NCBI GenBank assembly: GCA_946811185.2
Contig: OX328102.1
Coordinates: 50,631,619 to 50,695,618, forward strand
Reading direction: 5' to 3'
Length of the DNA: 64,000 nucleotides
Origin: Hippopus hippopus
Taxonomy: Eukaryota > Mollusca > Bivalvia > Cardiida > Cardiidae
Positions 1 through 64,000 of this stretch are shown here, piece after piece. Position numbers and translations under genes: made by a program. The first letter of the stretch is position 1, and every line of letters starts with the position of its first letter. The notes beneath the pieces were generated by a model. The model was not told the origin of the DNA. It saw nothing but the letters and a program-made list of their open reading frames with translations, and did not search any database.

Positions 1-1618
1 TTTTTTTTTTAACCCCATGATCATACGTTGTCGCATTTCACACCGACTTAGCATAAAGCATAATTAACTTCAAAACTGAAACGATATTTTCAAAGACTAC
101 TTAATTTCAATTTCCATTATTATTATCATTTTTAAGTGACGCTAAGAAGAGAGGTATGGACTGTGATTATATATAAATATCCATGTCTTAATGTGAAATC
201 TTTAACACCGAAATCTACTTATTTTTCCATGCACTAAAATGAATTATCATGATTGAATTATCATGACCCGCAGTACATCAATAAGGATTCGTAATTAATA
301 CTTATCTTATGAATACACTTTATCTCGTGCAAAACATCTTGTCTTCAGTTCGACAGTTGATACGCCAAGTCTTACAACAAGGCACTCCTTTTCGAAAAAG
401 AAGTTTCGTTTGTATTCGAAAAACTTGTATGACCTCTGTTAGTTAGGCGTCATTTTCCCGAAAACCAAAATGCAGGTACAAAGAAAAAACGTCTGTACGC
501 GTTGCCCTCACAAAGCTGATTGAACCTTGTACCAACTACATGTATAACATGCTTATCATAAATCCCGTGCTTCATACCTTACAGGTACTTATGGAAGAGT
601 CATCGAAAAAGGGAAAATAATTTCCTTCTAATTCGTTCCTCAAACGCAGGAAAATTATAATTATCAATGGATTTCAAAAAAAACTTCGCACACTTGTTCT
701 CCTTAACAAGTACTAGTGTCATGCGAAAAGTTTGTTTCGATACGCCCAAGGTCAAGGTCACAGTTGACGGTCAAATGTTTAAATTGACTGTTCAACCCAG
801 TTTTACATCCTGCTCAGCAGAATTGTGATATGAAGATACAGTTTTGGTTTTTAAAAAGACTCATCCAAAGAACTATGCCAGAGAATATTGAGGCTGCAAC
901 CTACCCTTCAACTATAGTCCAGTGTGATAATATTCGATCCAATTTGTTCCTATCTCATAGAGGAAGTCAAACAAAGTAATTATTATTGCTATATTTCTCA
1001 CTCTCATTCCTCAAGTTAAGATCTTCATAATCCTGAGTATAAGTAACCCTCAGTTGAAAGATTAAGGAAAACGCTGAATAAAAAGAAGTTAAGGCTCAAA
1101 ACCAGCATTTTCTTCTTTTTCTCACAAAGTTTTCTACCATATGCAATACAAACCATATAATTTATTGTCTGCATATTGCTTTCAACTTGGACCAGTCCTC
1201 AATTTTGTTATCAGGTATAAATAATCTTTTATCTGCTTGGCTATATATATAACAAACCTTCTTAACCCTGTCTAAGCTGTTAACCAAAACAACAATTTTC
1301 TGTAATACCTACTGATTCTCTCATATGACATATCTGTGAACAATACCATTTAGCGGGGGCATCCGTGTCTCTGACACACCCATTTCTAGTCTAAATCCAG
1401 AATTTGACTAAGAATGTTCTAAGAAATGGTTTGTCAATACGGACCTAGAACTTCCTGGAATGAGGATCAATTGTTGACTCTTCAAACGAATATAGGAATG
1501 CAAACGTTTAAATTTCAAGGGACATTAAGAAAATTTAAGGGTCAGAATAAAGAATAAACTATGTCGCATCCCTCTACATTGAGTATAAACAGTAATTGAG
1601 TGGTATTGACTCGCCATC
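1..1618. other. AT-rich stretch without recognised gene
   Basis: No open frame with recognisable protein similarity, no RNA gene and no clear repeat was seen on either strand. It could be intergenic DNA or an intron of a gene outside the window. Confidence 0.5.
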
Positions 1619-1762
1619 ACTTAACAGGGAGGGTAGTCTGTTAAATATGAACACTTAACAGGGAGGGTAGTCTGTTAAATATAAACACTTAACAGGGAGG
1701 GTAGTCTGTTAAATATAAACACTTAACAGGGAGGGTAGTCTGTTAAATATAAACACTTAACA
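1619..1762. repeat. Tandem repeat, 34 bp x 4.2
   Basis: Four nearly identical 34-bp units (core acagggagggtagtctgtta), starting at 1619, 1653, 1687 and 1721, plus an 8-bp partial unit. They differ only at one A/G position, so the array expanded recently. There is no spacer diversity, so it is a minisatellite and not a CRISPR-like array. Confidence 0.95.
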
Positions 1763-2439
1763 AACCGTTTCCCACTGTAATGCTGTATGAAGTGCGGGTT
1801 CAAAGACACAAAATGATGCCTACGTTACCTGTCGCAATGGTAGTTTTTGCAATGTGTGGGAGGCAAAGTCGTTATTTGATGTGTTGCAAATACAGACACT
1901 ATTGTTCTTAAAGTCAGCGATATCAGAATGTGTTATTTCGCAGATTCATACTGATGAAAAATATCACATAGCAGAACACCGGTGCGTGTATGTTCTATTG
2001 CCAGACAGAAATGTTAAGGGACTTCCTTTTAAGACCACCATTTGCAATTCAACGGAATGTGAAGTTTACTATCCCTGCATGTTGATAAAGTCCACTTTTG
2101 AACATTATTTTTAACGACTGTAATCGGTCCATGAAGCCATATACAAATACTTTGAAATTATACAAAGATCGATAGAAATAATGTTGAAACTATTTTGGTA
2201 ATACATGTATATGAAAAGTTGAATATCTCTAAAGACATTTATTTGATTCTTTAACTGACGACAAATTTAACACACTCCAACAGTAACGTAGAAACCAGTT
2301 AGTTTGTACCATTTTATGTCTGTTTTATATATTTTGGTTCAGGATGTTTTGATGCAGTGCAGCTTGTGCTAAATTAAGCTCGGATAATAGCTTCATAGTA
2401 TACAGTTATCAGAGATCGGCTTTTCACATGCTGTTCACT

Positions 2440-2626
2440 TGATGTGACTTTCAAAGAGTTCCTTTTTACAGAGAATGAGTGATTACCAACGTTATCTACT
2501 TTCCCCATGGCGTTCTTAGACCTTTCTTGTACTAATCCATCATTTGTTCCACATTGCATTTGTCGTCTGCAAATGCTTTCAGTTTTGACCAGATTAAAAT
2601 TTTGTCGTTTGTTAAAGAGTTACTTT
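2440..2626 (-). repeat. Family B palindromic MITE (degenerate)
   Basis: The arm at 2537-2626 (tttgtcgtctgcaaatgctt ... aaattttgtcgtttgttaaagagtt) is the terminal arm seen in the better family B copies at 43665 and 43997. The hairpin part at 2440-2520 is strongly decayed. Confidence 0.65.
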
Positions 2627-2738
2627 CCTTCCTAGTCTAATGCTTAATAACTTTTTAAATTTCAAAGAAAATTCATTTCTGATTTGCTTACCAAATGTTT
2701 GAATTGAATTTTCATTCGTGAATTTATGTAAAACATTT

Positions 2739-2810
2739 TAGTAAAAGGAGGAATTGCTCGTAACGAGCAGTTTCTCCTTTTACCACAATATTTTTCAGAA
2801 GCCTGCTGCA
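2739..2810. repeat. Family B hairpin core
   Basis: Inverted repeat aaaaggaggaattgctcg / cgagcagtttctcctttt, the hairpin centre of family B, without the long arms. It lies about 150 bp upstream of the glycosyltransferase start codon, so it may sit in that gene's 5' region. Confidence 0.75.
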
Positions 2811-2848
2811 AAACAGGAAAGTCTACAAAAGGCAATGATTTGACTTAA

Positions 2849-2910
2849 TTTTTCGCTCTCTTTTTGTAGGTGTTCTCAGAAACCTTCACCTCTCGCGAAA
2901 CATGACGTAA
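2849..2910 (+). promoter_or_regulatory. Possible 5' UTR acceptor site and two-codon upstream ORF
   Basis: A pyrimidine-rich tract ending in TTTTTGTAG (to about 2870) could be a 3' splice site for a noncoding first exon. Just downstream, ATG ACG TAA at 2902-2910 is a minimal upstream ORF 48 bp before the proposed start of the glycosyltransferase. Both are visible in the sequence; their use is inference. Confidence 0.3.
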
Positions 2911-2958
2911 TATAGGTAGTACCACTTTATTGAAAGCAACAAGTTGACTCCCAACAAA

Positions 2959-4362
2959 ATGGTTACCATCACGCGGTTCTGCACGAGGCACTGGAACTAC
3001 ATCCGGGTCGCTATCCTTTTATATTTGGTCTGCGTTGTTTGTACACTGGCATGGCTGAGCAGAAATAGACAGCAGTCCTTACTTTGGATTTCCAACGACA
3101 GTGTTCGTCCGAAAGTAACAATCACATCGACGACACAAAGGGAACTTCCGGTCAGACAGGTGGAAGTCGTCAAAGTCGTACGACCGAGAGATCCACTGTC
3201 CGATAAATTTGTGACGTATACATTGAATCATTCGGTAACATTCTGTGGAGGGGACTTTATTGCGTATGATAAAACTTTAGCAAAGTTATCAAATGTTTTA
3301 ATTGATCCGAAGTATGGGGTTGGTCGAAAAGGTGGTGAAAATATATCCGAGGTTTTTAAACAAGAAGAAGATAAAGAATATTTTAAGTTTTCCAAGGGTT
3401 ATTTTAACCTGAAATGTTTAAATAGTATCCAGCATTCTTTTGTGACTAAGTCGCATTTGAACAACTGGCTTTCTGTTTTAAAAACGGCGGAAAGTATACC
3501 AAAAGCCTCAACTTCGGTCTCGACCTGGACAATGGCGGTTATGAGATACGAGTATGCGAATTTGTATCATACAATGACCGATTATTATAACGCATTTTTA
3601 GCATCAAAAATATTCGATCTTGATCCCACTGAAACAGACGTTTTATGGTTTGACGGCCACCCTTGGGGTGCGCTTGATTCAACCTGGGATGTTTTGTTTG
3701 GAAAAGTTAGTCGTATTGGACAAATCAAAGATACAACGCATTATGACAATCTAGTTTGGAACGCTATGGGGTATGACAGTGTATTGAATAATCATAATTT
3801 ACCGCATATTCCATTTACGGAAGATTTTAGAGATTTTTTCTTGTCTCGGCATGGTATTTCCACGGAAACGACCTTGAATTGCCAGAAACTGAAAGTTTTG
3901 TTTCTGTGGCGTCGAGATTATCTCGCCCATCCCAGAAATCCAACAGGACACGTGTCTCGTAAAATAAAGAATGAAGATGAGCTTATAGTTCGTGCAAAGG
4001 AGCTGCTTCCTGGCCACGTGATCAATGGAATTCAGGTCGACAATTTAACAATGACTCAGCAACTGAATGTGATCGCAAATACAGATATATTGATAGGTAT
4101 GCATGGTGCAGGTTTAACACATACACTGTTTCTGCCGAAACATGGAGGACTAATTGAACTCTACCCGACATATTGGTCCTCTTCAAATCGCCACTTCCGG
4201 TCAATGTGCCAATGGCGCGGCCTTCATTACGTCACGTGGACCAATAAGGACCAGAAAAGAGAGTTACCAGATCACTACACTTTAGTAGACGTGGATGCTG
4301 TAATGAAGATGTTACATGAAATGCATCATAAAATTTGCGGGAACGAGGCAGATCATCACTGA
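2959..4362 (+). CDS. GT61-family glycosyltransferase (DUF563), type II membrane protein
   Basis: Uninterrupted 467-codon ORF, so the whole coding region is one exon. I start at the first ATG (2959); the frame is open a few codons upstream but has no earlier ATG. A short basic N-terminus is followed by one hydrophobic segment (about residues 15-36, VAILLYLVCVVCTLAWL), as expected for a Golgi/ER type II anchor. The C-terminal half carries the GT61 signature: a basic strand with LFLWRRDYLAHPRN, then NTDILIGMHGAGLTHTLFLP (near residue 381) and GGLIELYP. Several N-glycosylation sequons (NHS, NIS, NLT) fit a lumenal catalytic domain. The family includes EOGT, POMGNT2 and plant xylosyltransferases; donor and acceptor cannot be told from sequence. 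The length is usual for the family and no break was seen. C-terminal KDEL is absent, which argues against strict EOGT orthology. Confidence 0.88.
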   Translation: MVTITRFCTRHWNYIRVAILLYLVCVVCTLAWLSRNRQQSLLWISNDSVRPKVTITSTTQRELPVRQVEVVKVVRPRDPLSDKFVTYTLNHSVTFCGGDFIAYDKTLAKLSNVLIDPKYGVGRKGGENISEVFKQEEDKEYFKFSKGYFNLKCLNSIQHSFVTKSHLNNWLSVLKTAESIPKASTSVSTWTMAVMRYEYANLYHTMTDYYNAFLASKIFDLDPTETDVLWFDGHPWGALDSTWDVLFGKVSRIGQIKDTTHYDNLVWNAMGYDSVLNNHNLPHIPFTEDFRDFFLSRHGISTETTLNCQKLKVLFLWRRDYLAHPRNPTGHVSRKIKNEDELIVRAKELLPGHVINGIQVDNLTMTQQLNVIANTDILIGMHGAGLTHTLFLPKHGGLIELYPTYWSSSNRHFRSMCQWRGLHYVTWTNKDQKRELPDHYTLVDVDAVMKMLHEMHHKICGNEADHH

Positions 4363-5902
4363 ACTGTGTGAGGTGCGTATGAAACAGACCCCTTCCCGAT
4401 TAATCTTTAACAAGCCCATTGCTCGACACCAACGTTGCCCGATGGATTTTGGCCTATGAAAGTCTCCGTCGGACAAGTAATTTTCAATTGATTTGCCTGA
4501 TAGAACCGGTGGGATCCAAAATTGATCGTAAGAAAAATGCCAGTGACAAAAAGTGAATGTCAAGTTGCGGGCCAATTATTGGATTGCGGGACATTTCGGT
4601 CCATTACAATTTCGGCCCATAGTCTGTATACCAAGGCCCATAGTCTGTATACCAACTGAACGACACTTGAATGTTTCCCTTCATGTTTGTCTGTCAGCTT
4701 GCATGCTCCTACCTGTCTGACTATCAGTCTGCGTGTAGATTGATTGCTTTTATATGACATCGTTTCAACCGCAGGTTCTACACCTGTTAGTGCCCAGTCC
4801 ACTTAGTTGGATCTCGAAACTATTTGGCACAACAGATAACCATGAATCGACGTCTCGCATGCAAGAACTGTGTCGCCAGGTTGAAAGTCAAGGTTACAGT
4901 TCTGAGAGGACTTCATGAGTTACCTCCCATTAGTGTTAAATTTTGTGCAGGCCATAATCCTTTCACTTATTGATATATATTCCTTATTCTTGATCCTTAT
5001 ACGTTGCGTATTGGGCAAAGGAGGATTATTGTCATCGTTTAGAATCACACAGTAACATTTACTTACTGGTAAATTTGCCAATCATCACTTATTTCAAACA
5101 CAGTTTTAGTTAAAGAACGTATGTTTTCTACGGATATTTCATTATGCAGAGCTTTCATTAAGGACTAATTTTAGGAATTTTGAAATTCCAAATCTCACTT
5201 TAAAATTCTTTTTTTTTATGGGAATTTGAGAAAATATAGATATCTCGGTAATGGAACAAATCTAGCTTTTTTCCCAATTTTACAAGGGGCCAAATGAAAA
5301 TGATTTGGGCTTTAGCATTAAAAACATTACACAATCCTTCAAAAAACTGTGTTGTTAAGAATCATTACAGGTAGACAACATGAGTTTGTACCCACAACAT
5401 CTATAGGGTTAACTGAGGTCAGAAAAGGAATTAAGTGTGAACTAAGTAACCAAATTCTTTTCTGATCAGGGTGCTTAGTGAAATTAATTGGAAAACAGTT
5501 GTCTTACAATTTATTTTGAAAAAAAACACGAATCCTTGCTAAAGAGTTCATTATCACGAATAATTATTGCACAAAACAAGACTTACTGTGCCAAATATTA
5601 TTGCATTTGAAAAAAATGACTGAAGTTGCACCCATTCAGTTATTTTTCCCCGTCTTTCACACAAATTTTAGAGCACTCACTCCGACGAGTAAAGACCTCC
5701 TTCCAATTTACGTTGTGTTTTCATTGGAAGTCATCTGACCTTTTTCGTAGTTACTCATATTTCAGCTAACTCATTATGAGTTATATAGCGTTAATAGAAG
5801 TCATCTTTTTAAAGTGGTTATTAACGTTAAAAAAGTCAGTTTGAATGGGTTATGATCGGATGATATCAATTTGATACTAGATTTTTCATGGATTTTCATG
5901 TT
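4363..5902. other. Intergenic stretch, no supported gene
   Basis: It contains a short block at 4586-4650 (gggacatttcggtccattac ... tcggcccatagtctgtatac, the last part duplicated) whose reverse complement recurs at 14568-14618. The rest is AT-rich with no recognised feature. A faint LINE-like frame near 5330-5460 is too weak to call. Confidence 0.45.
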
Positions 5903-5914
5903 TTTTTTTTTTTT

Positions 5915-6789
5915 ATATCCCCACAAACGAAGTGGGGGGGGGGGTATACTGGAGTCACTTTGTTCGTCCGTCCGTCCGTGCGTCACTAAAAGCTTGCCCG
6001 GAGCATAACTTCCAAAGTAAAAAGCTAGTAACTTCAAACTTCATATACAGGTAGACCACATTAACGAGAAGTGCAGTGTACAAAAAACAAGTCTATTCCC
6101 ACTATATTCAGAGTTATTGCCCTTTGTAAATTTTAACTTTGGATTTTTATCTGGGACAAAACTTGCAAAGTACAAAAGCTAGTAATTTCAAATTTCGTTT
6201 ACAATTAGATCACATTGAAGCAAAGTGCACTGTGCAAGAACCATAACTCTATTCCCACTATTTTCAGAGTTATCGCCCTTTGTAAATTTTAACTTTGAAT
6301 TTTTGTCTTGGGCATAATTTCCAAAGTATTAAAGCTAGTGACTTCAATTTCATATACAGATAGACCACATTAACGAGAAGTGCAGTGTACAAGAACTATA
6401 ACTCTATTCCCACTAGTTTTCGTTTCCCAGCTCTAACTCAATAGCTATTTGACCTAAAACCATGAAACTTTATACAAGTGTTTCTCATGACCCTAGGAGG
6501 TGCCCTATTGTTTTCAGGTCACATGGATTAAAGGTCAAGGTCACAAGTGAACTTATTTTGAAAATCCTTTCAGTGCTCTGACTCAGTAGCTGTTTGACCT
6601 AGGACCATGAAACTTCATACAAGTGTTGCTTATGACCTAAGGAGATACCCTATTGTCTTTGGGTCACATGGACTAAAGGTCAAGGTCACTGGTGATCTTT
6701 GTTTTAAAAATCATTTCTGTTCTCTGATTTTGCTGCTTCAGTAACAAGGTGCTGGTGGGGGGTATTTGTCCGCTTTGCGACGGTTCTAG
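5915..6789 (+). repeat. GTCC-type element with about 157-bp and 150-bp internal repeats
   Basis: Starts with a short hairpin (tccccacaaacgaagtgggg), followed by a GTCC microsatellite, three units of a roughly 157-bp repeat (near 6003, 6160 and 6313) and two units of a second repeat ending in ggtcaaggtcac. It ends with ttgcgacggttctag before a T run. The layout (5' hairpin, microsatellite, central tandem repeats, insertion among T residues) resembles non-autonomous Helentron/pearl-type elements of bivalves; that class assignment is inference. Confidence 0.7.
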
Positions 6790-7203
6790 TTTTTTTGTCA
6801 ATGCCGGGAAATACCTTAAAAAGCATTTAAAACAGCGCGTTTTCAAACACACCCTAAGTAATGAAAGTCATAATTACATTGATATAATAAGTATTTCAAG
6901 ACCCCAGAAAAAGTGATGTCGGTGAAGAAATTTTGCACAAATTTTTATAGTATACAAGTCGGGCACTTGGAGGTTCTATTGATATCCGTTGTACTTGGTC
7001 ATTACTAATGGCAGTTGAGACAGTATTACTACTAATTAGACAGCACAATATGGTTATAATATACCAATTTCACATGTACATTGTTGTCAAGGAGATTGGA
7101 TTCATAAAACCCATGATAATAAAACGCGACGAAGCGTGTACCTAAAATCGAGAGATATCTTTAGTCGATATGGCCATACGGTTACTGGATATGTAAACCC
7201 TTA
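6790..7203 (+). repeat. Dispersed repeat D, copy 1, left part
   Basis: Nearly identical to 25202-25615. It is noncoding. This copy is interrupted after the target sequence atgtaaaccctta (7191-7203) by the LINE and resumes at 12110. Confidence 0.92.
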
Positions 7204-8367
7204 CGGCCCCCGCCACTCGGGGCCTTAGAAATTGGTGGCTGCCTTCGCCTCTGTGGCATATGGGTGATAAAAGTCCCCAGAAACAGAGGAGACCGATAAT
7301 AATAAAACTAAAATTAATAAAACAGGTCCAAAATAATTTAATTCAAAGTAAATATTAGAAAAAAAATAACAATAACAAAATCAACCTAAATATGGAAATA
7401 AAAACACTAAAGTCAATAGGATTAAATATTTCCAGAAAAATTAACAAACACAAAATTAAAACATAAAAGTGGCTGAAGAACAAGACAAATTAAGATCAAA
7501 TGATTTCCAAAACAAATTTTTCATTCCAAAAGTGATTTTTTATTTTTTCATTTTTTGAAGACATATCTTTCCTATACACTTTCCTGTCTCATATACTGAC
7601 ATGCTCATTTGTGTGTGTATCATCTGTGCCAGTGGGTAGCACACTGGACGAAGAGTATAACAACATCTGTGTATAACATCTGTTTTGTTCTTGTATTCGT
7701 CAACACCTTTTCCAATCTCTAGCACTATATGTTTGAAGAATTTGAAACATTTGGCATACTTGTATTTAGAACCTTACCTACAAGTAGAGATCTAGAGTTA
7801 TCAGCTCTAATCATTAAAGTTATCATGCTAACACTATCTAAAGCTTTCTTGATTGAAAATATTTCATTGAGCAAACTTTCTTCTGATAAAAGATTTCTGT
7901 CTTTGATTCAGAAGCCACCTGTTTGCCGTGGGTGGCATCTCGTATGCCGGAAAAGGGGATCCTGGTAGTTGAGAGTGCCCAGGGATCTCCAGCACTCAAC
8001 ACACTGCTTTGGCCCTGGCCTCGGATAGACGAGAGGGATGGGTTAGGCCCGACCCGTCTCAATCGGCTCGGTCGTGTCTAGCTTTTAGGATTACATACTT
8101 TTATCTATATTTCTTTCTTTGTATCTTATGATACCAACCGGGTTAGATTTTTTCTTTTTTCTTATCTTTTACATTGTTTTCCTTTATAAAGCGGCGGCTG
8201 ATGGGCTAATTAATAGACCTATAGTTTCTCTTCGCTTAAGGTTTGTTAAGTATAATAGCTATGTAGCTCTGGCGTCGGAAATAGGAAACCCATTTCCATT
8301 AGACGCCCCCTTGTAGGGCTCCGAGGAGGGTGGAGCGCATAGCTATTGAAATTACACTATCAAAATC
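7204..8367 (+). other. LINE 5' untranslated region
   Basis: Noncoding leader between the insertion point and ORF1. The GC-rich segment around 7914-8090 contrasts with the A-rich coding part and probably includes the internal promoter; that function is inference. Confidence 0.6.
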
Positions 8368-9517
8368 ATGGCTTCCCAAAACAAAAGACCCCGACCGAAT
8401 AACGAAAACGAAACGTCTTACTTAAACAATACAAAGGTCTTGGTTATTAAAAGTGAGGAGGCAAAGCCCATCACATCTCTGTCCCCCTTCATAATAGAAA
8501 AACAGATAGAAAGTTTGATAGGCACTCCAAAATCAGTTAAAAAATTAAAAAACGAACTACTACTCGTTGAAACATCAAGAGCAAGTCAGGCTGAATCTCT
8601 ATTAAAAGTTAAAAAGTTTTACAACTTGAAAGTCTGTCTCAGAACACAACTCACTTAACAAATCCAGAGGAATTGTGAAAGACAGGGTACTGAAGGAAGA
8701 AACAGAGGAAAAAATTGTTGAATATCTTGCACCGCATGGAGTTGTTGCGTGCAAGAGATTCAAAATAAAAAAAGATAATGTTCAACTTGAAACCAATACA
8801 CTACTCCTCACTTTTAACACCACCACTTTGCCTCAGAGTATTAGAATCTTTTATCGTACAGTACCAGTGGAACAGTTCATCCCAAATCCTTTGCGCTGTT
8901 TTAATTGTCAAAAATTTGGACACCACGAAGACAACTGCAAGCTCACAGATGCAGTAATCTGTGACAGATGTGATGAATCCAAACACACATCTAGAATCTG
9001 CCAAAGACCTTTCAAATGTGTAAATTGTGGTAAAGATCACAGTGCAAGATCAACCAACTGTGAAGTCTGGAAAAGAGAAAAAGAAATTATGAGAATTAAA
9101 ACAATAAGAAAGATTTCGTACTTTGAGGCAAAAAAACAATATGAGACAGCTTTTGAACCTAGGTACTCTAAGATAGTTCAATCAGCAACAGCAAAACCTC
9201 AGACGAGAACTTGTGGGACACAGTATGATCCCGTGGATTTTGAGCAAGGCGCTAAACCTTCCTCGAAATCTACGTCTCCATCTGTCCAACCACCTCGAAC
9301 ATCTGAAACAGGTTCAAAATCTAACCAAACAAAAGACTCTAGTAGATCAAGATCAGCTTCTAGAGCTAATTTATGCCCTACATCACCAAATAAAAGCCAG
9401 AAAAATAAACCAGATAAAAAAGAAAAAGATAAACAACAATCAAATAGACAGAAGAAAGGGTCACAGGATCCTATTAAGCTGGCAAATAAATTTGAAAGTT
9501 TAGAAGATATGGAATAA
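8368..9517 (+). pseudogene. LINE ORF1 (gag-like, three CCHC/CCHC-like knuckles), frameshifted
   Basis: Two overlapping frames form one ORF1: 8368-8658 (96 codons from an ATG) and 8675-9517 (280 codons). The frame change lies near 8631-8640, where the first frame runs into TAA while the next frame continues the expected protein, consistent with loss of one base. The C-terminal half has CFNCQKFGHHEDNC, CDRCDESKHTSRIC and a CVNCGKDH type knuckle (bases 8896-9061), followed by a Ser/Lys-rich tail. Such proteins bind the element RNA and chaperone target-primed reverse transcription in I/Jockey-group LINEs. A short A-rich gap separates it from ORF2. Confidence 0.9.
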
Positions 9518-9578
9518 GAAATTGACTCCTCAGTCAAATAACTTTTAAGTAAATTCAGACTCCCAATATACAAGTATA

Positions 9579-11968
9579 ATGGGTCAAAACTCAATTTTAC
9601 AATGGAATTGTAGAGGTCTAAAAGCCAACTTTAATGAACTACTAATTCTTTTATCTTTATTAAATCCACAAATTTGTTGTCTTCAAGAAACTCTTATAAC
9701 CCCCAATGATAACTTGGAAGTTCGCAATTATTCTTCCTATCACTACATACATAATGATTGCCAAAGAGCATCTGGTGGTTCTTCTATCATAATACATTCT
9801 ACGGTACCTCATCGTAAGATAGACTTAAACACAAATCTACAAGCAATAGCAATAAAAGCATCTTTAAATAAAACCATAACAATATCCTCTATCTATATCC
9901 CACCAAATAAAAGAATAGATCAGAATGATTTAGAAAATCTTTTACTACAACTACCTCAACCTTACATCATATGTGGTGATTTTAATGGACATAGCGAATT
10001 ATGGGGTTGTTCAGATACCAATGATAGAGGTAAAATAATTGAAGATTTCATTGCAGAGAATAATTTATGTTTATTTAATTCCAATCAACATACATACCTG
10101 CATCCTGGATCAGGTTCTTTCACAGCAATAGATCTTTCACTCTGCCATCCTTCCTTGTACCTTGATTATGAATGGAAAGTATGTGAAGATTCCCATGGAA
10201 GTGATCATTTTCCTATCATTATACAAGAAACTGAGAAAACAGAAGATGAGAAAATTCCAAAATGGAATTTTAAAAAAGCTAACTGGGAAAAATTCAATAT
10301 TCTTTGCCATGAAAAATTACTGATTGACAATTTTGAAAATTCAGAAGATCCAATGCTTTCTTTTACTGAAACTTTAATTGACATATCAAATCAGTGCATC
10401 CCGAAGATTTCAACAAATACTTTTAAGAAGAAAAAGCCATGGTTTAATGATGATTGTAAAGAAGCTATTAAAAAACGTAAAGACAGTTTAAAACGTTTCA
10501 AACAATATCCAACAAAAACAAATTTAAATGTTTGTAAAATTATGAGAGCTAATGCTCGACGTACTATTAAACAAGCAAAACGATCATCTTGGAAAGATTT
10601 CATTTCTAAACTTAATGCTAGAACTCCCATGACAACCATTTGGAATATGTTAAGGAAAATAGATGGAAAGAATCAAACCATGAAACACTCGCATATCAAG
10701 GTAGATGACAAAATCTACGAAAGTAAAGAAGAAATCGCTAATATCCTGGGTAAAACTTTCAAAACAAACTCTTCTTCTGCAAATTATCAACCACAATTTA
10801 AAAAACATAAGCAAGAAGCAGAATTGGAAGAACTTAATTTTGAAACGGATACAAATGAAAACTACAACTTACCTTTCACACTATCAGAACTTGAAGATTC
10901 TCTAAAAAATGCTCACGATTCTGCTGCAGGTGCAGACGAAGTACACTATCAACTTTTAAAACATTTACCTCGTATTTCATTACAAACTCTGTTAAACATT
11001 TTTAACATTATATGGGAACAAGGTATCTTCCCGAAAAGTTGGTCCAAAGCTACAATCATTCCAATTCCTAAGCCAAATATAATTTTTGATCTCAACGTAA
11101 ATAAGAAATCAGTTACAAATCCATTATTTTATCAAAATAAATTTTTAGAAATCAAATCACAGTATAAAGATTACATTTCAATTTATACTGATGGTTCGAA
11201 ACAAGACAATAAAGTTGGTTGTGCTTCAGTACACAAGCAAGAAACTGCCAAAATAAGACTACCAGATCATAGCTCTATTTTTTCAGCAGAAGCTGTAGCT
11301 TTAAACATTGCTCTCTGTTCAATACAAAACAGTAATAACAAGAAATTCATAGTTTTTTCTGATTCAATGTCAGTTTTACAATCTTTAAAACATCCTGATA
11401 ACCCAAATCCACTGATTCAACAATTTTTCAGAAAATATGTTTATTTATGTAGATCAAAGACAATAATATTCTGCTGGATACCAGCCACATTAATATAAAA
11501 GGTAATGAAATAGCTGATCAAGAAGCAAAGGATGCTGCAAATATGAACATAGCCAACATAAAAATTCCTTATACTGACAAAAAACAACAAATAAATGAAT
11601 TTTTCAAGTCTGAATGTCAAATTAAATGGCAACAATGTTTTAACAACAAGCTTTTAGCAACCAAGCCAAATTTTAATGATAAATATGAATTTTATTGTAA
11701 CCGAAAAAGTCAAGTAATTTTAACAAGATGTCGTGTTGGACACTCAAGGTTTTCACATGTGCATCTTTTAAATAATGAGAGAGCACCACAATGTATAAAC
11801 TGTAATGAACCTTTAACTATAAAACATATTTTATTAAACTGTAAAAATTTCGACCGTATACGGTCAAAACATTTTAGTGTTGATAGCATACAAAATTTAT
11901 TTCTACATGTACAACAGAATAACATTTTAGAATACCTAAAAGAGATAGATTTTTATAATAAAATATAG
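9579..11968 (+). pseudogene. LINE ORF2: endonuclease and RNase H with the RT core deleted, frameshifted
   Basis: The frame opens at ATG 9579. Residues 1-215 are an APE-type endonuclease (QWNCRGL, CLQET, ICGDFNGHSELWG, GSDHFPI). Residues 420-500 begin the RT domain (SAAGADEVHYQLLKHLP, WSKATIIPIPKP). At about 11078 this jumps directly to the linker before RNase H, so the RT fingers and palm, including the catalytic YxDD, are missing, probably more than 1 kb. RNase H follows with YTDGSK, SAEAVAL and FSDSMSVLQSL. A second break near 11485 shifts the frame; the C-terminus (to 11968) keeps GNEIADQEAKDAA and a Cys/His motif (CINCNEPLTIKHILLNC). The endonuclease-RT-RNase H order is that of I-group LINEs. 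Confidence 0.92.
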
Positions 11969-12109
11969 ACTCTAATATAGATTTTAAGTATCAAATTAAC
12001 ATTTTATTATTCCATTTCTAAATATTACCTTCATGCGCGCTAAATGACCACAGCTGTCGATGCGCCTTAAAACACCAAATAATAAATAAATAATAAATGT
12101 AAACCCTTA

Positions 12110-12343
12110 ACCCAAATTGACCTGTCTGAAAACGCGAGTTTGGCACGCCCACCTTAGTAATGCGGTATTTTGGATGCTACGCCTGACAAACAAACCAGAA
12201 AATGGCGTTGAGTACATAGAGAAAGAGGGTTTATTTCATTAATATTCTAGCTGTTGTTTCGGTCTAATTAAAGCAACCCAAGTTTTTCACCAACTTTCTT
12301 ATCAATTCTAAACTAAATCGGCAACGTAGGTAGAAAAATACTT
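12110..12343 (+). repeat. Dispersed repeat D, copy 1, right part
   Basis: Continues the repeat of 6790-7203 (acccaaattgacctgtct ... tcggcaacgtagg). Compared with copy 2 it has about 30 extra bases (12220-12250) and lacks the GTCC-type insertion found at 25763-26382. Confidence 0.9.
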
Positions 12344-12554
12344 TGAATAATGCTATATTTATGAGAACTCGAGAAATGAAAATAGCGCAAATATGTTCGT
12401 AATTCCATGTTCGGTCAGTCACGGCATTTAAATTATAAATACATTGCTTGCTGTGGACAACATAAATAATTAATAAAAGGGGAAAGGTTTCTTTTGACAT
12501 TTCGTCAGTATGACATTTCAATATGACAGTAAACAATATAAGAAAAGAGTTTAC

Positions 12555-12765
12555 AATTTAACCCTTTGCCACACAATCCCGTGCTTTAACGACCTTGAAG
12601 GAGGAGATTTTTGATTTGATAACTTTTCTTCTTCTTTTACGATGTTTTCTACCCTTTCAAAGACAAATATTATCATTGGACGAACGTTTAATTTGTCGAC
12701 TGCAAAGATTTTCAAAATAGAGGATTTCAGTGTTTTGTTGTCTGATATTTTATAGTTAATTAACA
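12555..12765 (-). repeat. Family B palindromic MITE (decayed)
   Basis: Begins taaccctttgccacacaatc and ends with a decayed arm (tttgtcgactgcaaagattttc ... gttgtctgatattttatag). The hairpin core is mostly lost. Confidence 0.6.
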
Positions 12766-13764
12766 CCCGTAATACCTGTTTGAGTGAAAAGCGATAAGCT
12801 TTATCGTAAGTGATTAATTAAATACTTTGCCGTATTTTTAACAGATGTATGATGTGAAAACTTTTTTATTGTGTGGTCACTTAAAGTGATCTTAAGGATT
12901 ATACTGATTCAGAATGGACGTGCATTTATCAATCATGCGACGATCGTGGGGAAAAACATTTGTCCGAACCAGGCGAAAATGCCATTGACAGTCATATGTA
13001 ATCGTCTTAATGAAACAGGAATAAATATGAATGCTCCCTAAAGTATTACAGCAAGAATCATATAGGATAACGTTCGCATTGTCAACTACTTTTAAGAAAC
13101 AGGATGACGAGTGGCTGTCAATAAAATGTACTTTTTCCTGTTGCTCCTTTCGTTTGAACGATTACCACTGTCTACAAATTATGGTTTTGAATTTGACAGA
13201 CATTCTTTCAGTCAGATTTCAACAAAGGTAGTTTAACAAAACATTTTGACATAATCGTTCTTTCTTTCCCGAAAGCTTAAAAAATCTGCATTTTTGTTGT
13301 TCAGTAGAGTGGCCATGGTTTTTCGGAATCCTAGTTAATATTCTACCGGCGACATTTTACAAAGGTTTTTGGAATGGATAAATTTACTTTTCCTTTCAGG
13401 GTATATAATGTAGCAATTACCTTACTACATGTTTCTTATCTGCAAGTTAAAGCCTTTTTGAAATATTTATTTTATATTCCAATCTTCTTTGATGTAAAGG
13501 GAAAAAATTATATGTAGTAATTTACAGTAGCAAAGTCTGTTACCTTGTCTAACCTTTTTGTTTACATGACGCGCTGTACTGCGTTTTGATTGGCTGATAC
13601 GACCTGTCAATCGAAATCGGCAGAAAGGTCAATTGCAAGATCCCCAAAAATGACTTGATGATAAAGTATGATCAAATTCGTCTGCAAAAAAGAAGGTAAA
13701 AGATCAATAAACAATGCATTTAACCTGACCATTTCAGTGCCGACGGAGACCTAAGTATCTGTCG
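12766..13764. other. Stretch without recognised gene
   Basis: No protein similarity, RNA gene or clear repeat recognised on either strand. Confidence 0.4.
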
Positions 13765-13835
13765 TGAATAGCGTAGATCAAGATCAGATTGTAATTTTGA
13801 AGTGAAATCTAATCTTCGATATAGAAGGTACGTCC
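13765..13835. repeat. Family C palindrome (decayed)
   Basis: gcgtagatcaagatcagatt on the left pairs imperfectly with aatctaatcttcgatatag on the right: a diverged copy of the family C hairpin. Confidence 0.6.
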
Positions 13836-13910
13836 GCTACCTGATGCTAAACTTAGATAAAAAATCGACTTTAATTTATGAGGGTAGAAATTGAGTTCTT
13901 GACTCTTCCC

Positions 13911-14247
13911 ATTATCTCCCGCTAGATGGCATTCTACAAATACACATCTATCTAATTTTGGCATTCTGGGTACAGAACCGGACTACTTTTCAAAACAACA
14001 ACCGTTACTTTGTATTTAAAAATGAAATAATCGTTTACTCAATAAAACGCTACCTGGTGCGATTCATTCAGCTATGATCGGCTAGCATGTAATCTATGCA
14101 TCGGCCATTCATTAAAACAGCCTCTACATGCTTGGGTAATAGGCTAATAGCTTCGGTATAAGCCGTACTTTTCCCAAGTATTCAGGGATGGGTGATGCGT
14201 CATAGCAGACAGGTCGAATCTTCGAAGACTATGACATGCGTAGACAA
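13911..14247 (+). repeat. Dispersed repeat E, copy 1
   Basis: About 337 bp highly similar to 60786-61120 in the same orientation (attatctcccgctagatggc to gaagactatgacatgcgtag). No ORF and no clear terminal repeats; class unknown. Confidence 0.9.
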
Positions 14248-14567
14248 AGCAACTCTTCCACTGTCGATGGCGATTGAATATCCTTGTAGATAGCGTAGGT
14301 CTAGACCGGATTACGTGTTCATGATGTAAGTCTGATCTCAGCTACAAACCATGGATTTAACATCCGTCGTATAATTGTATTGGTTTCCGTTTGCTCACAT
14401 TGTACATACTCTTTTACCATGTGTAAACATTCTACCAGGACCTAAAATAAATATCCAAACTATTGACTGATGCATCAAAAGCAAACAGTATTCGAGAGCG
14501 CAATTTTATGCACCAAACAACTAGTAAAGAGATTCGTCAGATCGTGCAATATTTATGATATACCAAC

Positions 14568-14618
14568 TATGGACCGAAATTGTAATGGGCCGAAATTGTT
14601 ATGGGCCGAAATGTCCAG
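14568..14618. repeat. Short ggGCCGAAATtgt motif cluster
   Basis: Three close copies of tgggccgaaattgt-like sequence; the reverse complement of the block occurs at 4586-4640. Probably the end of a dispersed repeat. Confidence 0.6.
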
Positions 14619-14709
14619 TCACCGATTATTGCAATCTCTTTTGTGATGGAAGTCGCAATAATCATGTCTGATACTTGACCAAAAAGGCATTCTCTTGCTA
14701 TCTATCTAT

Positions 14710-14975
14710 GAGCTATGTTCTGGCAAAAAGCGGTTTAATGCATCTCCGTGATGTATGATACCAAGCAAGTTAACACATAATTATGGATGATCATGATTCT
14801 ATATAAAGTCAATTTTGCCAAACGACCGACTTGATAATCAGGTTAACTGGTCAGAAAATTGACCAATAGCAAAATGTTTTGGCCCAGGTCAGCCTGCGTG
14901 GACTGCGCAGGCTAATATTGGGTCGATACTTTTTGCAGATGTATCAAACCCCCTTTTTAACAGAGCATGGTGACT
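14710..14975 (+). repeat. Family A palindromic MITE
   Basis: Ends agctatgttctggcaaaaag and ccccctttttaacagagcat are imperfect inverted repeats. The near-centre palindrome caggtcagcctgcg / cgcaggctaatattg is the family A hallmark. Confidence 0.85.
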
Positions 14976-15344
14976 ATACAAGCATAGCCCATATACAAGA
15001 GAACGTAATGAATATTCAACTTCGCCCATATGTATTCAATGACGGACTGAAGCGTCTGCCAGAAACTACATTTGAAACACATTTGAAAATATTGTGGCTA
15101 AAGGTTATGTCCGTTTATCCAGATATGTTCTTGAGCGAAACACTTCAGAGTTCTAACACAGTACTGATGAAACTCGGGACATACAGAAATATGTAAGCTG
15201 TCGCCATGATGTGACTGCAGTAATAATGAAGGCGGCGTAAAACATTAAAAATACATGTATATTACTTTCTCCTTTCCGTTCAGGATTTTTGTCTGTTAAG
15301 CCTATTTGCGCCGTTGGCAAAAATGGGGACCTATCATCGCGGCT

Positions 15345-15412
15345 GATTGTATAGATCCAAGATCAGATTGCACAGAACATGCAGTCCGATCTTGGATCTA
15401 TACCGGTAGGTT
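15345..15412. repeat. Family C palindrome
   Basis: tagatccaagatcagattgc pairs with gcagtccgatcttggatcta around a short loop, an almost perfect hairpin. Confidence 0.85.
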
Positions 15413-15460
15413 GTTTAGTAAAGCTTACAAAGATAACAATTTTTACCCATTACGTTTTGG

Positions 15461-15545
15461 GCTTTTGCGGACAGTATAAATCAAGATCAGACTGCACAGA
15501 ACGTGCAGTCTGATCTTGGATCGATACCGTCCGCTTGTTCGGACA
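15461..15545. repeat. Family C palindrome
   Basis: Extended copy: gcggacagtataaatcaaga ... atcgataccgtccgc. It lies about 50 bp from the copy at 15345, so two copies are clustered. Confidence 0.85.
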
Positions 15546-15567
15546 AGCCTTAAAGACACAAATCTTT

Positions 15568-15690
15568 CACCCGCGGGAAAAAGGAGAAAATGCTGGTTAC
15601 CAATCGTATGAGTCACATATAATTTGTCGTCTACACTAAATGTTTTCAATTTGGAGCAGTGTAAAATTTTGTCGTTTTCTAAAGCGTTAT
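15568..15690 (-). repeat. Family B MITE, partial
   Basis: Half hairpin (gggaaaaaggagaaaatgct ggttacca) joined to the terminal arm aatttgtcgtctac ... aaaattttgtcgttttctaa. The second half of the hairpin is deleted. Confidence 0.75.
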
Positions 15691-15709
15691 CATGGAATCA
15701 TGAATATGT

Positions 15710-15805
15710 TTGTTTGTTTGTATGGTGTTTTACACCGCTTTCAACATTATTTCAGTCATATCACGGCAACATCATGGATATGTGCAGAAACCACGGATGT
15801 GTGCA
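15710..15805 (-). repeat. SINE-like tail (reverse orientation)
   Basis: tttgtttgtatggtgttttacaccgctttcaac followed by attatttcagtcatatcacg resembles the 3' body of tRNA-derived SINEs common in molluscs. A related tail in forward orientation is at 40980-41050, and reversed again at 36588. Confidence 0.5.
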
Positions 15806-16546
15806 CAGGCCGCTGAGAAATAAATGAACAGATGTCAGTAATAAACCGTAAAAATTCCTCGTAAACATGGATAATAAAAAGAATTAAAGATCAGATACAT
15901 GAAATTATAAATGGATGAAACATTGTAACAAATAGGCTTTGAAAAGTCTGGTAAAATAAACAATGTAAGTTCTAATAGATATAGACCTGTGAAATAAACC
16001 GTAACTCCGTGAGAAATCGCTCGTTTCGACCAATTTCTCCCTTGACCACATGTTTTAAAAATTGAAGTTAACCGTCCCTGCTACAAAACACGAGATTCTC
16101 GTAATAAGAGGTTATGTGTTGAATTAACAAATTTACTCGTATTATTCCATGTGTGAACAATCAATATTTCTATGTATTTCAGGTGGCAGACAAAATATGG
16201 CGTCGTTTAGAACAAAAGGACATTACCAGCGCGTACACAGTTCATTAAACAGTTATAATATGGAATGATCCCGAAGAGTATCAAATAAATAATTTATACT
16301 TATTCATTTTAACATCGATTGAAATTCTGCCTCCAGGAAACTTCACCAGTACTCACGCCGAATGTGAGGGCCGATGAACAGTCCCAATGTTGTCACCCTT
16401 TGCCGGGACCTTATGGTTGCAAGACCGACGTTCTACTTCACAACCACGGACACAACAACGGAACGGAATGGTCGTGTTATGGTTAACGTAAACGTACACT
16501 AACATAATGATATTTCAAGGCGTTCTTTTACTGGAAAATCCCTACA

Positions 16547-16622
16547 TATCGGACAGTGTAGATCCAAGATTAGACTACACCCTTTGTGCAGTCTGATCTT
16601 GGCTCTACACGGCCTGCAAAAT
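16547..16622. repeat. Family C palindrome
   Basis: cggacagtgtagatccaaga pairs with the right half ending tctacacggcctgc. Confidence 0.8.
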
Positions 16623-16708
16623 CAAATTTAAGTCGTGGATGTCTGTGTAAGGATTTCAATCATTAATAGAATCATCCAGTGATTACGATCCATTTATTAA
16701 ATATAAAT

Positions 16709-16949
16709 GAGCAGTGCTATGTGAAAAGGGGGCTTAATGCAGCTGCAAAAAGTATCGAACCAGGTCAGCCTGTGCGGTCCGCGCAGGCTGACCTGGGCCG
16801 AAACTTTCTGCTATTGGTCAATTTTCTGCGTGTAGAATGACCAGTGTACAAAATGATTCAGCCGGTTGTTACACAAAAATGGATTTTATGATGCTAGGTA
16901 GTATGTATCAAAGAGATGTCTTTAGTCCCCTTTTGCAAGATCATGGTTC
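16709..16949 (-). repeat. Family A palindromic MITE (reverse orientation)
   Basis: Ends gtgctatgtgaaaagggggc and ccccttttgcaagatcatgg. The central palindrome ccaggtcagcctgtg / cgcaggctgacctgg is well preserved. Confidence 0.88.
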
Positions 16950-17029
16950 AAAAATTTACTGTGTATGATTTACTTGTAATAAATCGATTGGGTATTGATC
17001 GTCTACAAGGACAAGTAGGCCTACTTCAA

Positions 17030-17215
17030 GTATTTACCAGACAAAAAAAAATTAGTCTAGTCCAAATTGTAGGCATTTGCAGACGACATTCTATGTGTGC
17101 CTCAAATGATGGGACTTTTTCCTCGTGAAAGGAAAGAGAAAGAGAACGTTGTTGAAAAAAGAGAAATTGCTGGCTACCAGCATTGTCTCGCTTTTCCACT
17201 TTTGTTTTCAAAAGA
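17030..17215 (+). repeat. Family B MITE (decayed)
   Basis: Arm caaattgtaggcatttgcagacgac followed by a half hairpin gagaaattgctggctaccag. It lies directly upstream of the large GTCC-type element. Confidence 0.6.
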
Positions 17216-17474
17216 TTTTTTTCGTTAAGAGCAAGTTGGTCGTCACCTTCATCAGCTACTTTTTTCGGTAAACACGTGATATATTGGGAAAGGGTTTAAA
17301 CAATGAATCTTCGAAAAAGGAAGGGGTGTAATGCATACGGGGCGGGGGCACAAAATGATTTTTTTAGCTCACCTGAGCACGAAGTGCTCAGGATGAGCTA
17401 TTGTGATCACTCACCGTCCGTTGGCGTCCGTCCGTCCGTCCGTCCGTCGTCCGTCCGTCGTCCGTTCACATTTT

Positions 17475-17940
17475 TTTGTTTACACTCTAGCATCTACAAT
17501 TTTTAACCAATCAGCACCAAACTTGGTTAAAATATATATGACCATAAGATCTCGGATGAGTTCGATTATGGGTCTAATCGGACCAGAACAACTGGAGTTA
17601 TTTGCCCTTGAATTAGAAAAATGCTATATTTGACTTTGTTTACACTCTAGCATCTACAAATATCAACCAATCAGCACCAAACTTTGTCAAAATATATATG
17701 ACCATAAGATCTCGGATGAGTTCTATTATGGATGTAATCGGACCAGAACAACTGGAGTTATTTGTCCTTGAATTAGAAAAATTGCTATATTTGACTTTGT
17801 TTACACTCTAGCATCTACAATTTTTAACCAATCATCACCAAACTTGGTCAAAATACTTATGACCATAAGATCTGGGATGAGTTCGATTATGGGTCTAATC
17901 GAACCAGAATGACTGGAGTTATTTGCCCTTGAAGTAGAAA
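17475..17940 (+). repeat. Tandem repeat, 161 bp x 2.9
   Basis: Units begin with tttgtttacactctagcatc at 17475, 17636 and 17797. Spurious ORFs run through it because all units share a frame. Confidence 0.93.
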
Positions 17941-17966
17941 GTTCTGTAGAATACATGTAGTTCTTT

Positions 17967-19585
17967 GTCCGGAGCATAACTTTGTCATCTCCAATCCGAT
18001 TGACTTGAAACTTGGCATTTGTGTTTGTTGCAATAATACGGAGTGCAGTGCAAAAGAACCATAACTCTACCACGTGCTGTCTGAGTTATTTCCCTTTGAT
18101 CTTCATTTTTACAGCATTTTCTGCTTGTCCGGAGCATAACTTTGTCATCTCCAGTCCGATTGACTTGAAACTTGTCATTTGTGTTTGTTGCAATAATACG
18201 GAGTGCAGTGCGAAAGAACCATAACTCTACCTCGTGCTGTCTTTGAGTTATTTCCCTTTGATCGTCATTTTTACAACATTTTCTGCTTGTCCGGAATACA
18301 ACTTTGTCATTTTTAGTCTGAACATCTTCAAATTTGGTATGCATGATTGTTGAAAAATTACAGAGTGCCGTGCACAAGAACCATAACTCTTCCTAGCACG
18401 CATTTTGAGTTATTATCCCTTAGATCTTCATTTTTATAGCATTTCTTGCTTGTCCGGAGCATAACTTTGTCATCTTTAGTAGGAATGAATTGAAATATGG
18501 TATGCTTATTTGTTGCAATATTTTGAAGTGCAGTGCGCAAGAATTGTAACTCTACCTCATACTGTCTTTGAGTTATTTCCCTTTGATCGTCATTTTTACA
18601 GCATTTAGTGCTTGTCCAGAATATAACTTTGTCATCTCAAGTCAAAACAACTTCAAACTTGGTATGCATGTTTGTTGCAATATAACGGAGTTCAGTGCAC
18701 AAGAACAATAAATCTACCTAGCGCGGATTTTGAGTAATTCCACTTTTCTCTTCATTTTTACAGTCCAGTTCTTTGTCCAGAGCTTAACTTTGTCATCTCC
18801 AGTTCGATTGACTTGAAACTTGGCATTTGTGTTTGTTGCAATAATACGGAGTGCTGTGCGAAAGAACCATAACTCTACCTCGTGCTGTCTTTGAGTTATT
18901 TCCCTTTGGTCGTCATTTTTACAGCATTTTCTGCTTGTCCGGAATACAACTTTGTCATTTTTAGTCTGAACATCTTGAAATTTGGTATGCATGATTATTG
19001 AAAAATTACAGAGTGCCGTGCACAAGAATCATAACTCTTCCTAGCACGCATTTTGAGTTATTATCCCTTAGATCTTCATATTTATAGCATTTCTTGCTTG
19101 TCCGGAGCATAACTTTGTCATCTTAAGTAGGAATGATTTGAAATATGGTATGCTTATTTGTTGCAATATTTTGAAGTGCAGTGCGCAAGAATTGTAACTC
19201 TACCTCATGCTGTCTTTGAGTTATTTCCCTTTGATCGTCATTTTTACAGCATTTAGTGCTTGTCCGGAATATAACTTTGTCATCTCAAGTCAGAACGACT
19301 TCAAACTTGGTATGCATGTTTGTTGCAATATTACGGAGTTCAGTGCACAAGAACAATAACTCTACCTAGCGCGGATTTTGAGTAATTCCACTTTTATCTT
19401 CATTTTTACAGTATTTCTTGCTTGTCCGGAACGGAACTTTGTCACCTCAAGTCAAATTGACTTGAGACTTGGTAAACATGTTTGTTGCAGTTACGAAAAG
19501 TGCAATGCACTGGAGCCGTAACCTTACCTAATGCCCTTTTGGAATTATTCCCTATTCATTATTTTTTTTTACAGCTTTTCATGCT
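17967..19585 (+). repeat. Tandem repeat, about 162 bp x 10, with 648-bp higher-order structure
   Basis: Units start with gtccggagcataactttgtc or a variant at 17967, 18127, 18289, 18452, 18614, 18775, 18937, 19100, 19262 and 19423. Units four apart are most alike and their offsets are exactly 648 bp (18127/18775, 18289/18937, 18452/19100, 18614/19262, 18775/19423), so a four-unit block was duplicated as a whole. Confidence 0.92.
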
Positions 19586-19779
19586 TCTCTACATTATAAC
19601 TTTGTCTTTTCATGTTGGAATGACCTGAAACTTTACATGCATGTTTCCTTAACATTAGAGGAGACATTCATGCCTATTTCAATCACTTACAAGATTTCTG
19701 CTGCACTACTATTTTCCTGTACTTGCCCTTTACGATTATTATCCCCCCTCGACAACTGGCAGTGGGATGGGCGTATCTT

Positions 19780-20300
19780 GCGACAATTTGCCGCTTTTGT
19801 TCATTAAATGTCATGTCATGGAAAAAGGGGGCTTTACAAATATTTTCATTATGGACCAATATTTCTTTCATTACCGGACAAAATGCAATTAAACTTCATC
19901 TTTATTAAGCCACAGACAATAGTTATTTGATTTTATTTCACGAAATGCCATGTCATGAAAAAAGGGGGCTAAATGTATAATTTCATTATGGACCAATAAC
20001 AGTTAGTTCGCCCATTCGTCCGCCTGGACAGATATCTTCTGAAGTCCTTGACGAACATTTATGAAACTTCATACATGTCTTCCTTAGGATAGTCCGTTGA
20101 TACAATTTTCTTTTATATATAATGACGTGTCATGAAAAAAGGGGGCTTGATGTATATTTTCATCATTTGTTTTCATTTAATGAAATGCCATGTTATGGTA
20201 AAAGGGGACTTAATGTATGATCTCATATGGACCGCTTATATATTTTTCATTTAATGAAATGCTGTGCCATGGAAAAAGGGGGCTTAATGTGTAATTTTTT
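19780..20300 (+). repeat. Degenerate tandem repeat around aaaaaagggggcttaatgt
   Basis: Five diverged units, each with catgtcatggaaaaaggggg and tttcattatggacc, spaced about 60-120 bp. Confidence 0.7.
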
Positions 20301-20690
20301 CATGGACCATGAACAAAAAGGCCACATCGATGCCTTAGAATGAGAAGGTCGTAAGTGAAAAAACACAGTTTTGAGAAAACTTGAAAAAACATTTTTATTG
20401 CAACAATAAAAGATCATTTTCAATAATTCATTTTTTATTTTCTTCTAACTATGGAGCAAAATTTAAATGGCCATTGATAGTAATAAAAAGCCTTATCTAA
20501 TTTGAGAAAATTAGGAAAAAAACTTGCAAACGTCCTTTATACTTAGGTTGTTCCAAAATGGACGAGTAATGAAAGGTCGTAAGTGCCAGTAACAACCTTT
20601 TTGTCCAAATAGTATGTTGTAAAAGGTATCGACAGAAGGTCGTAAGTGTAGCTGCATCTTTTCTACATATGAAACCTCTTTCTAAATTAA

Positions 20691-21680
20691 TATCCTGCTG
20701 CGAAGCCGGAGGGGATTAAAGGAATGGCCTCTGTCTGTCTGCCTGTCAGTCTGTCTTTCTGTCTGTTCGCCTGTCTGTCTGTCCGTCCATCTGTAACTTT
20801 TTCTTGTCTGCTCCATATCTCCTGACCCCTTTGAAAGATTTTTATCAAACTTTGGCTAAATGTTCATCTAGGTAAGACGGTGTGAAGAATCCAAGATTCA
20901 TAACACTATCTTCAATATTTTCGGAGTAATTGCCCTTTGTTATTTTAACAAATGGGATTTTTGTCTGGAGAATAATTTCCAAATTATAAAAGCTATTGAC
21001 TTCAATAGATCACATTTAAGACAAGGGCAAAGCGCAAGATCCATTACTCGGTCTACATTATTTTTGGGGTTATTTCCCCCCCAAGAGTGGATTTTTGTCC
21101 GGAGCAAAACTCCCCAATGTAAAAGAACTATTGCCTTCAAACTTGATATACAAGTAGACTATGTTCGGAACAAGTGCAGTGCACAAGACCAATAGCTCGG
21201 TTTCCACTATTTTTGGAGTTGTGGCCCTCAGTTATTTTACCAATTTGATTTTTGTCTGGAAAATAACTTCTTTTGGCTCAAAACTTCATATACAAATAAA
21301 TAATATTGAGGACAAGTGCAATGCTTAAGATAGATAACTCTGTCTCCATTATTTTAGGAGTTATTGCCCTTGTGTTACAAATTTAATTTTTGTCCTGCGC
21401 ATAACTTCAAAGTATAAAAGCTATTGACGTCAAACTGCATATGCAGACAGATCACACTGGGGACACATGCTGTGCACAACATCCATAACTCTGTCTCCAC
21501 TATTTTTGGAGTTGTGGCCCTTAGTTATCTAACAAATCTAAAAGATTTGTCTTGAGCATAACTTTCAAAGTATAAAAGCTATCGGCTTCAATTTTCATAC
21601 AAAGATAGACCATCTTGAGGACAAGTGCAGTGCACAACAGTCATACTTCTGTTCTCAATATTGTTTTGGAGTGATTGTCC
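20691..21680 (+). repeat. GTCC-type element with about 150-bp tandem repeats
   Basis: Starts with atcctgctgcgaagccggag and a GTCT/GTCC microsatellite (20730-20810), then about five diverged units beginning gtctggagaataatttcc or gtccggagcaaaactccc (20963 to 21549). The right end is not clear. Confidence 0.65.
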
Positions 21681-22594
21681 TAAAAGCTGCGAAAGCCAGT
21701 GTTCTAGTGATGGGTGTAATATTTGAAGCCTGGCTTTTATTTTTGCAGCTTTTGTGTTGCAGATTTTGTTTGTGGATTTCGTGTTTGTAGATCTATATAT
21801 CATCAAGAAATTATGTGGGTTTATTAATTTAAATTCATCAATGCAACAAAAGATATGGATATATGGCTGTCTTGGTGTTTTATATCCGTCAACCATACTT
21901 CAGTCATAGTAGGACGATTGAAGAGTGATTATAAATGAAGTGCTTTTTAGGTCCAGCAGGAATCATACCGGAGACGGGGCATAGGATATAGCTGTCCTTC
22001 AGACTACCCTCTTGTTATACTTTTAAAAGAATATAATCACTCATACAACAGCTACAGATAACAAACAGGTCTATAACTAGATCAACAGTAACTTACATCA
22101 GACAGACAAGTACAAATAAACTCTTGAATACTTTATAAACCTATGAACTACCTTTAAAACAAACACTTTAACATTTCTAAGACAGCAAAATACTAATAAC
22201 AGGCCACAGCCCCTTAACCAAAAGAGTCCCTTTTGAAACTTCTCTATATTAAAATTACTTGCATACAACAGGTAAACACAGTTTTAGTTGCAGTTCAAAT
22301 GTTTTAATTTGTCTTGATCGGGTTGAAAGACATACATGTAGTAGGAAAATATTGAACAGCTGATTGCCAGCATTTTCTCCTGTTCCATCAATGTTTTCAA
22401 AAAGCTGCTCCCATTAAGGTAGTTAATGAACAGTACTGCTGTTGAAAGTTGAATCATAGAATTCAGAATATCATTAAACCCTACCACATATAAACAAGTC
22501 CATAAGAACAGTTTTTGTTGAAAACTGGTTAACTCTTTACCTGATAATCTCTGGTTTTTATGGCCTTAAGTTTGACGGTTGTAGAAAACATTCA
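21681..22594. other. Stretch without recognised gene inside the 4.1-kb element
   Basis: Contains a SINE-tail-like piece (ttggtgttttatatccgtca ... tacttcagtcatag) near 21870 and a half family B hairpin near 22355-22385. Nothing else was recognised. Confidence 0.4.
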
Positions 22595-22738
22595 TGAAAA
22601 GCATTTCTCCTTTTCCCACAATGATTTCTACCCATCCAAAGAAAAATCCATCATTAGATTCGAAATTAGGTTTTGTCTGCAGATCCTTTTGATTTGGATG
22701 ATACCAAAATTTTGTCATCTGTTAAAGAATTAAACAGA
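22595..22738 (-). repeat. Family B MITE, partial
   Basis: Half hairpin gcatttctccttttcccaca followed by the terminal arm ending caaaattttgtcatctgtta. Confidence 0.7.
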
Positions 22739-23369
22739 GAAATCACTCATGTTGAGCAACTTCTCCTTTCACAAGGATATTTTTTAACTCATTTAGATGA
22801 AGCTTGAAATTGTATTTTTGTCCACAAGTATTTTAAATTATGTAATTTTCAAGCTTCTACTCAGACTTGGCAGTGCAAATATTTGGAAGGAAAAAAAACC
22901 GTTTCACTATGTTTTAAAAATCATTCTTCACCAAGGTCAACACAAGATTGATTAGTAACATGTTATTATAGCCCTTACAGCCAGAGTTAAGACACTTTGT
23001 GTCAGGCCACATTTATATTGGCTTTAACATTAAATACTGAATTATACTTCTTGAATACTATATTCCTTCTTTTTTAAAATATACATATATTTGCTAATTT
23101 GCTATTCCCTTATGCAAAATGAAGAAAGATGCAGTAAAACATTTTATGTGGAAAAGCAATCAGTAGCTCGGAAAGAATATTGTGTGTAGCAGCCGTAGGA
23201 ACATCTCTACAGAAGTATAATTATAAAGGTACACTGGCATTCGCAATATTACTGGATGAAAGCGACATTGAACCTCATTGGGCTACAAATTCAAATTGGG
23301 CACTTTCATTTCTGGAGAAAAGACAGAAATATTATGTTTTCAGGGGTCTCTTTGTCCTATTATGACAGC
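22739..23369. other. Stretch without recognised gene
   Basis: A half family B hairpin at about 22735-22775 (tgttgagcaacttctccttt) is the only recognised part. Confidence 0.4.
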
Positions 23370-23435
23370 ATACACTGTAGATTTGAAATTAGACTGCACA
23401 TTCTTTGCAGTCTAATCTTGATCTACAATAGTTCC
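23370..23435. repeat. Family C palindrome
   Basis: tgtagatttgaaattagact pairs with agtctaatcttgatctaca around cattctttg. Confidence 0.8.
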
Positions 23436-24180
23436 AAAAGAAAGAGATTGTGCCTAGTGTTTTAAGAGTGGGTTAAACACTACACAAACAAGGGGAAGAA
23501 TTCCTAATCATGAGTTCCTTTGTTGGATCTTCATTCTAAACTCCTTTTTTTCAATTGAGTGTCCATAAGTAGGACCTCCACAGACAAAACCATAACCTAC
23601 ATAAGTACGCTGTCTATCTAATATGACTGAAATAATGTAGAAATCAGCTTAAAGCACTTATTAATTGCCTTATGGTGTTTAAACTGATTAAATTAGCTGA
23701 GAGAGTAATTTCACGAAGGACCAATTCTCTATGCAGTATGGTCAGTGCGAATACTATTACACTTTTTAGGTTTTTTTTTTCATAAACAGTTATTTTATCT
23801 TTAACAAGATACAAGACGTTTAGGAGGCTTTTTTGAAAATACTATTTATTTAAAGGCTGTCTATTCTTATAAGTTAAACCAGTTTTAAATACTTACCCCA
23901 GTGCACAAGTTGAATTGCTACGAAATGTTTATTGTTTTCCCTCTCTCAAACTTTTGACAATGCTGTAATCTCTACACCAAAATCAGTTTCATAAAATTGT
24001 CTTGTTTCTTGTTTGTTTCCACTTTTTCTTCGGGTAAAGTGCATTTTTATTGGCTTAATTTCTATTAATTCTGTGTTTCTGCTATATAATAAATTACAGA
24101 AAAGTCTGATCATGTATTTCTAAGGATTCTTCATTTTAAGACTAAGTGCAAAACGTTGTAAAACAAGGGCGTATGTAGCA
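23436..24180. other. Stretch without recognised gene
   Basis: Nothing recognised. It belongs to the interior of the 4.1-kb element with AAGGTCGTAAGTG ends. Confidence 0.4.
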
Positions 24181-24703
24181 GTTACGACCTTCTTATTCCA
24201 CTGTGTAATACTTTGTAAAATATTAACAAAAGGTCGTACGTGTCACATACGACCTTATGTTATAAACAGATTGAAACGGATTTTACTTACGACCTTTTTC
24301 AGCACCTTATTTGGTCAACACAACAAGTTCAAATTTCTATGAAATTGACTTAAAAGGATAGAGAATGAAGTGCCGTTTCCAAATATGTATGCATCACATA
24401 AGGTCGTAAGTGACACTTACGACCTTATCATTCTAAGGCATCGACATGTTCATGCAACACACAATACCTCTAATATGTTTGTATCAAAAAAGGTCTTTTC
24501 TGGCGGGGGATCTCATTTCAACGAAATTGCTTGTTTCATTATCATTTGGCCTTGAACCTCCATATTTGGTATTTTTCTTCATTGTAGACCTTTACTGCTT
24601 AGTACTCAGGTGAGCGATATAGGACCATCATGGTCCTCTTGTTTCCTATAAAGATACACCTTTTCAGCTAGTTTTTTTAAAACGAATTTCAACTTTTATT
24701 TTA

Positions 24704-24826
24704 TGATACTATAATCATTCGTGTATTTTCATGCAAAGTGGTGCCCCTGATGGTTGCAAGGTTTACGATACTATAATCGTTCGTGTATTTTCATGCAAAA
24801 TGTTGCCCCTGATGGTTGCAAGGTGG
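24704..24826 (+). repeat. Tandem duplication, 62 bp x 2
   Basis: gatactataatcattcgtgt at 24705 recurs at 24767; the two units differ at a few positions. Confidence 0.93.
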
Positions 24827-25201
24827 CACAGATTACGACCGATAGAAAATGCATTTCATTCTCTTGGGGCCACCAAAGGAAGCACTGTTGTTGTTTCCGG
24901 TTTTAAATCAAGGACAAATCCATTGAGTTTCTTTATTCCCGTACACCCTATTTATCAATTATTTATCCATAATTTCACAGCTGACCAATATCTGAACATT
25001 TTTACGTACTATAGTTTTAATGTCGTTTTTTCTCTCTGGCTGTAAAGGTGTTTTAATTAGTTTCATACGATTATTTGGCTAGAATGACTGACTCAAACAT
25101 TTTAAGTTGAACAAATTTGTTCGATGGGGGTGATCCCCCCATTAGGTAAAATGACAATCCCCAGTTTTAGCAACTGAAAACTAGCATTGCGACAGTTCTA
25201 G

Positions 25202-25762
25202 TTTTTTTGTCAATGGCGGGAAATACCTTAAAAAGCATTTAAAACAGCGCGTTTTCAAACACACCCTAAGTAATGAAAGTCATAATTACATTGATATAAT
25301 AAGTATTTCAAGACCCCAGAAAAAGTGATGTCGGTGAAGAAATTTTGCACAAATTTTTATAGTATACAAGTCGGGCACTTGGAGGTTCTATTGATATCCG
25401 TTGTACTTGGTCATTACTAAAGGCAGTTGTAACAGTATTACTACTAATTAAATAGCACGCTATGGTTATAATATACCAATTTCACATGTACATTGTTGTC
25501 AAGGAGATTGGATTCATAAAACCCGTGATAATAAAACGCGACGAAGCGTGTACCTAAAATCGAGAGATATTTTTAGTCGATATGGCCATACGGTTACTGG
25601 ATATGTAAACCCTTAACCCAAATTGACCTGTCTAAAAACGCGAGTTTGGCACGCCCACCTTATTAATGCGGTATTTTGGATGCTACGCCTGACAAACAAA
25701 CCAGAAAATGACGTTGAGTACATAGCTGGTGTTTCGGTCTAATTAAAGCAACCCAAGTTTTT
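25202..25762 (+). repeat. Dispersed repeat D, copy 2, left part (intact LINE target)
   Basis: Matches 6790-7203 and, without a break, 12110 onward. At 25603-25615 it carries the single copy of atgtaaaccctta that is duplicated around the LINE in copy 1. It therefore shows the pre-insertion state. Confidence 0.93.
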
Positions 25763-26382
25763 AGCTCCACTGGCCGAAGGCCAGCGAGCTATTGTCATGG
25801 CGTTGTGTCCGTCCGTCCGTCCGTCCGTTCGTCCGTTCGTCCGTGCGTGCGTCCGTAAACTTTTTCTTTAAAAAACTTCTCCTCAGAAACTATTGACTGG
25901 ATTTTTACCAAATTTCACAGGAATGTTCCTTTGGTGGTCCTCTTTCAAATTCCTTCAAATAATTGTGTTCCATGAAGAATTCTGGTTGCCATGGCAACCA
26001 AAGTAAAAAACCTTTAAAAATCTTCTCCTCCCAAACCGCTATTTGGATAGCATTATTATTTTGCAGGAATGTTCCTTAGATACAGGTTTACAGAATTCCT
26101 TAAAAAAAAAAAAAAAAAAAATGATCTGTCAAAAAACATGGCTTTTATGGGAGACTCATTTTCCTTTTATGGTATAAAGTAAAATCTTTGAAAATTTCTT
26201 CTCTAAAACTATTCATTGGATTTCATTGTTGTTTTGCAGGTAAGTTCCTATAGTGGTTGTCTACCAAATTGTTTCTTCAGTGAGCTAAAATGCAGGATTG
26301 AATGATAATTGTTAAAAACTTCCTTTCGCCATTATAGAAATATCAGGCCTGTGGAGCGATACAGGCGCTGAAGCGCCTCTAG
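25763..26382 (+). repeat. GTCC-type element nested in repeat D copy 2
   Basis: Begins agctccactggccgaaggcc (hairpin) and a GTCC microsatellite; ends with the hairpin aggcgctgaagcgcct and ctag. Copy 1 of the host repeat lacks it and reads gtttttcacc at this point. Here the flanks are gttttt and ttcacc, so the insertion lies in a T run with at most two extra T residues. Confidence 0.88.
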
Positions 26383-26440
26383 TTCACCAACTTTCTTATC
26401 AATTCTAAACTAAATCGGCAACGTAGGAAGAAAAATACTT
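26383..26440 (+). repeat. Dispersed repeat D, copy 2, right end
   Basis: ttcaccaactttcttatcaa through acgtaggaagaaaaatactt matches 12286-12343. Confidence 0.9.
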
Positions 26441-26697
26441 CACTATGTTTTCCAACCTTCAAGAAACAAATTACATCATCTTAGCCACAGAGGACAAATG
26501 CCTTCAGTTTGGAAAAGTATAAAGTTTTGTCGAATAGTAAAGGTCTAACAAATACCTGTTCTACTGGGACACGAATGTTCGGTCTTTATACTAATTCCAA
26601 CCCTTTTATATATGCAGTCTACTGGTCTATCCCACAGATAGATAGATATAAATTGTATAGCTTGTGTTTGTATAAGGGGACACTTATACTGCCTTGC

Positions 26698-26795
26698 TAT
26701 AGAGCTAGCTTTTGCAGAGACGTGGTAGAGCGTTCGCCTTGGGACTTGGAGGTCCTGGGTTCAAATCCCACCTGGGAAGGCTATTTGTGAGAACT
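26698..26795 (+). repeat. tRNA-derived SINE head
   Basis: tggtagagcg (A box-like) and ggttcaaatcc (B box-like), 30 bases apart, with the internal spacing of a tRNA. A clean cloverleaf with a 7-base anticodon loop could not be drawn, so a SINE head is more likely than a functional tRNA gene. Confidence 0.6.
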
Positions 26796-27150
26796 GTTAC
26801 ATATACGTACTAATACTTCTATACTTAGGGATTGGCCCTGGAGAACACAGTTCAAAAGTAATTGGAAGAGGAAACAATCACCTGGTCCAATCATTCATTC
26901 CCTTTTCAAAAACGTCTTTCATATTTTCCAGTTCTATTTAATAGTTACTCTTTATGTTACTTTTAGATTTTGGTGGTTTAAGAAATATTTATGGTAACAG
27001 ATTGCATTGGTGTACAATAAATAATGTATCTATTCCTTAATTCAGATTTAAAAAACAGTTGATCAAGATCAGGCTGCACAGACATTTATGCTGATTTTAA
27101 TCAGTACTGTTTGCTGAATTTGTAATATTTCGGTATATAGGTGCGGTAAC
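26796..27150. other. SINE body or unassigned sequence
   Basis: ggattggccctggagaacac follows the tRNA-like head and may be the SINE body. A decayed family C copy lies at about 27060-27110. Confidence 0.35.
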
Positions 27151-27350
27151 TGGGGCCTGTATCCTTTACCAGACGACAAAATTTTAGACCCGTCCAAATT
27201 CAAAGCAGTTGCAGTCGACAAAAAAAAATATCGTTGAAATGATGAGATTAAGGTTTGAATGGACAGAAAACATGGTGGTAAAAGGAGAAAATGCTGATCA
27301 CCAGCTTTTTCTCCTTTTATCACGGTGTTTTCCAAAACCTCTTTCCACAA
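27151..27350 (+). repeat. Family B palindromic MITE
   Basis: Left arm cctttaccagacgacaaaat, centre aaaaggagaaaatgctgatc / ccagctttttctccttttat. Confidence 0.85.
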
Positions 27351-27444
27351 AGTCAGTAAGACACGAGAGTGTTTTGTAAAGGTTTTAACATGGAGATTTG
27401 CAATGACTGTTCTAGATTACTGGACTTGAACTGCATTCTTTTGA

Positions 27445-27508
27445 TAGGGTAGATCAGGATCTGGCTGCACAGAATGCATTGTCTGATCGTGTTCTACACA
27501 CTTAGCAC
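27445..27508. repeat. Family C palindrome (decayed)
   Basis: agggtagatcaggatctggc pairs imperfectly with gtctgatcgtgttctacac. Confidence 0.65.
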
Positions 27509-27556
27509 TTGACTAGAGGTCGTGATAATCTATTAAGACAATTCAACAAAAGAAAT

Positions 27557-27848
27557 GAGCCATGCTCTGGCGAAACGGGCTTTAATGGATCTCCGTGATT
27601 TATTATACCGGGAAAGTCATCACATAATTATGATTCATGAAATCTATTTTGTCTAACAACCAACTGTATCATGAGGTAGACTGGTCCTTGAACATGCAGA
27701 AAATTGACAAATAGCAAAAAATTTCGACCTATGTCTGCCTTCGCGGACTGCCCATGCAGGCTGACATAGGTCGATACTTTTTTGCACTTGCACTATGTCT
27801 CTTTCCCCCCCCCCCCCCCCCCTTCCCCTTTAGCGGAGCATGCCTCAG
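27557..27848 (+). repeat. Family A palindromic MITE with an 18-base C run
   Basis: Ends agccatgctctggcgaaacg and cccctttagcggagcatgcc. The normal run of five to six C near the right end has grown to 18 C (27805-27822). Confidence 0.85.
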
Positions 27849-27908
27849 CTACAAAGACAAATTCGAACTAATTACCTAGTCTTGTTTGTGTTCAAATTAT
27901 CACTATTT

Positions 27909-28110
27909 TAACTCTTTACCAGACGACAAAATTTTAGACCAGTACATACTGAAAGCATTTGCAGACGACAAATTGAATTTGACTCATATGATGGGGATCG
28001 TCTTCGGAAGACCAGAAAAAATGTGGGGTTAGGAGAAAATGCTGCCAACGGTTACCAGTTTTTTCTTCTTTTCCCACACTGTTTCAAAAGCCTTCTTTCC
28101 AAAGGTCGTC
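27909..28110 (+). repeat. Family B palindromic MITE
   Basis: Left arm aactctttaccagacgacaa followed by the hairpin core; in this copy the arm is one of the best preserved. Confidence 0.82.
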
Positions 28111-28309
28111 TACGCAAATGGTTGTTTGGTACAGAGTTAGTGTATTTATCATCTTACCATAGTTTGTTATATCGCCACTCTTTCTTTTTTCAATTTTCAA
28201 TGTTAACATTCCGTTGTCATGATTGTCGTAGCATCATCGTCGTACCCAACGCTAGCCTTTCCGTGTACACTCTGTTTATCAGCCGTGGGAAATCTTGACT
28301 GCTAATAAG

Positions 28310-28795
28310 CTGGAAAGCTTACTGTTAAACCAATCAAAGCATGTATACAAAATCAAAACTCATGATGATGAAATCTTACCATAACGACGAATTGATGATA
28401 TTGTTACAAATATTATCGACTTTCTTGCTTAAAATTTAATCAGGAAATCATAGGCGTACAGGTGATTTGTAACGTGTCTGCTCACCGGTCAAACGTTCCG
28501 CAATTTGTCACTACGGGGCCAACGAATTGCTTCGTAAATTATTTATGACCGAAAAAACTGACTGTTCAACCAATCAAAATGAAAAATCAATCAAACTACT
28601 TCAAATGAAAGCTCTTCAAGATAGAGTTTAAACATGACGAAAAAATGACGATATTGTTAGTAAAATGTGGATTTTGTTTGCCAAAATTAGACAAGAAATT
28701 ATTTTCATAATTGTAATGTGTCAACTTAATGGTCAAAAGGTCCAAATTGTGTCGTTAAGAGTCAACGAAATGCTTCATGAATTATTCATGAGATT
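28310..28795 (+). repeat. Direct duplication of about 245 bp, diverged
   Basis: tactgttaaaccaatcaaag ... gatgatattgttac ... gccaacgaattgcttcgtaa near 28318 recurs as actgactgttcaaccaatca ... gacgatattgttag ... gtcaacgaaatgcttcatga near 28558. No ORF. Confidence 0.75.
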
Positions 28796-28915
28796 GAGAT
28801 TCCCCCCACGGCACACAGATGTAGTGTAACGAAATCAAAGTGTTGTTGGTGACAACGACGATGGTGTTATTATTCCTGTTTATTATTGTCGTATAGTTAA
28901 AAACTGCTTAAAAAG

Positions 28916-29185
28916 AGCCGCGCTCTGGCAAAAGGGGGCTTACTGCATCTCCGTGAATCATTATATCAAGCAAGCCATCACATACTTATTGACCCATAAT
29001 AGCCACTTTTTCTAACAGCTGACTTAAGCATGAGGTAGACTGGTCTATTGGTCTATGGACATACAGAAAATTAAACAATATCGAAAAGTTTCGGCCCAGG
29101 TTAGCCTGCGCGGACTGCGCAGGCTGACCTGGGTCGATACTTTTCGTGGATGCATAAAGTCCCCTTTTCCCAGAGCATGACTCAT
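28916..29185 (+). repeat. Family A palindromic MITE (well preserved)
   Basis: Ends gccgcgctctggcaaaaggg and ccccttttcccagagcatga. The central palindrome ccaggttagcctgcgcgg / ctgcgcaggctgacctgg is nearly perfect. Confidence 0.92.
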
Positions 29186-29201
29186 ATAATATTATATAGT
29201 T

Positions 29202-29411
29202 AAGTCATGTTCTCTGAAAAGGTGGTTCAGTGAGTGCAAAAGGTATCCACCCAGGGCAGCCAGAGCAGTCTGGATCGACACTATTTGCGATAGGTAAACT
29301 TTTTGCCAAAGGACTGTTCTACCTCGTGATTCAAATTAAAGGGAAGACTTACTCAAGGTAAAATGCATTACAAAAATGGTTTAAGCCCTCATTTCCCAGA
29401 GCGTGGCTCAG
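29202..29411 (+). repeat. Family A MITE (decayed), adjacent to the previous copy
   Basis: Ends aagtcatgttctctgaaaag and catttcccagagcgtggctc with a decayed centre (cccagggcagccagagcag). It lies 17 bp from the copy at 28916. Confidence 0.75.
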
Positions 29412-30218
29412 TTTGTTAAAATGTTTGACTGGCAAATTACCGTTTGGGTACATTCGATTCAAAGGTTAGTTCTGATGTTATTTTTTGATCGTTTCTCAGC
29501 TAACCGACGGCGCTGCCATCCTTTTAATGCTTCTGGAAATTTCAAAATCTTACCGGTCATCTCTTACAGCCACCTGTATAATTCTAATGTGCTTGACAGC
29601 CATGAAAATGGACGTGTATCGATAGATAAATGATTTAACTTACTTTGAAACTCACTTGAGTACAAGGTTTTGGTAGATTTTATTGTAATTTACCTTTAAT
29701 TAAACATGTCTGGTTAAGTTGTAAGCTAACACTCATTATTGATTGAGCGGATGGATTCTGATAAAAGAATGTTACTGTTACTAAAAAAAAATTCGGAATA
29801 AGTGCAAGAAATGTCAAACCTAGTTTCGATTTCCTAGCAAGTAAGTCATTGTTATTACAAAAAAAAAACAAGAAAGTAACTAATATTTTGCTATTGTTGT
29901 AAAGTTTTTGTGAAAATTAATTATGAAGAGGAGTTTGAAGAGATGCCAGTATGACCGTATTTTTTTTCCAGGGGGCATGAAAAGGAAGGCTGCTTCGGGG
30001 TTGTAGCGTAGACACAATCACAAGAATTACATCGGAGCTACCCTCAAAATAGGGACCCGTACAATTTGGGATGTTGTTAAACATTACAGTGTATGCACAG
30101 GAGGAAAAAGAAACCCCCCATCTTAGAAATATGTGGAAAACATTGTGAAAAAAACAGCAATTGCTATTTCTCTTACAATGTAATCAAAAGCTATCGCTTG
30201 TAAAATTGAATGACATTC
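29412..30218. other. Stretch without recognised gene
   Basis: Nothing recognised on either strand apart from short A and T runs. Confidence 0.4.
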
Positions 30219-32442
30219 CACAAGTAAAGGTAGTTTGCAGTTCATAGGGACCCCCTGAATTTTGAAATATCTTGGAAAATCCTGTATCAATTTTTATGAA
30301 ACTTTTCAAAGTCTTTTAAAATGACCTTACCAACTCTCACAGTGAAAATTAGAATTTTTCTTGTGCAAGAAAGAAAATTTTGCCTATTCCAGTAGAGTTA
30401 AATTTTTGCTCTGAAGCTTAACATTCTCCAACGGTTTCGCACAGTGATCAGAACAGCAAACATAACTGGACAAATGCATGACTTCAGTACATCAATTCAG
30501 TTAAATATGTGGCCCTGATTTTTTTTTTTTGTACAAATAATATAGTTCTATACTTTACCTTAGATATCGCTCCCATCACTTTCATTCAAACTTTGAAGTC
30601 TAAAATTATTTGTCAAATGTTTTCTTATATGGTGTCTGTTCTCCAATATTTGATAAAATTTTATATTCGGCATGGCTTCAAACTTTTATACCACTTCTGT
30701 TGAAATATGTGTTCGAAACCACCTGACACTAAGACTTAAAGGTCTTTCATGGTTTGTTTTGAATCGTTTTTCGCTACGATTTTTTTTCAGTTCGCCTAAG
30801 ATTAGCTCAATTGTATTATGGTAACTCTCATAGGGTGGTAGCTTTAAAGACGATGTGTCTCTTTGACCGTAAAAGTACATCTGCAGCAATACTTTCGAGC
30901 TTCTTTATGGAACTCCAGTTCATACAATGCACCCTTCTTCATTTTACTATTGTATGCTATACCACATGACGTGAGCCAGAGTTTGACTGGGTTTCGGAAA
31001 AAAAAAACATCTATGGTTGGGCGTGAAAAATAAAAAGTGTAAACAAGTGTGTGCAAGTCTCTGATATTGAATCATTAAAATAGAATCCAAATAAAAATCG
31101 AGATCAGGGCCTCAAAAGTTGAAGTTTTTAGCTCCACTCGCTGAAGGCCATCGGGCTTATGTCATGGCCCGGTGTCCGTCGTGCGTCCGTGCGTGCGTCC
31201 GTGCGTGCGTGCGTGCGTGCGTTAACTTTTATTTCAAACATTTTCTTCTCTGAAACTACCCGTCCAATTTGATGAAACTTCACAGAAATGATCCTGCCAT
31301 GGTCCTCTTCATAATTTCTTGAAAGAATTTGATTCCTTCAAAAACTCTGGTTGCCATGGCAACAAAACTGAAAAAAAAAAAATGAAAATCTTCGAAATTC
31401 TTCTTGTCTGAAACCATAAGGCCTAGGGCTACCAAATTTTGCATGTAGGTTTATCTAGTGGACCTCTACAAAGTTTATTCAAATTATAGTTGTGGGGTCA
31501 AATTTGACCCCGCCCTGGGGGTCACAAGTTTTATATGGGCTTATATAGGGAAAAAATTCTTCTGGTACCTAGCCATAGGGCCTAGGGCTACCAAATATGG
31601 CATGTAGCTTTAGGAAGTGGGCATCTACCAAGAGTACCCAAATTATAGCCCTTAGGTCAAATTTGGCCCCTCCACGGGGGTCAAGTTTTACATGGGCTTA
31701 TATAGGGAAAACTTTAAAATTCTACTCGTACCTAGCCATAAGGCCTAGGGCTACCAAATTTTGCATGTAGCTTTATCTAGTGGTCCTCGACCAAGAGGGC
31801 CCAATTTATAACCTTGGGATCAAGTTTTGCCCCACCCCAGGAGTCATAAGTTTTACATGGGCTTTTATAGTGAAAACTTTATAAATCTTCTTGTTACTAA
31901 CCATAAGACCGAGGGCTACTAAATTTAGCCCTGTCTCAGGGATCTCATGTTTTACAGGGCCTTTTATTGAGGAAATTTTGAAAATCTTCTTGTTTATATC
32001 CACGCATTCTGGACATGTATTATTTGGTATGGGGCTTTATCTTGTGGACCTCCACCAGGATTCAAGTAATTGTAGCTTTGTGGCCAGAAATGGCTTTGCC
32101 CTGGGGTCATAACTTTCTCGTAGGATTTTATAGGAAAAATTTGTGTGTCTTCTAGTTTAAAACCAATTGGCCAAGTATTGTAATGTTTGGCTTGTAGTGT
32201 TTTGACTTATTAGCCAGTGGAGCGATACAGAGCCATCATGGCCCTCTTGTTATTTTTAACATTGCATTGAATGCAAAAAAGTCAAACTAAGTTATCAAAA
32301 ATTCTGAAAATTTCACCCGAAGTTGGTAAAGGTAATATTATTAATTATACAAATTTTCAATACAATAGCTAAAGCATTTTTTAAGATATTTCGAAATTCA
32401 GGGGGTCCCTATGAACCTCAAACTGACTATACCTTGATGGTG
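30219..32442. mobile_element. Element with long imperfect terminal inverted repeats
   Basis: ttcatagggaccccctgaat at 30241 is inverted at 32395-32415 (attcagggggtccctatgaa). The similarity spreads over about 150 bp at each end, including aaatatctt and the paired aaccttaccaactctcac / accttt accaact blocks. The interior holds a GTCC-type element and no transposase frame, so it is non-autonomous. The superfamily is unknown. Confidence 0.68.
31130..32249 (+). repeat. GTCC-type element with 150-168-bp internal repeats, nested
   Basis: Starts agctccactcgctgaaggcc after a T run and a GTCC/GTGC microsatellite. Four internal units start near 31419, 31570, 31738 and 31905 (taaggcctagggctaccaaa). Ends with gagcgatacagagccatcat ggccctcttg before T. 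Confidence 0.85.
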
Positions 32443-32877
32443 TGTGCCTTCGTAATGTCAGTGCCTTCTTGAAGCCTTAAAGTATACATACTTGTATATA
32501 ATGTGAGTGTGCTTTACAGTATACACGTAAACTTTACATTCGCGTGACAACTACGTTTTCCCGTCTCGGGGTTAAAAGTTGTAATGTCATGTGAAAATTT
32601 TACACGAGATTCGTGCGACGACCACGTTTTTCCGTCTCGGGGAAGCCTGGATCCAGGCGATAAGGAGTTAGATTAATTGTCTTCAGTTCCTATAAAGGGT
32701 ACGTAACTACATATTTCTACTTATGTAAGTTTACTATAGTCGTGTACCTTGCTTGTTCGAATGACTCAAATACAGGACTATTATACAAGGAAATGAATTG
32801 TTCTGATGTGCAGAATAGGAATTGGACAAAAATGATATGAAAGCTCTCTTTCACTGTCGTAGGTATCTAAAATATCG
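32443..32877. other. Stretch without recognised gene
   Basis: Contains a short imperfect direct repeat (acgttttcccgtctcgggg near 32562 and again near 32622). Confidence 0.4.
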
Positions 32878-32953
32878 TTTCCGCACGGTTTAGATCAAGA
32901 TCAGACTCCACAAAACGTGCACTTTGATCTTGGATCTACAGCATCCGCTGTTG
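32878..32953. repeat. Family C palindrome
   Basis: tagatcaagatcagactcca pairs with the right half ending tttgatcttggatcta. Confidence 0.8.
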
Positions 32954-33184
32954 ATTATGAATTATGACCGAAACGTCTCTGAATTGTCACTTGAAATTGT
33001 ACGTTAGACCTCGGAGGAAGAAAAAAAGATCTTTTTACTATGCATTGGAAGAGTTAAAGTAAAGTTTTATGCATAATATACATGTAAATTTTAGATGCAA
33101 AACTCAGATTGCTGATACCAGTATGTGTGTATTTGTGGATACCGGTATGATGTGAGGTTTTACCTTTGCACGGCCATAAGCAAA

Positions 33185-33278
33185 AACAAGGGCTTTTGCG
33201 GACGGCATAGATGAAGATCAGACTGCGCAGAACGTCCAGTCTGATGTTGGGTCTATACCGTCTGCTTGCTTAGTCAAG
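33185..33278. repeat. Family C palindrome
   Basis: Long copy: gcttttgcggacggcataga on the left, tctataccgtctgcttgctt on the right. Confidence 0.82.
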
Positions 33279-33429
33279 CTTTTGAGATAAAAATCTTTCT
33301 AAGTTTGAGTGGATTGCGTTTTCAGCCGTCAGCAGAGGTCCTGTTAAAATATTTGGCTCTAAAAGAGTTAAAAACATTGTTGTATAAATACGATTTTTAT
33401 AATATACCCCTCGTTTTGACAGTTTTGGA

Positions 33430-33510
33430 GAGCCCGACGGGAAAAGGAGTAATTGCATGTATGAGGCGATTTCTCCTTCCCTAGCCAACATTTCCCAGAC
33501 TTTTATTCCA
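33430..33510. repeat. Family B hairpin core (decayed)
   Basis: gggaaaaggagtaattgcatg / gaggcgatttctccttccct. Confidence 0.65.
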
Positions 33511-33662
33511 TTCAAATGTTTAACATTTACATTATTTGTGATAATATAAGGTACTACGATAACGGGCTGATTGGAACTGTTAATTTGGATGAATGCACAA
33601 CACCCAAGCCCTCCCGTAAAGAGGTGCTGGCGAGGTCTGGGAGGTATTACTTTCTGCTTATT

Positions 33663-35014
33663 AGTCCCCTACTGGCGAAGCCGAAGGGGACTTTAGGTTT
33701 GCACTCCGTCCGTCCGTCTGTCCATCTGTTCGTCTGTCTGTCTGTCCGTCAGTCCGCACGCAAATCAGTTTTCCGGACTTTTTTTTCTAAACGCTGGCAG
33801 ATATTGAGCTGATTTTTGGTGTGTACATCAACCACCATGAGTTACAGATCAAGTTCGAGTTTCGTTACGGTCCACTGATTTTTGACGAAATTAAGGGCCT
33901 TGGACTTAGAAATTTTCACCGAAAAAACAGTTTTCCGGACTTTTTTTCTAAACGCTGGGAGATACTGAGCTGATTTTTAGTGTATTAGTCAACCACTATG
34001 AGTAACACATCAAGTTTTGTTACGATCCACTGATTTTTGACGAAATTACGGGCCTTGAACTTAGAAATTTTCACCGAAAAAACAGTTTTCCGGACTTTTT
34101 TTCTAAACGCTGGCAGATATTCAGCTGATTTTTGGTGTATTAGTCAACCACTATGAGTAGCAGATCAAGTTCCGTTACGGGCCACTGATTTTTGACGAAA
34201 TTACGGGCCTTGGACTTAGAAAATTTCACCGAAAAAACAGTTTTCCGGATTTTTTTTACGCTGGTAGATATTCAGCTGATTTTTGGTGTTCAAGTCAACC
34301 ACCATGAGTTACAGATCAAGTTCGAGTTTCGTTCCGGTCATCTGATTTTTGACGAAATTACGGGCCTTGGACTTTGAAATTTTCACAAAAAAAAAAAAAC
34401 AGTTTTCCGGACTTTTTTTCTAAACGCTGGTAGATATTCAGCTGATTTTTGGTGTGCAAGTCAACCACCATGAGTTACAGATCAAGTTCGAGTTTCGTTC
34501 TGGTCCACTGATTTTTGACAAAGTTACGTGCCTTGGACTTAGAAATTTTCACCGAAAAAACAGTTTTCCGGACTTTTTTTCTTAAACGCTGGCAGATATT
34601 CAGCTGATTTTCGGTGTATAAGTCAACCACTATGAGTTACAGATCAAGTTCGGGTTTCCTTCCGGTCCACTGATTTTTGACGAAATTACGGGCCTTGGAC
34701 TTGGAAAATTTCACTGAAAAAACAGTTTTCCCGACTTTTTTTTACTTACAATGCTCATGTTTGGTATGAAGGTACCTGTCATTGATACCGATCTCCTGTG
34801 GGTTATATGTCCAAGGTCAAGGTAAAAAATTTTAACCCTTATCATGAAAACTTATCCTCAAAACTTTTCATAGTCATTTCTCTGTATATTCAGAGTACTT
34901 AAGTTATAACACTTATACATGGTAACTGGTACCTCTCATTGGTACACACCAGCTGATGATAAGGTCAATGTCATCTCACAACGTAAAGGTCATATTTCTG
35001 AAAATTTGCTTTTA

Positions 35015-35046
<32 letters not shown>
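33663..35046 (+). repeat. GTCC-type element with about 160-bp x 6 internal repeats
   Basis: Starts agtcccctactggcgaagcc (hairpin with gaagggga) and a GTCC/GTCT microsatellite. Units beginning cagttttccggacttttttt lie at 33766, 33928, 34083, 34238, 34400, 34561 and 34722. Ends with tttgtgtttcacaaacacat cttg. Confidence 0.88.
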
Positions 35047-35047
<1 letters not shown>

Positions 35048-35299
35048 CTTGGTAAAACTTCTTCAATAAACTTACTTTAACAAGGAAAATGCTTATATAT
35101 CTGGCTTTCATTAAAGCATTGCATACAAAGACAGACACGATGCTTATAATTCTGAAAGGGGGTCAAATACATTCTTTCTCCTCTACAGAGTTTCACAAAC
35201 TATACCTGCCAGCGATGTATACGGCCGGTAGGGGACTCGGTATTGCTATGCAATACTATCAGAATGCTTGTTTACACTACTGTGTGTATTTTATCAATA

Positions 35300-35450
35300 C
35301 AAGTTAGTGCTTAATGTCCCTCTTTGCGCATGATTTCCATGCTTGCATATTATTGTCAGTACTTGTGCTTATTTATGTCCCTACTTGCGCATAATATCTA
35401 TACTTGCGCATAATGCACATACTGTTTCATATAATCATTACTTGCGCACT
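35300..35450 (+). repeat. Cluster of tacttgcgcataat motifs
   Basis: Variants of tacttgcgcataat occur about six times within 150 bp at irregular spacing. No ORF; role unknown. Confidence 0.6.
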
Positions 35451-35682
35451 TAACTCGACTTTTGACCAAAGTCATCTAAATTTGATTTGATAAGTATCGC
35501 ATGGACATGAACTAAATTGTCATCTTGAGTGCCTTCTTTGGTCACGTGACTTTGTATCAGGAAATTTATTTGTTTAACCTAAATAAATCAAGCTACGATT
35601 ACAACCGACGAAATCCGTGAAGCCAAATCGTGATAAATTCTTTCAAAACAACATTGCTTATTTAAAAACACCAACATACATG

Positions 35683-35952
35683 ATTCTTGCTCTCTTAAAT
35701 GAGGCTTTAATGCATTTGCAAAAAGTAACGACTCAGATCAGTCTGCGCAGTCCGCCTAGGCTTACCGGGGTCGAAACTTTTTTAACTTTTGGTAAGTTTT
35801 CTCTGTGTCCAAGGACCAGTCTATATCATGACTGAGTCAGTTGTTGAACAAAATAGATTTCATGGATGTATAATTGTATGATGATTTGTTTGGTATAAGG
35901 AATCGCAGAGATGCATTAAACCCCCCCCCCCTTTTCTCTCAGTACCGTTCAC
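35683..35952 (-). repeat. Family A MITE (decayed), with an 11-base C run
   Basis: tgaggctttaatgcatttgc, a decayed centre cagatcagtctgcgcagtcc, and a terminal C run at 35921-35931. Confidence 0.75.
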
Positions 35953-36084
35953 ATGTTTTACTCTTTCATATCTTGGACTTTTATTTATAGATATGCAATC
36001 AAACGTTTCTTGTGCTCAATTAGTTTAACGTAAATACTTCATACAGACTTTTTCCATCTTGCAGCAGATAGCTTTTCAAAACAT

Positions 36085-36150
36085 AGTGGCAAAAGGAGAA
36101 CTTGCGCGTTACGAGCAACTTCTCCTTTTCCCACAATGTTTTCACATGCA
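36085..36150. repeat. Family B hairpin core
   Basis: aaaaggagaacttgcgcgttac / gagcaacttctccttttccc. Confidence 0.8.
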
Positions 36151-36165
36151 TGTATTCATCTTTTA

Positions 36166-36360
36166 ACTCTTTATTCAAACATCAAAATTTTAGACTTGCC
36201 CAAATTGAAAGCATTTGCAGACAACAAAATCAGTGTGACGAAAAGATTATAACATGGTTTCTGAAGGGGTAGAAAACATTGTGGGAAAAAGAGAAAGTGC
36301 TAGTTACCCGTATGTTCTCCTTTTCTCACAATGGTTGTGAAAGTCTTCTGTTTTTTAAGA
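36166..36360 (+). repeat. Family B MITE
   Basis: Left arm aactctttattcaaacatca, core gaaaaagagaaagtgctagt and ttctccttttctcacaatgg. Confidence 0.78.
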
Positions 36361-36587
36361 GTCGTTTAAACTTGGGATATTGTGGTAAAGGGTCAAAAAT
36401 TATTTTTGGTAAGTGTCCAAATTTTACGAAAATTTAATCAAAGTGTCTGCTTCAAATTTCTTTTAGGGCAATAGAGTTTACTAACTGGATTCCCTGATGT
36501 TATCGATAGTTAGTTAGTATTTGTAAATTGTTACTAGTTGATTAATGTATATTTTCTCACAATAAAAATGTTGAAGACAAATTTTTG

Positions 36588-36668
36588 TTCGTTTGTTTTA
36601 TTGTTTATTTGTTTGGCGTTTTACGTCGTTTTCAAAGTTATTCCAGTTATATCGTGGCAGCCTGTGCA
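36588..36668 (-). repeat. SINE-like tail (reverse orientation)
   Basis: tttgtttggcgttttacgtcgttttcaa followed by gttattccagttatatcgtg, the same tail type as at 15710. Confidence 0.5.
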
Positions 36669-36761
36669 CCTATCCATGCTTTCCTGGAGATTCTTTAACC
36701 TTTATTTCGCAGAATATTTAGGATTCTTTCTGCTGGTTAATTTCCCACATAAACAATGTTA

Positions 36762-36992
36762 TGCATGATATTAAGCAAGTCATTACATTATTATGAATCC
36801 ATAAAACCCTTTTGTTTGACAATCAACTGAATCATGAGGTAAAGTGGTTCTTGGACATGCGAAAAATTGACCAATAGCAAAAGGTTTCGGTTGTTAGACA
36901 AAGTGATTTTATGGATCAACAATAATTTGTGATGACTTACTTGATACAATGCATGTCATATATGCATTAAGCCTCCTACTCACAGGGCACGA
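36762..36992 (+). repeat. Family A MITE lacking its centre
   Basis: Keeps the arms (tgatattaagcaagtcatta, ttggacatgcgaaaaattgac, ctcacagggcacgac), but the ggtcagcctgcg palindrome is deleted. Confidence 0.65.
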
Positions 36993-37248
36993 CACTTTAT
37001 CTCGCTCATTCCGAAAGCAAAACACAAAAGATACATGTAAATAGAAGGAATAAAGGGTTTTGAAATGAGGAACAAGAATTGTATGAAATAACACAGTTCC
37101 CTTCAAATTCAACAGGCTATCGTAAAGAATTTAGTGACTGTGTAGATCACGATCAGGTTACACGAAAATATCAAAGACACGCAATATATTGATATTTTTT
37201 TTTTTTGGAAACAAGCCATTTTTTTTTAAATATAACTGATTCATACTC

Positions 37249-37502
37249 TATAACAAGGGATCTTAATGCATCTGCAAAAAGTATCGACTCGGGTCAGCCT
37301 GCGGAATCTGCACAGGCTAACCTAGGCCAAAACTTTTTGCTATTGTTCAATTTTCTGCATGCCAAAGGACCATTCTACCTCATGACTCTATAGATTGTTA
37401 TACAAAATGGATTTAATAGATCCATGATCATGTGATGACTTGTTCGGTTTAATGCAATACGGAAATGCATTTAGCCCCCTTTTCACAGTGCATAGCTCAA
37501 AT
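37249..37502 (-). repeat. Family A MITE
   Basis: aacaagggatcttaatgcat, centre cgggtcagcctgcgg / gcacaggctaacctagg, right end agcccccttttcacagtgca. Confidence 0.82.
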
Positions 37503-37654
37503 CTTTGTATAGCACTCTGACAGCAGGACATGTTTTTGACCTTGGGGGCACAAAGGGTCTTTTTTTTTTCTTTTGGTAAACGGACAATACCAGCTATTTG
37601 CATTATACACCCTATTGTTACAGACAACAATTATTCTCATTATACTATCTTTTT

Positions 37655-37850
37655 TAACCCCTTACCAAACGATTTCATTTTAGCCTTGTCCAGACTGAAA
37701 GTATTTGCAGATGACAAATTAAATCTTACTTGAAACATAAAATTTGTCAATCAAAAGGTAGAAAACAGTGTTGGAAAAAAAAAAAATGCTGGTTACCAGC
37801 ATTTTCTTCTTTTCCAACATTGTTTTCAAAGGCTTCTCATTCAAGGGCAT
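37655..37850 (+). repeat. Family B MITE
   Basis: Left arm ccccttaccaaacgatttca; hairpin aaaaatgctggttaccagca ttttcttcttttccaacatt. Confidence 0.82.
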
Positions 37851-37915
37851 TACAAGTCTGGATCGTAATGAGGCTTTCACACCATAAGTAAAATGTGGAT
37901 TATTAAACGGCACAT

Positions 37916-37940
37916 ATTTATTTATTTATTTATTCATTTA
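37916..37940. repeat. (TTTA)n microsatellite
   Basis: tatttatttatttatttatt run. Confidence 0.9.
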
Positions 37941-38202
37941 AGTCTCATCAGTGTACATTTAGCTAAAAGGATAAAAGAATAAAACAGGTATATAATAATA
38001 TATCCAGATAAAACATGTACAATGCCACTTTTCTGTTAGAGTTATAAGAGACTATATCTAAGATAGTTAAAACCTATGTTAAACGCAAACATTTCAAATT
38101 TACTCTCATTCTACGTTTTCTCAATCCTCCTCTCTTCATCACTGACATAACATTATGTCATACATATTCTGGCTCACTTACCCTCTATCTCATCTAAATT
38201 CA

Positions 38203-38258
38203 ACTCTCTCTCTCGCTCTCTCTGTCTCTGTCTCTGTCTGTCTGTCTCTCTCTCTCCA
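38203..38258. repeat. CT/CTGT microsatellite
   Basis: Runs of ctctctctcg, ctctgtctctgtctgtctgt; it creates a spurious Arg/Glu-rich ORF on the minus strand. Confidence 0.9.
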
Positions 38259-38359
38259 GGACTATGTGTGTTAAATATGAATCCCAGCACAGAAAATAAA
38301 ACAAAGATAAACACAATATGAACTAATATCATATTACATATTGACCTTATTTTTTTTAA

Positions 38360-38578
38360 ACTCCTTACCAAATGGCAAAAACTAGCTTAGACTTATCCAC
38401 ACTGGAAGCAATTGCAAAATAAACATATCTAATAATTGAAATTTGTTATGAGAACGGTAGAAAACATTGTGGGAAAAGGAGAACATGCTGGTTACCAGCA
38501 CCCCCTCCCCATTCCACAATGTCCCCAAAATCCCCCTTTCTCCTGGAAGTGGAGATAATGTGGCAAAGGGTTAAAAAA
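38360..38578 (+). repeat. Family B MITE (complete)
   Basis: From aactccttaccaaatggcaa to taatgtggcaaagggtta: both ends and the hairpin core aaaaggagaacatgctggtt accagc are present. Confidence 0.85.
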
Positions 38579-38699
38579 TGTAATAATAATGAAAAGAATA
38601 GGTTATTTTTATGCAGAAATTAAACAACCAATTGTGCAGTCTATCAAATCTTGTGTTAAGTATATAATAAAGGGTTTGGGTGTTAATTTCACTATTTTT

Positions 38700-39888
38700 T
38701 CATTTGAAAGGACAAAAATTGTTTTTTTCTAAGTCTGACAAGTTATCAAAACCTTGACTCAGCTCCCTTGCTTTGTTACAAAGGGTATTTCTCAAAGGCT
38801 CATAAATAGGAAAATTAGTGATCACATGCTGCTCCGTTTCGATATCACTTTCACATATTGGGCAAATTCTCCCTTCTATGGGAATGTTTTCAAATCGTCC
38901 AGTTTCAAGACGTATTGGAGCAACCCCAAAACGAAATTTAGCCAGAGCAGATTTATGTTTAGTGGGCATTGAAACCCCAACATAATGTTCTCTTTTGTAA
39001 TCTGGTTTCAATGAATTATAGGTTCTGAGTTTATTTCTACCTCTGCCTTTTGTACCAGTTCTACTCGCTATACACATTTTCCAATCATTTACAAAAAGGT
39101 CCATGGTATAATTTTCTATAGTATTAACAAAATTCTTGGAAGATAAAGATGTATTTGTATTAAGCAAATGGCCCAGTTGTAGATCATTCACATGCTTCTT
39201 TAACATAAATTGCCAATTTTTACACTTTGTACTCGACTTTTTGTTAAAGTAATAAAAAACTTTTGAACTGATCCTGCTCGGGCCCATTTTCATAAACCTC
39301 ATCCACTGCCAAGCAACAGATTTCCACTGTTTCATATGTGGAGGTCTCTATCCAAGCCCCCCATACAGCGCATTATTTGGTGTGTATTTAACAACACCTA
39401 GATAAAATCGCATAGCGTTGTGCTGAACAGTATTGATGCATGAGTATGACTTGTTACTCCATATAGAGGCACCATATGCAATGACAGGCCAAACAGTGCT
39501 ATCAAAAAGTTTAGTGAAAACATTAAATGACAAACCCCCTACCCTTTTGGACTTGGCTATTAGCAATCCAGGTGCTCTGCTTGCTTTTTGTGCAACTGAC
39601 TTTGCTGTATTGTTAAAATATAGATGTTCATTTAAAAGGAGACCAAGGTAGATATACTTGATTGACAACAGCCAGACAAAACTCTCCACATGTAAAACTG
39701 TTTTTTGTCTTAACAGAAGATTGCGGTCTAAAATGTACTACATTACTTTTTTCCGGGTTTACAGTCATGAAATCATCAATGCACCATTTTGACGTTGTGT
39801 CCACCATACACGGTAGAGAATATTCATCATCCGCTATAAGAACAATATCGTCTGCATAAGCCGACGGCATAAGTCGGCATGAATACAT
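38700..39888 (-). pseudogene. LINE reverse transcriptase C-terminal part, 5'-truncated and frameshifted
   Basis: Three minus-strand frames read one protein in order. 39888-39628 holds the RT motif AYADDIVLIADDEYSL. 39689-39348 continues with YLGLLLNEHLYFNNTA and VWPVIAYGASIWSNKSYSCI. 39335-38700 ends with SALAKFRFGVAPIRLETGRF and a Cys/His-like CPICESDIETEQHV in which the last cysteine is Asn. The reading frame changes near 39650 and 39340, so the copy is dead. Upstream RT and any endonuclease are missing; the sequence beyond 39893 turns into family B DNA. The type is a LINE without RNase H; the clade is not assigned. Confidence 0.88.
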
Positions 39889-40160
39889 GTGAAAACATTT
39901 TTTTGAAAGGAGACATTGCTTCTTTTGTCACAATGTTGTGAAATTGCTGCTACACGAAAAAGGTCGTCTGTTTTAGTAATGGGTTTAACTCTCTACCAAA
40001 CAACAAAATTTCATGTGTGACAAAATTGAAAGCAATTGCAGACAAATTAGTTGTAAGCCAAAGGATGATTTATGTCTTTGAAAACGTAGAAAACAATGGT
40101 CACCATAATTTTCTCCTTTCTCTACGATGTTTTCAAAAAACTTTCTAGAGGTTCATTAAA
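39889..40160 (+). repeat. Two family B MITE pieces
   Basis: A core remnant gtgaaaacatttttttgaaagg ... cacaatgttgtg (39889-39950), then a longer copy with left arm aactctctaccaaacaacaa (39990) and hairpin remnant to 40160. Confidence 0.7.
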
Positions 40161-40197
40161 ACAGGGGATTGTATGGTAAAGTTAACGCTAAACATAA

Positions 40198-40440
40198 CAG
40201 AGCCATGTCCTGTGAAAAAGGGGGGTTTAATGCATCTGCAAAAAGGTATCGACCCAGGGCGGTCGGCGCAGTCCACACAGGCTGCCCTGTTTCAAAACTT
40301 TTTGAGTTAGGTAAATTTTCAACGTGCCCAAGGACCATTCTGCCACAGGATTCAGTCGGTTTTGAGACAAGATGAATTTTTGGATCCACAGTTATAGGAT
40401 AAGTGATGCATTAAACCGCCTTTTACCAGAGCATATCTGG
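40198..40440 (-). repeat. Family A MITE
   Basis: Ends agccatgtcctgtgaaaaag and ccgccttttaccagagcata, centre cccagggcggtcggcg / cacaggctgccctgt. Confidence 0.82.
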
Positions 40441-40526
40441 ACCTCTTTTGACAGCTAGAATTACAATCCTCTAAAACATTTGTATATAAACATATAAACA
40501 TGTATATCTTGTTCAAGTGACTAAAC

Positions 40527-40580
40527 AAGCGGACAATATAGATTCTGTTTTGTGCAGTCTGATCTTGATCTATGGTGGCC
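40527..40580. repeat. Family C palindrome, left half shortened
   Basis: gcggacaatatagattctgt joined to tgcagtctgatcttgatcta tggtggccgc. Confidence 0.7.
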
Positions 40581-40861
40581 GCAAAACCCCGTATTTTTAC
40601 CTATGGGGCTAAAAGAGGGATAAAAATATCTTGTTACAATAACAGGTATCATTTTCAGAAAAAAATGTTTTGATTACAAAGAATGTAATGCCGATAAGGA
40701 AATTTAAACAGAGAAAATAACCCCCAAAAATATGAATGTAAAAATCTACGTTTACAGGGTTTTCTTTCCGTTTTAAAGTTGTTTTTTTGTAAATACCTAT
40801 TGCTGGGTACAACGTGACTAAACTGTTTGCTGGGTACAACGTGATTTGGTAAAGTGTAGCC

Positions 40862-41060
40862 TACAAAAGGAGTCGTAGCCCGGAGGACCCGGGTTCGATC
40901 CTCATGGGATGTACCAGGTTTTTCTTGGGAGTGTCCTTGGGCAAAACGCTTCGGAGCCCTAGCCTAGTAATCGCGAAATCCAGGGCATACATGAATAAGA
41001 AAGCTGCAGCCATGATATGACTGAAACAATATTGAAATCGGCGTTACCAGTCACGAAAAT
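40862..41060 (+). repeat. tRNA-derived SINE fragment
   Basis: Starts near a B box-like gggttcgatcctc, continues with ccttgggcaaaacgcttcgg, and ends with the mollusc-type tail gccatgatatgactgaaaca atattgaaatcggcgtta. The 5' half with the A box is truncated. Confidence 0.65.
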
Positions 41061-41227
41061 GCAGGAGGGTCTTTCAGGTGAAAAATGATGTACTCCTATA
41101 CAATGGAGGGGAGGGAGTTGAAGATGACCTCCTCGTGGCGATTTAGGGTCAAAGTCCCTGGGCGAAAAAACTGGGTTCCTGTAAAAAATGTAAACCCCAC
41201 CTGTCTCACTCCTCCCTTTCCTTCTTG

Positions 41228-42256
41228 TGCGAAAAGGTGAACTTGCTGGTTACCTGCAGTTATCCTTTTGTTCAAAATTTTATCAGTCCTTTCCAAGACA
41301 AATCTCATCATTTAAGCAACACTTACAATACAATACAATACAATACAATACATTCAGTAATAAGGCCTCCGGCCTATGATACATGCATATATATACAAAC
41401 TTTTTACAGACTACGTTAATGCCCCGCATTTACCAAGTCTAACAATTTTTTTGACATAGATCCCTATCTGTTTTATTAGAATTATCACTAGACAAAAGTA
41501 AGTATAAATTTTCATTTGTCGGGCGGCCATTATACCAAGAAAATAAATAATCAGTCCTGATCTCATAATATTTTTCAAATATAAAAAAGGCATGAAATTG
41601 ATCTTCCACAATAGTTATGTTTCTTTCAGAAAAGCAAAATATACAAACTCGTTCCTCTCTTTACAATGACGTCCATATTCAATGCTTAGTTTATGGCTGG
41701 AGCAGCGGAAACGGAGAAGAGCGCGTTTATAAATAGGTAGCATAACTATCTCTAGATATCTTTCCATATGAAGCAAACTTTTAACATCTTGTAGAATTAG
41801 AAATATCACTATGCCAGGTTTGAGAACAACAATCATTTAACCTCTGTTTTAACATAATTATAATTTGTTTTACGTCCCCAACTTCTTGCGATATCCATAC
41901 TATACCAAATCCATAAAAAAATAGAAATTCTCGAACCTGACAGGCCCAGTTTGCTCTTCCACTATCATCAAGAATTTTCAACATATTATAACAGCTCTTT
42001 GGGTTTCTATTATTATCCATCTCAATTAACCTTAACCAATACTTAATAAATTTTATATGGTAGGATACAGCAATAGGTAACCTCCCGCACTCTCCAAGAG
42101 CCACTGCATTGTTAACAGATTGGTTTACACCCAAAAACTCCTTACAAAACTGATGATGAAATTGTTCTATACAACTTTTATACTTAGCTGGTTGTCTACA
42201 ACAGCTTTCAACTTGGACAAGTCTAAAAATTTTGTCGTCGCGTAACGGATTAAACA
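41228..42256 (-). repeat. Family B MITE split by a LINE insertion
   Basis: The hairpin part lies at 41228-41325 (cgaaaaggtgaacttgctgg ... aagacaaatctcatcattta) and the terminal arm at 42192-42256 (gtctacaacagctttcaact ... aattttgtcgtcgcg). The LINE fills the space between. Confidence 0.72.
41329..42190 (-). pseudogene. LINE ORF2 C-terminal end with 3' UTR and (ATTGT)n tail
   Basis: Minus-strand reading shows, in order, FCKEFLGVNQSVNNAVALGE and IKYWLRLIEMDNNRNPKSCY (42140-41950), NWACQVREFLFFYGFGIVWI, then in another frame ALLRFRCSSHKLSIEYGRH (near 41710) and a further shifted remainder. This is the usual C-terminal region of a bivalve/CR1-like LINE without RNase H. The 3' UTR has the short palindrome aggccggaggcct and ends in a tgtat-type tandem tail (41329-41353 on +). 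At least two frame changes make it a pseudogene; all upstream domains are missing. Confidence 0.8.
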
Positions 42257-42685
42257 TCAAGTATCTCTAATGTTTTTCACAGCGCTACTTTTCATGTCAA
42301 GATTTACGAAAGTCATCGACAAAGGCTCGCCTAATTACACTTTTCTTTACACTTCTAATCGAATTTTATCTCAACTGCCAACTTACGTCAGATAGTTTAT
42401 CTAGAGTCAGAGCTACTAATATAATGTACATGAAACCCAGTTTAAGCGCTTTGAGTTGTTGTTTTTTTAAATTAATTTTCGTTTATTTATCGTCACCACC
42501 AGTTGCCTATATGGGCGACGTCCCTCACCCACCAAGGGGCTGTTAGTTATGTTACGCGGATAATGCAAGAAACACACCTCTGATGCATGTGAGAAAAGTT
42601 GTCAGTGACTTGGAAAGAAAGTTGTGTCAGTACTTATGTCAGAAAGCCAGGAAACGCGTAGGTGCACTGAACGCCGTGATTTGAC
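42257..42685. other. Stretch without recognised gene
   Basis: Nothing coding. gtcaccaccagttgcctata ... caccaaggggctg near 42494 may be part of an old repeat. Confidence 0.35.
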
Positions 42686-43379
42686 CTTAAGCCGTAGTCA
42701 CACCCTACGTAGTTGACCGTCGTGGGAAATGACCGTAGTTAGCCGTAGTTGAACGTATTAAACGTCGTTGAACGTAGTTACACGTAGATAACCGTAGTTC
42801 AACGTAGCAATGAAAGCAGTTTGAACATGTTCAAAAATTGGTTACGGTTAAGTTCGATGTTTTGACCCTACTGTGACCATATTTTGAACATATTTGACCT
42901 TAGTTAACCCTACTTAACCGTAGTGTGCACTGTAGTTCACCGTACTTTTGGAAAAGCATCTTTTCTGCCAAGGCGGCATGGCTGAATTAGCTATCAACTA
43001 TTCCTGACTCATCAACTTCCAAAAGCACAATGACTGTAGCTTACCCGTACTGAGTAGGCGCAGCCACGGCGTTTTACCGTAGCTTAACGCAATTGACACT
43101 AACTAGCCGTAGTTGCGCGTACTTTGGACGTAGTTTATACGTAGAGTAACGAAGTTACACGTACCTAGGCATAGTGATATCCTAGTTAATCCTAGCCACT
43201 TTACTCACAGTTGAATGTAGTTGACCGTACTTACACGTGTTTCAACCTACTTAGACTTTATGTGTTTCTCCTTTTTGCCAATTTTGAACCTACTTCGTAC
43301 GTAACACTACGGCAGACTACGTTTGAAATGAACTACGGACAACTACGTGCATGACTGTAAATGTGACCATGGCTTTAGC
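42686..43379. mobile_element. 694-bp element with TTAAGCCGTAGTCACA-like ends filled with CGTAGTT motifs
   Basis: Left end ttaagccgtagtcacac and right end tgtgaccatggctttagc are imperfect inverted repeats. The interior carries about seven exact CGTAGTT heptamers, plus many one-base variants, spaced about 10-20 bp. Near the right end they are inverted (aactacg). There is no ORF. It looks like a non-autonomous DNA transposon whose body is built of transposase-type binding motifs; that role is inference. Confidence 0.68.
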
Positions 43380-43645
43380 TGTTAAAACGTTGTTAAACTC
43401 CAATACAATCAATCAGTGCAAGAAACAGGACGAAATGCATCCTAAGTTAGGCCCGCCTCTTCACGTGCTCAGTGTACGTACAGTGCCGTCACACGGGACC
43501 TCTATTTAAGGTCTCATCCGATAAAACTACTGTTTGCCAGCCATGGGAATCAAACCCAACCCCTCGAGTGGCCCGAAACTTGTCGTTCACGAGACTAAAC
43601 GCTATACCACTTGAGCTACTCAAGCTAGGCTGGACGCTGTGGCTC
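43380..43645 (-). repeat. tRNA-derived SINE (minus strand) and adjacent SINE tail
   Basis: Reading minus: gtagctcaagtggtatagcg (A box) and gggtttgattccc (B box), followed by a body with cccgtgtgacggcactgtac. At 43392-43425 a forward-oriented tail (aaactccaatacaatcaatc) belongs to another SINE copy. Confidence 0.65.
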
Positions 43646-43664
43646 TAATGCTATTCATATATTC

Positions 43665-43892
43665 TCTTTACCAAACAATACCGACGTTTAACGACCCTGA
43701 CAGAGAAGGCTTTTGAAAACATTGTGGGAAAAGGAGAAAATGCTGGTAACCGGCCTTCTCTCCTTTACCCACAATGTTTTCTACCCTTCTCAAAACGAAT
43801 TTCAATTTTTGAGTCATCTTTAGTTTGTTGTCCGCAAATACTTTCAATTTGAACTAGTCTGAAATTTTGTCGTTTGGTAAAGAGTTAAGTGT
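43665..43892 (-). repeat. Family B palindromic MITE (complete reference copy)
   Basis: Complete copy from tctctttaccaaacaatacc to gtcgtttggtaaagagtta. Terminal inverted repeat about ctctttaccaaac, hairpin ttgtgggaaaaggagaaaat / ctcctttacccacaatgttt. No coding capacity. Confidence 0.92.
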
Positions 43893-43996
43893 GTGTAAGC
43901 AAGGTAAATAGATTTACTTCCGGCTTTGTCGTTTTGTTATATGACCCAGATACCAAAATAACGCCAACAGTTCGCCATTGCCGTGAACGTACCTTA

Positions 43997-44200
43997 ACTC
44001 TTTACCAGACGACAAAATTTTAGTACGGTCCAAACTGAAGTATTTGCAGACGACATATCGGGTCAAAATCATGAGATTTGTCTTTGATAAGATAGAAAAT
44101 ACTGTGGGAAAATGGAAGAAAAATGCTGGTAACCAGCATTTTGTCCCTTTTCTCACAATTTTTAATTTCTCGTTAACACACAATATTTTGTGGTACAGTG
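43997..44200 (+). repeat. Family B palindromic MITE
   Basis: Left arm aactctttaccagacgacaa, hairpin aaatgctggtaaccagcattt. It is close to and opposite in orientation from the copy at 43665. Confidence 0.88.
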
Positions 44201-44539
44201 GTAAGTTTTGAATCGTATCTCCAAATTTCACATTCTTATTGTTAGAGCGATTGCGTATGTTTAGTGGTCACGTGATTGCAAAACTGATATCCGATTGGTT
44301 GTTTCGTAGGTAAATAGTGAGCGAAGTTCTATATTTAATGGTAAAGTACAGGCGCTAAATGTTTCTTGTGAGAAATACATGACTGGCCAAAGTAGCCTAA
44401 AGAACAAGGATTCTACAAGAGATAATTTTGTATATTTTTCTCTGAAGCTGTACATATTTTGTCTCTTCTTCAAAGGTAAATTTTTTCATTCATTTTCAAA
44501 TGATTTTTTTTAAATCCTTGTGCGATCAAGTATGAAAAA

Positions 44540-44890
44540 CACAGGGTGTTCATAATATATGTTACACTATTCAACTATGCCTCAGGTACAATGTTTATCA
44601 AGGTAATGGAATAAGATTTATACAAGTTAAAGACTAAAGTTTATTACATTTACAGAATGTTATGTAACATTGAACAATGAAGGCAGCTAGCGTCTTTCAA
44701 AACATACACCGGCTTTTACCAGATGTTCAATATGATGTCCATTTTGACGTCGCAGGATATTCGGCCTCTTCATGAAATTCACTTTCATAGATCTGGATTC
44801 TGATCAAGTTCATCTCTGGAACTACTGTTGCCTTAGGCTCATCTGGTGTTTGAGGGTGGATTTAAATGCACATCCTATGAGATGCTTTGC
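44540..44890 (-). pseudogene. Mariner-like transposase C-terminal remnant
   Basis: Reading minus, NILRRQNGHHIEHL (about 44775-44730) is the typical end of an IS630/Tc1/mariner-type transposase of the GHxEHL class. It is preceded by nucleotide similarity to the plus-strand remnant beginning at 45225 (the shared agttccagagat block). The outer end acagggtgttcataatatat (44541-44560) is a plausible terminal repeat. Several stops; no start. Confidence 0.7.
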
Positions 44891-44894
44891 GTGT

Positions 44895-45460
44895 AAGTGA
44901 TGTATTTGGGCCTTTCTTCTTCGAATACAGTGAAGATGACCCTGCAAAAATTACAAGAAACGATATTTGCAGCTCTTTACTTGAAGCAAAGGGTTATGCT
45001 AGCACCTTTTGGTGAAGTAAATAGTATAAGAGGAAATGCGGTTCTATCAAGATGGTACAACACCATACACAGACAATAGCATATTAGAATAATTGAGAAG
45101 CAAGTCTGAATCGAGAATGATCTAGAAAATCTAAAACAGAGCGACCTTGACCCCCCCCTCACTTGCCGGACATCAGCCGAGTGGACTTTTTTTTTCTGTG
45201 GGGTTTTCTCATGGACAACGTGCATAAACTCCACCCTTAGACAAAAGATGAGTTTAGGGCATCCATAGTTCCAGAGATCAGCCTGATTACATTCCAGATC
45301 GATTGAAGCAAATTTTCTGGCGAGACTGAATGTCCTTCAAAGTTAAAATGAACATCATCTTAAATATTTGGTGAAAATCGATGTACGATTTGAAAAGCGC
45401 CTGTCTCCTTTATTGTTCAACGTTACCCTATATACTGTACATGTCGTTAAACTTTATTCT
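44895..45460 (+). pseudogene. Mariner-like transposase remnant, DDE region, many breaks
   Basis: Plus-strand frames give in order VFGPFFFE (44905), RFYQDGTTPYTDNSILE (45037), LPDISRVDFFFLWGFL (45160-45205) and EFRASIVPEISLIT (45250). These match the expected blocks of a DDE/D transposase: GPxFFE, QDGATPH, SPDLxPxDFFLWG and the post-catalytic helix. The frame changes between blocks and there are internal stops. Its distal part is the same sequence as the minus-strand remnant at 44540-44890, so the two lie head to head. Confidence 0.75.
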
Positions 45461-45707
45461 TAAACCTATTTAATGGCATGAATTTCATTGTATTACCTTT
45501 ATAGGCAATACACCTTAGACAAACTTGAAAGTGTAACATAAATTATGAAATATCCTGCACATTATACTTCAGGCGTATGAAAAACCAGTAATAAATGCAA
45601 AACGATTAAATCTACCACCCTTTGAGTTTGTTAAACATTTGTTGTCAAAATATGATTTCAGTGCAGATCTACTATTTTTAATCCTTTCAGCTTAAAAGAC
45701 GTAAACA
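45461..45707. other. Upstream region of the SLC6 gene, no feature recognised
   Basis: AT-rich; no clear promoter elements were recognised. Confidence 0.35.
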
Positions 45708-45795
45708 CGGGCTTTACCGGACGCCATAGATCAAGATCAGACCGCACAGAACGTGCAGTCTGATCTTGGATCTATACCGTCCACTTGATTAGTCA
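45708..45795. repeat. Family C palindrome upstream of the transporter
   Basis: ggacgccatagatcaagatc pairs with gatcttggatctataccgtcc, a near-perfect hairpin ending about 100 bp before the ATG of the transporter. Confidence 0.88.
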
Positions 45796-45897
45796 AGCAT
45801 ATAGCACAAAACTGTTTCAATTGGTTATATTTTCAGCCGTCGAAAGATTTGTGTTTTATGTTTTGCACTGAAAGACTATAACTATCTGAATACAAAG

Positions 45898-46656
45898 ATG
45901 GCCGACAAACGGATGCGCTGGAAAGGACGATTTGAGTTTGTTTTTGCTTCTTTTGGCTACACGATTGGACTTGGTAACCTGTGGCGATTTCCACAGAAGT
46001 GTTATTCTAACGGAGGCGGTGTTTTTCTGATACCCTACCTGCTTTGTGTCGTACTTTGCACAATTCCGACACTGTTTCTGGAATTCAGTCTAGGGCAGAT
46101 CACATCCGAGGGCTGCATAAAGGTGTGGAAATTCTCACCGCTGATTCAAGGCGTTGGTTTGGCGATTTGGTTCAACCTACTTATGTGCGTCATCTACTAC
46201 AATGTTCTCCTCATGTACGCATTGTACTACATGATGGTGTCTTTTATCAGTATCGGTGCAGATCTACCCTGGTCGCATTGCAGAGCAGAGGACAACTGGA
46301 GTTCCGAACAATGTCGATCACCGGTGGTCATCGATAGGGACAAAAGTACCCCGACTGAGGTCAACCAAGCCATGGCAAAACTCATGAACGAGACTTGTAT
46401 CTCTGACCTAGGAACCAAACTTGGGGTAACACCGTATTCGTTATCAGTCCAAGACTTTGAAAACAGTTTTTCGTCATGCAAGGTGGAGTTTTTCACTCCC
46501 GAGGAGGAATATTGGACAAGGCTCGTCCTTGGGGTCCATAAATCTGGCGGCTTCGATGATCTTGGGGCAATTCAAGGTCGCAATGTGATAATGTTATTGG
46601 CTGTGTGGATGATCGTTTACTACTGCTGTATACGTGGAATACGCTCCATCGCAAAG
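45898..46656 (+). CDS. SLC6-family sodium/chloride-dependent transporter, exon 1 (N-terminus to TM5 start)
   Basis: Plasma-membrane symporter that uses Na+ and Cl- gradients to import a small amine or amino acid. The ATG lies in a good context (aagatggcc), and its 253 codons begin with a short N-terminus (MADKRMRWKGRFEFVFASFG) that fits family alignment directly before TM1. TM1 has GLGNLWRFP, TM2 FLEFSLGQITSEG, TM3 MCVIYYNVLLMYALYYM. The large EL2 loop follows, with the paired cysteines HCRAEDNWSSEQC and sequons NWS and NET. An unusual feature is FPQK where most members have FPY. The exon ends at AAG (46656) before the donor GTACAA. The frame continues 17 codons into the intron and stops. Substrate unknown. 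A single exon for TM1-4 is large for this gene family. Confidence 0.9.
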
Positions 46657-46664
46657 GTACAAAG

Positions 46665-46928
46665 GAGCTTTGCTCTGACAAAAGGGGGCTTGATGAATCA
46701 ACTTTAGGCATCATACCAATCAAGCCATCTTATAATTATGGATCCATAAAATCCATTTGTAGAACAACCGACAGAATCATGAGATACACTGGTCCTTTGA
46801 CATGCAGAAAATTGACCAAAAGCAAAAGGCTTCGACCCAGGTCAGCCTGCGCGGACTTCGCAGGCTAACCTAGATCAATTCTTTTTGCAGATACATTAAA
46901 CCCCCTTTTTTCACATAGCATGGTTCAA
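46665..46928 (+). repeat. Family A MITE eight bases after the exon 1 donor
   Basis: Ends agctttgctctgacaaaagg and ccccctttttt cacatagca; centre ccaggtcagcctgcgcgg / cgcaggctaacctag. It starts directly behind the 5' splice site of the transporter intron. Confidence 0.88.
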
Positions 46929-47034
46929 ATTAACCTGCTAAATAAGTTAAATGCAAAACTTCCCAGCCAATAGTAAAAAATACCCAAAATATTATGTAAC
47001 GGAGTTATTAATTTGAGAAAATATCTCTTTATCG

Positions 47035-47102
47035 AAGATAGTAGATCAAAGATCAGACTGCACATTCTATGCAGTCTGGTCTTAATCTGCATTATCCGCA
47101 AA
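47035..47102. repeat. Family C palindrome (intronic)
   Basis: gtagatcaaagatcagactg pairs with cagtctggtcttaatctgc. Confidence 0.78.
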
Positions 47103-47164
47103 AGGTCACTGAGTCGCGCTTAGCAGCCTAAGGGTTAATATCACATAAAACGTTTTTCTGCCGA

Positions 47165-47312
47165 ATTAATTATTTACCACGCGGCAAAAATTTAAACTCA
47201 TCCAAATTCAAAGCTGCTGCAGATCACAAAATGGAATGTGGTTCTAATGACGAGCTTGATCTCTGGACCGGTAGAAAATATTGTGTAAAAAGAAGAAAAT
47301 GCTGGTTTTGCA
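47165..47312 (+). repeat. Family B MITE (partial, intronic)
   Basis: Arm ttatttaccacgcggcaaaa and half hairpin gtaaaaagaagaaaatgctg. Confidence 0.68.
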
Positions 47313-47924
47313 ACAACGGGTATATACAGCATTCGCCTGTAGAGTCCTTTTACGACGTATATGGCAATTCTTTTTTAACGGACAGATTTTTTTAAAACTT
47401 TGCACATACAAAGCTCATCATGTCGCTAGAAGATTGCAGTAAAAAAAGATGTGGGTCACCTTGCTCGTTTCTGAGAAATTTGCCTTTGAAAAAGGTATAT
47501 ACAGTTCCGAAATTCAGCTTATTGGATTTGGAGCTCCTTTCTTTAATAGTCAGTTAAACATGAAAATTACAGGAAAATATACAAATATACATCATTTTAA
47601 TGAAAATTCATATATTTTTGCACAAAAAATATATTATAAAAGCCTGGTTTTGAGCATGGTAAATGTACAAATATGCATGTTATATATAGACCATTGAGTT
47701 AAAAAGGGTGATAATTTGATCGAATTAAGGGTTAATCTTTAAAAGATACATACTTTCTAACGGACAGATTTTTGTTAAACTTTCCACACTTATAGTATTT
47801 ATAATTCTAAACAATAACAAAAAATAAAAATGGCACCTATCCGCGCTTATTTCGTCAGAAAACAAGGTTGAAGGTCACTGGAAGTTATTTTGTCAAGGAA
47901 AAAAATAGGATAAAAGCTCAGTAG

Positions 47925-47998
47925 ACATGGTGGGAAAAGGAGAAATTGCTCAATAGGACCGATTTCTCCTTTTCCAACAATAATTTTCAAAGCGGAAA
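47925..47998. repeat. Family B hairpin core (intronic)
   Basis: gggaaaaggagaaattgctc / ccgatttctccttttccaac. Confidence 0.78.
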
Positions 47999-48327
47999 CA
48001 GCTATACTTCCACAGCTTTAAATTTCCTGCCTTTGTTTTCTTGTTTGGTGTGTAACGCCATGTCAGCAGCATTTTAATCATTTTACGGTGACAGTTCAAA
48101 GATCCATTTTTTTCTCTTCACCAATACTACCCGATGAAAGTGCTACTTGTTTCAGTGCACCAATAGTATTACCATTATGTGCAAAAAATACATAGGTGCA
48201 CTTTTGATTCAATATCCACGACAAAAATACATGCGCAGTAGGATGCGCGCGAACATTTGTCACATACGGCGTTAAACTGAGAATACTATGTCCCTCTAAG
48301 AGACAGTGTAATACATCTAACAATTCT

Positions 48328-48508
48328 AATAAACCCATTTTGGCTAATAACCGACTGAATCGTTATAAGACCGGTCCTTGGACATGCAGAAAATTTACCA
48401 ATAGCAAAAAGTTTCGACCCACGTCAGCCTGCGCGAACTGTGTGGGCTGACATGGTCGATACTTGTTGCAGTTGCATTAAACTCCCTTTGCACAGAGCAT
48501 GGATGATA
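48328..48508 (+). repeat. Family A MITE, 5'-truncated (intronic)
   Basis: Retains ttggacatgcagaaaattta, centre acgtcagcctgcgcg / gtgggctgacatgg and right end tccctttgcacagagcatgg. Confidence 0.78.
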
Positions 48509-49617
48509 TACAATTACATTCAGCGATCACAAATTTCATTTTGTGAAATTAAGAGTTTTAGACTTTAATACCATGCTCTTTTCTCATGTTTTGAAACTGA
48601 GTTGCTTAACACGGAACTGTAGCTATGCAATACGAAATTTTCAAATGTCCAGGGCTTTTTGCGTTGAATAATTATCTTCGCTTGAGTTTACACATTCTTA
48701 AACTAGTGTTAAAGATAAGATCGCTAGTCTATTGCCATTCAGATTGACTTAGATTCGAATGTAAACAAAAAGCCCCACAGTCGCCAAACAATGCCCCACA
48801 GAAAATAATTCTCCCGGTTGGAAATCGTAATTCTGTTTAATACGACAATGTTGACACGAACTACAAAATCTCAACCACTCCAATATGAACAAGGTCTACT
48901 TACAAAGTCGTATGTACCTAGACAGAACAAGATGTCATGGATAGGACACAATTTGTTTGCTGATATAATATAAATTAAGTCTCTGACCTACGCAAATCAG
49001 ACCCATCTTTACTTATCCCAACGCAACCCTTTTTCACCCTCGTGTTTAAAGCGGGTGTTGTAGGTCTCGTCGAGCTATGAGTTTGTCCAACCGATACGAA
49101 AGTGAAAAGGCATGCAAACTTCATCTAAAAGTGAACTCTAAACGGTATTAAAATGCCAAATCGTTTGAGTCGAACCGGGTCGAACATGATAACCGGATTG
49201 GATTATTTTTCTTCAAACTTGTATGGAACAATCAAGTTTTGTCTTTACCATGGCCGCTTATTCCACATTCGCTGGTCTTTCAGTACTTTCAGTATTTTGA
49301 TTTAATAATGTGCATGAAGTTGAATATCCAGGTCCGTATTCACAATAAAAAAAATGTAATTTCAAAGTAGGTTCTGAAGGGCTGAACCAATTTTTTTAAC
49401 CAATCAAAAGTTGCGTTACTTTCTGAATCTAGAATAAGACTACGTATGAAACGAAAAATGATTGGTGAATACGGGCACGGTGTTTCTCTCTTTTAAAGCA
49501 CTTGGAGGTTTTGAGTCAACTACTGTGACAGTTTGTTGCTTTCCTAATTTGTTTTCAACCCTATCCTTAGTGTGTACAAACCAAATAACAAGTCGACTGG
49601 AATAAATTTTATTTCAG

Positions 49618-50436
49618 GTTGTGTATATTACGGCGACGTTCCCGTTTGCTTTACTCTTTATTTTGCTTCTTCGTGGGGTGACACTAGATGGTCATTATGA
49701 AGGGATAAAATACTACATGAAACCTGACTGGGCAAAGCTGTCAGATCTACAAATATGGTCCAGTGGAGCCACACAAGCAATTTACTCACTGGGCGTGGCT
49801 TTTGGCACTCAGATAAGTCTTGCAAGTCATAACCAAGTCAACAATAACGTCCTGAGAGACGCCATTCTTATCGGCATCGTTAACTCCTGCATCAGTTTCT
49901 TTGGCGGCTTTGTCATATTTTCCTTTTTGGGCCACGCGTCTGAGAGGCTGAACAAACCAATCGATCAAATCTTTGACCATGGACCTGGTATTCTATTTAT
50001 ATCCTATGTTCAAGGGATTTCCCAACTTCCAGCAGCCTCGTTTTGGTCGTTTCTATTTTTTCTAACGGTATTCACGTTTGGCCTCGACTCCGAGTTTATG
50101 ATGGTATGGACGTTATACGATAGCATTGAAGACTTATTCCCAACAATTTTCAAGAAACGCGGAAAATGGATTTTGATAGCTGCCTGCCTGATTTTGTTCG
50201 TGTTGAGCCTTCCCCATGTGACGGAAGGCGGCATCCATCTTGTAATGCTCATGGAGCGGTATACCTCGGATTTTACCATTGTCCTTTTCGTCATACTGGA
50301 AATGGTTGCAGTTTGTTGGATATACGGTATCAATCGCTTCATCAAGCAAGTAGAAGGAATTATAGGGAAAAAGCCGAAAGCGTTTTGGTGGTTTTGGAAA
50401 TTTACATGGATGGTCAGCTGTCCGGCATATGCTGTG
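49618..50436 (+). CDS. SLC6-family transporter, exon 2 (TM5 to TM10)
   Basis: 273 codons in phase 0 from the acceptor at 49616-49617. It starts VVYITATFPFALLFILLLRG, the conserved TM5 opening. TM6 has IYSLGVAFGTQISLASHNQ followed by NNNVLRDA (usual family form SLGxGxG ... SYNxFxNNxxRDA), TM8 has FTFGLDSEFMMVWTLYD with the Asp-Ser pair of the second sodium site, and the TM10 segment ends WKFTWMVSC. The donor gtaaga after GTG at 50436 is strong; without splicing the frame stops six codons later. TM11-12 and the C-terminus (about 80-110 residues) must be on another exon that I could not find before 64000. It is either outside the window, very diverged, or lost. Confidence 0.9.
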
Positions 50437-50511
50437 GTAAGATTTACTTTTTAAACTCAATATTAATTCTACGAGTATACTCCCAATCCCAACTTTTGAT
50501 GAGCCTGTTCA

Positions 50512-50642
50512 GGAAGGTCTTTGAAATAATTTTGGGAAAAGGAGAAATTGCAACAATGTTTTCGATCCTTCTTATCATTTAAGCCACATTTAATTTGTCG
50601 CCTGTAAACATTTCAGAATTTAGAACAGTTTTCTCATCTCTC
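50512..50642 (-). repeat. Family B MITE, partial
   Basis: Half hairpin gggaaaaggagaaattgcaa and an arm fragment tttaatttgtcgcctgtaaac, shortly after the transporter exon. Confidence 0.68.
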
Positions 50643-51391
50643 GAATAGTAAAATACCTCACAGCGCCTTGTTGATTTACTGTGGCCTTCCTTAGACTACG
50701 ACTTCGTTTTCCCCCCATAGACGTTTCATCCTCAGTGAGAGCAGAATATTAGATATCAGGGTCTGTATTTATAAACCATTCTTAAGAACATTCTTAATCA
50801 AATTATAGATTTAGAAAATAACACAACTAGGGGTCTCCTCTCGACCATAATTATCGAGAACCACAATAGTCGGACTTTTTTGCTACACAAATTCTTAAAA
50901 TAGGAAAACTTTTCCACTTTTAGACCCAGACTTTACATTGAAAAGTCAAAATTATTGAGATCTAATTTCGAGTTTCTATGTAAACTTGATTAAAAAGTGA
51001 AAACGTCTCAGTTTTTGACATGAACATAGTTGTCTTGAAGTACAATTGCAGCAGTAAAAAAAAAAACGTTAATACTTTTCCCTTTCTCGACCAAGTTTTT
51101 ACATAAGAAAAGTCGAAATTAGTGAGAAGTAGTTTCAGCTTTCTCTGGGTAAACAACTAGTTAGAAAAAGAAGATTTCTTTTATCCTTTTCAGTAGTTTT
51201 TAGAAATTTAACATTTAATAATATACTTTTATTTCATGCTTTTCGGTAGTTTATCGAGAAATAATGGTGGATTATGGTTTAATATTTCATGGTTACGACC
51301 AGTGAAAAATACCGATTTTATATTTAACTCTTCAATTAAACGCAGAAACAATACTTCCCCGAACTAGTTACCAGGGTAGGCAGCGCGTGAC
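50643..51391. other. Stretch without recognised gene
   Basis: Searched for a further transporter exon without success. Nothing else recognised. Confidence 0.4.
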
Positions 51392-51613
51392 TTTAAGGTC
51401 TACGACCCCTAACTCTCATATTAAAAGACTGAAGCTGTCGAGATTGGCCGAATAGCCTTCACGAAAACGTCGATTTTACACGATATTTACCGATGAGTTA
51501 GTGAGTCTACGGCCCTTAACTCTCATATTAAAAGACGGAAGCTGCCGAGATTGGCCGAATAGTCCTTACGAAAACGTCGATGTTTACCGATGGTAGGGGC
51601 CGTAGACCTTAAA
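51392..51613. repeat. Inverted-repeat unit with internal 107-bp duplication
   Basis: tttaaggtctacgacccct at 51392 is inverted at 51592-51613 (ggggccgtagaccttaaa; 20 of 22 bases pair). Between them a segment starting aactctcatattaaaagac occurs twice, 107 bp apart. Confidence 0.8.
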
Positions 51614-51806
51614 CCAGAGAGAAATATGACGTAATTTACGCACATTTACCCTACTGTTTTCGCGCTACACGTAATATTGTAATGCGTTCTAAAGGGGGGG
51701 GGGGTACGCCACGGGGAATTTACCGAAAACAACCGTACTGGATTTTGACACAAGTCCAAACAGAAAAGGGGTTAGAAGCATGAATTGAATACAATATTTG
51801 TTTTTA

Positions 51807-52205
51807 ATGCCCCCGATTTTTTTTCAGGGGCATATAGTTTTTGTTTAGTCCGTCCGTCCGTTTTCGTGTCCTGGCCATAACTTTTTTTCCTTTTTCCCAA
51901 TTACTCAATTTCAAAACAATTTTGCACAAATGTTAACCATATCGAGAAAATGTGTCATGTACAAAAGTCAAGTCCATAGGTTAAAGGTCAAGGTCACAGC
52001 AAGGTCAAATGTGTTCGGGGGTAAAATTCATGTCCGGGCCATAACTTTTTTCCCTATCATTCAATTTGAAAATAACTTGGCACAAATGTTAACTACGTGG
52101 AGACGATGTGTCATGCACAAGTCATGTCCGTAGTTTAAAGTTTAAGGTCACAGCAAGGTCAAGTGTGTTTGGAGGAGTAATTTTCCTGTCCGGCCTGTAA
52201 CTTGT
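51807..52205 (+). repeat. GTCC-type element, truncated, with about 160-bp x 2.3 repeats
   Basis: Starts atgcccccga...tcaggggcat (hairpin), then a short GTCC microsatellite and units beginning tgtcctggccataacttttt (51866, 52029, 52186). The 3' terminal hairpin is not seen. Confidence 0.72.
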
Positions 52206-52647
52206 TTAATTATGAATGAATTTCAGTATAACTTTGCAGAATTGTTGACCACACAAAGACAATGTGTCGCGCAAAAGAACCATCTCGTGAAAAGCAAAGG
52301 CCATATTTTCACTCGTGGCTTGGCCACTCGTGAAAAGATAGCCCTTGCTTTTCATTCGATGAAAGAAATTTCGATCATACACCGAAACAGACAATTATCC
52401 TCTATAGGTTGAAGTTTTTGACTCATCAATAACAGTTACAGGATAAAAATTTTTAGACTTTGTATGAGAAAGGTTTACCTAGAAATGCAAAAAAGTTTAG
52501 CTCGTATATGTACCTATAATATCTCATAATATTGTAAAGGATTTTTTTCCCTGCAATTTTAGCAGCAGTTTTGTTAATCTATCTGTTTGTAATATCATTA
52601 AGCTTTTTTTATTTGTTTATTTTATTTCATTTATTTTTACTCTTGTT

Positions 52648-52872
52648 CATCCTTTACAAACGGTCCCGTGTTTTAAAGTCCCCGAGAAAAGAGGCTTTTG
52701 AAAACATTGTTGGTAAAGGAGAAAATGCTGGTAACTAGCATTTTCTTCGTTATCCCACAATGTTTTATATCCTTTTAAAGTGACAGTCTATTTCTTGAAT
52801 CATATTAATTTGTGGCCTATTGATACTTTCGATTTGTAATTGTCTAAAATTTTGTTGTATGGTAATAAGTAA
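52648..52872 (-). repeat. Family B MITE (complete)
   Basis: tcctttacaaacggtcccgt to ttgtatggtaataag, with hairpin ggagaaaatgctggtaacta gcattttcttcg. Confidence 0.85.
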
Positions 52873-53027
52873 AGATGAATATACACGAATATACAGGAAA
52901 ATAATAATTAAACACAAAATCCGGCCATGTTATATACATGTAACACTGTATTGCGTGAGGAAAAATATAAACAACAATTTCACTATTTTAAACTCTTTCC
53001 TTGCGTAGTGTGACTCAAGACGCTTTA

Positions 53028-53095
53028 GCAGACTGTGTAGATCAATATCAGACTTCACAGTACGTGCAGTCTGATCTTGTATCTACACAGTCCCA
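53028..53095. repeat. Family C palindrome
   Basis: gactgtgtagatcaatatca pairs with the right half ending cttgtatctacacagtcc. Confidence 0.83.
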
Positions 53096-53194
53096 TAAGA
53101 TGAAGTTTTTCCGACTAAAAATGCCATGAAATCGCTATATAATTTGGGGGTGGGGGTGGGTTCAACCATCAACTATGGAAAATTAACTTGCAGT

Positions 53195-53610
53195 TTACCT
53201 CTTTACCAAAAGGTAAAACTTTAAACTTGTCTAAATTGACAGCATAAGCAGATGTCGAAATACATGGGACTCAAAAACAACTAGGCAAAGTTTGAGCCGA
53301 ATATCTTTAGTACGGGCGAAAGACCACGCCAAAGGCGCGGAATGAAGACCGCCTATAGGTTACACGTATATAGGACATCTCAACCCTGAAGGACAATTTT
53401 TCGGCCATTTTGAATTTGCCCACATGGAGAAAAAGTTGGACTGTATTCGAATATCAGCTTCCTTGACAACAGAAGATTCATTTAACACAAGGAGGATTCA
53501 ACACAGTCTAAATCCACAAGATTAAATTGCAATCACTTTTTGTTAAAATTTTTATAAATCTACACTTTTTCGCCTTTATTTGCAAATCTTAACAAGAAAA
53601 GTTGAACAAA
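53195..53610. other. Family B arm then unassigned sequence
   Basis: ctctttaccaaaaggtaaaac at 53200 is a family B arm; 53280-53610 shows nothing recognised and does not look like a continuation of the polymerase gene. Confidence 0.4.
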
Positions 53611-53950
53611 AACAAGAGGGCCATGATGGCCCTGAAGTCGCTCACCTGAGTCTTTTGACCAAACATGACCCATTTTTAATCTCTTTCGAGATATAATGAC
53701 AAACATTCTATCAAGCTTTCATAATTATTGGACTGAAAATTTGGCCTCTAGCTTGTACACAAGCTTTTTCTAGAATTTCTGTCAGTGACCTACTTTTTAG
53801 CCAAACATAGCTCATTTTCCCATTGTAGATATTATCAAAACAAAGATTCTGACCACCTTTCATAAGTATTGGAAAGAAAATGTGACCTCTAGGGCCTGCA
53901 CAAGGTTTTTCCAAGATTTGACCTAGTGACCTAGTTTTTGACCTGATATG
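53611..53950 (-). repeat. GTCC-type element 3' part (reverse), abutting the viral element
   Basis: caagagggccatgatggccc followed by tcgctcacctgagtcttttg is the reverse complement of the usual 3' end. Two diverged units with gaccaccttt / gaaagaaaatgtgacct follow. It stops at 53950, directly where the polymerase gene is cut. Confidence 0.82.
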
Positions 53951-55459
53951 CTGCGCCTCTATACTTACCTGTAAAATGGCAATGATTTCTTACTTTGTAA
54001 TTAGCATAAGTAAATTCTTTATCACAAATCAAACAATGTGTTTTTTGTTCGTGTTTTGCTTTTTCCTTTTTTGTAATTATCATTTGCCTATTTTGTTGAA
54101 AGTAGTTTTGATGAATTTCTCTTATATCACCTCTTAGCCAGTTTATAAAAACCTCCTCTGCTTCTTCTCCAGTATAACTTCTTTCTATAGGCGCACAAAC
54201 ATCACCATCAAAACATTTTATAAGGTAGTAAAAGCTACAAGGTATGTGCTTTTGGCGTTGTATAGTGTAACTATTTTCTGGGTTTGGCTGGCATGTGTGT
54301 ATAGGTTCTAAAATACTTTCAAAGTCAGCGTATACAGCAAAGGGGACACGGAGTTTTCTAGCATGGTTTTAAAATTTAGCATTGTACCTCTTTCTGGCAT
54401 TTCTAAAGAAACAGGTTCATGATTGTTACAGTATTGCATATGCTTTTCTAAAAGTTTTTTACTACCAAAATGATTCATACAACGCTTAAAAAATTCTATA
54501 CCACCATTGTTAGTTGCTTGTGTTCTCATCGAACCGTTATAGTTCTTTATTAAAGCATAGTGTGTTTCTTCTAAATTTTTAATAAAAAGCAGGTCAATAT
54601 GATTACTTTTTTCATCTTTTGTAAGCCTAAAAGGGTAAATACATTTTTTTATTTTGTCAAACCCATAAACGTTTACACTAATTTCTGAATTTTGTTTCTC
54701 AAACTTATCTGTATCTTTAAAAGATACAGGATACATTATTCCCTCCATGTTCACAGTATGCTCCCTTGCTTGCAAAGCCTTGTCAACTCTTTCTGGATGG
54801 TTTTCTTTAGGATTTAGCGCTCTTAAAACACACCATAAAAAGCATTTGTTATCTTGATTTTTCATGTTGATAACTGCTATTTTATTTACAATCCACTTTG
54901 GTAAAGGTAAATGGCCTCTAGCACGTAAAGGATCATAAACAGTTGTATGTAGTTCTAACTACACTATACTTGCAAAAGTAAAACCGCTACCTTCTCTTTG
55001 AAACAAAGCTAACTTTTCCAAAATTTCATCTATCATATATTGCAACAATGTGTCTATACCTTCCTCATTCAAGTTTACTAATTGCCTAGAGTGGAAAGCA
55101 TATTCCCTCTCTGAGTTAGGGTCTGTGGGCAAATGTAATCTACACCTAAGTACTAACTTTACCTTTGTTTGTAGATTTCTTCGAAGAGTGTTTTGGAGAA
55201 CATCCCTCGTTTCTGTAAAAAACATAGGGGGTGTATAACCTTCTCTACCCTCTATAACATGTTGAGTAGCATACCCTCTAAATGCGGATTGAGCAACTCT
55301 AATCTCAAACGGTTGCCTTGGGGGGTAATTTTCTCTAACATGTTCAACAATTTCATCCAACACTTGTGGTATCTGTGTTGGCTCTACATTACCAGTTAGC
55401 CAATTCCTAAAATCAGTTATTCTTCTTTGTATGGGTTCTGGACAGCTCAGGCTAGTCAT
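53951..55459 (-). pseudogene. Protein-primed DNA polymerase B (Polinton type), N-terminal part, interrupted and truncated
   Basis: Replicative polymerase of self-synthesising elements. The ATG at 55459 opens 166 codons ending FQREGSGFTFASIV, then an in-frame TAG (54959-54961). The same frame continues through a YDPLRARGHLPLP segment into 54865-54308 with CFLWCVLRALNPKENHPERV, a Cys/His pair region and EMPERGT. A frame change near 54360 moves the next part to another frame, where the exonuclease motif YADFES (near 54330) and CLICDKEF ... HCHFTGKYRG are visible. The gene is cut at 53951 by a repeat, so the polymerase palm and thumb are missing. The order of blocks matches DNA_pol_B_2-type proteins of invertebrate Polintons. 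Three independent defects make it nonfunctional. Confidence 0.85.
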
Positions 55460-55527
55460 CTTGCTCCAGAGTAAACATTAGACGCAGCTTGTCTAGCTAC
55501 ATTACCAATATTACGTATGAAATTCAT
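55456..55527 (-). CDS. 23-codon basic ORF overlapping the polymerase start (ATGA)
   Basis: ATG at 55525-55527, TGA at 55456-55458. The TGA shares ATGA with the polymerase ATG at 55457-55459. The peptide starts MNFIRNIGNVARQ and ends in YSGAR, with four Arg and no acidic residues. It could be a small virion core-type peptide, a leader ORF controlling polymerase translation, or chance. Too short for a firm call. Confidence 0.35.
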   Translation of the reverse strand: MNFIRNIGNVARQAASNVYSGAR

Positions 55528-55651
55528 TTTTTAAATGGTAAAAAAAACTTAAACTATTTTATTTTATTTCAAAAATTTTATTATGATTATATCATAATAA
55601 AATTACTGGATTTAATCCTATATTTATTTTTCCAAACTCTTCCATTCCAGT
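55528..55651. promoter_or_regulatory. AT-rich gap between the SAP-like and polymerase genes
   Basis: 124 bp of very AT-rich sequence containing ttattatgattatatcataa (a palindrome-like block around 55577-55600). Possible promoter of the downstream minus-strand genes; inference only. Confidence 0.3.
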
Positions 55652-55939
55652 TTAAATCGTTTGAGGGCAGTGTTCTATAAATTTACCTGCCATGTAAATC
55701 GGTGGAAAATTTTTTATTTCCCCTGTTTCAACATCCTCTAAACTAACTTTTCTAGGATTTTTCATAATAGTTTTTAATCTATCAAACCTAGGATCTTTTT
55801 TCTTTTCTGATTTCGGTGACTCCTCTGGTAACAAACCATGTTCTTTTACCAACTCAACTAACTGCTTTTTATCCCAGTAAGAGCAAAATTTTGTTTTATT
55901 TTCTTTAAGAATTTTTTTTAAATCTGAAATCGTTATCAT
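55652..55939 (-). CDS. Small SAP-like DNA-binding protein of the viral element
   Basis: Intact 95-codon ORF from ATG 55939. Residues 1-35 (MITISDLKKILKENKTKFCS, then WDKKQLVELVKEHGLL) have the helix-turn-helix spacing of SAP-type DNA-binding motifs. The middle is Lys-rich (PKSEKKKDPRFDRLK), and the C-terminal part is unassigned. It starts 21 bp after the stop of the capsid-like gene, in the same orientation, so the two are probably co-expressed. Role in genome or virion organisation is inference. Confidence 0.6.
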   Translation of the reverse strand: MITISDLKKILKENKTKFCSYWDKKQLVELVKEHGLLPEESPKSEKKKDPRFDRLKTIMKNPRKVSLEDVETGEIKNFPPIYMAGKFIEHCPQTI

Positions 55940-55960
55940 CTTTTATAAAAAGAAAAAATC

Positions 55961-57241
55961 TTAATACACCACACTCATTTTATTTCCATCAGGCTGAAAG
56001 TTTATTAACCTATCACTAATAATAACAGCATATGCCTCTGTGGCTACGGGCACATTTGCGTTAAAATTTACCTTGATTTGGATATCAGTAACAGAATATT
56101 TTAACTTTTCACTCTGCTTGGAAACATCGAACAAAAACAAAGGATAAAGGGTTTTATAATCCGAAGGGGAAATGTTAGGGTTTGATACCAACTCATCCAT
56201 GCTATAGAACTTAGATCTAAATAGTGCAGCATCACCATAAGCTCTACTAAATTGCTGCCTAGGGAATGAAAGATTGTAGTCAACCGCGGGGCATCTAGTG
56301 GCATTTAACATAACATAAATATTTTTAACGTCTATGTTGTCAAATATGGATGGATTTTGCTCTTGGTTGCCATTTTTATCAGTCTGAAAGCCAACAATGA
56401 TAAAACGTGGCACCTCGGGAGATGATTTAACGGAAAGTCTCCAGGTAAATGTTGTTGACTGAGGAACTGAGATAGAGTCGCATTGTAGCATTCTATATCC
56501 AACTGGGAATTTTTCTTTTTTCTCGATGAGTTTATAAAGTTCTAGCTTCTCCTTATCCGCAGGTAGAACGTGTGGCATAAACCATGATATTTTATCCAAC
56601 GTAATTTTACCAGCATCAACACCGTTAGCTCTAAAGATCGCATCTTCATCATCATTTCTCGTCAAGGTGAGAGTTTGCTTCATTCCATACAAGACTTTAT
56701 CATAGTCTTTGCAAAAACCAAATATATGTTTTAATGGAACTCTGAAACTAAATGTACCTTTTGGATCGGAATTATTAATGATGTAGTGTTTTCTTATATT
56801 CCAACCTGTGTTTTGGGCTTGTGCCGCGCGCGTTGTATCCTTATACCACAATTGGTTTAACCCCTGTGATTTGGAAAAATCATCTGGATATTTTAACAAC
56901 CCAAGCATTGTAGTAGCCTGACCAGGATGTGTTATGGATTGAATTTCCTGACCGGAAAGTTGATACCTAATATTTTTAAAAAGATGTATGAGGGCGTTGT
57001 TTGTTAGAGAAACGTTGTCAGCATTTGCGTAATCTGCTCCATTAGCCTTTGTTAAGCGGCCTTCTATAAGTAAATAAGTTTCACTAGGATGCGTAAAAAT
57101 ATCTTGGGTTTCAATGCTAATCCTAATATCTCCTCCTGAGTTGCTGAGATTTGCACCTGTGATTGTTTCATACTCAAGGAGCTCATACTCATCAATACTA
57201 TCGACTTTCAAAATTGGTACGGTAATATTTAGAATACTCAT
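55961..57241 (-). CDS. Capsid-like protein of the viral element (probable double jelly-roll MCP), intact
   Basis: The only long undamaged gene in the element: 426 codons from ATG 57241 to a stop at 55961. No signal peptide or membrane segment; many short beta-prone stretches rich in Thr/Ser/Asn/Ile and few Cys. Characteristic blocks include IETQDIFTHPSETYLLIEGR, LFKNIRYQLSGQEIQS, LLKYPDDFSKSQGLNQLWY, VPLKHIFGF and FPRQQFSRAYGD. I recognise this type from Polinton-like elements in other invertebrate genomes, where its place and size suit a major capsid protein; 426 residues is within the range of double jelly-roll capsids. The fold is not proven from sequence. Upstream is a 75-bp AT-rich gap that may carry its promoter. 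Intactness among broken neighbours suggests either late integration or retained function. Confidence 0.65.
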   Translation of the reverse strand: MSILNITVPILKVDSIDEYELLEYETITGANLSNSGGDIRISIETQDIFTHPSETYLLIEGRLTKANGADYANADNVSLTNNALIHLFKNIRYQLSGQEIQSITHPGQATTMLGLLKYPDDFSKSQGLNQLWYKDTTRAAQAQNTGWNIRKHYIINNSDPKGTFSFRVPLKHIFGFCKDYDKVLYGMKQTLTLTRNDDEDAIFRANGVDAGKITLDKISWFMPHVLPADKEKLELYKLIEKKEKFPVGYRMLQCDSISVPQSTTFTWRLSVKSSPEVPRFIIVGFQTDKNGNQEQNPSIFDNIDVKNIYVMLNATRCPAVDYNLSFPRQQFSRAYGDAALFRSKFYSMDELVSNPNISPSDYKTLYPLFLFDVSKQSEKLKYSVTDIQIKVNFNANVPVATEAYAVIISDRLINFQPDGNKMSVVY

Positions 57242-57316
57242 TTTTTATTACTATTATTATAATTTAAATTATATTAATTTAACTTATACTACTTTAATAT
57301 TACTCCCATCTTTATT
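57242..57316 (-). promoter_or_regulatory. AT-rich spacer upstream of the capsid-like gene
   Basis: About 90 % A+T in 57242-57300 (ttattactattattataatt and similar). Candidate promoter for the capsid-like and SAP-like genes; no specific motif identified. Confidence 0.3.
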
Positions 57317-57517
57317 CTAAGTCCATAACCAGAGCTGGGGAAAAGACTTATACACGTCGTTGACAAACACACTTTTAAGTACAATGTTTTCCAGTTGATC
57401 TTTTTGGTTATCTGGGTTCTTTTTAGGGTAAATCCTGTTTCCACACACAATTCTTATTGGGGAAATACCCTCTTTGTCTAAATACTTATTTACCCCTTTC
57501 TCAATCTCTTTCATCAT
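57317..57517 (-). CDS. Small ORF of the viral element, function unknown
   Basis: The frame is open from 57586, but the first ATG is at 57517, giving 66 codons (MMKEIEKGVNKYLDKEG ... VNDVYKSFPQLWLWT). The charged N-terminal half may be helical. It overlaps nothing downstream and ends 75 bp before the capsid-like ATG. No family recognised. The open frame before the ATG may be the end of a longer broken version. Confidence 0.45.
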   Translation of the reverse strand: MMKEIEKGVNKYLDKEGISPIRIVCGNRIYPKKNPDNQKDQLENIVLKSVFVNDVYKSFPQLWLWT

Positions 57518-57560
57518 GTTTACTTTTTTAGGGGATAACTTTACAATAGCTTTTTGGTAA

Positions 57561-57985
57561 TTATATCGTGTGAATACCAGACCCACTGTTTAATTTTTTA
57601 ACTAAGTCTTGAATAGCAATTGCACTTCCATCTATTAAGGTGTTAATGTTTTGTGTCGTAGGTGTACTTTGCGCTGTAGGTGTGCAGTATGTATTTGTAA
57701 AATTTTTCGTGATTTTGGTGTCAAAGCTTTTTCAACTAACCTCTTTCCTGCGTCTACAGCAGCACTCTTTCCAGCCTCTACAGCTTTTTTTGCTCCTTCC
57801 TTAGCAACACTCTTTCCCACATCAAAGGCAGAACATGCAATTTGTTTAGCTGCGCTACTAGTAAAAAGTTTTGTAAAAAAGTTAGCGATGCTGTCAAAAA
57901 TTCCAGAACCACCATATGAATACTTTCTTTTAAATCCACGGTTTTTAGGTGTAATAATTTCTTTACGTAAAGATTGAACAACCAC
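57561..57985 (-). pseudogene. Minor-capsid-like protein (Gly/Ala/Lys-rich, pX/pVI-like), frameshifted
   Basis: The 116-codon frame 57985-57635 has a basic start (LRKEIITPKNRGFKRKYSYG), the segment GGSGIFDSIANFFTKLF (amphipathic, hydrophobic), then SAAKQIACSAFDVGKSVAK and several AGKSAAV/GKR helix repeats. Near 57700 the frame shifts; the adjacent frame continues to a TAA at 57561 with a Thr/Gln-rich tail. There is no in-frame ATG at the expected start: the first codons are ACG-GTG-GTT, so either GTG is used, the start was lost by mutation, or it lies further upstream opposite the fibre gene. Such membrane-active or core-type small proteins accompany capsid genes in Polinton-like and adenovirus-like elements; the match is by style, not by alignment. 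Confidence 0.5.
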
Positions 57986-58004
57986 CGTTACCGGTTCTAT
58001 AGAT
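57986..58004. promoter_or_regulatory. 19-bp divergent gap between two element genes
   Basis: ttaccggttctatagat separates the minus-strand capsid-accessory gene from the plus-strand fibre-like ATG (58005). This is too short for two separate promoters, so the signals must lie inside the genes or a start is misplaced. Confidence 0.3.
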
Positions 58005-58825
58005 ATGGCTGGTAATACATTAACAAAGGTTAGTAATCCGGTAAATCCTCAAGACGTCGCGACTAAAAATTACGTGGACACCAACTCGGGGCTGTTGAAT
58101 GAAAACGGAGGATACCATATCACAGGGTATTTAAACATGGGTTTTAATCCGATAAGAAACGTTATGGAGCCAACAGAACCGAGTGAAGCTGCTACTAAAA
58201 GTTATGTGGATAGGAGTGGCAAAGCAATAGTGCAGCAACAAGACGGCACTTTTTCCGCTGTTGCAGATATAAATGTTCGGGGGTATACTTTAACGAATCT
58301 TATAGATCCCGCAAACCCGCAAGACGTTGCAACTACAAAAAATACGTAGATGTTGCTAATCGAGCCTTTGTTTACGGAGCTGGAGGGTAAATAGCAGTTG
58401 GTGACGTTTCTATGGGTGGGCGGAGAATTTACAACGTCGGAACACCTTTAGAAAACCAACAAGCTGCAAATAAGTTTTACTTAGACGTTAATATGGAAAA
58501 CGTTGAAAGTTATTCGGGGAGCGGTGCAATATTAAAGAAACTCAGAAGGAACTTTTTGTGCCGTTAGCGATATCGACATGAATGGCAACGGTTGTTAAAG
58601 ATGACCCTAATGTACCAGAAGAGGTAAAAGTTAATATTGTGGTAAACGGAGTAGAGCAGGTTCACTACTCTATTATAAAAAAAGAAAGATGAGATTTGCA
58701 GCTGTGTGGTTTTTCCTACACCACTCGAAATAAAGCAATGCGACATCATAAACTTTATTTCAAGATCAGACAACCCTAACGTGCGTCACGCTTACATATC
58801 TATTTTGATAGAGTTAGACTTGTGA
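58005..58825 (+). pseudogene. Phage tail-fibre-like protein with ATKxYVD repeats, broken
   Basis: The ATG at 58005 begins 114 codons with three repeats of about 44 residues (LTKVSNPVNPQDVATKNYVD, then PTEPSEAATKSYVD, then LTNLIDPANPQDVATT). In tailed phages this repeat type lies in trimeric fibre shafts. The frame breaks at about 58335-58345 (an A-rich run); a fourth repeat (NVGTPLENQQAANKFYLD) continues in another frame after a TAA at 58388. Further shifts follow, and a last open piece ends with TGA at 58823-58825. A virion attachment fibre is the likely original role; that is inference. It is the only plus-strand gene of the element. Confidence 0.75.
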
Positions 58826-58827
58826 AA

Positions 58828-58856
58828 AATATTTAACACGTAAAGTGTTAAATATT
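58828..58856 (+). terminator. Perfect 12-bp hairpin after the fibre gene
   Basis: aatatttaacac, loop gtaaa, gtgttaaatatt: 12 of 12 pairs, starting 3 bp after the last stop codon of the fibre-like gene. It may act as a 3'-end or termination signal as in compact viral genomes; function is inference. Confidence 0.5.
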
Positions 58857-58962
58857 GAAAAAGGATCAGTTTTCACCACGTGACATAGTATTTCACAACT
58901 TTGTTTAATATTTCACAATGCATACTCATATAATATCACTTTAGACTGGACTTTTGAGGATG

Positions 58963-59474
58963 ATGGTAGTATATTATGATATTAATGATTTTTTTACTTT
59001 GTTTTTTCTAAAAATTGAAATGTATATGGTAATTGTATAAAATAGGATTTTTATTTATGATAATAATAAAGCGGTCTTACTTCCTTGTTGTATTTTAATT
59101 TAGTAAGAATGTTATTACTAACAAAATGGTAACCTCTGGCGTGGCCTTACAGCCCGTAAGTTAATACCAAAAAATGATAACCTCTGGCGAGCCCTAACAG
59201 CCCGTAAGTTAATACCAAAAACTGATAACCTCTGGTGAGGCCTAACAGCCAGTAAGTTAATACCAAACACTAACATAAAAATGGTAACCTCTGGCGAGGC
59301 TTAACAGCCCGTAAGTTAATACCTTATCAATACATTTCTTACGCATTAAAACCACAATGTTGTAAGGCTGCTGTTTAAAAACAGAATAAGTATTTTATAC
59401 AATTATTGTACACGTTAAACATTTTTAAAAAAAACAGGGTAAAAATATTTGTTGATATTATAATATACTACCAT
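58963..59474. repeat. Inverted repeat pair enclosing a tandem-repeat block
   Basis: atggtagtatattatgatat at 58963 is inverted at 59453-59474 (20 of 22 bases pair). Inside lie the 48-bp tandem repeats and AT-rich DNA without an ORF. Confidence 0.75.
59123..59323 (+). repeat. Tandem repeat, about 48 bp x 4, in the viral element
   Basis: taacctctggcgaggcctaa and cagcccgtaagttaatacc recur with starts of taacctctgg at 59130, 59178, 59226 and 59285. Units differ at several positions. Confidence 0.93.
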
Positions 59475-59752
59475 TTTCGGTTTTGATGGTGCTAAGTGAA
59501 AGCGATAGGGTTGTGTACTAAATAATACTTCCTCTTTCGCTTTCGATGGGGAGGTAAAAAAAATTGCTTATTTAATGGTGGTGTCATGACTCACCTTACT
59601 TCATCTATACTTTCTCTTATGTTAAGATGTAGAAAACGGAGTTAAAGGTTATTCTTAAGCTAGTTTAACGTTTTTCAACATTATTTAGCTAGGTTAAAAA
59701 TATCAAAATTTATCTTTAGTCTTATAAATTATAACTTTTTCTAAGTTATAAT
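59475..59752. other. Noncoding stretch of the viral element
   Basis: Contains tttcgctttcgatgggg near 59538, partly echoing gtgaaagcgataggg at 59497 in inverted form. No gene recognised. Confidence 0.35.
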
Positions 59753-60472
59753 TTAGTTATTTTCTTCCTGCTCTTCATCAGAGCTTGACTCTTCATCTAA
59801 AACACTAGGTAAAATTTCCTTTTGAGGTGGGTTTACATTTTCTTCTACTTTTACTGATATAACTTTAATTTGTATTGTTTCAATATTTTGATTATAAAAA
59901 AATTCCTTCTATTTTTAAAATACAAACCACTTTTCAAGGGGTTTTTGTATATAAAAGAGGATCTACTTTTTCATAATTACTTTCTTCATCTTTTTGCAAA
60001 AAATCGGTATTTATTACAACTTTACCATTACTATCTTTTTTATCTAAAAACTTTGGATAAAATTTGGGCGACTCTCCATCATTATATTTTACAATTTCAA
60101 TTCCGCTAAGATTTCTAATTTTTTTTTTAACTCTTTCGCTTTTTGATTTTGAAAAAAGTTCGTTAACTCATCCATATCTTTTTTAAATTCTTTTTCTTTT
60201 TTAGTGGGTTCTTGTAGGTTATAAAAACAAACTAAAGATAAAGCGTATCCAGTTGGTTTTTTCTGTTTTTTATCTTCATTAGTAATAACAACATATGAAA
60301 ACAAAGGTGGAGTATGTATATATAGTGGTCCTTTTTTACCAGTAGAGTATTCATACTCAAGTGGTATTTTAATGTAATTATATGTTGAGTTTGTATATGT
60401 GTTGTTTAAATTTAGAGAAAGCTTTTCTTTACAAAGCTTCCCCGATTTAATATAATTCGTTTTTGTTGCCAT
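59753..60472 (-). pseudogene. Acidic-tailed protein of the viral element (possible ssDNA-binding protein), frameshifted
   Basis: The ATG at 60472 opens 127 codons (MATKTNYIKSGKLCKEKLSL ... LYIHTPPLFSYVVITNED ... GYALSLVCFYNLQEPTKKEK). The frame ends at 60089, but the neighbouring frame continues with GIEIVKYNDGESPKFYPKFL. After two more shifts (near 60000 and 59930) it reaches SSSDEEQEENN and TAA at 59753-59755. Full length would be about 235 residues. A beta-rich body with a conserved GPLYI-TP-LFSY block and a very acidic tail is reminiscent of viral single-strand DNA-binding proteins, but I do not recognise a named family. At least three frame breaks. Confidence 0.55.
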
Positions 60473-60480
60473 TATATTAT

Positions 60481-60572
60481 AAATTATTATTTCTTAAGCC
60501 ATTTTTTCAAATTTTTTTAATGAAAATTATAAACCTTTTTTGAGGTTTTTAAATATAGATTTTTTTAGATTT

Positions 60573-60606
<34 letters not shown>

Positions 60607-60785
60607 CTTTTTTTTGGATTTTTGGATTTTTTTGGATTTTTTGGATTTTTGGATATGCGTGGCATTTTTGACACAGATCGACCGAATACAAAAATTACAC
60701 CACATTTTGGACAAAATGGCTCAAATCGGGTAAATTATAACCTATTTTCGTCGTCTATCTATGTTCAGAGATATGTCTTTTTGTC
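60481..60785. other. AT-rich end region with T29 and GGATTTTT repeats
   Basis: 29 T residues at 60578-60606, then T/GG-rich tgg atttttggattttttt repeats to 60650. This may mark the right border of the viral element or the tail of another repeat. Confidence 0.45.
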
Positions 60786-61120
60786 ATTATCTCCCGTTAG
60801 ATGGCATTCTACAAATACACATCTTTCTAATTTGGGCATTCTGGGTATAGAACCGGACTACTTTTCAAAACAACCGTTAGTTTGAATTTCAAAATGAAAT
60901 AAACGTTTACTCAAAAAAAACGCTACCTGGTGCGATTCAGTCAGCTATGATCGGCTAGCATGTAACCTATGCACCGGCCATTTATTAAAACAGCCCCTAC
61001 ATGCTTGGGTAATAGGCTAATAGCTTCGGTGTAAGCCCTACGTTTCCCTAATATTCGGGGGTGGGTGATGAGTCATAGCAGACAGGTCGAATCTTCGAAG
61101 AGTATGACATGCGCAGACAA
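60786..61120 (+). repeat. Dispersed repeat E, copy 2
   Basis: Same as 13911-14247 with about 90 % identity by eye; noncoding. Confidence 0.9.
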
Positions 61121-62380
61121 CGGTCTTTTTGTATTTTTGCTACTCTTCGAAAACGGAGGTAATAAGTTGTAAATGTTCGGGAACAACTGTCAATATCGTT
61201 GTCGTCTGAAATAAACCGATTTTCTTGCATTAAAAAAGTACATACGAAATTCTAGCCGTGTATTCATGCATCGGTATGCACGTCACCATCGTAAATAAAC
61301 TGCTTCGCTGTGGTGCTTGTCAAAATTTATTGAAATTGTTTCATATTCCAGGCCGAAAAACGATGAAATTAATAATAGCAAAATAAGAGAGGAATTGCCC
61401 CGATTGTCATGTAGTGATTTAGATCTACACATACCAAAGAAAACCATTACCTTACTAGCTTCCTATATCTAAATATAAAGTAACTTTCGCCATATTAACA
61501 AACTCTTCGGACCCGTAGGAAGCAAAATATGAAAGGAAGGGGAGGGGACGGGGCATAACGACAGACCTCAGTGTCACTGACCTTCTACCTAGATGTCGGT
61601 GTGCACATTGATTGTTTACAACGGAGAATTCCAGGAAATCCTCTAACAGTTTAATTCTTATTTGACTACATCTACACATAAAAATATTAATTCACTGTTA
61701 TTTTTCTAATCAAGTAAGATCTAGAGATAAAGATTTTTGTTGACACTTTTAGTAACACTGGTAAAATTATTTGGGGCGGGGGGAGGGGGAAACTTTTTCA
61801 GTCTGGGAAAAAAGGAAAATCGCAATATAATTTCACAAATATCTACTATAATATTGTATACACGAAAGAACGGTATAGAACAGTCAATCATAAAAATGAG
61901 AGTCCTTAAATGGTTTGGAGTAAAAAAAATATCCTCCATGTGTTCACATACATACAAATGACACATTACTTACGGCACATTGATATTTGAACATTTCTCA
62001 TGACTCTGGAACTCACTCACATAGGGCATATACGTATAGAAGAGGAAAATATGATTTTTCAGCAGCATCAAAAACATGATACGATCATACGCAATAAACT
62101 TTTACAAACACAATCTTTTTTTGAAGTTAACAGCCTCAGGGGCATAAAAATTGTTTTAACTGCAGTTGAAAAGGGATGACAATATAAATTTGAATGTGGG
62201 TCAGTGTCAAAAACAACACTATTATTTAAGTTACTTATTTTTGTAACATACCATTACTAATTATTATATACATGTAACGTTTGTAATTAACTGAGCAAAT
62301 ATCTGATCAAATAACCAAATTTGTCAAAAACATGCACGGAAACGTACAAATTGGTTTAATGGTACCCCTAGAATGCAATT
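61121..62380. other. Stretch without recognised gene
   Basis: Only homopolymer-rich spots (ggggcggggggagggggaaac near 61772). Nothing coding recognised. Confidence 0.4.
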
Positions 62381-62577
62381 TAACCCTTTATCAAACAATC
62401 CAGAAAACATTGTTGGAAAAGGAGAAAATTCATATTTAGCATTTTCTCCTTTTCCCACAATAATTTTTAACCCATCAAAAAGAGTAATCATCTTTTTATC
62501 ACCAGTTAACTTGTCTACAAATGTTTTCAGTTTGGTCCAGTCTAGAATTTCGTCTTTTGGTAAAGTGTTAAATAGAT
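62381..62577 (-). repeat. Family B palindromic MITE (complete)
   Basis: taaccctttatcaaacaatc to gtcttttggtaaagtgtta, with hairpin ggaaaaggagaaaattcat / agcattttctccttttccc. Confidence 0.9.
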
Positions 62578-62627
62578 AAAAAGGACAATAGCAATTTTAT
62601 TTTCAAGGTATCTGCCATAATAAAAAA

Positions 62628-62692
62628 AAGGACAGTATAGATCACATTCTTTGCAGTCTGATCTTGATCTACACTGTCTATCATAGGGAGTC
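62628..62692. repeat. Family C palindrome, left half shortened
   Basis: gacagtatagatcacattct joined to ttgcagtctgatcttgatct acactgtc. Confidence 0.78.
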
Positions 62693-63984
62693 TGATCTTG
62701 AGCTAATTGTCCATTAAAAGGGAATATCTAGCTAATTGGACATTTGCAACTAACTTTTGCATAAACTACTCTTTTACTTGGAGATTATTCGATAGGATAT
62801 GGCGGTATGTTTTCCTATACTTAAGTGTTTTAAGTAGCTTGGGTTGAAAAGAAAAAGATTTATTGCACAAATGATATATTCAAGGATCTTTTGCCAATTA
62901 TGACACACAGTTGACTATTACACACTATTACACAAAAGTTCAATTGATGGAATGTAAATTCTGCAATGGCTCTCCATTTGAACCCCTCGTGACACCAAAG
63001 GACCAGCCTGGAGAAAAATTGGTCTGTTACTGTCCAGACATCATTGTACTGTACTGAATGCGTTTGTTTTTACCTATTCAAAATAAAAAACAAGAAAATA
63101 TTGATGCATAACATCAATGGCGCCGCAAATCAGTTGTTTCTGAAATAGGGCACATTACAGCGGGTTATACCGAATTCTCCAATCAAGTTACTCTATAAGT
63201 CCAGTTTACCGAACTCGTGACCCAGTCTTTCTGAAAGTTGCCAAGTTATTACTGGACATTCGGTCTGGTAAAAAAAAATTACCGAATGTTTTTTTTACCA
63301 GACCCAAAATATCGATAAATTAAAATAACTACATGAAATATTTTTGAATTTATAAGGAATAACAAAATGAATATCAATGGGGGTAGATTTACATGTACAG
63401 TATCACGGACCTTTATAATACATCGAGAATCCCTGGCCGTATTCAAAACTCAACAATCTCTTGTATAAAACTCAATTTCAGACAATTGTCATCTTCAGAC
63501 TGAAAATCTACAGAAAATTCATGAGTCTTTACTGGGTTTTCCCTTGACTTTCTGATTTGGGGGTCATTTGACCCCCTTCAAATGAAGTAGAGAAGGCACA
63601 AATAAAAATTTTGGGGGTCATTAAGAAAATTTGAGGGTCCAAATTCAAAGAAACAGGGGGTCAGGGAAAACCATGTCTTTATCAGGACCAAATAAGTTAA
63701 AGGTTTACATATTTCTTCCTCAATGAAGTCTTCTTCACTGATGTATAAGGCAATCCTCGGGTTCTCATGACAGCAGTCGATCTTTTTTGTACAGAAGGAA
63801 AGATCGCCAAATAAATGTCGCGTAATTTCATTAGACACTATATTTCCAACTGATCAATGAAACATTATCATACAAAGTATGACGTCATTCATTCTTACGA
63901 CGATTTCATTGGTCTAGGAGGCTGAACAGTGTACGAGAAAAACCTATGTCATTCTAAAATTAGCACATGACCTTTCGATGTTAT
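62693..63984. other. Stretch without recognised gene
   Basis: Contains an imperfect inverted pair around 63270-63305 (tctggtaaaaaaaaattaccga / cggt...ttttttaccaga). No ORF with recognisable similarity. Confidence 0.4.
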
Positions 63985-64000
63985 TAGCTCCACTGGCCGA
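63985..64000 (+). repeat. Start of a GTCC-type element cut by the window end
   Basis: agctccactggccga after tt is identical to the first 15 bases of the copy at 25763. Confidence 0.75.

What the first reader, a model, noticed from the sequence alone, without database searches (positions are those of the whole stretch)
53951..60480. Decaying Polinton/adintovirus-like element with one intact capsid-like gene
The block contains pPolB N-terminal motifs (CFLWCVLRALNP, YADFES), a 426-codon intact capsid-like ORF, small DNA-binding and minor-capsid-like genes and a fibre-like gene. Polymerase, fibre, minor-capsid and acidic-tail genes are all broken, yet the capsid-like and SAP-like genes are open. 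Retained capsid genes among decayed neighbours could reflect recent insertion, chance or use by the host. Integrase, ATPase and protease are absent.
Basis: partly seen in the sequence, partly recalled or inferred. Interest (0 to 1): 0.88.

Follow-up and report, generated by a model that had tools for sequence, protein, structure and literature searches.

The report
Decayed Polinton-like virus fragment, intact capsid gene
A broken piece of an old virus-like mobile element sits in an animal genome, most likely a bivalve's; its main capsid gene happens to be unbroken, which by itself is ordinary for this very common kind of element.

Summary
The core observation holds. [quoted passage not shown] all 50 PDB rows listed are capsid or scaffold proteins of that fold). 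Thousands of relatives exist; the four listed hits that name an organism are one scallop. The gene lies in a 6.5-kb remnant with the start of a protein-primed polymerase, a weakly SAP/HeH-like frame, a phage-type fibre on the other strand and a DUF2738 gene with an acidic tail.

Corrections: the 166-codon ORF is the terminal-protein end of the polymerase, parted by one in-frame stop. No minor-capsid match, integrase, ATPase, protease or rest of the polymerase was found.

Best reading: a truncated, endogenous, dead Polinton-like virus. Adintovirus membership is not shown. Host use of the capsid is not supported: lesions elsewhere predict about 3-4 in this gene, so chance of none is about 2-11%, before allowing for picking the best gene. 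DNA of relatives, orthologous loci and expression data, which would decide, were out of reach. New member of a known kind; modest interest.

The parts
53618..53950 (.). repeat (internal near-duplicate 53692-53798 / 53833-53939), taken for host sequence, that abuts and ends the polymerase remnant
   Evidence: two short matches (42 and 39 nt) elsewhere in the window
53951..55527 (-). N-terminal part of a protein-primed DNA polymerase (terminal-protein region, OTU-like region, start of an endonuclease-VII-like stretch): frame change near the N-terminus, in-frame stop 54959-54961, frame change about 54345-54377, then cut at 53951
   Evidence: relatives P0121, P0202, P0212, P0233 carry both ORFs in one protein; P0156, P0189, P0210 continue beyond the cut
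55652..55939 (-). open 95-codon frame, weak HeH/LEM (SAP-like) match; completeness against relatives not tested
   Evidence: PF12949, E 0.01, below its cut-off
55961..57241 (-). [quoted passage not shown]
57317..57985 (-). small frames (89 and 116 codons) in at least two reading frames, the second rich in Gly/Ser/Ala/Lys; no family match above cut-off; minor virion protein by position only
57963..58826 (+). remnant of a phage-type fibre gene: stalk repeats and C-terminal head, first ~28 residues missing, at least four frame changes and one stop (58388-58390)
58963..59474 (.). imperfect inverted repeat (84 aligned nt, 80% alike) enclosing four copies of a 48-nt unit (59123-59325); nature unknown
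   Evidence: no Rfam match
59753..60472 (-). DUF2738 gene with acidic C-terminal tail, at least two frame changes; possible single-strand DNA-binding protein (inference)
60578..60900 (.). T tract at the right edge and, from 60785, a repeat with another copy (92% over 119 nt) at 13910-14028

Best explanation
The block is the truncated, endogenous remnant of a Polinton-like double-stranded DNA virus that integrated into the germ line of an animal, most likely a bivalve. In life the element would have primed replication of its linear genome with the terminal-protein domain of its own polymerase, released that domain with its OTU-type protease domain, packed the genome in a capsid of double jelly-roll trimers and attached to cells by a trimeric fibre. 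After insertion it lost its ends, repeats came to lie against it, and stops and frame changes accumulated in polymerase, fibre and DUF2738 genes. The capsid gene is open because the insertion is not very old and chance spared it. Shown: the families of capsid, polymerase N-part and fibre, the lesions, the truncation of the polymerase. Inferred: integration route, age, host, and every functional step.
Against: The capsid model is middling (pLDDT 62, pTM 0.45); rows covering one jelly roll fit at about 4 A, rows covering both at about 25 A, and TM-scores normalised by the query are 0.19-0.30 in the viral library, so the fold of the whole rests on Pfam and the pattern of matches. The shared contigs are all 379 kb or longer and prove the same genomes, not the same element. 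Six scans of viral contigs and one of prokaryotic genome contigs gave no capsid or polymerase relative. No long terminal repeats were seen. Lesion counts give 0.017 for an untouched capsid gene, 0.061 without the fibre, which leaves some room for retention.
Confidence: 0.85

Rival explanations
1. The capsid gene has been kept by the host, for example as an antiviral interfering capsid or a packaging protein, while the rest of the element decayed.
For: Capsid and the adjacent SAP-like frame are open beside ten lesions, counted by eye, in 3151 bp of other element genes; Poisson chance 0.017 for the capsid, 0.007 with the SAP-like frame. Strongly conserved capsid positions are broken within the range of relatives (7 of 202, rank 26 of 121), while the polymerase piece ranks first (9 of 51, of 121).
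Against: The count is post hoc and best of several genes; other ways of counting give 0.033, and 0.061-0.108 without the fibre. The polymerase piece includes about 14 residues behind a frame change, and its family evolves faster (median terminal branch 0.0945 against 0.0355), so the contrast is confounded. The window capsid has lost a tyrosine kept in 120 of 120 relatives, has 13 private residues against a median of 4 (maximum 25) and a terminal branch that ranks 7 of 121. No expression, orthology or dN/dS data.
Confidence: 0.06
2. The fragment is part of a more complete, young element whose missing genes lie outside the window or were misassembled; it may belong to the adintoviruses proper.
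For: The capsid is full length (119 of 120 listed relatives are 416-437 aa) and within the family's range of conservation; an OTU-bearing polymerase is part of the adintovirus definition in PMC11071296 (passages).
Against: The polymerase breaks off at 53951 where a repeat begins, and nothing of its remainder was found in the left flank: no tblastn match of the 360 relatives there and no family match in the ORFs scanned. The right side after 60473 likewise holds no element gene in the 15 ORFs scanned.
Confidence: 0.06
3. The fibre gene is an unrelated phage-derived or contaminating piece rather than part of the element.
For: The matching records in the phage collection are six phage genomes, annotated as tail fibres, 36-41% identical, and 31 viral-contig loci match mainly the stalk repeats; the one opened (L003) looks like a bacteriophage.
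Against: 611 of 797 candidates, 67 of 120 listed being 397-398-aa proteins, several in large clusters, with contig lengths shared with the capsid and polymerase lists; phage-like fibres are already reported in polinton-like viruses (PMC12220804, passages).
Confidence: 0.04

Closest known systems
Polintons/Mavericks of animals (Polintoviricetes)
   Same: Double jelly-roll capsid gene; polymerase with terminal-protein and OTU-like N-terminal regions (PMC11071308, parts 1-2 of 6); many degraded copies beside few intact ones in vertebrates (PMC8097293, passages). Hydra's Polinton capsid protein had PBCV-1 VP54 as its only significant hit (PMC4028283, passage), and cnidarian capsids fall outside the main Polinton/adintovirus cluster (PMC10120064, passage).
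   Different: Here no integrase, ATPase, protease, penton or terminal repeats were found; 6.5 kb instead of 12.7-24.6 kb for intact vertebrate elements.
Adintoviruses / MELD viruses
   Same: Animal association, OTU-bearing polymerase, adenovirus-like capsid fold; structural matches include one MELD virus protein and one adintovirus penton.
   Different: The definition in PMC11071296 asks for a BLAST-recognisable hexon and an rve integrase (passages): the first could not be tested, the second was not found. Starrett et al. 2021 is not held and was not read.
Polinton-like viruses of protists
   Same: Phage-type fibre genes beside a double jelly-roll capsid (PMC12220804, passages).
   Different: Those mostly lack the polinton polymerase and integrase (PMC11071308); this one has the polymerase's N-terminal part.

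Membership tests
[quoted passage not shown]
   PF21738; fold matches; model mediocre
Polinton/Maverick | protein-primed family B polymerase with terminal-protein and OTU N-terminal domains | tested here: inconclusive
   N-terminal part found and aligned to one-protein relatives; catalytic polymerase domain lies beyond the cut and was not found
Polinton/Maverick | rve integrase | tested here: inconclusive
   none in 9 element ORFs and 29 of 34 flank ORFs >=60 aa; fragment is truncated
Polinton/Maverick | FtsK-type ATPase, cysteine protease, penton | tested here: inconclusive
   none found in the same scans; fragment is truncated
Polinton/Maverick | terminal inverted repeats and target-site duplication | tested here: inconclusive
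   among the 25 longest of 46 inverted pairs in 53500-61500 none is a long pair at both ends; the left end is lost to a repeat. Target duplication was not searched for separately
Adintovirus | hexon recognisable by BLASTP to adintovirus hexons | not testable with these tools
Adintovirus | rve integrase with chromodomain | tested here: inconclusive
   not found in the truncated fragment
Polinton-like virus (protist type) | phage-type fibre gene (reported in many, not strictly defining) | tested here: met
   Pfam Phage_T7_tail above cut-off in 4 of 6 relatives scanned

The most novel reading that the evidence does not exclude
The capsid gene, with its SAP-like neighbour, has been kept under selection by the host after the rest of the virus died, as a domesticated capsid, for instance one that poisons assembly of related infecting viruses.
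Probability: 0.05. Interest if true: 0.85.

Novelty: new member of a known kind. Interest (0 to 1): 0.3.

Why it matters
A search of the held papers for PF21738, 'DJR-like' and DUF2738 listed one paper, which only names DUF2738 in a table, so the combination may be little described; that is a lead for a systematic survey, not a claim of absence from print. If the open capsid gene were found conserved across species it would be a rare case of a domesticated DNA-virus capsid.

Tried and rejected
Search of the window's own assembly (genome search own) was sent eight times in the same form and never answered, so copy number, full-length relatives and flanking duplications in this genome are unknown.

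Relatives in viral contigs: capsid as a single sequence and as alignment A1, polymerase piece and alignment A2, the 48-nt repeat as an exact pattern: none. Fibre alignment A3 gave 31 loci out of 101 pattern matches; at E<=0.01 the capsid, terminal-protein, OTU-like, SAP-like and DUF2738 pieces and the fibre head alone had no tblastn match in any of the 31, and the one opened, L003, looks like a bacteriophage. Prokaryotic genome contigs with A1: none.

Conservation tests: private residues at conserved columns, 7 of 13 in the window against 251 of 574 pooled in relatives, do not discriminate; kept as uninformative. For the trees the capsid set kept all 121 rows; the polymerase set kept 119 of 121 (two relatives under 80% coverage dropped). 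Relatives used are only the 120 listed of 5181 and of 558.

Against the PDB by sequence: the capsid gave none and its profile one chance match, E 1.7; the polymerase profile's best matches are zinc-finger chains (E 1.4e-6 and 8e-5) and one acetyltransferase (8.5e-4), none an OTU or polymerase; the DUF2738 piece gave five matches at E 1.1-1.2. Single-strand DNA binding for DUF2738 is therefore my inference from the acidic tail and from recall.

Full report
What is there. The frame 55961-57241 on the minus strand is open for 426 codons, against 19 to 58 stops in the other five frames of the same bases. It matches Pfam PF21738, 'Double jelly roll-like domain', at 182 bits (cut-off 27) over the full profile. 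A search of 5.8 billion proteins scored 7994 candidates, those sharing most words, of which 5181 had E<=1e-3; the 120 listed are mostly 70-75% identical and 119 of them are 416-437 aa long. Four listed rows carry an organism name, all Ylistrum balloti, a scallop; of 108 distinct contig lengths 94 exceed 100 kb. The listed rows are therefore mostly pieces of animal-sized assemblies; a bivalve host for the window is likely but not shown. That the left-flank repeat looks molluscan is recalled, from no call.

The polymerase. The 166-codon ORF just upstream (54959-55459) is in the same frame, separated by one stop at 54959-54961. Relatives P0121, P0212 and P0233 carry both regions in one uninterrupted protein and P0202 aligns from 55462 to 54410 at 47% identity; so the two ORFs are one gene, the N-terminal part of a protein-primed polymerase. 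By PMC11071308 (parts 1 and 2 of 6 read, plus passages) this part holds the terminal protein and an OTU-like protease; in our alignment of 33 sequences Asp36 and Cys39 are invariant and His133 is nearly so. That the Asp-x-x-Cys pattern is OTU-like is recalled, and a profile search of solved structures did not return an OTU protease. There is a further frame change near the N-terminus and one at about 54345-54377 into the frame with YADFES, whose end is weakly endonuclease-VII-like (E 1.4e-4, just below cut-off). That frame runs to HCHFTGKYRGAA, where relatives P0156, P0189 and P0210 go on and the window changes to a repeat at 53951. Nothing of the rest was found in the left flank.

The fibre. 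On the plus strand 57963-58826 carries stalk repeats like those of phage tail fibres (PHROG 26630, E 2.7e-12; six phage records at 36-41%). With X at stops and only residues 1-119 scored, 611 of 797 candidates had E<=1e-3; 67 of the 120 listed are 397-398 aa, and listed clusters have up to 1991 members. Of six relatives scanned, four reach the Pfam cut-off for the phage T7 tail-fibre family. The nearest, P0241, is 75% identical and has 28 residues before the point where the window's match begins. The window's copy has at least four frame changes and a stop. Fibre genes of phage type are reported in polinton-like viruses; the paper that says so cites the adintovirus paper among earlier reports (PMC12220804, passages). 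The fibre is therefore not new in kind.

Other parts. 59753-60472 (-) matches DUF2738 (E 6.6e-10 for its first open piece) and ends in an acidic tail after two frame changes; a single-strand DNA-binding role is inference. 55652-55939 (-) is open and weakly HeH/LEM-like (E 0.01, below cut-off). 57317-57985 (-) holds small frames with no family match above cut-off: the 'minor capsid' label is not supported. Between fibre and DUF2738 lies an imperfect inverted repeat around four 48-nt units, unexplained.

Is the element complete? As far as tested, no. Of 34 ORFs of at least 60 aa in 47000-53950 and 60473-64000, 29 were scanned and gave no integrase, ATPase, protease, penton or polymerase match at E<=0.1; one of the other five is a host transporter exon and four that overlap it were not scanned; nor were shorter pieces. 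The left edge meets a repeat; at the right a T tract follows the DUF2738 gene and a repeat with another copy in the window starts at 60785. No long terminal repeats were seen among the pairs listed.

Does the open capsid gene mean anything? I counted by eye ten lesions in 3151 bp of polymerase, fibre and DUF2738 sequence, 3.2 per kb; 4.1 would be expected in the capsid gene, chance of none 0.017; without the lesion-rich fibre 0.061; conditional on all lesions falling elsewhere 0.033 and 0.108; with the SAP-like frame 0.007 and 0.018. This is post hoc. At protein level the capsid breaks 7 of 202 strongly conserved positions, rank 26 of 121, as relatives do, but it has lost a tyrosine present in 120 of 120 relatives, has 13 private residues against a median of 4, and its terminal branch is the seventh longest of 121. 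The polymerase piece ranks first on conserved positions (of 121) and on branch length (of 119), yet it carries about 14 out-of-frame residues and its family evolves faster, so the contrast is weak. [quoted passage not shown] Chance survival after a not very old insertion is the plain reading.

What could not be done. No animal genome was searchable: the genome search did not complete. Viral-contig scans gave no capsid or polymerase relative (loci checked). Linkage of capsid, polymerase and fibre in intact elements therefore rests on this window and on shared contig lengths: 23 between the listed capsid and polymerase rows, 16 between capsid and fibre, 7 in all three, of 108, 97 and 111 distinct lengths; the shared contigs are all 379 kb or longer, so they show shared genomes rather than shared elements. 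Paper searches were read as listings; passages, sections or abstracts were read only of the papers named above, of PMC11071296 (passages), PMC10120064 (passages), PMC4028283 (passages), PMC10294476 and PMC7642931 (passages) and PMC9683012 (abstract and outline).

Verdict. A truncated, decayed, endogenous Polinton-like virus with an intact double jelly-roll capsid gene; a new member of a known kind. Claims beyond that, adintovirus membership and host use, are not supported by what could be tested here.

Noticed in passing
58963-59474: Imperfect inverted repeat (about 80% over 84 aligned nt) with four copies of a 48-nt unit inside; could be a small non-autonomous transposon or a viral control region. 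No Rfam match and no exact match to the unit in viral contigs.
   Followed up: partly
45805-46704 and 49606-50451 (+): Two pieces of a sodium:neurotransmitter symporter (SNF, Pfam PF00209) upstream of the element, which lies downstream of this gene or in a late intron of it.
   Followed up: partly
2920-4362 (+): Single-frame glycosyltransferase 61 gene of 480 codons (PF04577, E 6e-13).
   Followed up: no
8350-11968 (+): Degenerate non-LTR retrotransposon: endonuclease matches and a weak RNase H match in 9549-11495, with neighbouring frames in other phases.
   Followed up: no
17801-19028 (-): Overlapping frames with recurring words (such as CCKNDDQREITQRQHEVELWFFRTALRIIATNTN), probably a tandem repeat of the host.
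   Followed up: no
60785-60900 and 13910-14028: Two copies of a repeat, 92% alike over 119 nt, one of them near the right edge of the viral block behind a T tract.
   Followed up: partly
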